A stretch of DNA of 35,246 nt from a virus. A program made the position numbers and the translations under genes. The notes beneath the pieces are model-generated. The model was given only the letters and a program-made list of their open reading frames with translations, did not search any database and had not been told where the DNA came from. Within the stretch, counting starts at the first letter, position 1. Every line of letters starts with the position of its first letter. The DNA lies in IMG/VR virus record IMGVR_UViG_3300028883_000095, positions 1-35,246 of that record; one strand, 5' to 3'. Shown here piece by piece: positions 1-35,246 of the stretch.

Positions 1-2
1 AA

Positions 3-230
3 AAACTGTCGGACACGGCACTGAGAAACATTTTCGAGGCTGTCGATGACATTTCGGATTTGATCTCCCTGTCTGACGAGGACGAACAGGGTGTTTTGTT
101 GATGTTCGTGTTTTGTCTGGCGATCACAAACCCGTACGTGCAGGGCGAAATATTGAACGGAAAAATCGGATCATTAGAGGATTTTTGCAAATTCGGAATG
201 CAAAAGTCTCCGAGTGAATTTCTAAATTGA
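3..230 (+). CDS. C-terminal part of an unrecognised small protein (5' end outside window)
   Basis: An open frame runs in from the left edge and stops with TGA at 228-230, leaving 75 residues. It is acidic in its first half (several D/E around DLISLSDEDEQ), followed by a hydrophobic stretch (VLLMFVFCLAIT) and a neutral tail. I recognise no family. It is followed after 10 bp by the next + strand gene, so it probably belongs to the same operon. Seen: open frame and codon usage like its neighbours. Inference: small phage accessory protein. Confidence 0.55.
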   Translation, partial: KLSDTALRNIFEAVDDISDLISLSDEDEQGVLLMFVFCLAITNPYVQGEILNGKIGSLEDFCKFGMQKSPSEFLN

Positions 231-240
231 GGGGTATTTT

Positions 241-546
241 ATGGGCGAGTTTATGTTTTGGCTCTTGATTATAATTTTGTACATGGTCGGCGGGGCATTG
301 TTTTGTGTGGCGTACACGGTCGGATTCCCGCAGGACAAGGCTCCGAACTTGGGGTTCATGGTTGTGTTTTGGGTATTTATTGCAATTGCACACATCGGAT
401 TTCAACTTGTCAGCGGGATCGGGAAAACAACGTCAAGGGTGATCCGGGTTTTTGATTCGGCGAAGTCTCCCCGGAGACGCTCCGGGCGGCGGGTGATTGA
501 TTCGAAAACGCGGGTGTACAAAGACAACGGACCGGGGACTGATTAA
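241..546 (+). CDS. Small two-helix membrane protein
   Basis: This 101-residue protein has two hydrophobic segments, at about residues 5-27 and 37-58, followed by a strongly basic C-terminal tail (RRRSGRR near residues 78-84). That layout fits an inner-membrane protein with a cytoplasmic tail. An AGGGG Shine-Dalgarno precedes the ATG. Its stop overlaps the next start as TAATG, so the two are translationally coupled. Two membrane spans plus a charged tail also fit some holins, but no endolysin is nearby, so that is only a possibility. No specific family is recognised. Confidence 0.65.
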   Translation: MGEFMFWLLIIILYMVGGALFCVAYTVGFPQDKAPNLGFMVVFWVFIAIAHIGFQLVSGIGKTTSRVIRVFDSAKSPRRRSGRRVIDSKTRVYKDNGPGTD

Positions 547-830
547 TGTCAAAAAACGAATGCGCTGAATTTATCGTGACGGATGAAAAAGATTTTTTTT
601 CCCGGCTGGAACAGGACGAAAAGTTGTTCGGGACGTTTACTCTCCCGGACGGTCGCGTTGTGTGTGGGTTTCGAAAAATCAAAGGGGCGATGTATGATTC
701 GGAAAAAGGATTCGGGGTATTGTTACATCCTGACGATGTCAGGCACATGATCAACGTCCTGCGCATGGCGCGCCGGGACAGTAGGAAAACAGAGTATGAA
801 CGAAAAAACAAATCCGCCGACGGCGGATGA
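546..830 (+). CDS. Hypothetical protein, 94 residues
   Basis: This small soluble protein starts at the ATG inside the TAATG overlap with the membrane protein gene. The sequence is mixed charged, with a probable beta-rich centre (FGTFTLPDGRVVCGFRK) and a basic C-terminus. No cysteine pairs, signal peptide or membrane segments are seen. The last 35 bp overlap the next gene in another frame. I do not recognise it. Position in an uninterrupted + strand operon upstream of the portal suggests a phage accessory function. Confidence 0.6.
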   Translation: MSKNECAEFIVTDEKDFFSRLEQDEKLFGTFTLPDGRVVCGFRKIKGAMYDSEKGFGVLLHPDDVRHMINVLRMARRDSRKTEYERKNKSADGG

Positions 831-1020
831 TTACGAGTTGATCGAAAAGGTCGAGGGGGATTTATTCACGACGTGTCCGTTGTGTGATCCCCCGCAGTTG
901 ATATACAAGGACAAACTCAAATTGCACAGTGCCGTCGTGCATGGTTTACCGTCGGACGTATTGTTTGCCGACGACGAGAATGAGGACGAGAAACAAACAG
1001 GGGGTGTCATTGAAATATAG
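796..1020 (+). CDS. Small C2H2-type zinc-finger-like protein
   Basis: This 74-residue acidic protein contains CPLC at about residues 28-31 and a downstream H-x4-H pair (HSAVVH) at about residues 44-49. The spacing resembles a single C2H2 zinc finger. The start ATG lies inside the end of the preceding gene. The C-terminal third is very acidic (DDENEDE). Zinc binding is inferred from residue spacing; DNA binding is not demonstrated. It is the last of the small genes before the portal gene. Confidence 0.6.
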   Translation: MNEKTNPPTADDYELIEKVEGDLFTTCPLCDPPQLIYKDKLKLHSAVVHGLPSDVLFADDENEDEKQTGGVIEI

Positions 1021-1055
1021 TACAATTGCGAGCATATGCGCAAAGAGGGAAAACA

Positions 1056-2606
1056 ATGAAAGAATTATTTCGAACAACACACTCGAATGCTCCAAAATTT
1101 ATACTGCCGGAAGCAAAGACACGTCCCGAAGATTATCCGCCCGAATATGTTGAGCAAATGGGGATCGATCTCGATGAGGCGATCGCTCGACAGGCGGCAA
1201 AACTCTCGGCGGAAACCCGGAAAAGCGTCAACCTGTTCGAGACAGGTCGATCAGTTGCAGGGTCCGGCGGTCAAAAATTCACTCAGCGAAGATTTAAAAA
1301 TCGCGTAAGTACATTGAAAAATCTCTCCGAATCGGCGATCCCTTCCCGTGCGATCAGTATTGTCCGGGGCGGCATCGGGAATCTTGAATACATTATCCGC
1401 CCGAAAAACAGCAACCTCAAACCGACAGAGGTCGCGGCATACGAAAAGAGCATTCAAACGGTGAGGAAAGTCATCGACACTCCGAATGCGACCGACGACA
1501 ATCTCTCCGCATTCCTCGGACAGATCGTCGAGGACATTCTCGTTTTTGATGCAGGGTGTTTTGAGTATGTCCCGAAACCGAAATTTTCAAACGGGATTTT
1601 GTCTCTTGAAGTCGTTCCCGGATATTCAATCGCACAGTCGGGGGTTTGGCAGGGAGACCCGAAAGCGATCCGTTGGGCGCAGGTTGTCGAGGGAGTGCCG
1701 AGAGTGCATTTCCGGGATGAACAACTCGAATATATCATGATGAGAAAAAGGTCGTGGACTCCGCACGGATTCTCGAAACTCGAAACGGCAATGGAAATCC
1801 TCGACGCGTTTTTCAGTGTGTCATCGTTTCAGAGGGCGACCGCGTCCGAGGCGTTCCCGCCGTTTCTGGTTTGGTTGGGGGACAACGTCGGCGATGCCGA
1901 GATGAGACAAATGCGCTCGTTTTGGGACATGGAATTAAAAGGACGAGGCACGCCTGCGTTTTGGGCGAACACCGGGAAACCGGAAGTGATCAGTTTGAAA
2001 CCTCACACTGACGACGGTTTGTTCCTGAAATACACAGAATTGTTGATCCGGGTCATTGCGTTTGTTTTTGATTTGAAACCGCAGGATTTCGGCATCGAGA
2101 GGGATGTCAACAGGTCAACCGCAGAGGTCGCGCAGTCCGCCTCGGTTGCCGAGGCTGTCAAACCTCTCGCTCAAATGATCGCGGCGAAATGCAACACTCG
2201 CGTCCTGCCGAAAATTGCCGAGATTACAGGCGACGAAAAAATTCTCGAACTTGAGTTTTTTTGGTCGAACGTTGATCCCCGTGATTTGAAACAAGAGAGC
2301 GAGATCATCCGGGGGAACACGGAACACGACATCCTGAAAATGGACGAGGCTCGTGCGATGCTCGATCTCCCGCCTCTCCCGAACGGGATCGGACAACTGT
2401 CCCTGAGTGCTTATCGTGAGGTCGTCAAATTCAATCCCGAACTCGCTGTCGATGAGGTGACGAGAAAATTGCTGTTCGGCGAGGATCTGGAAAAGGACGA
2501 CGGAGTCGACCGGGATGAGGCGAATGTCGGAGAAACGGAATCCGAGACGGATGACAAAAAGGCGGTCGAAAATATTCTCAACGGGGGAGACCCCGCTGAC
2601 GGCTAA
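1056..2606 (+). CDS. Phage portal protein
   Basis: The 516-residue product is the expected size for a portal, the dodecameric ring at the capsid vertex through which DNA passes and onto which the tail is attached. The stretch around KPQDFGIERDVNRSTAEVAQ resembles the conserved portal segment in which a helix is followed by an N-R-S/A-T-A-E motif. The N-terminal half has an aromatic and proline-rich wing-like pattern, and the last about 50 residues are acidic. I chose ATG 1056 because AGAGGG lies 6 nt upstream; an in-frame TTG at 1026 lacks such a site. The MuF head protein follows, as is usual. No terminase is in the window, so it probably lies to the left. The portal call rests on motif, length and context. 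Confidence 0.8.
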   Translation: MKELFRTTHSNAPKFILPEAKTRPEDYPPEYVEQMGIDLDEAIARQAAKLSAETRKSVNLFETGRSVAGSGGQKFTQRRFKNRVSTLKNLSESAIPSRAISIVRGGIGNLEYIIRPKNSNLKPTEVAAYEKSIQTVRKVIDTPNATDDNLSAFLGQIVEDILVFDAGCFEYVPKPKFSNGILSLEVVPGYSIAQSGVWQGDPKAIRWAQVVEGVPRVHFRDEQLEYIMMRKRSWTPHGFSKLETAMEILDAFFSVSSFQRATASEAFPPFLVWLGDNVGDAEMRQMRSFWDMELKGRGTPAFWANTGKPEVISLKPHTDDGLFLKYTELLIRVIAFVFDLKPQDFGIERDVNRSTAEVAQSASVAEAVKPLAQMIAAKCNTRVLPKIAEITGDEKILELEFFWSNVDPRDLKQESEIIRGNTEHDILKMDEARAMLDLPPLPNGIGQLSLSAYREVVKFNPELAVDEVTRKLLFGEDLEKDDGVDRDEANVGETESETDDKKAVENILNGGDPADG

Positions 2607-2613
2607 AATTAAG

Positions 2614-2690
2614 GCACAGGGCGCGACTTTGAGAGGGTTGATGTAAACATATTCGGACGGGTCAAAGTCTCGTCAGAAACGATCCTGTGC
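2614..2690 (+). other. Nested inverted repeats in the portal-MuF gap
   Basis: The 109-bp gap between portal and MuF gene contains two nested perfect inverted repeats. The outer pair is GCACAGG (2614-2620) with CCTGTGC (2684-2690). The inner pair is GACTTTGA (2625-2632) with TCAAAGTC (2662-2669). Together they could fold a long stem-loop ending 25 nt before the MuF start codon. No T-run follows, so it is not an ordinary terminator. A role in mRNA processing or in limiting MuF translation is inference only. Confidence 0.5.
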
Positions 2691-2715
2691 GGTTTATGAC
2701 GGGTTTTGACGACAT

Positions 2716-5700
2716 ATGCGCAAACTGAGAATAAAAGCACAGGGATTCCCGAAACTCTCCGTTGCTGAAAAGCGTCGTCGAGAGAGAGCATACGACGAGA
2801 TATGGTCGGAGATCGAAACCGAGATCGAAAAGTTTCACGACCTGATCGCGAAAGAGGCTCTCGCCGAACTGCGCGAACTCGAAAAACTCTTTCCTATGTT
2901 GCGCCGTCTCGCGCCTGAAATCTCCGCGTCATCGACAGATCAATCCCTCGCAAGGCTCAACGCCGCCGCGACGGGGCAAGCGTATCAGGACGCGCTGAAC
3001 ATGAACCTGTCGACGATTCAATTGAAACGCGGCGACACATTTGAGACGAGGGTGTCCGGCACTCTCGGCAAGGCGAGCGAAAAATTCAGTGCGACAGCGA
3101 CGACTCGCCTCGGATACAAATCCGTCGGGTATCCCCGCGCGATGAACTCATGGTTGAACAACCGTGTCCCGGAGATCGTCGAAAAGATCAGCAACGATCG
3201 CAAAAAATCAATATTTCAAACGGTCGCTCGCGGTGCGCGGAGAGGTGAAACGATCAACGAGATCGAGAATCGCGTCCGTTCAAAATATGACACTTTCGCC
3301 CGATCAACATCCGCCGGGATCGCCCGGACAGAGATCGGATTTATTCACGCTCGGTCGGAGTGGATCTCAATCAAGGCTCTCGGAATTGACCCGAAAACTC
3401 TCGACAAAATCTGGTTGTCTTCCCGCGACATGAGGGTCCGCGGATTGCGTAAAGGGGACAAGGCGCATCACAACACAATGGACGGACAGCGTCGGAGATT
3501 CGATCAACGATTTTCGAACGGATTGATGTATCCGAGAGAGGCGGGACAGTCGGCGAGAGAGGTGATCAACTGTCGGTGTGTCCTGTTGTTCGAACGTGTC
3601 GGCAAAATGCGCAGGGTTGACCCCGGCAAGTTCAACACGCGAACGACCGTCCCGTTCAATCAGTTCGGGGACAAGTGGATCGACAACGGACTCCCGTCAT
3701 CGATAATTTTGCCGGAAGAATTGATCGAGGCTCTCGATCCGTTGATCCGGGACGATGTTCTCGACGCGGCGAGGGTGTTATTCGACAAAGGGAAACTCGC
3801 CGAGCCTGAGTTGTCCTCGTTGTTTCAAGAGATCGCGAAACTCGAAAACGGAGAGATTCATCATTTCGCGACTCGTCTCAAATCCCGGAAAAGCATCATT
3901 TCAAAACTCGGTCGAATTATGGACGAAAAAGGAATGAACTTGTCGCAGGCGATCGACGACATTCGGGATATTAATCGATACACAATGGTTTTCAAACACG
4001 AGTCGTTCACAAAGAACGCAACCTCGGCAATCAAAAAATTCGACGAGAAAGGTTGGAAACTGTTCAAGGCGAACAACTCATTCGACGATGATATGTATCA
4101 CGGTTACAACACATGGTTCGTCAAAGACGGTCAATACATCGAGGTTCAATTCCATACTCCGACGAGTATCAAAATCAAAGATCCCTCGCACAAATTATTT
4201 TCAAAGTCGCGGGAGTTGGCAAAGGGATCGGCGGAGCGCAAGGCACTCGAAGATCAGATCCGGGATCTGTGGAAAAAGGACGTACTCCCGGACAACTGGC
4301 AGGCATTGCCGAAACCGGGACAGGTGATCGACGACGTTGTGAAAAAGGTTGATGATGTGGTCACAAAGATCGATGATGTCGTTGTGAAAAACGATGTGTT
4401 GTTACCGAAAACCGCGGATCAATGGACTGATGACGCTGTTGCGAATTATCAAAAAGAGGTTCGGAAGTTACGCGAAACAAATCTCGCGAGGCAGAAAGTG
4501 TTTGATCTGGATACAGGTGAACCTCTTAAAAACTACACGGATGTCGGGAAAGGGAATAAAAAATATTTAAAGATCAGCAAGTCTCCCGACGGTACTCCGT
4601 TTAATTCGCAGGATTGGAAAGCATTCACACAGTACGACAATTTCAAAGAGATGAGGGTGATCACGTCAGAGGGAGAATACATTGTCACGAAACCCCCGTC
4701 AGGTTTCGCATTCTCGGCGAACGACATCGAGCGAATGTATCTCGATTTAGTTGATGAGGTTTTCTTTGAGTGGAAAGACATTGAGACAACGACAAAAATG
4801 ATAATGGACGAGGTCAACAAGAGGCTGGCGGCAAAGGTTGGAACTCAGTTCACGTTTGAGGTCAAACCCGCGGCGTTCCGGGTGTACGATTTACTCGACA
4901 ATATTGACGATTTGAAAATGGTCAAAATGCCGACGGGTGTCCTCGATGCGAAACAAGCAAAATTGATGGAAGGGTACGCGGACGATATTTCCAAAAAACT
5001 TTTGGAAGTCGACGACCTGAAACCTGTCATCGGACAATTTGATGATCCGGCGGATTATCAGGCGGCTCTCGCGGAGTGGACGCAATACAAACAGGAACTC
5101 AAAAGCACGTTCCGCGCAATCAAGGACGGACAATCGGTCGGAGAGGGTGCGTCAATTGTTGTCAATGCCGAGAACAAGGCGGTCGGTGCGTTGTCATATA
5201 CAGAGGCGCAAGCGGGGGAAAGTCTGTACGTAACAAACATCGGCGGCACACAAAACGGGTTGATGAAACACTTAGTCCGAGAGGCTGTCGAGGAATCATT
5301 CGAACAGAGCGCAAAAGGTGCGGTCAGGATGTATCCGCACATGATGGGATACGACGACATTGATGATCTGTTGCGCTCGCTTGGGTTCACCGAGACGGGC
5401 GGTCAATGGTCGTTGACATCGGTGAACGCTGAAAAACTCCGAAAGACTATTCAAAAGATCGGTCGTTTGAATATGTCAACACTGTATGAAGACGTTCTCT
5501 CTGCACTCGATGACGGGGTTCATTACATCGGGAAACGGGCGTTGCACAGTGCCGACGACAAGGAAATGCTCGAAGCGATCAACACAACATTGACGCGAAA
5601 AATAGATGACGGGTACGAACAATTGCGCCTGTTAGATGAGGGATCGGACGCATACAAGGCGGTCGAAGCTGACCTCAACGCGTGGCTCAAAATGAAACAA

Positions 5701-6774
5701 GCCGTCGGAGATGTGAGCGGCATCAATTCCGACTCCCTCGCGTTCATGATGAGCAACGGAAACGTGACGGGCGCGGTGCAATATGGGGATGTTCTCGGAC
5801 ACGTCAACCGAATGAGAATTAATCGACTGATCAAGGTCAGCGATGCCGGGGAAGACGTTTTCGAGGCATTGTTGCACAGGGTGATTGACACCTCGATCGC
5901 GACAAATCAACAGGGGACATTGCTTGTCAATTTCGCGTTCGACAACACTATCAAAGACGCGAAATCTGTTGTCGGCAAATTCTATAAAAAAGTTGGGTTC
6001 AAAAGGATAACGTCGGGACCGTATAAAGACAATATGTATCTGAAATCATACAAGGGTCTCAAATACAACGGGGTCGAGGTTGACACGTTTGTCCCGGCGA
6101 AGACGCTCGACGAGGCTCACGATTTCGCGAGGTTGCATTTCGGGACCGAAAAGTTTGAGACATCAATCAACCTCGATGCGTGGAACGTCGTGAACGAGGA
6201 ATTATTTAAACAAAAAAAGTCGTGGGACTTCACATTGCGGACAATCGGAGATGCGGACCCGACAGCGTACGCAAGCGCAAATCAGGTATCAATGAATTTC
6301 AACCCGATGTTTTTCAACAACCCCGAATTTATGCTCGAAAAATTGAAAAACAATGTATACACAGGTTTTCATCCGATCGGCGGGGATACAATGCAGGCAG
6401 TCGTTCAGCATGAACTCGGACACGTCCTCTCGCTCGACGAGTTGTATTACGGATCATCCCGTTTCAAAAAAATAATTAAGGATATGTATTCCGAATACCG
6501 TCTTGAATTTAATCGGATAATGGTGAAATCGTCGCAGAGGACGGGATCGATGTCGATCAAAACGAACATGACGCACACGTACTCGTTGCAAAATGCGGAC
6601 GAATTGACGGACGAATTGCGTGAAATGCTTGTATCGACGTATGCTCTCAAAGAACCCGCCGAGTTCATCGCCGAGGCGTTCTCAATGGCACTCAGTGCCG
6701 AAAACCCGACACCGTACGCGCAAAAGGTGTATGACTTGATGATCAAGTATTTGCAGAACACGCCGAGGCATTGA
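2716..6774 (+). CDS. Giant MuF-type minor head protein with RelA/SpoT-like, GNAT-like and zincin domains
   Basis: This 1352-residue protein starts with a phage Mu gpF / SPP1 gp7-type minor head domain (about residues 1-300). It ends in the family's hallmark cysteine motif NCRC (C286, C288), preceded by the basic GQRRRFDQRFSNG region. Residues about 384-525 look like a RelA/SpoT nucleotidyltransferase: RLKSRKSIISKL, DIRDINRYT (D418, R421), YHGYN (461-465) and EVQFHT (476-481). A linker of three 7-residue DDVVxKx repeats follows. Residues about 790-905 and 1005-1100 each resemble GNAT acetyltransferase cores (AVGALSY at 822-828; FYKKVGF at 1089-1095). The C-terminus is a zinc metalloprotease: HELGH at 1232-1236 and a downstream EFIAE at 1316-1320. 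MuF proteins are carried inside the capsid and are known to be fused to polymorphic toxin domains. The start ATG has only a weak ribosome site. Confidence is high for MuF and zincin, good for RelA/SpoT-like, moderate for GNAT. Confidence 0.85.
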   Translation: MRKLRIKAQGFPKLSVAEKRRRERAYDEIWSEIETEIEKFHDLIAKEALAELRELEKLFPMLRRLAPEISASSTDQSLARLNAAATGQAYQDALNMNLSTIQLKRGDTFETRVSGTLGKASEKFSATATTRLGYKSVGYPRAMNSWLNNRVPEIVEKISNDRKKSIFQTVARGARRGETINEIENRVRSKYDTFARSTSAGIARTEIGFIHARSEWISIKALGIDPKTLDKIWLSSRDMRVRGLRKGDKAHHNTMDGQRRRFDQRFSNGLMYPREAGQSAREVINCRCVLLFERVGKMRRVDPGKFNTRTTVPFNQFGDKWIDNGLPSSIILPEELIEALDPLIRDDVLDAARVLFDKGKLAEPELSSLFQEIAKLENGEIHHFATRLKSRKSIISKLGRIMDEKGMNLSQAIDDIRDINRYTMVFKHESFTKNATSAIKKFDEKGWKLFKANNSFDDDMYHGYNTWFVKDGQYIEVQFHTPTSIKIKDPSHKLFSKSRELAKGSAERKALEDQIRDLWKKDVLPDNWQALPKPGQVIDDVVKKVDDVVTKIDDVVVKNDVLLPKTADQWTDDAVANYQKEVRKLRETNLARQKVFDLDTGEPLKNYTDVGKGNKKYLKISKSPDGTPFNSQDWKAFTQYDNFKEMRVITSEGEYIVTKPPSGFAFSANDIERMYLDLVDEVFFEWKDIETTTKMIMDEVNKRLAAKVGTQFTFEVKPAAFRVYDLLDNIDDLKMVKMPTGVLDAKQAKLMEGYADDISKKLLEVDDLKPVIGQFDDPADYQAALAEWTQYKQELKSTFRAIKDGQSVGEGASIVVNAENKAVGALSYTEAQAGESLYVTNIGGTQNGLMKHLVREAVEESFEQSAKGAVRMYPHMMGYDDIDDLLRSLGFTETGGQWSLTSVNAEKLRKTIQKIGRLNMSTLYEDVLSALDDGVHYIGKRALHSADDKEMLEAINTTLTRKIDDGYEQLRLLDEGSDAYKAVEADLNAWLKMKQAVGDVSGINSDSLAFMMSNGNVTGAVQYGDVLGHVNRMRINRLIKVSDAGEDVFEALLHRVIDTSIATNQQGTLLVNFAFDNTIKDAKSVVGKFYKKVGFKRITSGPYKDNMYLKSYKGLKYNGVEVDTFVPAKTLDEAHDFARLHFGTEKFETSINLDAWNVVNEELFKQKKSWDFTLRTIGDADPTAYASANQVSMNFNPMFFNNPEFMLEKLKNNVYTGFHPIGGDTMQAVVQHELGHVLSLDELYYGSSRFKKIIKDMYSEYRLEFNRIMVKSSQRTGSMSIKTNMTHTYSLQNADELTDELREMLVSTYALKEPAEFIAEAFSMALSAENPTPYAQKVYDLMIKYLQNTPRH

Positions 6775-6813
6775 GCAAACGGTGCATAAAGTACAAGAGG
6801 AAAGAGGTGACAA

Positions 6814-7026
6814 ATGCAACCGATAAATGAGCCGCAGTGTTTTGACTGCAAGTTTTTTCACAATGATCTCTCGTTGAGTCATGACCCGATGAACGGGTTT
6901 TCGTGTGACGCATTCCCTGCCGGGATTCCTGACGAGATAATCAACGGGAGTCACGATCACAAAAAGCCGTTCCCGAATGATCAGGGGATTCGATTCGAAA
7001 AAGCCGACGAGGTGTCGATCAAATGA
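6814..7026 (+). CDS. Small cysteine-motif protein, MuF-neighbour family
   Basis: This 70-residue protein contains CFDCKFF (about residues 9-15), a later C-D-A-F-P-A-G-I-P motif, and a D-Q-G-I-R-F-E segment. That pattern recurs in small phage proteins found next to portal and minor head genes. Three cysteines and several histidines suggest metal binding. AAAGAGGTGAC gives a strong Shine-Dalgarno before the ATG. Its stop overlaps the next start as ATGA. Function is unknown. The family resemblance is from memory and the metal site is inferred. Confidence 0.7.
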   Translation: MQPINEPQCFDCKFFHNDLSLSHDPMNGFSCDAFPAGIPDEIINGSHDHKKPFPNDQGIRFEKADEVSIK

Positions 7027-7370
7027 TCAAAGGGAAGAAACAAACAAAAATCGTCACTCGATTTTTTGTCAAGGATGTCCCGCTCCGCATTGTTCGGCGA
7101 TATGAGAACGGCGACGATGTGCGGACGGAACGATTCAACGAAAGAGGGTACGAGTGGGTCGACGCGGGCGGTTTGTATTTGAGTATTGTCGGCATGGGGG
7201 GCGATTGCGATTTCGCTGAGTTGACTCTCAAAGAGGCTCGCGAGATCATTGGGGTGATTATCCCGGAGCATTTCACGAGAGCCGACAAATATTTGTTCAA
7301 GGATCTCCCCGATCCTGAGAAAGCGAAAAAGGTCGTCCCGAAAAACAACAGCGAGAAAAAATTGAGGTGA
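7023..7370 (+). CDS. Hypothetical protein, 115 residues
   Basis: This soluble protein begins in the ATGA overlap with the preceding gene. It shows a mixed alpha/beta pattern, with a beta-rich first half (IVTRFFVKDVPLRIVRR) and a lysine-rich C-terminus. No motifs, membrane segments or signal peptide are seen. Its stop TGA (7368-7370) lies within the ribosome-binding site of the following glycosyltransferase, so the two are probably translationally coupled. I do not recognise it. Confidence 0.65.
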   Translation: MIKGKKQTKIVTRFFVKDVPLRIVRRYENGDDVRTERFNERGYEWVDAGGLYLSIVGMGGDCDFAELTLKEAREIIGVIIPEHFTRADKYLFKDLPDPEKAKKVVPKNNSEKKLR

Positions 7371-7372
7371 GC

Positions 7373-8038
7373 ATGGTCAACGGAGTCGTGTGTGTTTGTT
7401 CGAGAGGTTTGATAATGTCGCAGACTGCCGAGGCGATTGATCGGAATAAGATCAACGCGCGGGGACGTTGGATCACAGAATACACTCACGATCTCCCGAT
7501 CCCGGACGCACAAAACACAATCGTCGACAACGCGCTGAAACACTCCCCGACGTGGATCTGGTTTGTCGAAGAGGATGTCGTCCCGCCGGACGATGCTCTC
7601 TTGAACATGGTTGACTGTGCAGTTTCCGAGAGATCCCCGGTTGTCTCCGCATGGTACAACCTCGATAATGGGTCTCGGTCCGTGCTGTTGAATGACAACG
7701 CCGAATTGTTGTTCGCAGGTTTGGGCTGTCTGTTGATTCACAGGTCGGTTTTTGAAAAGATGACGAAACCATATTTTCGCACCGACACCTCGTGGACGGT
7801 CTCCCCGGAAGAGGGGAAATTGATCCGACAGTTCGATGTCGCCGACTCGATCAAATACGGAAAACAGGACATTCACTTTTTCGGAATTCTGGAAGAGTTG
7901 CAGATCAAACGAGTTTTTCTCGATGTGCATTGTTTACATCTCGCCGTCAAAAAATGGGGGGCTGAAAACAACAATCACGGGGCGCATAAATTGCGGCTCA
8001 AAGGAACTCGTATCACTCCGCCGACTGACGATTTGTGA
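7373..8038 (+). CDS. GT-A-like glycosyltransferase, EED type (copy 1)
   Basis: This 221-residue protein looks like a short GT-A fold glycosyltransferase. It has an N-terminal strand with SRG, an EAIDR segment, LPIP, and an acidic EED triad (residues 66-68, in WFVEEDV) where GT-A enzymes place the metal-binding DxD. It then has a glycine-rich GLGCLLIHR segment and a C-terminal YGKQDIHFF. It is clearly related to the protein at 20492-21148, which shares all of these landmarks. I chose ATG 7373 because GAGG lies 5 nt upstream; GTG 7367 has no such site. Donor and acceptor are unknown. It could modify a virion protein, given its place between MuF and capsid genes. The fold assignment is by motif only. 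Confidence 0.65.
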   Translation: MVNGVVCVCSRGLIMSQTAEAIDRNKINARGRWITEYTHDLPIPDAQNTIVDNALKHSPTWIWFVEEDVVPPDDALLNMVDCAVSERSPVVSAWYNLDNGSRSVLLNDNAELLFAGLGCLLIHRSVFEKMTKPYFRTDTSWTVSPEEGKLIRQFDVADSIKYGKQDIHFFGILEELQIKRVFLDVHCLHLAVKKWGAENNNHGAHKLRLKGTRITPPTDDL

Positions 8039-8076
8039 ACACCTGAAACCCGTCGAATTTTTTTTAAATTATTTTT

Positions 8077-8094
8077 TTGGCACGGAAATTGCTT
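8077..8094 (+). promoter_or_regulatory. Sigma-54 (RpoN) -24/-12 promoter
   Basis: TTGGCACGGAAATTGCTT matches the sigma-54 consensus TGGCACG-N4-TTGC exactly, with GG at 8079-8080 and GC at 8091-8092 separated by the required 10 bp. It points toward the capsid genes, with a predicted start near 8104 and about 315 nt of leader before the 8421 start. Sigma-54 promoters need an AAA+ enhancer-binding protein; none is encoded in the window, so a host activator would be required. Confidence 0.75.
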
Positions 8095-8161
8095 GTAGTT
8101 TTTTTCTGATTTTGTCCTCGTAAGTTTTTTAAAATCAACACTTTAAAATCGGACTCACAGA

Positions 8162-8180
8162 ATCGCTCTCACGCGACTTT
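8162..8180 (+). repeat. Repeated element, copy A (core only)
   Basis: ATCGCTCTCACGCGACTTT is identical over 19 bp to the core of the copy at 15434-15473. The left arm that forms a stem in the other copies is not preserved here, so this may be a decayed or partial copy. It lies downstream of the sigma-54 promoter in the long non-coding gap. Confidence 0.6.
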
Positions 8181-8283
8181 CTCCGACCCCCGCTTGTGTT
8201 TGTATGTCCTCTTTTTGAAAATTCTCACAGCATTTTCCGTTACATTCGTTTAGAATCAACAACTTACAGGCGAAAAAAAATCA

Positions 8284-8300
8284 TGCACAAAAATTGTGCA
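8284..8300. promoter_or_regulatory. 17-bp palindrome, candidate operator
   Basis: TGCACAAAAATTGTGCA is a perfect inverted repeat with 7-bp arms and a 3-bp centre. Its size and symmetry fit a site for a dimeric helix-turn-helix protein. A Cro/C1-type HTH protein is encoded about 600 bp downstream at 8915, which makes it a natural candidate ligand. This is inference from symmetry and proximity. Confidence 0.4.
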
Positions 8301-8327
8301 AATCGACACAGGCGATTCTAAGGCGAT

Positions 8328-8370
8328 TTTTTTTCTGAGAATTGAAAGCAATTTTCGTTCCAGAAAAAAA
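8328..8370. other. Long inverted repeat containing an inverted sigma-54-like site
   Basis: Arms TTTTTTTCTG (8328-8337) and CAGAAAAAAA (8361-8370) are perfectly complementary. An inner pair AATTG/CAATT (8340-8344 and 8349-8353) could extend the hairpin. Read on the minus strand, 8363-8346 gives CTGGAACGAAAATTGCTT: GG, a 10-bp gap, then GC. This differs from the sigma-54 consensus mainly by A instead of C after GG. It closely resembles the + strand promoter at 8077, including the preceding T-run. It may be a second promoter facing the first, a duplicated protein-binding site, or a hairpin terminator. Confidence 0.5.
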
Positions 8371-8420
8371 GTTTCAATTTTTTTTCGGGGTGCGTCATCC
8401 CGCGGTGATACCATGTTTTC

Positions 8421-8834
8421 ATGAATTTATTCACAGGGGAAACAAAGAGAAAAACGGGGTGTTCCCGGTGCGGAAATCCCCGGTTCAAACCCGACCCCTC
8501 GAACCCGTTCCCGTACTGTGACGAATGCGAGATTTGTGCAGATTGCGGGGGTGCAAAAATCTTTGAGGGGAAACCCTGCAAAAAATGTTATGGTCGCGGA
8601 TACGTGGTCAAAAATGTCAAAACATGGGGACCGTCCGTCGGGGGCGGTTACGATTACGATGAGGAATCGGACGAGTTTTTTTCCGACGATGTGTTGCTCG
8701 ATGAGGACATCGAATTGATCTCTCTCGAAGATTTGGCAGATGAGGAATTCGCCGAGTTCGATGAGATCGAGGACGATTATTTTGACGACGATTTTGACGA
8801 CGATGACGATTCGTATGACGAGTTGAGTGTATAA
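8421..8834 (+). CDS. Zinc-ribbon protein with acidic tail
   Basis: This 137-residue protein has an N-terminal cysteine-rich region: CSRCG, CDEC, CADCGG and CKKCYGRGY. The last two resemble the CxxCxGxG repeats of DnaJ-type zinc domains, so two zinc sites are likely. The second half (about residues 75-137) is extremely acidic, with runs of D and E (for example DDDFDDDDD), as in DNA-mimic or scaffold-like tails. It is the first gene after the sigma-54 promoter and precedes the HTH gene. No strong Shine-Dalgarno is visible. Function is unknown; binding a basic partner is a guess from charge. Confidence 0.7.
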   Translation: MNLFTGETKRKTGCSRCGNPRFKPDPSNPFPYCDECEICADCGGAKIFEGKPCKKCYGRGYVVKNVKTWGPSVGGGYDYDEESDEFFSDDVLLDEDIELISLEDLADEEFAEFDEIEDDYFDDDFDDDDDSYDELSV

Positions 8835-8837
8835 TCG
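8822..8837 (+). promoter_or_regulatory. Possible -10 element upstream of the HTH gene
   Basis: GTTGAGTGTATAATCG contains a perfect TATAAT (8830-8835) that overlaps the stop codon of the preceding gene. It resembles the promoter-like elements at 20421 and 21153. No good -35 box is found at the normal distance. It would give a leader of about 70 nt for the gene at 8915. Confidence 0.3.
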
Positions 8838-8914
8838 GCGAAGAAAAAACGGGGCGTGGTTTTCGAACTATGTCACAGTCTTGTGTTTAGATTGTGAGCA
8901 ATTTGAGGGAAGAT

Positions 8915-9283
8915 ATGAAAAATTTTGTATCAGTGACGGCAAGAGGTGAATTAATTTTACAAGACGAACCCGCGTCCGAACTTCTTATCACGGATGACGG
9001 TGAGATTTTGTCGGACAAACTGAAAGCAGGCGAACGACTCGGCACAATGCTCGAACGTAAGCGCAACGAACTCGGAATGTCAATCGAGGATCTGGTTAAA
9101 GAATTACCGATCCGGGAAAGCGCATACAAGGGGATCGAGGACGGATACAATGTCGCTCCCCCTGATGACGTAATCGAGGCAATTGCCGAGGCTTTGAAAC
9201 TTGATCCTGACGAATTGAAAAAACTCGCATCGCTCGACAAGTCTGATCCTGTGACATATTATCCCGAACCTGCCGGATATTAA
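8915..9283 (+). CDS. Cro/C1-type helix-turn-helix protein
   Basis: This 122-residue protein has an unknown N-terminal segment (about 50 residues, VTARGELILQDEP...) and then an XRE/lambda-repressor-like HTH domain from about residue 53 to 110. The features are the ERLGTMLERKRNELGMS helix start, the turn SIEDLVKELPI, the recognition region ESAYKGIEDG, and a closing helix ALKLDPDELKKLA. I chose ATG 8915 because GAGGGA lies about 6 nt upstream; GTG 8894 lacks that. The gene sits 3 bp before the protease gene, so it is co-expressed with head genes, which is unusual for a repressor. It could autoregulate the capsid operon or be a virion-associated DNA-binding protein. Confidence 0.75.
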   Translation: MKNFVSVTARGELILQDEPASELLITDDGEILSDKLKAGERLGTMLERKRNELGMSIEDLVKELPIRESAYKGIEDGYNVAPPDDVIEAIAEALKLDPDELKKLASLDKSDPVTYYPEPAGY

Positions 9284-9286
9284 ACA

Positions 9287-10564
9287 ATGAAAAAGCAATT
9301 GAAAACTCATCTCGACAATTTGAAACTGCTCTCGGTCGAAACAACGATCGAAATGCAAATCGTCGCCGGGGGTGTGAGGACTCAACATCCGTTTGTTGCT
9401 CTCGTCACATACGCGGGGAAATCAAGTGATCATCCGGTCGGCGGAACTGAAATGATCGACGGCGGACCGTATCGGGTTTTTATCCCGGCGGATCTTATGC
9501 GTCGCAAAATAAAGGAACTTGAAGGGTGTCCGGTTTTCGCCGAGGCGGAACTTGACTCTCACAACAAAACAAAATCTGTCGGGGAATTCACGAGTGCATG
9601 GGTCGAACCTATGGACACTCCCGACGGGCGCATCGTACTCGCATCGCGGGCATCGGGTTTGCTGTCACGAGATGTCAATCCCGAACTGGTCGACAAAATC
9701 ATAGCGTCAGCGCGTGATCAGAAACTCGGCTTTTCGTATGATATGAAAAATATTCATTTCACACTTGAAGCGCATGAGGTGTTCCCGGAAATCAAGGTCG
9801 TGAAAGTGATCGACTTTGCATGGGACGGGGCGACTATTTTGAGGCGAGATGTCGCCGCGTATCAATTCACGGAACTCGCCGCACGAGAAAAAGAAACTCA
9901 CGCGGACTCACAAAAAGAGGTTAAGCAAAAAATGGACGAAAAAGAAAAACAAGCAATGCTCGACTCGATTGCGACGGCTGTCGCGAATGGTGTTGAGCCT
10001 TTAAGTGCGAAAATGAAAGAGATCGAAGACAAGGTCAACGGTCTCGCCGCGTCAAAAACCGCAAAAGATCCCGTCGAAAAAGTTGAGGCGGGCGAATCCG
10101 GTTCTCAAAAGATCGGGACAATCGACGAACTCGTCGAAGGTATCACCGCAGGACTCAAAACTGTGATCGATCCTTTGACTGAAAAAATCGATACTTTTAT
10201 CACTGCATCGAAAGAAAAAGCCGAACCTGTCAAAGAGGACAAGGTCGAGGAAAAGATTGACGAAACAAAAGCCGAAAAAGCCGACGACGACAAAAAGGTC
10301 AAAGAGCCTGAAAAGGTCGACAGCGAATCCGGGTTTCGTACTTCCCTCGATGCCGCCTCTTTGATCCTGCTCGCAAAATACACAGACGAGAGTTTCGAGG
10401 ACAACTCCGAGGAAATCACGCCTGATCAACTCAATGCCGCCTGTAAGAAAATCGGCGCGGACAAGAGTTTGAGCAAACAGGACAAAGACAAAATGATTTC
10501 GCTGTTGAGTCAAAAAAGGCGGGATATGCTCCGGCAGGAATTCCGTCAGGGACTCGCTCGATAA
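9287..10564 (+). CDS. Capsid maturation protease fused to scaffold
   Basis: The first about 200 of 425 residues look like a head maturation serine protease. They include a conserved His in ELDSHNKTK (H92) and a Ser in LGFSYDM (S150), with the His-then-Ser order and about 60-residue spacing seen in HK97-type prohead proteases. The rest is a charged, helix-rich, lysine and glutamate-heavy region (about 205-350) with the character of an internal scaffold. It ends in a helical tail (about 370-425). The protease would release the scaffold and trim capsid subunits inside the procapsid. The gene directly precedes the major capsid gene. Its N-terminus (MKKQLKTHLDNLK) resembles the capsid protein's N-terminus. 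Confidence 0.8.
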   Translation: MKKQLKTHLDNLKLLSVETTIEMQIVAGGVRTQHPFVALVTYAGKSSDHPVGGTEMIDGGPYRVFIPADLMRRKIKELEGCPVFAEAELDSHNKTKSVGEFTSAWVEPMDTPDGRIVLASRASGLLSRDVNPELVDKIIASARDQKLGFSYDMKNIHFTLEAHEVFPEIKVVKVIDFAWDGATILRRDVAAYQFTELAAREKETHADSQKEVKQKMDEKEKQAMLDSIATAVANGVEPLSAKMKEIEDKVNGLAASKTAKDPVEKVEAGESGSQKIGTIDELVEGITAGLKTVIDPLTEKIDTFITASKEKAEPVKEDKVEEKIDETKAEKADDDKKVKEPEKVDSESGFRTSLDAASLILLAKYTDESFEDNSEEITPDQLNAACKKIGADKSLSKQDKDKMISLLSQKRRDMLRQEFRQGLAR

Positions 10565-10626
10565 GCATCGCGTTTTTGTGAAAGGCAACGTTTAACAATT
10601 AAACATTTTTGAGGTGCAGATATAAC

Positions 10627-11751
10627 ATGAATAAGCAAACATTACTCGCTCATCTCCAAACCCTGAAAGCATCGGGGAAAACTGATGTCAAAACAGACAT
10701 CATTGTCAACGGTGCAGAGGCGGGGGCGGCTCTTGAGGGTGATATTCAATCCCTGCTCGCTTCCGCGCAGGCTGGAACTCTCCCGTATGGGCTGAAAGCG
10801 TCAACAACATTTTCAAACGGTGCGATCCTGATCGACGAATATGACAACATGGTTTTCGACGACCTGCGTCGGAATTTCCCTGTATGGTCACGAATCGACA
10901 AACGCCTCGCTCCGGGTGAAACAACAGGCGGATTCGATCAGACCGCTATTGCCGCCGCAAGACACGCCGCAGTGCGGACCCTGTCTTTCTCCGGTACATC
11001 TCCCACGAGGTCCGCAAGGACTCGCCGGGACATCAAAGCGATCGTCGCTGATCTGTCGTTCACAATGTTCGACCGTTCCGTGTATCAACAGCAAGGACGG
11101 AGATTCGGAAGTCTTGAACAAAAAGACATCAACGATCTCGTCAATGCCTGTTTGAACAGGTGGAACACGACATTCTACACAGGCGATGCAACCGGGACAC
11201 CGACACAGTTCGACGGACTGCGGAGTCTGGTCACAGGTGCGGCAACTGTCGAGGATACAACCTCGATCGTTCTCGCGATCAATGACCGCATCACCTCAAT
11301 GGTCAACAACACGACAAAAATGGTGAGACCGACCGCGATTTACTGCAACGCTGTCATTCAGTTCAGAATTGAACAGGAACTCCTGAAAATGGGACATAAA
11401 CTCGTTTATGCTCCGATTCAGGTCGGACAGGCAGTTTTTCAGGTTGCTCAAATGTCAACCCCTGTCGGAATGCTCCCCCTGATCGTTGATCCGTTCAACG
11501 CCTCAGTCGCCGGGACTCCGACTGTGTATCCGACGTTCATCGTGAGCGAGGACAAGCTGTCTTGGCAGTATGTCGAGCCTCTCGGAGCGTCCGGTCCTGA
11601 TCCGAAAACTTTCGAGATTTCTCTCGCGAATGATCTCGATCAGGAATACAAAACAGTGATGTTCGGTGCGCTGGAACTACTCGGCGGAACTTCTCATCAC
11701 TATCGGCTGAACATTGAGGATCGCTCAACTGTTGTTGATCCTAGCGCGTAA
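10627..11751 (+). CDS. Major capsid protein, HK97-fold type
   Basis: The 374-residue product follows the protease-scaffold gene and has the length of an HK97-fold capsid subunit. It has an N-terminal helical segment (about residues 1-60) and an E-loop-like stretch rich in G/T/R (about 95-135). Central helices follow with NRWNTTFYTGDATGTPTQFDGL, a T-G-x-P-x-x-x-x-G-L pattern common in such proteins. The C-terminal region is a beta-rich axial domain. I chose ATG 10627, with GAGGTG upstream; an in-frame TTG at 10609 overlaps that site. A terminator follows 30 bp downstream. Family identity rests on context and general pattern rather than a diagnostic motif. Confidence 0.8.
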   Translation: MNKQTLLAHLQTLKASGKTDVKTDIIVNGAEAGAALEGDIQSLLASAQAGTLPYGLKASTTFSNGAILIDEYDNMVFDDLRRNFPVWSRIDKRLAPGETTGGFDQTAIAAARHAAVRTLSFSGTSPTRSARTRRDIKAIVADLSFTMFDRSVYQQQGRRFGSLEQKDINDLVNACLNRWNTTFYTGDATGTPTQFDGLRSLVTGAATVEDTTSIVLAINDRITSMVNNTTKMVRPTAIYCNAVIQFRIEQELLKMGHKLVYAPIQVGQAVFQVAQMSTPVGMLPLIVDPFNASVAGTPTVYPTFIVSEDKLSWQYVEPLGASGPDPKTFEISLANDLDQEYKTVMFGALELLGGTSHHYRLNIEDRSTVVDPSA

Positions 11752-11780
11752 GCGTTGACAGTGTTCCGTGTATAATATAA

Positions 11781-11811
11781 ACAGGGCGGGCATTTCGCCC
11801 GTCCTGTTTTG
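11781..11811 (+). terminator. Intrinsic terminator after the capsid gene
   Basis: ACAGGGCGGGC, a short loop, then GCCCGTCCTGT form an 11-bp GC-rich stem with one G-U pair, followed by TTTT. It lies 30 bp after the capsid stop codon, so it would reduce transcription of downstream genes relative to capsid. A TATAAT sits just upstream at 11771-11776, but no -35 box is correctly spaced. Confidence 0.8.
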
Positions 11812-11852
11812 ATCAAAATCGATTTCGCATCGAAAATCAAAAGGTGGCACAA

Positions 11853-12509
11853 ATGAAAAAGTTCAAGGTTTATCTCAAAGATCATTACGCGGGCGAAGTC
11901 ACCGCGAAAACCGTGACAAAGTATGACGACGGGACAACGTCGTCACATCTCGACATTCTCAAAGTATTTCCCGAAGAGCATGAGGCATCGGGACAGATAC
12001 TCGCTTATTTCGTCATCGCAACACCGGGACAACGTGACGCGTTGTGGTCTTCCGGGCTGGCGTGCAACCGCGCGTCCGCAATGGGACTAATTGCTCCGCC
12101 GCTGTCAAAGGGCGACGCGCCTGTCCTGCATGATGACCCGATCCCTGCACATCACAAAATCGGAGACGATGTTGAGATCGTCGACGATCCGTCCGACACT
12201 CAGGCATTTGATGACGAGTTCGAACTCGACATCGAGGACGAGGTCATCATGACGGACGAGGTCGAGACTCTCCCGGAAGAGGTTGAAAAACCCGCTCCCG
12301 ATCCCGCTCCCTCTCCGACTCAGGAAAAGATCGCCGCCGTGGTGAAAATCGCTCCGCCGATCATGGCGAAGTTGAAAAAAGCGGGCATCGTCACAGTCGC
12401 CGACGCGGTTGACATGACGATCGAGGATCTCGAAAAGATTCCCGGCATCGGGAAATCGACATCCTCGCGCCTGTTCAACGCACTCAACAAATACAGGGCG
12501 AAAAAATAA
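11853..12509 (+). CDS. Helix-hairpin-helix domain protein following capsid
   Basis: This 218-residue protein has an unrecognised N-terminal domain of about 90 residues, then a very acidic linker (about 105-150, rich in D and E with prolines). The C-terminal about 55 residues are a classic helix-hairpin-helix unit with LEKIPGIGKSTSSRL, the non-specific DNA-binding hairpin found in polymerases and recombination proteins. I chose ATG 11853, with AAGGTGG upstream; GTG 11844 overlaps that site. It follows the capsid terminator and precedes the glycosyltransferases. A virion-associated DNA-contacting role or a head completion role is plausible but unproven. Confidence 0.75.
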   Translation: MKKFKVYLKDHYAGEVTAKTVTKYDDGTTSSHLDILKVFPEEHEASGQILAYFVIATPGQRDALWSSGLACNRASAMGLIAPPLSKGDAPVLHDDPIPAHHKIGDDVEIVDDPSDTQAFDDEFELDIEDEVIMTDEVETLPEEVEKPAPDPAPSPTQEKIAAVVKIAPPIMAKLKKAGIVTVADAVDMTIEDLEKIPGIGKSTSSRLFNALNKYRAKK

Positions 12510-12513
12510 TCTT

Positions 12514-13218
12514 ATGATCGGCGCGATCGTGTCGTATCACAATCAATCAGATACAATTGACGGGTGCATCAAATCGATCGAAAAACAATGCGAAACACTC
12601 GACTGTCGGGTGATCGTGTATGTCATCGACGACGCGTCCGCGCCGAAACTCTCTCTGTCAAAATCCCTGTACTCGCTCCCGGTTGCGTGCGTGCGAGCCT
12701 CTCACAACGTGGGGGTTCAGCGGGTGCGCAATTTTGGTTTTCATTTGATGAAAAAACACTCGCCGGAATACGTGATTTTTGTTGATGGTGATGTTGAATT
12801 CGCCGACGGTGCATTCTCGAAAATGAAAGCCGCGATCGAGACAGGCGGGGACGGTGTCGCGTACGCGTACGGACATTTTTCCCGGAGAGGTGCATTGACC
12901 GGGAGACAGGTTTCCGCGCCGTTCTCTGCGGAACGGTTGCGCCGATACAATTACATTTCCACGATGAGCCTGATCAAATACAACATACTGGCGAAAACTT
13001 ATCCGCGACCGTTTGTTGAGGACGAGGATCGTTTTCAGGATTGGAGTCTCTGGTTGCGCCTCTTGAACCGAGGATATACCGGGGCATTCGTGAACTCGGT
13101 TTTGTTCTCCGCGTACTTTTCGGGGGACGGGATCTCGACAAACAGCGTCGTGGATTATCAGGAATGGCGGCGAATTGTTCATGAGCGATACAACCAAACT
13201 CAAAAAGGTGTTTGTTAA
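12514..13218 (+). CDS. Family 2 glycosyltransferase
   Basis: This 234-residue GT-A glycosyltransferase starts with the family 2 strand IGAIVSYHNQSDTIDGCIKSI, followed by VIDDAS. The metal-binding DGD motif is at residues 91-93 in FVDGDVEF. The acceptor-side acidic motif VEDEDRFQDWSLWLRL is at about 168-183. It would transfer a sugar from a nucleotide donor with inversion. The gene lies 4 bp after the helix-hairpin-helix gene and overlaps the next gene. No membrane segments are present, so it is a soluble enzyme. The acceptor is unknown; virion protein decoration is inferred from location. Confidence 0.85.
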   Translation: MIGAIVSYHNQSDTIDGCIKSIEKQCETLDCRVIVYVIDDASAPKLSLSKSLYSLPVACVRASHNVGVQRVRNFGFHLMKKHSPEYVIFVDGDVEFADGAFSKMKAAIETGGDGVAYAYGHFSRRGALTGRQVSAPFSAERLRRYNYISTMSLIKYNILAKTYPRPFVEDEDRFQDWSLWLRLLNRGYTGAFVNSVLFSAYFSGDGISTNSVVDYQEWRRIVHERYNQTQKGVC

Positions 13219-14902
13219 TGCGTCCGGGGAACTTGTCGCCGGGGGTCCGGTTCGCAAGGTGTACTCGACGGACTGCGGGAATTATATCAACTGCACTCCC
13301 CGCGAAATCAAAATCCTCGAACGCAACAACCTGATCTGTCAACCTGCGACCCGCCGATTTGTTGACATTATTCTCATCAAGTACGGGCAACCCGAACTTG
13401 AAAAACAATGTATTGACTCGATCCGCAAACACACGGATCTCAACAAACACGTCCTCACCGATGTCGACAACAAAAAGATCGACAAAAATCTCGGTGCGAT
13501 CTGGAACGATTTGATCGAGGCGAGTGAGGCTCCGTTCGTCCTGTTGCTGAACACGGACACAATCATCACCGGGGACGGTTGGCTCGACGAGTTGCTCGAT
13601 GTTGCGTGCATCACACGCGCCGACGCTGTCGGACCGATGACGGACAAATGCGGAATCAATTATCAAGTCTGTGAGAAACCTGCTTTCCGACAACTGCGTT
13701 CGTTTCGAGAGGTGTCGCAACTCTCCGGGTTTTGTGTGTTGTTGAAAAAAGAATCTTGGGAGAGTGCCGGAAAGTTCCCGGAATTTTTCCCGTTTTACGG
13801 ACAAGAGTCCGACCTGATGGACCGACTTGATAAAAAAATACTATGCAAAAATGTTTTCGTCCATCACCTCGCCGGGGGAACAATCAAACACACTCCGGGG
13901 AGAGATCAGGGAAAAGAGAAAAAGTTGTCTCTCGACGTGTACAAAAAGGTCAAGGCGTTCGACTTCAAATCGCAACGTTTGCTCGTCCTCGGATCGGGAC
14001 AGGGAAACAAGTTTCCTCTCTGGCGGGGACTCGATCAAGGTTGTTCCGAGATCGTTCGCCGGGGCGGGAGAGCGAGACATATTTGTCTCGATGATCTGCA
14101 CAATCAAGAGATGAGGGAAAAGGTCGAGGCATTCAGTCCGACCGCGGCTCTCGTGGTTTGCACGAACCCGACGAGGCTGATTGAAAGCGCGGACAGTATT
14201 CGCTCCCTGCGGTGTCCTGTCGGGCTGTGGCACAACGATCTCCGACCTGTGCATACAGAGTATCGCGCATTGAGAAAGTGCTTTGAGAGGCTGTTTTTAT
14301 GCTGGCAATCGTCCCGCGGAGAATATGATCTCGATCAGTGGGAGAGGGAGATCGGCGCACCGACTCAATATATGCCGCAAGGGTCGGTCATCAACCCGTA
14401 TTTGAGACAACCGAAAATCTCCCGGCGGGGAATTTTTATCGGGAATACAGATTGCGGGAAGTATCACACAGGGCGCAAAAAACTGTTCAAAGACTTGGGG
14501 ATTGATGTCATCAATGAACCGGGGAAAAAACGATTGATGATCGAGCAACAATCTCCCGTCCTGTACAGGTCGGCGAAATTCTCGTTCGCGATGTCCCCTG
14601 ATGTTCCGGGATACAACTCCCTGCGGATGTATAACGTCCTCGCATACGGGGGATGCTTATTCGTCAAGAGATTCGACGGTGTCGAGAAACTGGTCGCCGA
14701 CGGAGAGGACGCAATTGTTTTCGACAGCGCAGAGGATGCCCGGAAAAAAATGAACATTCTCGACAATGACCTGTTCACGAGAGAACGAGTCGCCCGGAGC
14801 GGCTGGCGATTACAACAAGCAAAACATACGGGGCTGTGGCGGATGCTCAATATGACGCATTCGTTGAATACAGGTGATTATTCTTTTTGGGGTGAATTAT
14901 GA
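13181..14902 (+). CDS. Two-domain glycosyltransferase: family 2 plus CgeB-like GT-B
   Basis: This 573-residue protein appears to be two enzymes in one. Residues about 55-265 are a GT2-like domain with the metal-binding motif NTDT (124-127) in LLLNTDTII and a GQESDLMDRL segment. Residues about 275-560 are a GT-B-like domain with LLVLGSGQGN at the start. Near its end it has YNSLRMYNVLAYGGCLF and the RFDGVEKLVADGEDAIVF segment, which is typical of the CgeB-like glycosyltransferase family. The first about 50 residues are extra. I chose ATG 13181, inside the end of the previous gene; the upstream TTG 13175 is less likely. It overlaps the methyltransferase start as ATGA. Two activities suggest it builds a disaccharide or a short chain. 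Confidence 0.8.
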   Translation: MSDTTKLKKVFVNASGELVAGGPVRKVYSTDCGNYINCTPREIKILERNNLICQPATRRFVDIILIKYGQPELEKQCIDSIRKHTDLNKHVLTDVDNKKIDKNLGAIWNDLIEASEAPFVLLLNTDTIITGDGWLDELLDVACITRADAVGPMTDKCGINYQVCEKPAFRQLRSFREVSQLSGFCVLLKKESWESAGKFPEFFPFYGQESDLMDRLDKKILCKNVFVHHLAGGTIKHTPGRDQGKEKKLSLDVYKKVKAFDFKSQRLLVLGSGQGNKFPLWRGLDQGCSEIVRRGGRARHICLDDLHNQEMREKVEAFSPTAALVVCTNPTRLIESADSIRSLRCPVGLWHNDLRPVHTEYRALRKCFERLFLCWQSSRGEYDLDQWEREIGAPTQYMPQGSVINPYLRQPKISRRGIFIGNTDCGKYHTGRKKLFKDLGIDVINEPGKKRLMIEQQSPVLYRSAKFSFAMSPDVPGYNSLRMYNVLAYGGCLFVKRFDGVEKLVADGEDAIVFDSAEDARKKMNILDNDLFTRERVARSGWRLQQAKHTGLWRMLNMTHSLNTGDYSFWGEL

Positions 14903-15435
14903 TCAAAATCAATTTGGGGTGTGGACGAAAACGGTTTCACAAACAAGGATACATCAATATTGATGTATCTCCCGGATGTGAGCCGGACGTTTTGCTCGAC
15001 GTTGAACATGACCCTCTCCCGTATGCGGACAACACCGCGACGGAGATTGTCGCGGACAACCTGTTCGAGCATTTCGAGGATCTCGTGTTTGTCTTGAACG
15101 AATGTCATAGGGTTCTCATGATGGGCGGCAGATTATGGTTTCGTGTACCTGCGGCGGATCGGTTTGAGTATGCGACAGAACACGCGCCGCACGGTGTCGA
15201 CAAGCGAAACGAGGCAATCAAAATTGTGATGTGGGGAGCGTTCCGAGATCCGACACACAAAAAGTTTTTCTGTGAGGGGACGTTCGACTATTGGAACGCA
15301 GAACATCCGACGTTCAAAAATTACGGCGGACCCTCTTATAATTTCAAACCGTGGACGGTTGATCTGAAAGTCACACACAACCCGTCGAACGGTTTGTTTT
15401 TTTACGATGCGATGCAGTTCCCGGTGAAGGTGTAA
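14899..15435 (+). CDS. SAM-dependent methyltransferase, class I
   Basis: This 178-residue protein shows the class I methyltransferase signature: motif I INLGCGRKRF (near residue 5), the acidic residue after the second strand in YINIDVSPG, and DPLPYADNTATEIVADNLFEHF. It also has HRVLMMGGRLWFRVP, the usual Methyltransf_11 pattern. The start overlaps the preceding stop as ATGA, so it is coupled to the bifunctional glycosyltransferase. A role methylating the sugar or its attachment site is suggested by context. DNA methylation is unlikely, since no target recognition domain is present. Confidence 0.85.
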   Translation: MIKINLGCGRKRFHKQGYINIDVSPGCEPDVLLDVEHDPLPYADNTATEIVADNLFEHFEDLVFVLNECHRVLMMGGRLWFRVPAADRFEYATEHAPHGVDKRNEAIKIVMWGAFRDPTHKKFFCEGTFDYWNAEHPTFKNYGGPSYNFKPWTVDLKVTHNPSNGLFFYDAMQFPVKV

Positions 15436-15473
15436 ACCCCTGTTTAACGCGTCGAGGATCGCTCTCACGCGAC
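15434..15473 (+). repeat. Repeated stem-loop element, copy B
   Basis: This 40-bp element between the methyltransferase and the next glycosyltransferase matches copy C (20371-20410) over almost its full length, including AAACCCCTGTTTAA and CGAGGATCGCTC. It can fold as CGCGT...ACGCG with an inner GAG/CTC pair around GATCG. TTTT follows, so it might act as a weak terminator here. Confidence 0.7.
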
Positions 15474-15494
15474 TTTTGAAAAAGGTGAATACAA

Positions 15495-16322
15495 ATGAGT
15501 CAAGGCAAAATGTTCGGAATCATACTCCCGCATATGCGGGCATTCGGCGGAGTCCGTCGGTTTCTGGAAATCGGGACACATCTCACACAACGCGGGCATC
15601 AAGTGATTTATTTTGTCGGCGAAAAATCTGATCTCTCATGGTTTGGGGACAAGGTTCGACCCCGTGTTCGTTCGTGGAATGAAACCCCGTACAATGTTGA
15701 CATCATGTTGATCGGCGATCCGACTCCGCAGTGCGTGAGCAAATTGACTCACGTCGAGGCTCACACTCAGGTTTTCCTGTGGGTCATCGCGGGGGGAGAA
15801 TATCTCAATATGTACCGGAGCATTTACAACATGGAAAGCGAGAGACTGCATTTCGTGGTCAACAATCGCGTGTTCCTGAAATATTTCCCGAAAGCGCATA
15901 TGTGCGAGGGGGGAGTGAACACGCGACTGTTCCGCCGGGGGCGGAAATTAAAGGTCGGATATTACGCCGGGAGAGGTAAGTCAAAGGGCGAGCCGGACAT
16001 TGTATCCGCACTCTCGGATTTGAAAAGCATCGATTTAATCCCGATACAGGGAAAGACGAGTCACGAACTGGTCAAGGTTTATCAAAATCTCGATTATTTT
16101 GTCTCGTGGGAAACTCGTGAGGGTTGGTCAAACACATCCGCCGAGGCTCTCGCCTGCGGTGTTCCCGTGGTATCAAACGGAGTCAACGTCGAGCCGTTCG
16201 AAAATAGGGTCATCGTTGTCGGCGATCTCCGTGCATTCTTTCAAGACCCGATGCGTGATTTTTCATGGGGAGAAACGACAGACAAATTGATTCATATTTT
16301 TGAATTGACGGGGGCGTTGTGA
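15495..16322 (+). CDS. GT-B glycosyltransferase, group 1 (family 4-like)
   Basis: This 275-residue protein is shorter than typical GT4 enzymes (about 350-400) but has both halves. The N-terminal acceptor-domain start is GIILPHMRAFGGVRRFLEIG, the family's G-G-x-x-R pattern. The C-terminal donor-domain signature is EGWSNTSAEALACGVPVVS, with E residues of the ExnE motif (about residues 205-225). AAAGGTG lies 8 nt before the ATG. It overlaps the next glycosyltransferase by one base (TGATG). It is preceded by the repeated stem-loop element. Likely a retaining soluble enzyme. Confidence 0.85.
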   Translation: MSQGKMFGIILPHMRAFGGVRRFLEIGTHLTQRGHQVIYFVGEKSDLSWFGDKVRPRVRSWNETPYNVDIMLIGDPTPQCVSKLTHVEAHTQVFLWVIAGGEYLNMYRSIYNMESERLHFVVNNRVFLKYFPKAHMCEGGVNTRLFRRGRKLKVGYYAGRGKSKGEPDIVSALSDLKSIDLIPIQGKTSHELVKVYQNLDYFVSWETREGWSNTSAEALACGVPVVSNGVNVEPFENRVIVVGDLRAFFQDPMRDFSWGETTDKLIHIFELTGAL

Positions 16323-17101
16323 TGTTTGAATTCGTCAACATAATCACAGAGGACGAGTCGAAAGCGTGGATTTTGCGAAGGTGTGCGCGGGAGATACAGA
16401 AAAAATATCCTGAGATTACGATCAACGGATCGCCGAGACCCTTGACGTATGTGATCAATTACGCGTTGCACAAAAACGCGTCGGGTGTCACTGTCGGGCA
16501 TTATACTCATCTCGAAGAATCGGGCGTGTTTCGGAAAAGGTTCATCGACACGATCCCGTTGTTTGATTATTATGTCGCGATGTGCAAAAAGACGGCGGGG
16601 CTGTTGCTCGAACACGGCGCAGATCCCCGGCGAGTTTCTGTCGTTCGACAAGGTTGTGACGAGAGGGTGAGAAAAGAACCTGTTTTCGGCATCGTCGGGC
16701 GCACGTATCCGAGCGGGCGAAAAGGTGAACACTTGGTCGAAAAAATGATCGCCTCGAATTACAAAATAAAAGCGTGGGGGCGAGGTTGGAATGTGGACGA
16801 CACAATAAGCGATTTTGATGCTTTACCGGATTTTTACCGGGGGATTGACTATCTCGTTGTCACAAGTCTCAACGAGGGCGGACCGATCCCGGTGATCGAT
16901 GCGATCGCCGCAGGTGTCCCGGTGATTGCGCCTGATGTCGGTTGGTGCTTTGAGTTTCCGGTGATCCGTTATGATGTCGGGGATTGGGAGTCATTGAACG
17001 GCGTGTTGATGAGATTGACGAATCCGCCGACGTGGGATTCGTGGGCGAAAGCGCACGGGAAAATTTTTCACGCAATAGGGCGAAAAGAGGGTTTGATATA
17101 A
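16322..17101 (+). CDS. GT-B glycosyltransferase, compact
   Basis: This 259-residue protein resembles a compact group 1 glycosyltransferase. The donor-domain half has VFGIVGRTYPSGRKGEHLV, IKAWGRGW, and the signature SLNEGGPIPVIDAIAAGVPVIAPDVGW (about residues 178-204), including the E and the AAGVPVIA segment. The N-terminal half is reduced (HYTHLEES). I chose ATG 16322, since the ORF's GTG at 16319 directly precedes it. It overlaps the following connector gene as TAATG, so this sugar-modification block is co-translated with virion assembly genes. Confidence 0.8.
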   Translation: MFEFVNIITEDESKAWILRRCAREIQKKYPEITINGSPRPLTYVINYALHKNASGVTVGHYTHLEESGVFRKRFIDTIPLFDYYVAMCKKTAGLLLEHGADPRRVSVVRQGCDERVRKEPVFGIVGRTYPSGRKGEHLVEKMIASNYKIKAWGRGWNVDDTISDFDALPDFYRGIDYLVVTSLNEGGPIPVIDAIAAGVPVIAPDVGWCFEFPVIRYDVGDWESLNGVLMRLTNPPTWDSWAKAHGKIFHAIGRKEGLI

Positions 17102-17808
17102 TGGCGAACACATTGTCGGATTTTGTAACGGATGCGGACGTTGCCGCATATGTCGCAGATATTAAAACAGTCGACGCGTCGAACATGGCGCAGTACAGGA
17201 CAGCGCAGGGGATCGACGCGTTGTTCAAAAATGAATTGAAACGACCGATCGTCTCCGCAACGTATACAGAATTACTCGACATTCAGCGCGAGCAAAGTTG
17301 GCACGGACAGATTACTCGTCCCGTTGCGATCCTGCGCCTGTCACATTATCCGGTGACATCATTCACCTCTCTCGAACAGGTGGACTCATTTGACACGGAC
17401 GGATCGGTCTTGTCGACATCGACGATCGCGAAATCCGAGTATCAGGTTGATCTCGAAGCGGGTCTCGTGAGGTTGGTCGGACAGATCCCGAATGCTGATG
17501 TCATGGCGCAGGTTATGGGGGGAAATTCTCTCTGGTCTTTCCCGGCGGGTGTTGCATCGATGCGGGTGATTTATGTCGCAGGGTTCACGGCGGAGACAAT
17601 GCCAAACGATCTCAAACTCGCGTGGTTGATTGAGTTTTCGAAATATTGGACGATGCGTCGGACTGATAAGTGGGCGGAATCCTCGGTCGAGACCGGAGAT
17701 GTCGGCGGAACATTGCAACTTGTCCGGGCGAAGTTTTCACCGGAGACTGTCGCGATCCTGAGATCATTCGGGAAAAAACCGATTCTTTCCGCGAGAGGTC
17801 CGTACTAA
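17101..17808 (+). CDS. Head-tail connector (adaptor) protein
   Basis: The 235-residue protein lies at the usual site of the first connector, which binds under the portal. It has an N-terminal helical part, a central beta part (SEYQVDLEAGLVRLVG), and the segment RVIYVAGFTAETMPNDLKLAWLIEFSKYWTMRR, which I give here only as a description of the helix 'MPNDLKLAWLIEFSKYW'. That pattern (V-x-Y-x-A-G-F...P-x-D-L-x-x-A) is common in phage gp6-like/adaptor proteins. I chose ATG 17101, which overlaps the glycosyltransferase stop. The next gene overlaps as TAATG. Confidence 0.75.
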   Translation: MANTLSDFVTDADVAAYVADIKTVDASNMAQYRTAQGIDALFKNELKRPIVSATYTELLDIQREQSWHGQITRPVAILRLSHYPVTSFTSLEQVDSFDTDGSVLSTSTIAKSEYQVDLEAGLVRLVGQIPNADVMAQVMGGNSLWSFPAGVASMRVIYVAGFTAETMPNDLKLAWLIEFSKYWTMRRTDKWAESSVETGDVGGTLQLVRAKFSPETVAILRSFGKKPILSARGPY

Positions 17809-18341
17809 TGTCAAAAAATGTCGCTCCGAAAACAGTTGCGATCGTTCAAAAGATCATCGACGAGGCTGTTGTCGAATGGCAGAAAACCGCGTTTCTCACG
17901 ATCATGAACGAGATCAAAATGAATCTGACGGGGCGCGTGTTGAAACGGGATTCGGGAACGTTGATTCAAAACGTCTCCGCGATGTCCCGGATATTCAACA
18001 ACGTGATCGAGATTTCCGTGACGGTCCCGTATGGTGAGGCGTGGGAGAAAGGTTGGGCGAGAAAGTCGTATTTTATCAAACCCGTAAAGGCAAAGGCTCT
18101 CGCATGGGGCGGATCAAGACCCGCGCCGCCGAGAGCAAACAAGACACTCAAACCGAATCAAAAGTTTTTTTCAAAAGGACATTTGATTCCGCCTCGCTGG
18201 TTTAAGGCGCGACCGTTTCTCGAACCTGCGATCAACTCGACAAGTGACGAGGTGCTGAGTCAATTACAGCAACAGTTGCAAACGACGTTTGATCAACGTG
18301 TGCCTCAATGGAAAATTACGATTGACGCGAGGATCATATGA
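17808..18341 (+). CDS. Tail completion / neck protein, HK97 gp10-like
   Basis: This 177-residue basic protein sits between adaptor and terminator genes, the normal place of an HK97 gp10-like stopper or tail completion protein. It shows VPYGEAWEKGW, similar to the V-x-Y-A-x-x-x-E-x-G segment of that family, and a C-terminal RPFLEPAI segment typical of the same proteins. Start ATG 17808 overlaps the previous stop. Its end overlaps the next gene as ATGA. No membrane or signal sequence is present. Confidence 0.7.
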   Translation: MSKNVAPKTVAIVQKIIDEAVVEWQKTAFLTIMNEIKMNLTGRVLKRDSGTLIQNVSAMSRIFNNVIEISVTVPYGEAWEKGWARKSYFIKPVKAKALAWGGSRPAPPRANKTLKPNQKFFSKGHLIPPRWFKARPFLEPAINSTSDEVLSQLQQQLQTTFDQRVPQWKITIDARII

Positions 18342-18790
18342 GCCTAAAAACAGCAATGCAAAAAGTCATCACCGTGTTCAATGCGGACGAGGATCTGACG
18401 GACGTTTTCGGTGAAATCTCAAACGAAGGGATCACCGAGGACGCGATCGGCGGACCGTATCCGGCGACGTATCTCGAACAAAGTACAATCGCCCGGAAGT
18501 ATGCGACGATCATCCCGGTGACTCCGACCTCAATCGAGTCCGATGTTTACCTGTTGCACGTTTTCCACGTTGACGGTGTCACGACTGCGGAGACGATGCG
18601 AGATGAGGCGGCGGACAGAGAACAGACAATCGTCAATTTTATCGAGGAAAACTCCGCCTCGCGTACATGGGAAAACGACGGAGATCAGGGGTTCAAGGTC
18701 GAGTGTGTCACAACTCAGTGGTATATTGTCCCGAATGCGGCTGTCGCCGCGTTCAGAATATTAATGAGGTTTGGAGCATATGGACCTTAA
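18338..18790 (+). CDS. Putative tail terminator protein
   Basis: The 150-residue protein follows the gp10-like gene and precedes the tail tube gene, which is where siphoviruses encode the tail terminator that caps the tube and joins it to the head. It has an N-terminal helix, a beta-strand centre (SDVYLLHVFHVDG) and a helix with MRDEAADREQTIVNFI. This matches the helix-sheet pattern of such proteins. The start is within an ATGA overlap. Assignment is mainly positional. Confidence 0.6.
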   Translation: MSLKTAMQKVITVFNADEDLTDVFGEISNEGITEDAIGGPYPATYLEQSTIARKYATIIPVTPTSIESDVYLLHVFHVDGVTTAETMRDEAADREQTIVNFIEENSASRTWENDGDQGFKVECVTTQWYIVPNAAVAAFRILMRFGAYGP

Positions 18791-19217
18791 AAATTTAAAA
18801 GTGAACGAAATTTTGAGCATGGTTGATTCGGGTGAACTCGATCCCGTCATCACACTCACAAATGAAATGAGCGGGAAAAATAGGAAATCACTTGTCACCG
18901 CTCTTGAAAATCGCATCGATGTCGCCTCGCCGAATGATGATCTCGTATTGTCAATCGTGGAAGAAACCGAAGACAAACCGCTAATTTTACCTGTGGACGA
19001 ACCCGATCCGGTTTCGCCTCAAACGACCGAGGACGGGGAGCCGCTCGCAGGTGATGACGTGCGTTTTGTTTTCGCGTCACACGCGCCTGATATAGTTGAG
19101 ATCCGAGGCACAAAAAATTGTACGTTTGACAGGCACGGGTCGCCTCAACATACCGTCTCGCTTAATTACTGGCGGGGGGTGCTGTCGCGTACGGGTTTAT
19201 TTATTGAGACAGATTAA
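18780..19217 (+). CDS. Hypothetical protein with N-terminal HeH/LEM-like helices
   Basis: The 145-residue protein starts at an ATG 10 bp inside the preceding gene, with GGAG just upstream. Residues about 5-45 (VNEILSMVDSGELDP, then GKNRKSLVTALENR) resemble the small helix-extended-helix units common in Mu-like phage head or tail proteins, often implicated in nucleic acid or protein contacts. The middle is acidic and proline-rich. The C-terminal about 45 residues form a separate compact domain (VEIRGTKNCTFDRHG). I cannot assign a function. It lies 14 bp before the tail tube gene. Confidence 0.6.
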   Translation: MDLKNLKVNEILSMVDSGELDPVITLTNEMSGKNRKSLVTALENRIDVASPNDDLVLSIVEETEDKPLILPVDEPDPVSPQTTEDGEPLAGDDVRFVFASHAPDIVEIRGTKNCTFDRHGSPQHTVSLNYWRGVLSRTGLFIETD

Positions 19218-19231
19218 AAAGAGGTGACAAT

Positions 19232-20281
19232 ATGGGAACTGTTCATTCAAGAGAATATGAACAAATTTTCACACTTTACAAGCAACCCGACATTGGAACA
19301 GAGGTTCTCGATGCGAACCTCGACAAACAGAGGTCGATCCGGTCTTTTGCGCCTGCGAAAGAGGTACAGGTCAACATCACCGACCGTCAATGGTACGGCA
19401 AAGGACACTCGAATCCGACGTTTGTCGACACGATTCAAAAACGTATTCAGATCGACGGTCAAGAGAGGTCGGCAACCGATCTCGAATTGCTGTACGCTCT
19501 CGCGTACGTGATGGGAAATGTCGTCACGACACAACCCGACTCCGCGTCGAAACCCCTGCAATATCAACACGTCATCACATGGCAGGATCTCAGCACGAAC
19601 AAAGAGGTGCTATATACGAGCATTCACGAAAAGTTCGGATCTGAGATTGATCATAAGATTGTCGGAGCGTACATTTCATCTTTGACGCTCACCGGGAATC
19701 GGGATGATCACGTCCTGTTGAACTGGAACGGCGGCGGACGAGAGTTCGACACATCCGGGACAGTGACCTCTCCCGGTCTGACGACCGCGAGTTTTTTCAA
19801 AACACTGTTCGGGACAGTTGATTTCGGTGTCGCAGGATCGGCGGCGGATATTTCCGCCGAGGTGTTGAACTGGAATCTCACGATTTCACAAAACCCGCAA
19901 TTGATGCACTTAATGGGGAACACTTCCGGCGAGGAAAAACTCGTCTCTCGTGTCCTGATCGGTGATCAAACTGTGTCCGGTTCGGTGACAATCCTCGTCA
20001 GTTCAACTCATCGGAACAGGTTTCTCAATGAGACAACGTGCGAACTCGTTCTCACACTCGGCTCGCCGGATACAGTCAACAGCGACGCAAAGAGTTGTGA
20101 GATCCGGTTATACAACGCGCGAATCTCCGACGAGAACATTTCCGAGGATGGTCAAACGATCGCGTACACGATGAATTTCAACGAAGACTCTGTCATGAAA
20201 ACGGATTCCGACGAACACATTCAGGTGACAATGATCACTGACATCGACGCGTCCGAATTACTGGTCGACGGTTCAAGTTAA
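19232..20281 (+). CDS. Major tail (tube) protein
   Basis: The 349-residue protein is dominated by beta-strand patterns and repeated T/S/D-rich turns, as expected of tail tube subunits. It lies between the terminator and chaperone genes in the standard siphovirus order and has a strong AGAGGTGA ribosome site. It is followed immediately by an intrinsic terminator, consistent with a highly expressed structural gene. Segments such as GAYISSLTLTGN and LNWNLTISQNPQ are typical of tube proteins in which a signature I-S-x-L-x-x-x-G strand occurs. Family-level identity is inferred. Confidence 0.75.
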   Translation: MGTVHSREYEQIFTLYKQPDIGTEVLDANLDKQRSIRSFAPAKEVQVNITDRQWYGKGHSNPTFVDTIQKRIQIDGQERSATDLELLYALAYVMGNVVTTQPDSASKPLQYQHVITWQDLSTNKEVLYTSIHEKFGSEIDHKIVGAYISSLTLTGNRDDHVLLNWNGGGREFDTSGTVTSPGLTTASFFKTLFGTVDFGVAGSAADISAEVLNWNLTISQNPQLMHLMGNTSGEEKLVSRVLIGDQTVSGSVTILVSSTHRNRFLNETTCELVLTLGSPDTVNSDAKSCEIRLYNARISDENISEDGQTIAYTMNFNEDSVMKTDSDEHIQVTMITDIDASELLVDGSS

Positions 20282-20305
20282 AATTCAAAATCAAGCGAAA
20301 ACACG

Positions 20306-20336
20306 GGCGGATCTCTCCGGGGGTCCGCCTTTTTTT
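20306..20336 (+). terminator. Intrinsic terminator after the tail tube gene
   Basis: GGCGGATC and GGTCCGCC form an 8-bp stem with one T-G wobble, followed by seven T residues. It lies 25 bp after the tube gene stop codon. Downstream genes must therefore use read-through or the promoter-like elements at 20421 and 21153. Confidence 0.85.
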
Positions 20337-20370
20337 GTGTCCGGTGTCAATTGCCGGGGGTGCAATCCCG

Positions 20371-20410
20371 AAACCCCTGTTTAATTCGACGAGGATCGCT
20401 CACAGTCGAC
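20371..20410 (+). repeat. Repeated stem-loop element, copy C
   Basis: This 40-bp element starts with AAACCCCTGTTTAA and contains CGAGGATCGCTC, as in copy B. It folds as CGAC...GTCG with an inner GAG/CTC pair around GATCG. The outer stem differs from copy D (CGCC...GGCG) by a compensated base pair. It lies between a terminator and a promoter-like element, upstream of a glycosyltransferase gene. Confidence 0.7.
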
Positions 20411-20420
20411 GATCGGTGTG

Positions 20421-20442
20421 ATGTCCTTGTGTTAGTATTCGG
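20421..20442 (+). promoter_or_regulatory. Promoter-like element with extended -10
   Basis: The element contains TTGTGTTAGTATTCGG, with a TG-n-TAGTAT extended -10. It closely matches the element at 21153-21175. It follows the tail tube terminator and would give a leader of about 45 nt for the gene at 20492. No clear -35 box is present. Confidence 0.4.
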
Positions 20443-20491
20443 ATCAATTAGAATCGATTCTCGCGTCATATTTGAGAGGTATACTTTCACG

Positions 20492-21148
20492 ATGCAACAG
20501 AAACTCGCCGTGATTCTCCCGACTCGCGGGGCGATCTCGTCAAAAACAAAAGAGGCGATCGATCGCGAACTCTCCGACACACAAATCCCTCATCGATTTT
20601 TTTACGCGCACGGTCTCCCGATCCCGGCGAGCATGAGCGTTCCGACAAAACAGGCTCTCGCCGATCCTGAGATTTTTGCGCTCTGGTATATCGAAGAGGA
20701 TGTCATCGTTCCCCGCGGCGGATTGTCGGCGATGCTCGACGAGAGCCGGGGAGAACACGCGGGAGTTGTTGCGATCAATTATCCCCTGAGACAGTTCGGG
20801 GGAGTGTCCGAGGGTTGGTTTCGTCAAGGCAAAAAATCGAAAGGTGTTCGCACATGGGTCGGTTTTGGTTGTACTTTAATTCGTCGAGATGTTTTCGAGA
20901 GGCTCGCAGAAAATGGGGTCTCTTGTTTTTTCAAACCTGTGTCTCTGGTTGCAGTGCATCGGGGATCGTCGACAACATCCCGGACGTTGCAAACGGTCGA
21001 TCGCCCGGAGAGGTACGGGGGACACGACGTTTTCTTTTGTCACATCGCTCGCGAGGTCGGGTTTGACATTTGCGCAGTCCCCGGAATGATTGCGAAACAT
21101 GAAAACCTGCCGATAACGGGCGAATATCGCTCCCTGTGCGACTTTTGA
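20492..21148 (+). CDS. GT-A-like glycosyltransferase, EED type (copy 2)
   Basis: This 218-residue protein is a paralogue of the enzyme at 7373-8038. Shared landmarks are TRG near the N-terminus, EAIDR, LPIP, the EED triad (residues 68-70, in YIEEDV), a GFGCTLIRRDVFE segment, and YGGHDVFFCHIAREVGF. EED is taken as the metal-binding equivalent of DxD. I chose ATG 20492, with GAGAGGT about 11 nt upstream. The frame stays open upstream through the repeated element to 20351, but no good start or ribosome site is seen there. The gene is an isolated insert between tail tube and chaperone genes, with its own promoter-like element. Confidence 0.65.
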   Translation: MQQKLAVILPTRGAISSKTKEAIDRELSDTQIPHRFFYAHGLPIPASMSVPTKQALADPEIFALWYIEEDVIVPRGGLSAMLDESRGEHAGVVAINYPLRQFGGVSEGWFRQGKKSKGVRTWVGFGCTLIRRDVFERLAENGVSCFFKPVSLVAVHRGSSTTSRTLQTVDRPERYGGHDVFFCHIAREVGFDICAVPGMIAKHENLPITGEYRSLCDF

Positions 21149-21152
21149 GGTC

Positions 21153-21175
21153 ATGCCTTTGTGCTACTATTCAGG
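21153..21175 (+). promoter_or_regulatory. Promoter-like element with extended -10
   Basis: The element contains CTTTGTGCTACTATTCAGG, with a TG-n-TACTAT extended -10 and strong similarity to the element at 20421. It begins 5 bp after the preceding stop codon. The predicted start near 21177 leaves about 26 nt before the ATG at 21203. A TTTTGA at 21143-21148 could be a poor -35 box. Confidence 0.4.
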
Positions 21176-21202
21176 AAATATTCGATCGATTACAGGGCAA
21201 AT

Positions 21203-21535
21203 ATGAGCAAAAAAAAGCTGACGTTGGTTGTCAATGCGCGGAACGCGTATGATAACAAGTTGTACTATGGCGACGAGGAAATTGATACAGGTCAAACAGG
21301 ATTGAGATTCACGATCGATCAATCCCCGGCGAACAAAAGGACGGCATATTTGATCCGAACAAATCAGGTCAACGTCGTTTTTTTGCAGGACGACTGCCCG
21401 GAAGAATATCAATTTGACAAGATCGCCGCCGCGTTCGGTGACGTGTCAAAAATTGCGAAATTGTCTCCGAGGTGTGAGATGATTCAAATATCTCCGCGCG
21501 CGTGTGATGGTTGTCCGAGAAACCCGCGTCGGTGA
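21203..21535 (+). CDS. Small tail-region protein with C-terminal cysteine motif
   Basis: This 110-residue protein has a beta-rich body (LTLVVNARNAYDNKLYYG) and ends in a cysteine motif, CEMIQISPRACDGCPRNP. The same motif occurs in the protein at 22564-23028 (CSMLKVSANACIGCQKNP). Three cysteines in C-x10-C-x2-C spacing suggest a zinc or other metal site. I chose ATG 21203, with CAGGG upstream; the longer frame from 21161 overlaps the promoter-like element. Position just before the chaperone pair suggests a tail assembly role, which is inference. Confidence 0.65.
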   Translation: MSKKKLTLVVNARNAYDNKLYYGDEEIDTGQTGLRFTIDQSPANKRTAYLIRTNQVNVVFLQDDCPEEYQFDKIAAAFGDVSKIAKLSPRCEMIQISPRACDGCPRNPRR

Positions 21536-21619
21536 ATTTTAACAGGGCGTTTGTATCGTCCATATAAAAGCCGCAAATACAAAAAATGCTGAAAGCGGCA
21601 AAAGTAGGAAAGAAACAAA

Positions 21620-22567
21620 ATGAGCAAAAAGCAAACCGCAGACACACAGGGGGTTCGCAAACTTGACAAAATGAGTCTCGAAACCGATGAGATCACGGTC
21701 GAAGAGTACGAAAAAAGTTTTGCGAATGGAACATTTGAACTCGCACAAGAGGAATTAATTTTTCCGCTTACCGTTGAGGATTCCGGGGTCGAACACGTCC
21801 TGTTCGCACACATGACCCCGTACACACACAAAGAGGGAATCGAACTCTTTGACGCAATGGGAATCAAATTCAAGTTCGAGGGTCGTGAAAAACTCACAAC
21901 CCGGACCGGACTCAACGAAAAAACCCGACCGTTTTTCTGGTCACATTTCAAAAGCCTCGTCGGGGTCAAGAAACCCGTTTTCGCGGACACGGAAAAGGAA
22001 CTCACCGCGAGCGAGGTCGAGGCTTATCTCGACGGCGATCTCGATGCGGAAGTCGTCGAGGTCGCTCTCTCACGCGAAGAGCAGGAACAATACATCCGGG
22101 ACAACCCCGCAAAGAGAATCGAAGAGGCGGCAGTCATGCAGGGGTTCGGCAATTTCAACATCGACGTGATGACCGCACGCAAAACGTCCGGGTTGCTGAT
22201 CGGCGGGCGAAATATAAACAAAATCGTCGGTCACGTTTTCGTTTACGATCCCGAATCTGGGAATCAAAAAATCAAAGTCAAAATCGGATTTAAAAAGGAT
22301 TCGGAATTCAATTTCCGTCGATTCCTGACAGCAACCGGACAGAGTGAGTTGCATCGCAAATCTGAGGAATGGCAGAGGATCGAAGATTACAAAACGATCC
22401 TTGACATCGGCAAAAGCGAGATCCTGTTCGCCGAGGGTTACACTATCAACGGCAAACCCTGCACAGAGGAAAACAAAAACGAATGGGTTGACCTCTTTCC
22501 GTTTTGGCATTTGCAGGCGTGCGTCAATGACATTTACAGCCGGGGCGCAACAGTAAAAAACGGATGA
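21620..22567 (+). CDS. Tail assembly chaperone, zero-frame product
   Basis: This 315-residue protein occupies the site of the lambda gpG-like chaperone, upstream of the tape measure gene. It is acidic and mostly helical, with N-terminal regions around ITVEEYEKSFANGTF and a C-terminal domain ending in YSRGATVKNG. AGGAAAG precedes the ATG. Its last codons contain the slippery heptamer A AAA AAC (22555-22561), from which a -1 shift enters the frame of the next gene, as in known G/GT chaperone pairs. Sequence identity with known chaperones is not evident to me; position and frameshift site carry the call. Confidence 0.7.
   Translation: MSKKQTADTQGVRKLDKMSLETDEITVEEYEKSFANGTFELAQEELIFPLTVEDSGVEHVLFAHMTPYTHKEGIELFDAMGIKFKFEGREKLTTRTGLNEKTRPFFWSHFKSLVGVKKPVFADTEKELTASEVEAYLDGDLDAEVVEVALSREEQEQYIRDNPAKRIEEAAVMQGFGNFNIDVMTARKTSGLLIGGRNINKIVGHVFVYDPESGNQKIKVKIGFKKDSEFNFRRFLTATGQSELHRKSEEWQRIEDYKTILDIGKSEILFAEGYTINGKPCTEENKNEWVDLFPFWHLQACVNDIYSRGATVKNG
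22555..22561 (+). other. -1 programmed ribosomal frameshift site
   Basis: The codons GTA AAA AAC at the end of the first chaperone gene form A AAA AAC, a classic X-XXY-YYZ slippery heptamer. Slipping by -1 leads through CGG directly into the ATG and frame of the gene at 22564. The ribosome would thereby avoid the TGA at 22565-22567. This produces a fused product spanning 21620-23028. Confidence 0.75.
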
Positions 22568-23028
22568 TCGCCGAAATTTTCGTCCCCGCGCTCCGAGCAT
22601 ACTTTGAGCGCGAGGGCGGGGATTTTTACGGCGGAAATAATTGTCCCGATGAGGGGAGTTTTTTTGAAATGTACGAGGCTCTCGGAGATCGAGAAAGACA
22701 AGAGAGAATCCGGGAAGACTCGCCGGGAGTTCATCATTGCTCGATGTTGAAAGTCTCGGCGAACGCGTGCATCGGCTGTCAAAAAAACCCCGTCCGGGAA
22801 AAGTCTCCCGAAGACGTTCGACGTGATCGGGAAGTGATCGAGGAAAACATCCCGGTCCTCGAACACATGATCGCGATTTGTGAATATATTCGCATGGGGT
22901 TCGTGTATGATTTGAAAGAGATTTCGCCCGATGAGGCGTTTGCTTTGCGCATGACGTGGCGAGAGATTACGGGAAGAGAACGCGCAGAAAATGCGCAAAT
23001 GTCAGCATTGAGGGGGTTGACAGGTTGA
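22564..23028 (+). CDS. Tail assembly chaperone, frameshift extension (T-like)
   Basis: The 154-residue frame begins with ATG in an ATGA overlap, but it is also exactly the -1 frame reached from the slippery heptamer 3 bp upstream. It may be expressed mainly as the C-terminal part of a fusion of about 467 residues. It contains the cysteine motif CSMLKVSANACIGCQKNP (about residues 59-76), shared with the protein at 21203. The C-terminal helical part has MTWREITGRERAENAQM. In lambda, the T extension recruits tail tube subunits to the tape measure. The tape measure gene follows 26 bp later. Confidence 0.7.
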   Translation: MIAEIFVPALRAYFEREGGDFYGGNNCPDEGSFFEMYEALGDRERQERIREDSPGVHHCSMLKVSANACIGCQKNPVREKSPEDVRRDREVIEENIPVLEHMIAICEYIRMGFVYDLKEISPDEAFALRMTWREITGRERAENAQMSALRGLTG

Positions 23029-23054
23029 TCCGGGGGCGGATTGAGATTTGAGAC

Positions 23055-26000
23055 GTGCCGAATGTAATTTATACAATCAAAGCCGACTCGACATCGGGAA
23101 AACAGGCTCTCGGTGATTTCGGTGCGGCGCAGGACAAAGTCGCCGCAGGCGCAAATAAAATTGAGGGCGCACTTGTAAAGACGCGGAATGCCGCGCAACA
23201 GTTCGGTGCAAAACTCAAAGGCGTTCAGTTCCCGAAAAAACTGTATACGGAATTTCAGCGTTTACAGGCGGTTATTCACGCGAACAACAAGGCGATCGGA
23301 GAATTCGGCGCAAAGATGAAAAGTGCCGGGGGGAGCATCCGGGGATTCGGCGCAGAGGTGTCGGCGTTGTCGGTTGCCGTCGGTGCTGTCGGTGTCGGGA
23401 CGGTGTACGCCGCCGCTGATTTCGAATCACAATTCACAAAGATCAAAACCCTCGTCCTCGGAGTCAACGCCGACACTCGCGACCTTGAGGAAAGTGTCAA
23501 ACAACTCGCCGTTGCGACAGGTGTCGGTCCGAAGGAACTCGCCGACGCGATGTTCGTTGTCACCTCTGCGGGTGCTAGGGGCGCGGATGTTATGGACATC
23601 CTCACGCGTTCCGCGAAAGCATCCGCCCTCGGACTCGGAGAAACGGAAACGATCGCCCGTGCTGTCACGGGTGCAATGCAGGCGTTCTCGGCACAGGGAC
23701 TCACCGCGGGCGACGCAATGGACACACTGGTCGCGACAGTCCGAGAGGGAAATCTCGAAGCGTCCGACCTCGCCGGATCTCTCGGTCGTGTCGGTGCGAT
23801 CGCGTCTCAGGCGGGACTCTCGTTTCAGGATGTCGGCGGATTTATTGCGTCATTCACTCGTGCGGGTGTAAGTGCCGAGGAATCCGTCACCGCGTTGAGA
23901 GGTGTCGTCGGCGGGTTGCTGAAACCTGCGGAACAGGCGCAAGAGGCATTCGCCGCGTTCGGAACAACTGCGGGAGCGGTTCGAGATACAATCAAGAAAG
24001 AGGGTCTCGCCGCCGCAATGAACGGACTCATCGAGTCAACCGGGGGGAATTCCGAGGCTATGGCTCAATTGATCCCGAACATCCGCGCTCTTGCGGGTGT
24101 GTTGTCAACTGCGGGCGCACAGGGTGAGAGTTTCGCCGCGATCGAGGACAACATCAAACACTCGACCGGAATCCTCAACGAAGGGTTCGACCTGTTGCAG
24201 AAAGACGCGTCGTTTGCATTCAAACAAATCGTCTCTGAATTAAAAGTCGCGGCGATCGAATTCGGTGCGAATTTTCTCCCGATCGTCAAGGATTCGGTTC
24301 TCCCGGCTCTGAAATCTTTTGTTGAGTGGTTGAGTAAAATTGCGAAAGTATTCGGGGATTCTCCCCCGTTTGTGCAAAAACTCGTCCTCGCGCTTATGGG
24401 ATTGACTGTTGCGATCGGTCCTCTGTTGCTCATCACCGGATCTCTTGTCAGTGCTGTCGGCACATTGACGACCGCGTACGCGGCGGCGACAGCGGGCGGG
24501 GGTCTGTTTGCGACATCTCTCACCGCGATCTCTGCGGCGGCTCTCCCGGTTGCGGCTGTCATTGGGACGGCTCTCGCGGCGGTTGCGATCGGTCGGTTGA
24601 TTGGGAGTCTTGAGGTTTCCGGGCGTTCGATTGATCAGTGGATTCAAAAATGGCGGGGTCTCCCGGATGTCGTCGCAAACGAGGCATCAATGGTCAGCAC
24701 GACGGAGAAACTCGCGAAGGTGCTGAAAGAGGATTTCAACGTCGTAATCGAAAAAGGCTCGATGTCGGTCGAGGAATGGTCGAACAAAGTCGGTCAGGCG
24801 TATCTCGCCGCGAAAAAACAGAAAGAAGAGACCGAGGAACTCGCGAAGGTGACGAAAGAGAACACCGCGGCGGAAGAGATCGCGACGGCACAAAAGGCGG
24901 CTCTCGCAAAAGAGACGGAGTGGTTGACCGGGGCAATTGAAGCCGCCGAATCTCAGTTCGAAAAACTCGGCGGGAAAGTCCCGGAGTACACACACGAACT
25001 CGAAGACTATCAGGCGGTTGTTCATGCAATCGCTAAAGAGGAATTGCCGGATCTCGACGCGTCGTTTGATCGATCAATTGATGCGTGGCAAAAGGCACAG
25101 GACGAGGTTGACAAACTCAATAAGGAAATGGACGATTTCGCGGAAAAGGTTGATATTATTGCTGATGACAAAATCCCGAATTTTGTGACATCCGTCGGAA
25201 AAATACCGGAGAAATTCAAAGAGTCATTTACCGACGTGAAAAAAACAACCGAGGGATTCGCCGCGGATTTTACAAACTCGGTTTCGACAGTCGTCACGAA
25301 TTTTTCGCAGGCGGTCGGTGACATGATTTGGGAATGGGAAGGGTTCGGAGACGCGCTGAAAGACATTTCGAAAGAATTCATTTCGTCCCTCGTCTCAATG
25401 TTTGTCGAGTCACTGTTCAAACCTGTAATGGAAGGGATCAACGGACTGTTGTCCGGCTCGTCATCCGGCGGATCGGGGGGGATACTCGGCAGTTTATTCG
25501 GCGGATTTAAAAACTTGGGACTCGAAGGTCAAATCGGTCTCGGTGCGGCGGGTGCGATGCTTGGATTTATGACGTGGCTGAACAGCAAACCGATCGAACC
25601 GAACGGGAAAATGCCGATGGGTTCGGGATACACTCAACAGATCGAGGGGACGGATGTCATGTTCGATTATGGGTACGCGGGAGCGTCCGGGTTGATCGGA
25701 AATCAGGTTTATTCGAACGTCCCGGATCAAACAATCAGTCCGCAGGAACTCGAAAGCATGGGACTCAGTCCGTCCGATGTGGGAATGGTTGGGTTTGATT
25801 CGTGGGCGGATTTTTACGACTCACAGGAACAGGCAACCGCGGCAAATATTGCCGGGAAAAACGCGACTGAGACCCTGACATCGGCTCTCGAAAAAATTAC
25901 TTACACAGTCGACGATTTCGGTGAGGCGTTGAAAACATCACTTGACCTCGCGATCGCGACCGGGAAAGTCTCAACTCAACTTGAAAAAGCATTGACCGGA

Positions 26001-26801
26001 ACAGGGGTCAATATTGAGGCTCTCAAAGAGAACGCACTGACGGCGAAAAATATGTTTGATGCGTCGGAACAGTTCGCCTCGTTCGTTGGGGCGTTGAATC
26101 AACAGTTGCCGCAACTTGATCTCGGTCTCGAAGAATTCCTCGCGACAGGCGTGATGACCGACACACTGAAAAAATACATCACCGATCTCGGCGGAGATCC
26201 TGCGTTGTGGGCGGCATATTCGGGACTGTTCGACAAGGTCGCTGAAAATCAGGGATTCGTCGACGCGGCGGCAAACGGCGGAGTCATGGCGGGGGTCGAT
26301 TATGACAACCTCGCGTTGACTGTCGCGGACCTGATCGCAACAGACCCGGAAGCGCAACAAATCGTCGCTGATTTGATGACGGACGCGGCGAACCTGTCGG
26401 TCACTGCCGAGGAAAGAATGCAAGAGGCGGTCGACTCATTTAAAGAGGCTGTCGAAACATTTGCAGATGCAATTTATCGGAAAGAAAATCCGCGTGCGCC
26501 GTATTATGAGGCGGTGAACACAGGTCCGACACGTACTCGCCCGGAAACAACGGGGAGTACAGGGACGAGTTCAACATCGGACGGTCCGTCGATTCCTCGC
26601 CCGACAAGAGGGGGAGATGTCAGCGTCAACGTCACGATCGACTCTCCGATCACTGTCGAGGGCGCGGGTGATCTCACCGAGGAAAACATCGAGAGGTTGG
26701 CGCGAGGATTCCGCAAGGTTCTCGATGTCAACGCCGGGGGAATTGCTGACAAGGTTGCGACAACGGTCGAGACAACACTGCGCGGAAGGGGTTCAATATA
26801 A
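23055..26801 (+). CDS. Tape measure protein
   Basis: This 1248-residue protein is the largest tail gene. It has the tape measure hallmarks: alanine and glycine-rich helices, a TP901-1-type N-terminal domain (ADFESQFTKIKTLVLGV, then QLAVATGVGPKELADAMFVV and GNLEASDLAGSLGRVGAIA), and a long hydrophobic block at about residues 440-520. A long charged helical region follows, and then a Ser/Gly-rich stretch near 800. By the usual length rule (about 0.15 nm per residue) the tail would be near 190 nm. The start is GTG 23055 with only a weak ribosome site. The stop overlaps the next gene. Confidence 0.9.
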   Translation: MPNVIYTIKADSTSGKQALGDFGAAQDKVAAGANKIEGALVKTRNAAQQFGAKLKGVQFPKKLYTEFQRLQAVIHANNKAIGEFGAKMKSAGGSIRGFGAEVSALSVAVGAVGVGTVYAAADFESQFTKIKTLVLGVNADTRDLEESVKQLAVATGVGPKELADAMFVVTSAGARGADVMDILTRSAKASALGLGETETIARAVTGAMQAFSAQGLTAGDAMDTLVATVREGNLEASDLAGSLGRVGAIASQAGLSFQDVGGFIASFTRAGVSAEESVTALRGVVGGLLKPAEQAQEAFAAFGTTAGAVRDTIKKEGLAAAMNGLIESTGGNSEAMAQLIPNIRALAGVLSTAGAQGESFAAIEDNIKHSTGILNEGFDLLQKDASFAFKQIVSELKVAAIEFGANFLPIVKDSVLPALKSFVEWLSKIAKVFGDSPPFVQKLVLALMGLTVAIGPLLLITGSLVSAVGTLTTAYAAATAGGGLFATSLTAISAAALPVAAVIGTALAAVAIGRLIGSLEVSGRSIDQWIQKWRGLPDVVANEASMVSTTEKLAKVLKEDFNVVIEKGSMSVEEWSNKVGQAYLAAKKQKEETEELAKVTKENTAAEEIATAQKAALAKETEWLTGAIEAAESQFEKLGGKVPEYTHELEDYQAVVHAIAKEELPDLDASFDRSIDAWQKAQDEVDKLNKEMDDFAEKVDIIADDKIPNFVTSVGKIPEKFKESFTDVKKTTEGFAADFTNSVSTVVTNFSQAVGDMIWEWEGFGDALKDISKEFISSLVSMFVESLFKPVMEGINGLLSGSSSGGSGGILGSLFGGFKNLGLEGQIGLGAAGAMLGFMTWLNSKPIEPNGKMPMGSGYTQQIEGTDVMFDYGYAGASGLIGNQVYSNVPDQTISPQELESMGLSPSDVGMVGFDSWADFYDSQEQATAANIAGKNATETLTSALEKITYTVDDFGEALKTSLDLAIATGKVSTQLEKALTGTGVNIEALKENALTAKNMFDASEQFASFVGALNQQLPQLDLGLEEFLATGVMTDTLKKYITDLGGDPALWAAYSGLFDKVAENQGFVDAAANGGVMAGVDYDNLALTVADLIATDPEAQQIVADLMTDAANLSVTAEERMQEAVDSFKEAVETFADAIYRKENPRAPYYEAVNTGPTRTRPETTGSTGTSSTSDGPSIPRPTRGGDVSVNVTIDSPITVEGAGDLTEENIERLARGFRKVLDVNAGGIADKVATTVETTLRGRGSI

Positions 26802-27553
26802 TGGGATTTCCTGCTTATCTCTCCGAGGATTTGCTCGCGGGCATTGATTTCGACACGGATGTTTCATCGAGTTCCGAGGATTCGGACTATCCTCTCGAAA
26901 ATCTCGCTGACAGGAATCCGGCGAACGTGTTCAAATTCGAGAGTGCCACGAACGGATACATCGAATTTGATTTCGGATCAACACAGTCAATCAACACGAT
27001 CGCATTGTTGAATCATTCGTTTGATTCCGGGGACAACATCACAGTCAAGGCGGGAGCCTCTCCCGACCCGTCGACAGTGATCGCGACTTTTATATACAGG
27101 GCGCGGGACATGGTCGCTTTTTTGTCGACTGCGGAGTCCGCGAGGTATCTGCGGCTTGTATGGTCGGGAGCAACAGCGGCTCACTCGATCGGGGAAATGG
27201 TTGTCGGAGAAAGCGTCACATTGTCATCTCAATTTTCGCAGAGAATCGGGTCACAGACTGTTGAGAAAAAGATTCGCCGGGAAACTCCGAGAGGGGTCAA
27301 ATCCTCTTTCGATTTGTATTGTCTCGAACAGAGGGAATATTTGTTCCGGGAATTGTCAACGACAGAAAAAAATGCGTTTCGAACAATGCACGAGTCTCTC
27401 GGCGGGGACAGGTATCCGATGCTCTGGTTGCCGAATGTTTCAACGTCAGAGGTTTTGTACGGATACAAACAGGAAAATTTCGAGGCGCGAAGTGTGAACC
27501 ATCACCGTTGGGAGTATATTTTATCGATCACCTCGGCGAGCCGGGGCGAATGA
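26801..27553 (+). CDS. Distal tail-type protein with discoidin-like domain
   Basis: This 250-residue protein follows the tape measure gene, the position of a distal tail protein that caps the tube and starts the baseplate. Residues about 15-140 resemble an F5/8 type C (discoidin) beta-sandwich: GYIEFDFGSTQSINTIAL, VKAGASPDPS, ARYLRLVWSG and SIGEMVVG. Such folds often bind glycans. The second half (about 145-250) has a beta-rich distal tail pattern. The whole protein is homologous to the C-terminal 255 residues of the giant protein at 28042. Start ATG 26801 overlaps the tape measure stop. Confidence 0.75.
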   Translation: MGFPAYLSEDLLAGIDFDTDVSSSSEDSDYPLENLADRNPANVFKFESATNGYIEFDFGSTQSINTIALLNHSFDSGDNITVKAGASPDPSTVIATFIYRARDMVAFLSTAESARYLRLVWSGATAAHSIGEMVVGESVTLSSQFSQRIGSQTVEKKIRRETPRGVKSSFDLYCLEQREYLFRELSTTEKNAFRTMHESLGGDRYPMLWLPNVSTSEVLYGYKQENFEARSVNHHRWEYILSITSASRGE

Positions 27554-27565
27554 AAAAAGGACATC

Positions 27566-27979
27566 ATGAAAAAAATATTTTATCTATCGTTTATTTTTAT
27601 TGTCATTGTATTCGGGGGCGAGGTTTTCGCTCAAAACAAATCGATCACGTTACAGTGGACGAACAGCCCGACTCCGGGGGTTGACGGATACAATCTTTAC
27701 AGGGCGGATCATGTTGTTCCCGAATTCACAAAGGTCAACACCGAACTCATTCCGAGCGATCCGGCAGGCAAAACTGAGTTCACAGACACAACTGTCACTT
27801 ATGTCAATAGATATTATTACGTTTGCAGAGCCGTGATTTTGTGGGCTGATGAGGACACCGGGGAATCGGGAGAGGTCGAGAGCGTCAACAGCAATCAGGC
27901 GACGATGTATCTGTACCCGCCCGCTCCGAATCCGCCGACCGGATTAATAAAAAAATCCTCAACGCCCTCGGACTTTTGA
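27566..27979 (+). CDS. Secreted FN3-domain protein
   Basis: This 137-residue protein begins with a clear Sec signal peptide: MKK, then about 15 hydrophobic residues, with a likely cleavage after EVFA near residue 22. There is no lipobox cysteine. The rest is one fibronectin type III-like domain (SITLQWTNSPTPGVDGYNLY to RYYYVCRAV) and a proline-rich tail. AAGGA precedes the ATG. A signal peptide is unexpected in a virion assembly cluster; the product is presumably exported by the host cell during infection or from a prophage. A role in surface exclusion or envelope interaction is speculation. Confidence 0.7.
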   Translation: MKKIFYLSFIFIVIVFGGEVFAQNKSITLQWTNSPTPGVDGYNLYRADHVVPEFTKVNTELIPSDPAGKTEFTDTTVTYVNRYYYVCRAVILWADEDTGESGEVESVNSNQATMYLYPPAPNPPTGLIKKSSTPSDF

Positions 27980-28041
27980 ACTCCGACGGCACGAGAAAAA
28001 GGTACTAAGCAACAGAGTTCCGAAAATATTTTGAGATACCG

Positions 28042-31000
28042 ATGAGCAAAAAAACACGAGATCAAAAGAGAAAAGACCCGGACGCAACAATCCGCGCACG
28101 AGTGCCGATTCCCGGCAAACGTTCGCAGGAATACGTTCAGCACAAGGACGGTCGAATTGAGCGACGGTGTTATGCTCCGCACAACCCTCACTATTATCAA
28201 GACGAAACGGGGGAAATGCGTCCGATCGAGGTGTCTTTCAAAAAGGCGGGCAAGGACAGCAAGGGCAAAAATATAACACTGTTCGACAAAAATGTCGCGT
28301 CCGTTGGTCTGAAAAAGGGAAAGAAAAAATATCTCGGAATCCGCCCGGATTTCAATCAAAAACTGAACAAGGAATCCCTCGAATTTGATCTCGAATCCGT
28401 GCAGTTTGACGGGGTTGATGTTGATCTCGATTCCGAGGATCTCTCGTTCATAATGACGAGACAGCGGTGTCGGCAACTTGTCCCGGTCACACGTCCGATC
28501 TCATCGTTTCGAATCGAGTTCAAGTTATACGCGAAGGGACTCCGCGTCGAACACAACAAGGAACTCGACGAATTCTGGTTTTATTCAGTCGACGACGGTG
28601 CGTTCAGGTTCAGGATTCGAAAACCTGTTTTGACTGACGGGTCCGGCTCACTGCACGATTTCGGCACAGGGAGCGATCACTCACATCTCACGAGTCACTC
28701 ACTACAGGACAACGGCGACGGCTCGTTCACATACATCAAAGAAAGCACGCCGGGATTCGCAAACGCAACACTCCCGGAAAGTGATCTCTGGATTGATGCT
28801 GACACATATTACTCAAACTCGTCCGACGGCTCAATAAGTCTCAACCGTGCAGGGTTTAGTTGGTCAACTACACGCAGTCACACAGGGACATATGCGTCAG
28901 TGGACGATACAGACCCGGACGAGGCGACGGCAATGATGGGGGGGTATAGTACCTCATCATTGCGATATTACATCTCGCGTTCGTTCATGCTGTTTGACAC
29001 ATCCGGCGCGAGCAGTCCCGCGTCCGTTTCCCTCTTTGTCAGAGGTTACAATTACGCGGAAAAAGACGCGACCGTACAGCAGGGAACACAGGGGACATCA
29101 TTATCAAATTCGGATTACAACAATTTTTCCGGGTCCGCGTGGGACTCCGTGTCATGGTCGACGGGATGGAATGAGTTTGTATTCAATGGGACAGGCATCG
29201 CCGCAGTCAACACGAGCGGCGACACAAAAGTTTGTCTCCGACAAAAAGATAATGATTATGACAACGTCGCGCCGAGTACAGCGTCGACGAACTACAACAG
29301 AAACGGCGTTTATTATGCCGAATCATCGAGTGACCCGTATCTGTCAATCACAGAGTCCGCCTCTGCGCCGACAGTTACAACGTCCGCCTGTTCCGCAACA
29401 ACAGCGTCTCAAACTACCGGAAACGGGAACATCACCGCAACAGGCGGAGAGAATGCGACCGAACGCGGATTCTGTTATATGCAAGGAACATCGGGAGACC
29501 CGACAACTGCGAATGATACAGTTGCGGACACCGGGGGATCATACGGTACAGGGTCATTTTCAAAAGACATCACGGGACTGTCGTCCGGGACATCGTACAG
29601 GGTGCGCGCGTATGCCATAAACGGCGGCGGCACAGGGTACGGAACAACAGTCACCGTCCTCACGAAACCCGCCGCTCCGACAGGGGTCTCAGCGACCGAC
29701 GGAACTCACGCCGACAAGGTTGTCGTTTCGTGGACGAAATCAACAGGCGCAACAGGTTATAAAGTATACGAAGGCGCGAATTTGCTCGACACGGTCGGAG
29801 ATGTTGCATCGTATGATGACACCGCCGCCGCCGCACCGACTATCACGCCGGGGACGACTGTCGCGACCGACGGAACGCAAACCGCTCACGTTGCGCTCTC
29901 ACTCTCCGGGGCATCGACAAACAACGGAGCATCAAGGACGTACAAGGTTGTCGCGGTGAATGCAACGGGTGATAGTGCGGAGAGTTCGACAGATACAGGA
30001 TACAGGGGACCGGGAACTCTCACGTATCAATGGCAGAGATCCGCCGCCGATTCCGATGCGTCATATGGGAACATCTCCGGGGCAACATCCTCAACTCATA
30101 ATGACACCGCCGCGCCTGCGGGCGTAATCACTCCGGGGACTGCCGCCGCGACTGACGGCGCACACACGGACAAAGTCGCATTGAGTTTATCTGGTCAATC
30201 CGTCGCCGACGGAGCGGGGAGATATTACAAATGCGTTTTGAACGCGACAGGTTGCACGGAGCAAACGTCAACAGCGAATCGAGGATACAGGGGAACAGGG
30301 TCTCTCACTTATCAATGGCAGAGATCCGCCGCCGACAGTGACGCGTCATATTCAAACATTGCAGGCGGAACGACTGCGTCGTATGATGACACGGGCGCAC
30401 CTGCCGGGGTCATCACTCCGGGGGCGGCTGTTGCAACTGACGGAGATCATTCCGACAAGGTCGCTCTCTCACTCTCCGGGACATCCGTCGCCGACGGAGC
30501 GGGGAGATATTACAAATGCGTTTTGAGTGCAACAGGTTGTTCAGATCAAACATCGTCAGTTGATCGAGGATACAGGGGAACAGGGTCTCTCACTTATCAA
30601 TGGCAGAGGTCCGCCGCCGACAGTGACGCATCATACAGCAACCTCGCCGGGGCGACAACAGCGTCTCACGATGACACCGACGCTCCCGAACCTGTGATCA
30701 CTCCCGGATCTGCGGGCGCAACTGACGGAGATCATTTGACAAAAGTTGCGCTCTCGTTGTCGGGGACATCGATCGCCGACGGTGTGGGGAGATATTATAA
30801 ATGCGTTTTGAATGCGACAGGGTGCGCAGAGCAAACCGCAACCGCAAATCGAGGATATACAGGCGCGGCATCTCTCACGTATCAATGGCAAAGATCCGCG
30901 GCAGACAGCGACGCATCATACAGCAACCTCGCCGGGGCGACCGGATCAACATTCGACGACACGACGATCCCGGATCACGAGGGGAGATATTACAAATGCG

Positions 31001-32133
31001 TTTTGAACGCGACAGGTTCAACTGAACAAACGACTGCGGTCGATCGCGGGTATAAAACAACTTATCCGACCGTCACCGATCTCGTCGCCTCTCTGATTGC
31101 TGATGTCTCGGCGTTATTGACCGCGGAAGTCACCGCAACAGGCGGCGGGGCTGTGACAGCGCAGGGGTTCGTTTGGAATCTCACAGGAACGCCGACAGTC
31201 GCGGACAATGTTGTCCCGGATGAGGGCGCAGGGTTGGGGGTATTCAGTGAACTCGTGACAGGTTTGACCGCATCGACATCGATATATTGCCGCGCGTACG
31301 TGACAAATGCTCTCGGCACGTCATACTCCGGGGAGATCCTGTTCGCGACAGCCGCGCCTCTGGCGGAAGGTTTCCCGGCGTATTTTGTCGACAACCTGCT
31401 CGACGATGTCGATTTTGACGACGTGACATCGAGTTCCGAGGACACATATTTCCCGCTCGAAAATCTCGCAAACAATGAGGCGGCGAAGGTGTTCAGGTTT
31501 GAGAGTGAGGCGAGCGGGTACATCGAGATTGATTTCGGATCGGAACAAAATTTTGATTTTGTGTCGTTGCTCAATCACTCGTTTTCGGACACGGTGACGG
31601 TCACGGTCAAGGCGGGGGCATCCGCAGACCCGTCGTCCGTCGTGATGACTTTGACACATCGTGATCTCGATATGTTCAAATACACACTTTACTCAACATC
31701 CGCGAGATACGTGCGGATCGCGTGGACGGATTCCGCCGGGGCATCGGTTCACAGTATCGGCGAATTAAAAATCGGACAGGTCGTTGTCTTATCGTCTCAA
31801 TTCAGTGTGGGGTTTGTCGAGAAACTCGACGAGGGGAAACTCAGGCGATTGACACACAAAGGGGTGAGAGATTCGTTCGACCTGTACTCGCTGGACGCGC
31901 GTGAATATGAATTCGAAAATCTCAGCGCGTCACAACTCGCGGAACTCACGGAATTGCACGATGCCGTCGGGGGGGATAAGTACCCTTTTGTGTGGATTCC
32001 CGACATCGCAGAGGACGAGGTTTTGTTCGTAAAAAAATCAGGGGTTCATGAGAAACACAATGTTGATTATGCACATTACAGATCCGCGTTGACATTACGC
32101 GAAGAATCGAAAGGTGTTGAGGTGGTTGCATGA
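28042..32133 (+). CDS. Giant modular tail adhesin with Ig/FN3 repeats and C-terminal distal-tail module
   Basis: This 1363-residue protein is built of modules. Residues about 14-260 are a domain also found at the N-terminus of the next gene, with shared segments such as RVEHNKELDEFWFYS. Residues about 260-440 are a beta-rich region (DADTYY onward). About 442-545 is an FN3-like unit with ERGFCYMQG and RVRAYAINGGGTGYG. About 545-655 are further FN3/Ig-like units. About 657-1010 hold Ig-like units of exactly 95 residues (LTYQWQRSAADSDASY in each). About 1011-1107 is another FN3-like unit. About 1109-1363 is a full copy of the discoidin/distal-tail protein at 26801. Likely a baseplate or side-fibre adhesin. 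The start ATG has only a weak ribosome site. It overlaps the next gene as ATGA. Confidence 0.75.
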   Translation: MSKKTRDQKRKDPDATIRARVPIPGKRSQEYVQHKDGRIERRCYAPHNPHYYQDETGEMRPIEVSFKKAGKDSKGKNITLFDKNVASVGLKKGKKKYLGIRPDFNQKLNKESLEFDLESVQFDGVDVDLDSEDLSFIMTRQRCRQLVPVTRPISSFRIEFKLYAKGLRVEHNKELDEFWFYSVDDGAFRFRIRKPVLTDGSGSLHDFGTGSDHSHLTSHSLQDNGDGSFTYIKESTPGFANATLPESDLWIDADTYYSNSSDGSISLNRAGFSWSTTRSHTGTYASVDDTDPDEATAMMGGYSTSSLRYYISRSFMLFDTSGASSPASVSLFVRGYNYAEKDATVQQGTQGTSLSNSDYNNFSGSAWDSVSWSTGWNEFVFNGTGIAAVNTSGDTKVCLRQKDNDYDNVAPSTASTNYNRNGVYYAESSSDPYLSITESASAPTVTTSACSATTASQTTGNGNITATGGENATERGFCYMQGTSGDPTTANDTVADTGGSYGTGSFSKDITGLSSGTSYRVRAYAINGGGTGYGTTVTVLTKPAAPTGVSATDGTHADKVVVSWTKSTGATGYKVYEGANLLDTVGDVASYDDTAAAAPTITPGTTVATDGTQTAHVALSLSGASTNNGASRTYKVVAVNATGDSAESSTDTGYRGPGTLTYQWQRSAADSDASYGNISGATSSTHNDTAAPAGVITPGTAAATDGAHTDKVALSLSGQSVADGAGRYYKCVLNATGCTEQTSTANRGYRGTGSLTYQWQRSAADSDASYSNIAGGTTASYDDTGAPAGVITPGAAVATDGDHSDKVALSLSGTSVADGAGRYYKCVLSATGCSDQTSSVDRGYRGTGSLTYQWQRSAADSDASYSNLAGATTASHDDTDAPEPVITPGSAGATDGDHLTKVALSLSGTSIADGVGRYYKCVLNATGCAEQTATANRGYTGAASLTYQWQRSAADSDASYSNLAGATGSTFDDTTIPDHEGRYYKCVLNATGSTEQTTAVDRGYKTTYPTVTDLVASLIADVSALLTAEVTATGGGAVTAQGFVWNLTGTPTVADNVVPDEGAGLGVFSELVTGLTASTSIYCRAYVTNALGTSYSGEILFATAAPLAEGFPAYFVDNLLDDVDFDDVTSSSEDTYFPLENLANNEAAKVFRFESEASGYIEIDFGSEQNFDFVSLLNHSFSDTVTVTVKAGASADPSSVVMTLTHRDLDMFKYTLYSTSARYVRIAWTDSAGASVHSIGELKIGQVVVLSSQFSVGFVEKLDEGKLRRLTHKGVRDSFDLYSLDAREYEFENLSASQLAELTELHDAVGGDKYPFVWIPDIAEDEVLFVKKSGVHEKHNVDYAHYRSALTLREESKGVEVVA
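30001..31050 (+). repeat. 285-bp tandem coding repeats (four units)
   Basis: The segment encoding LTYQWQRSAADSDASY recurs at 30019, 30304, 30589 and 30874, giving an exact spacing of 285 bp (95 codons) each time. Each unit includes GRYYKCVLNATG and a V-I-T-P-G segment, except the last, which is shortened. The high nucleotide identity between units indicates recent duplication or gene conversion. They encode Ig-like domains of the adhesin. Confidence 0.85.
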
Positions 32134-35100
32134 CCGAGCAGGGACAAAATACCGATTTAATCCGCCGAGGATCGCTCTCAGGCGACGATCTCGAAAAGGA
32201 CGTGTCATTGCATTCGTCAGGGTTTGGTACGCTCAAATCGCAACAAAAACAGATTTTCGCAGTGTTGCCGATACAGGATCAACGATCTCGCGAAAAGGTT
32301 TTATTCGACGACGGGTCAAGTGAACTCCGAATATATCCGACGCATCGTCCGCACTGGTACAAAGGCGACGACGGGAAAATGCTCCCGATCGACCTCGATG
32401 CGCGAGAGGTGATTGTCAACGATGACGGTGTCGAGACCGAAGTGTTCGAAAAAAATGTCGTCAAGGTTCGGCATAAACTCGGAAAGAGCCGGGAGAATTT
32501 CGTCAAGTTTCAAACGGACGAGGGGGAAGAAAGTCTCTCGTTCACATTGGATCACGTTGAGTTTGACGGGATCGAACAGGATCTCGCCGGGGGAGACGTG
32601 GGCGTTCATTCGAACCGTCAACGGGGGCGGCAACTGTTCCCGGTCACGGAGACCGCGTTCCCTGAAAAGAATTTCCGGGTCGAGTATTCCCTCTCTTTGA
32701 ACAAACTCCGGGTCGAACACAAAGAGGATCTCGACGAATTCTGGTTTTATAGCACCGAGACCGATGCGTTCAAGTTCAGGATTCGCAAACCTGCACTCGT
32801 TGACAAGGAACACAAAATCCCGTTCAAGGTTGCAAAGAATTTCATCAAACACGGTTTGAAAAAGGTCGGCGATCGGGTTGTGTACTGCAAGGAATCAACA
32901 GAGGAATTCGATCGATCTCAATTGCCTGCCGAGTATTTCATCGATGCCGATACATATTACGCCGACACCGATGACGGGTATGTGTACTTAACACAACTCG
33001 TCAAGGCGGGCGGGATTTTTACATCGGGACAATGGGACGGAATGCGCACCGCATCAACCGGGACCGCCGCCGACGACACAAGTCAGGCGGGCATATACGG
33101 CGCGGGATCTGCGTTTGTTGAATATGATCAAATTTTAACGGCTGATTATGCGCACCTGTACAGGGGTTTCATCGCATTCAACACATCCGGGTTCGGTGAC
33201 GAATGCACCGCGGCAACATTGAATGTTCGCGGATATTACAACTACTCAGGAAAAGTCGGAGTTTTCAAAGGCACACAATCGGTCGCGGGGCTGTATACGT
33301 CATCGTTCAACGACTACACAGGCGGACCGTTCGGGTCCGCAAATTGGGCGAACACTGTCAACTCGATCAATCTCGGAGTCAACGGAAAACTGTATATCAA
33401 TACAGACGGAAAGACCGGATATTCAAAATTTTGTCTGCGTGATTATGATTACGATTACATCGGCGCGGAGCCGGGAAGTTCGTCATATAATTCCTCAAAA
33501 AATGGTTGTTATTTTGTTGACATGGCGGGGATCACGTATGACCCGTTCCTGTCCCTGACAGTTGTCAATTATCCGACACTGTCCTCTCCGACATATGCCT
33601 CTGTCGGACAAACAACCGCAACTCTCGGAGCAACCCTCGACAGCGCAGGCACAGGGACAGTCTCAGAGAGGGGTGTTGTTTGGAATACAACCGGGACACC
33701 GACAACCTCGGACAACAAAGTCGCAGAGGGCGGGACAAGTACGGGCGCATATACGGACGCAATCACCGATCTCCCGGCAGGAACGACAATATATTTCCGG
33801 GGATACGCGATCAGCGATGACGGGACAGGGTACTCGGCACAGGACTCATTCACAACAACAAAAGACATCCCGACGCTGTCCTCTCCGACTCACACAAACA
33901 TCGCGGCGAACTCGGCGACATTGGGGGCAAACCTGACATCCGCATCCGGCGGCACTGTGACGGAGCGCGGGATTGTGTGGGATACGTCGACAGGACCGAC
34001 AACCTCGGACAATAAGGTCGCGGAAGGGGGAACGGCGACGGGTGTGTTCACCGATTCAATCTCTGGACTCCCCGCCGGGACTGAGGTTTTTTATCGAGGA
34101 TATGCGATCAACGAAGAGGGGACAGGCTATTCTCCCGAAGACTCTTTCACGACGAGCATCGAACCGACCGTTGAATCTCCGACCGTGACGGACATTCAAG
34201 ACACGTCGGCAACTCTCGGCGCGACGTTGTCGAATGCCGGGGGAACAATCTCCGAGAGGGGGATTGTATGGAATACGACCGGAACCCCGACAACGAGTGA
34301 TTATAAGGTCATCGAGGGGGGTACAAATGAGGGTGTATACACAGACACAATCATCAATCTCCCGACAGGTGTCACGATTTATTTTCGGGGGTATGCAATC
34401 AACGAGATCGGGACAGGATATTCGTCCGAAGAGTCTTTCCTGACCCTCGCAAAAATCATCCCTGATGACAACGACACGTATGTCAAAATCGCGTATCTCG
34501 ATCTCCCGGACAGTTCAACAATGCAGATCAGCGACATCGGAATTCGGACTCCGACCGGATACATCGAGCCGAAAGTTTTGAGGTGGGGAACAATTGAGAG
34601 AGAGATCAACAAGCCGACAGGACTCCCCCGGAAAAGCACGTTCTCTCTCGAAATCGATGATTCCGACGGGACATTGCTCGCCCTGCGGCAGTCATACGTT
34701 TTCCGGGGACAGCGTCTCCGGGTTGATCTCGGTCCCGAAGACGGGAGCCTCGCGAATGAATTTCGAACCGTTTTCGAGGGAGTGGTCATCGAGGCGACAG
34801 CAACAAACAACGCGTCGTTTATTTTTCGTTTCTCGGATGTGACGTTCGACCTGTTCAGCAATGATCTCGGCGGGGAAATCACGGCGGACGATTTTTCGAA
34901 CCTGCCGTCAACGCAAAAATGGAAGGTTGCACCGCTGATTTATGGGACAGTTGCAAAGACCGGGGGCGCGGTCCCTTGTCCGTATGTTGACACCTCGACG
35001 TACAAATTCGTCGTCGCGCGGCATCCGGTGAAAGAGGTTACAAATATATATGCTTATGGGGTTTTGCAGACCCTCACAACCGACTATACGGTCTCCGAGG

Positions 35101-35246
35101 CATCGGTGAACGGGGAGACGTGGACGTTTGTGACAATGGTCTCCGACCCCGAAGATTCGAGCAAATACGATCCGGCGATCATCACTGCGGACATCAAGGG
35201 GATCACGAACGACAACACATCGACCGGGACATTGCTCGAAAATCCG
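32130..35246 (+). CDS. Baseplate/tail protein with FN3-like repeats (3' end outside window)
   Basis: The frame opens at ATG 32130 (ATGA overlap, with GAGGTGG just upstream) and remains open for 1039 codons to the window edge. Residues about 37-275 match the N-terminal domain of the preceding giant protein (LRVEHKEDLDEFWFYS, FKFRIRKP, IDADTYY). Residues about 280-480 are beta-rich. About 484-780 hold three FN3-like units of about 98 residues (ERGVVWNTTGTPTTSDNKV, RGYAIN, GTGYS). The rest looks like a phage baseplate hub or tail protein (STFSLEIDDSDGTLLALR, FRGQRLRVDLG, APLIYGTV). The repeated element (copy D) lies inside codons 6-19, encoding LIRRGSLSGDD. Confidence 0.75.
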   Translation, partial: MTEQGQNTDLIRRGSLSGDDLEKDVSLHSSGFGTLKSQQKQIFAVLPIQDQRSREKVLFDDGSSELRIYPTHRPHWYKGDDGKMLPIDLDAREVIVNDDGVETEVFEKNVVKVRHKLGKSRENFVKFQTDEGEESLSFTLDHVEFDGIEQDLAGGDVGVHSNRQRGRQLFPVTETAFPEKNFRVEYSLSLNKLRVEHKEDLDEFWFYSTETDAFKFRIRKPALVDKEHKIPFKVAKNFIKHGLKKVGDRVVYCKESTEEFDRSQLPAEYFIDADTYYADTDDGYVYLTQLVKAGGIFTSGQWDGMRTASTGTAADDTSQAGIYGAGSAFVEYDQILTADYAHLYRGFIAFNTSGFGDECTAATLNVRGYYNYSGKVGVFKGTQSVAGLYTSSFNDYTGGPFGSANWANTVNSINLGVNGKLYINTDGKTGYSKFCLRDYDYDYIGAEPGSSSYNSSKNGCYFVDMAGITYDPFLSLTVVNYPTLSSPTYASVGQTTATLGATLDSAGTGTVSERGVVWNTTGTPTTSDNKVAEGGTSTGAYTDAITDLPAGTTIYFRGYAISDDGTGYSAQDSFTTTKDIPTLSSPTHTNIAANSATLGANLTSASGGTVTERGIVWDTSTGPTTSDNKVAEGGTATGVFTDSISGLPAGTEVFYRGYAINEEGTGYSPEDSFTTSIEPTVESPTVTDIQDTSATLGATLSNAGGTISERGIVWNTTGTPTTSDYKVIEGGTNEGVYTDTIINLPTGVTIYFRGYAINEIGTGYSSEESFLTLAKIIPDDNDTYVKIAYLDLPDSSTMQISDIGIRTPTGYIEPKVLRWGTIEREINKPTGLPRKSTFSLEIDDSDGTLLALRQSYVFRGQRLRVDLGPEDGSLANEFRTVFEGVVIEATATNNASFIFRFSDVTFDLFSNDLGGEITADDFSNLPSTQKWKVAPLIYGTVAKTGGAVPCPYVDTSTYKFVVARHPVKEVTNIYAYGVLQTLTTDYTVSEASVNGETWTFVTMVSDPEDSSKYDPAIITADIKGITNDNTSTGTLLENP
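32147..32186 (+). repeat. Repeated stem-loop element, copy D (inside coding sequence)
   Basis: The element shares TTTAA, then CGAGGATCGCTCTCA with copies B and C. It folds as CGCC...GGCG with an inner GAG/CTC pair. It lies within the first 20 codons of the gene at 32130, in a frame encoding LIRRGSLSGDD. Copy C would encode LIRRGSLTVDD in the frame of its downstream gene. Confidence 0.65.
33576..34440 (+). repeat. FN3-like coding repeats, about 295 bp
   Basis: Three units begin near 33579, 33876 and 34170, with spacing of 297 and 294 bp. Each has the pattern S-P-T...T-L-G-A, then ERG(I/V)VW and G-P-T-T-S-D, then RGYAI and GTGYS. They are more diverged than the 285-bp units of the preceding gene, so they are older duplications. 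Confidence 0.75.

What the first reader, a model, noticed from the sequence alone, without database searches (positions are those of the whole stretch)
2716..6774. MuF head protein carrying four or more effector-like domains in one chain
The sequence shows a MuF domain with NCRC, followed by a RelA/SpoT-like domain, two GNAT-like units and a HELGH zincin. MuF proteins fused to a single toxin domain are an established polymorphic toxin family of temperate phages. Several different enzyme-like domains on one capsid-internal protein would be an unusual injected effector polyprotein. The C-terminal zincin could cleave the chain and release the other domains. Delivery and cleavage are inference.
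Basis: partly seen in the sequence, partly recalled or inferred. Interest (0 to 1): 0.85.

Follow-up and report, generated by a model that had tools for sequence, protein, structure and literature searches.

The report
Two-warhead phage head toxin with immunities
A phage protein thought to be packed in the virus head carries at least two toxin-like enzymes in one chain, and the two small genes after it look like the matching antidotes; it is a new arrangement of a known kind of phage toxin.

Summary

ORF 2716-6774 (1352 aa, directly after the portal gene) has a MuF head domain, a RelA/SpoT-type synthetase with the full signature of the (p)ppApp-making Apk2 toxins, and a C-terminal HELGH zincin. 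The two "GNAT" units have no sequence match and lack the acetyl-CoA loop. One is weakly GNAT-like in fold; the other is untested.

New here:
(1) Gene 7023-7370 is an IapK-type immunity gene (profile E=3e-7; next window ORF 1.8).
(2) In a sister phage (L097) the MuF-RelA protein stops after RelA and this immunity gene follows at once. The window's C-terminal ~814 aa plus gene 6814-7026 therefore lie between toxin and immunity gene.
(3) Gene 6814-7026 belongs to a small Cys/His family found at the 3' end of MuF-zincin genes (13/34) and at no MuF gene without zincin (0/84; p=1e-8). It is a candidate zincin inhibitor.

The layout reads toxin1-toxin2-immunity2-immunity1. The same zincin sits on 36 short MuF proteins with no cargo, so it is more likely a warhead than a scissors. 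Multi-domain MuF and polyvalent proteins are published. This is a new variant of a known kind. Delivery and activity are inferred.

The parts
1026..2606 (+). portal protein gene, directly upstream of the MuF gene
   Evidence: PHROG 2662 portal E=3e-19; 67% identical syntenic gene in sister L097
2716..6774 (+). MuF polymorphic-toxin-type protein, 1352 aa, whole ORF
3211..3585 (+). MuF (Phage_Mu_F / SPP1 gp7-like) head domain, residues 166-290, NCRC at 3568-3579
   Evidence: PF04233 33 bits over cut-off
3727..4320 (+). RelA/SpoT-type adenosine 3'-pyrophosphokinase (Apk2tox-like) domain, residues 338-535; RYT 3976-3984, GYN 4102-4110, FH 4150-4155
   Evidence: 8vx3 E=6e-10, Apk2 phages, motif alignment, signature from PMC12226406
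4324..4389 (+). repeated linker DDVVKKV-DDVVTKI-DDVVVKN, where similarity to the sister phage ends
4399..4902 (+). region X, residues 562-729, no match to anything
5488..6081 (+). unit G2, residues 925-1122, possibly GNAT fold (FYKKVGF), no acetyl-CoA loop
6082..6774 (+). C-terminal zincin-like metallopeptidase, residues 1123-1352; HELGH 6409-6423, EFIAEAF 6661-6681
6814..7026 (+). 70-aa Cys/His protein of a family found next to MuF-zincin genes; candidate zincin inhibitor/immunity protein
7023..7370 (+). IapK-type immunity gene (115 aa), overlapping the preceding stop (ATGA)
   Evidence: HMM E=3.1e-7, shuffles, sister gene directly after MuF-RelA, alignment

Best explanation
A MuF polymorphic toxin of a tailed phage with two stacked warheads and two antidotes. 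The MuF domain places the protein in the head beside the portal (inferred from MuF biology). On infection it would enter the cell with the DNA (inferred). The RelA-type domain would make (p)ppApp (perhaps also (p)ppGpp) from ATP and drain the nucleotide pool (predicted from the Apk signature). The C-terminal zincin would cleave a target protein (inferred; target unknown). During phage production, IapK (7023-7370) blocks the synthetase's acceptor site, and the small Cys/His protein (6814-7026) would restrain the zincin. The layout arose when a block (X, G1, G2, zincin, zincin partner) came to lie between the RelA toxin and its immunity gene. The sister phage still has them abutting. Shown here: the domains, the immunity-gene homology, the sister arrangement and the zincin-partner association. 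Not shown: packaging, ejection, any activity, any inhibition.
For: RelA domain: homology to solved alarmone synthetase 8vx3 and Apk2 toxins. Syn residues RYT, GxN and aromatic-H are kept, the published (p)ppApp signature. The domain is as conserved with sister L097 (58%) as the MuF core (61%). Immunity: a profile built from the IapK genes of Apk2 phages and neighbours of RelA ORFs, with the window left out, hits 7023-7370 at E=3.1e-7 against 1.8 for the next window ORF; best of 5000 shuffles 0.009. The profile hits next to 67 of 84 RelA ORFs and in no locus without RelA. Sister L097: MuF-RelA ends at the equivalent of residue 538 and the IapK homologue (61% identity) starts right after the stop. 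Zincin: catalytic HExGH and the downstream Glu invariant across MuF-borne relatives; 37 MuF+zincin ORFs, 36 with the zincin C-terminal. Partner: 70-aa family at 13/34 deduplicated zincin ORFs against 0/84 MuF ORFs without zincin, p=1.3e-8, on either strand. Literature: 89% of MuF toxin genes but 25% of short MuF genes are followed by an ORF under 150 aa, and 20% of MuF toxins carry a metallopeptidase.
Against: No activity, packaging or inhibition is shown. The Aph1 hydrolase that accompanies Apk2 is absent from the window. In the sample, RelA inside longer chains never had an IapK neighbour (0/8 against 43/50), so the window is an exception. The phage fragment holds no recognised lysogeny gene, while MuF toxins are described from temperate phages. 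21 of 34 zincin ORFs lack the 70-aa partner. The small protein could be a structural or assembly factor.
Confidence: 0.6

Rival explanations
1. Injected polyprotein: the C-terminal zincin cuts the chain in the head or in the new host and frees the other domains (first reader; also proposed in general for polyvalent proteins).
For: Zincin plus several domains in one chain; P1 DdrB is cleaved before packaging and carries a C-terminal MPTase (PMC5512222).
Against: The same zincin family ends 36 short MuF proteins with no other cargo and has an adjacent small-gene partner like a toxin. No cleavage site can be recognised from one sequence.
Confidence: 0.22
2. Early takeover or anti-defence device of a lytic phage: the same injected domains act for the phage (alarmone signalling, proteolysis of a defence protein) rather than as a toxin against competitors.
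For: Polyvalent proteins are read this way. No lysogeny gene in the fragment; many glycosyltransferases, no integrase. Long RelA polyvalent proteins usually lack IapK.
Against: Retention of an IapK gene, 61% identical in the sister, points to a synthetase dangerous to the producing cell.
Confidence: 0.25
3. Contig chimera: two different MuF genes joined by misassembly.
For: Similarity to the sister ends abruptly at residue 538, and no relative has RelA and this zincin in one MuF chain.
Against: Both flanks belong to the same phage: portal upstream and IapK downstream are syntenic with L097. One open frame, overlapping stop/start of 6814-7026 and 7023-7370, similar GC3.
Confidence: 0.04
4. Merely structural: the C-terminal part is a passive extension of a head protein with dead enzyme folds.
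For: GNAT-like units lack the acetyl-CoA loop.
Against: RelA and zincin catalytic residues are intact; immunity gene kept.
Confidence: 0.08

Closest known systems
Apk2 MuF toxins of Streptococcus pneumoniae, Mannheimia haemolytica and Pasteurella multocida prophages, with IapK and Aph1 (PMC12226406)
   Same: MuF plus RelA-type domain with RYT/GxN/aromatic-H signature; IapK-type gene downstream; gene after the portal
   Different: RelA is internal, followed by ~814 aa with a zincin; a second small gene stands between toxin and IapK; no Aph1
MuF-zincin proteins, e.g. Flavobacterium phage lotta8-2 gp028 and L086, L087, L139, L140
   Same: Same C-terminal zincin and same small Cys/His neighbour gene
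   Different: No RelA, no G1/G2; about 550 aa
Polyvalent proteins (PMC5512222), e.g. P1 DdrB, N4 vRNAP
   Same: Several enzyme-like domains including MuF, RelA, GNAT and zincin types in one phage head protein
   Different: Here with paired immunity-type genes, which argue for toxin-immunity pairs
SaEAS (PDB 8vx3) exported alarmone synthetase of Streptomyces albidoflavus (PMC12691689)
   Same: Closest solved structure of the RelA domain, same FH at syn4
   Different: Secreted enzyme, no MuF
Sister phage L097 (IMGVR_UViG_3300028610_001866)
   Same: MuF-RelA 55% identical, IapK 61%, capsid 83%
   Different: Lacks X, G1, G2, zincin and the 70-aa gene

Membership tests
MuF polymorphic toxins | N-terminal MuF domain | tested here: met
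   PF04233 over cut-off
MuF polymorphic toxins | gene next to portal/packaging genes | tested here: met
   portal at 1026-2606
MuF polymorphic toxins | toxin domain C-terminal of MuF | tested here: met
   RelA-type and zincin domains
MuF polymorphic toxins | small immunity ORF downstream | tested here: met
   IapK-type 7023-7370, by homology only
MuF polymorphic toxins | carried by a temperate phage | tested here: inconclusive
   35 kb fragment without recognised lysogeny genes; incomplete
Apk2 ((p)ppApp synthetase MuF toxin) | syn2 RYT, syn3 GxN, syn4 YH | tested here: met
   RYT, GYN, FH (F for Y)
Apk2 ((p)ppApp synthetase MuF toxin) | IapK gene | tested here: met
   but one gene away
Apk2 ((p)ppApp synthetase MuF toxin) | Aph1 hydrolase gene | tested here: not met
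   no hit in the window
Apk2 ((p)ppApp synthetase MuF toxin) | synthetase is the C-terminal domain | tested here: not met
   814 residues follow
Apk2 ((p)ppApp synthetase MuF toxin) | makes (p)ppApp, toxic | not testable with these tools
   needs enzyme assay
Zincin-like metallopeptidase | HExxH plus downstream Glu | tested here: met
   invariant in alignment
GNAT acetyltransferase (G1, G2) | profile or sequence match to GNATs | tested here: not met
GNAT acetyltransferase (G1, G2) | R/Q-x-x-G-x-G/A acetyl-CoA loop after strand 4 | tested here: not met
GNAT acetyltransferase (G1, G2) | GNAT fold | tested here: inconclusive
   G2: pLDDT 46.6 model, GNAT-rich list but best E=0.086; G1: unusable model
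Polyvalent proteins | several different effector domains in one phage protein | tested here: met
   two secure, one tentative
Polyvalent proteins | carried in the virion and delivered | not testable with these tools
   needs proteomics

The most novel reading that the evidence does not exclude
The small Cys/His family represented by 6814-7026 is a previously unnamed immunity (inhibitor) family for the zincin warhead of MuF head proteins, and MuF toxins grow by nesting whole toxin-immunity modules (toxin1-toxin2-immunity2-immunity1), giving one head protein two independent warheads with two antidotes.
Probability: 0.35. Interest if true: 0.68.

Novelty: new variant of a known kind. Interest (0 to 1): 0.5.

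Why it matters
It links two open points about phage-borne MuF toxins: how they diversify, and whether the common MuF-linked zincin is a toxin or a processing enzyme. The window/sister pair shows a MuF toxin with and without the second module while the first toxin and its immunity gene stay in place. The zincin-partner family gives a direct co-expression test of the zincin as a toxin. If both antidotes work, one virion would carry two warheads, which would make resistance of a competitor to both harder (inference).

Tried and rejected
Full-length, zincin and G1/G2 single-sequence scans of viral contigs found no relatives; G1+G2 in genome contigs none; MuF-RelA alignment in genome contigs none. 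tblastn of the C-terminal 809 aa in phages: none. AlphaFold of G1+G2 together: pLDDT 38, and its fold search gave a meaningless mix. Viral structure library for G2: no significant match. The idea that 6814-7026 is the IapK was rejected: it is not similar to IapK and belongs with the zincin. Internal duplication of G1 and G2: no similarity. Aph1 anywhere in the window: none. A seven-row zincin alignment was too diverse to scan with. PF00583 in 50 related virus records gave only seven hits, too few for a GNAT profile. Rfam and tRNA scans of the window: nothing.

Full report
WHAT IS THERE. The window is a 35,246-base virus record. ORF 2716-6774 encodes 1352 aa and lies directly after a portal gene (1026-2606). 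Residues 166-290 are a MuF domain above the Pfam cut-off. Residues ~338-535 are a RelA/SpoT-type synthetase. Pfam misses it at its cut-off, but the link to solved synthetase 8vx3 (E=6e-10), to PHROG 7625 head proteins, to the RelA-like end of XopAD and to Apk2-type MuF toxins is clear. Residues 1123-1352 are a zincin with HELGH and EFIAEAF.

THE SYNTHETASE LOOKS ACTIVE. Aligned with the Apk2 domains of Mannheimia, Pasteurella and Streptococcus phages, the motif residues are kept. The residues published as separating (p)ppApp from (p)ppGpp synthetases (RYT, GxN, YH against AVR, SxH, IR; PMC12226406) read RYT, GYN, FH here. F for Y at the last site is also seen in 8vx3, the SaEAS enzyme that makes both products (PMC12691689), so the product is predicted as (p)ppApp, perhaps also (p)ppGpp.

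AN IMMUNITY GENE. Apk2 genes are followed by iapK and aph1. No aph1 hydrolase is in the window. A profile was built from the three IapKs and, iteratively, from small ORFs next to RelA ORFs in 80 IMG/VR loci, with the window and its nearest match L006 left out. It hits the ORF at 7023-7370 with E=3.1e-7; the next window ORF has E=1.8. The best of 5000 shuffles of the protein reaches 0.009. The profile finds a neighbour at 67 of 84 RelA ORFs and nothing in loci without RelA. Caution: most of those neighbours trained the profile. The pairwise evidence for the window gene is the L006 neighbour (E=1.3e-5) and the alignment.

THE SISTER PHAGE. L097 shares the capsid protein at 83% and gene order. 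Its MuF protein matches residues 2-538 at 55% and then ends. The IapK homologue (61%) starts right after the stop codon. So in the window the block from residue ~539 to 1352, plus gene 6814-7026, lies between toxin and immunity gene. Whether it was gained here or lost in L097 is not settled. The zincin-plus-small-gene pair in unrelated MuF proteins favours gain.

THE ZINCIN AND ITS NEIGHBOUR. Scans with zincin alignments gave MuF proteins that are just MuF plus zincin: 37 ORFs, 36 with the zincin at the C-terminus, median gap 85 aa. None of the 47 MuF+RelA ORFs held carries this zincin. Gene 6814-7026 belongs to a small family (CxxC ... C-x-AF ... IP ... H ... G). It lies at the 3' end of zincin genes in 25 of 60 zincin loci (in one, L044, just upstream of the zincin ORF), on the same or the opposite strand, and in 0 of 77 MuF loci lacking both zincin and RelA; after removing near-duplicates, 13/34 against 0/84, p=1.3e-8. 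Adjacency on either strand is unlike a fixed structural operon and like an antidote gene. This, and the lack of cargo in the short forms, makes the zincin a better warhead than processor. [quoted passage not shown]

THE GNAT CLAIM. G1 (730-903) and G2 (925-1122) match no family or PDB sequence, nor each other, and no homologue was found. The acetyl-CoA loop is missing in both. A single-sequence model of G2 is poor (pLDDT 46.6), yet about half of its top 50 PDB matches are named acetyl- or acyltransferases (best E=0.086). The worse model of G1+G2 gave no such enrichment. I take a GNAT-like fold for G2 as plausible, its activity as doubtful, and G1 as open.

CONTEXT. RelA inside longer chains is otherwise without IapK (0/8 against 43/50 for C-terminal RelA, p=3e-6; one of the eight, L050, is cut off right after the ORF). 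The window is the only internal RelA with an IapK. Other multi-enzyme MuF proteins exist: L028 is 2H phosphoesterase-MuF-RelA-DUF3626 and L133 is zincin-MuF-NUDIX-ADP-ribosyltransferase. Polyvalent proteins with MuF, RelA, GNAT and zincin domains, and zincin processing, were proposed in 2017 (PMC5512222).

VERDICT. A MuF toxin of the Apk2 type with a second, zincin-bearing module and two immunity-type genes nested behind it. The domains, the homologies and the sister comparison are shown. Packaging, injection, activity and inhibition are inferred.

Noticed in passing
window 6814-7026; L005, L086, L087, L091, L101, L107, L112, L115, L121, L122, L124-L127, L131, L134, L136-L140: Small Cys/His protein family at the 3' end of MuF-zincin genes, on either strand; unnamed in Pfam; candidate zincin inhibitor.
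   Followed up: partly
L028 5715-9626 (same contig as L147): MuF protein with 2H phosphoesterase, MuF, RelA-type and DUF3626 domains in one chain; the stretch between MuF and RelA looks GNAT-like by eye only.
   Followed up: partly
L133 5329-9522: 1398-aa protein with zincin, MuF, NUDIX and ADP-ribosyltransferase domains.
   Followed up: partly
L015/L016 8564-10282: IapK-like N-terminus fused to a 2H phosphoesterase (Acb1-like, just below that family's cut-off) and a GNAT, directly after a RelA ORF.
   Followed up: no
L011, L048, L049, L053, L056: Long proteins joining a RelA-type domain with HExxH and ParB-like regions, without IapK.
   Followed up: no
window 12514-17101: Run of glycosyltransferases and a methyltransferase inside the structural gene region between capsid and tail genes; similar run in L097 with extra genes.
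   Followed up: no
window 28042-32133: 1363-aa tail-like protein with many repeated fibronectin-like segments and a discoidin-like end resembling 26801-27553.
   Followed up: no
window 8894-9283: HTH (Cro/CI-type) protein encoded between the MuF region and the capsid genes, conserved in L097.
   Followed up: no
L097 3908-6603: Four genes with no Pfam match at the place after IapK, absent from the window.
   Followed up: no
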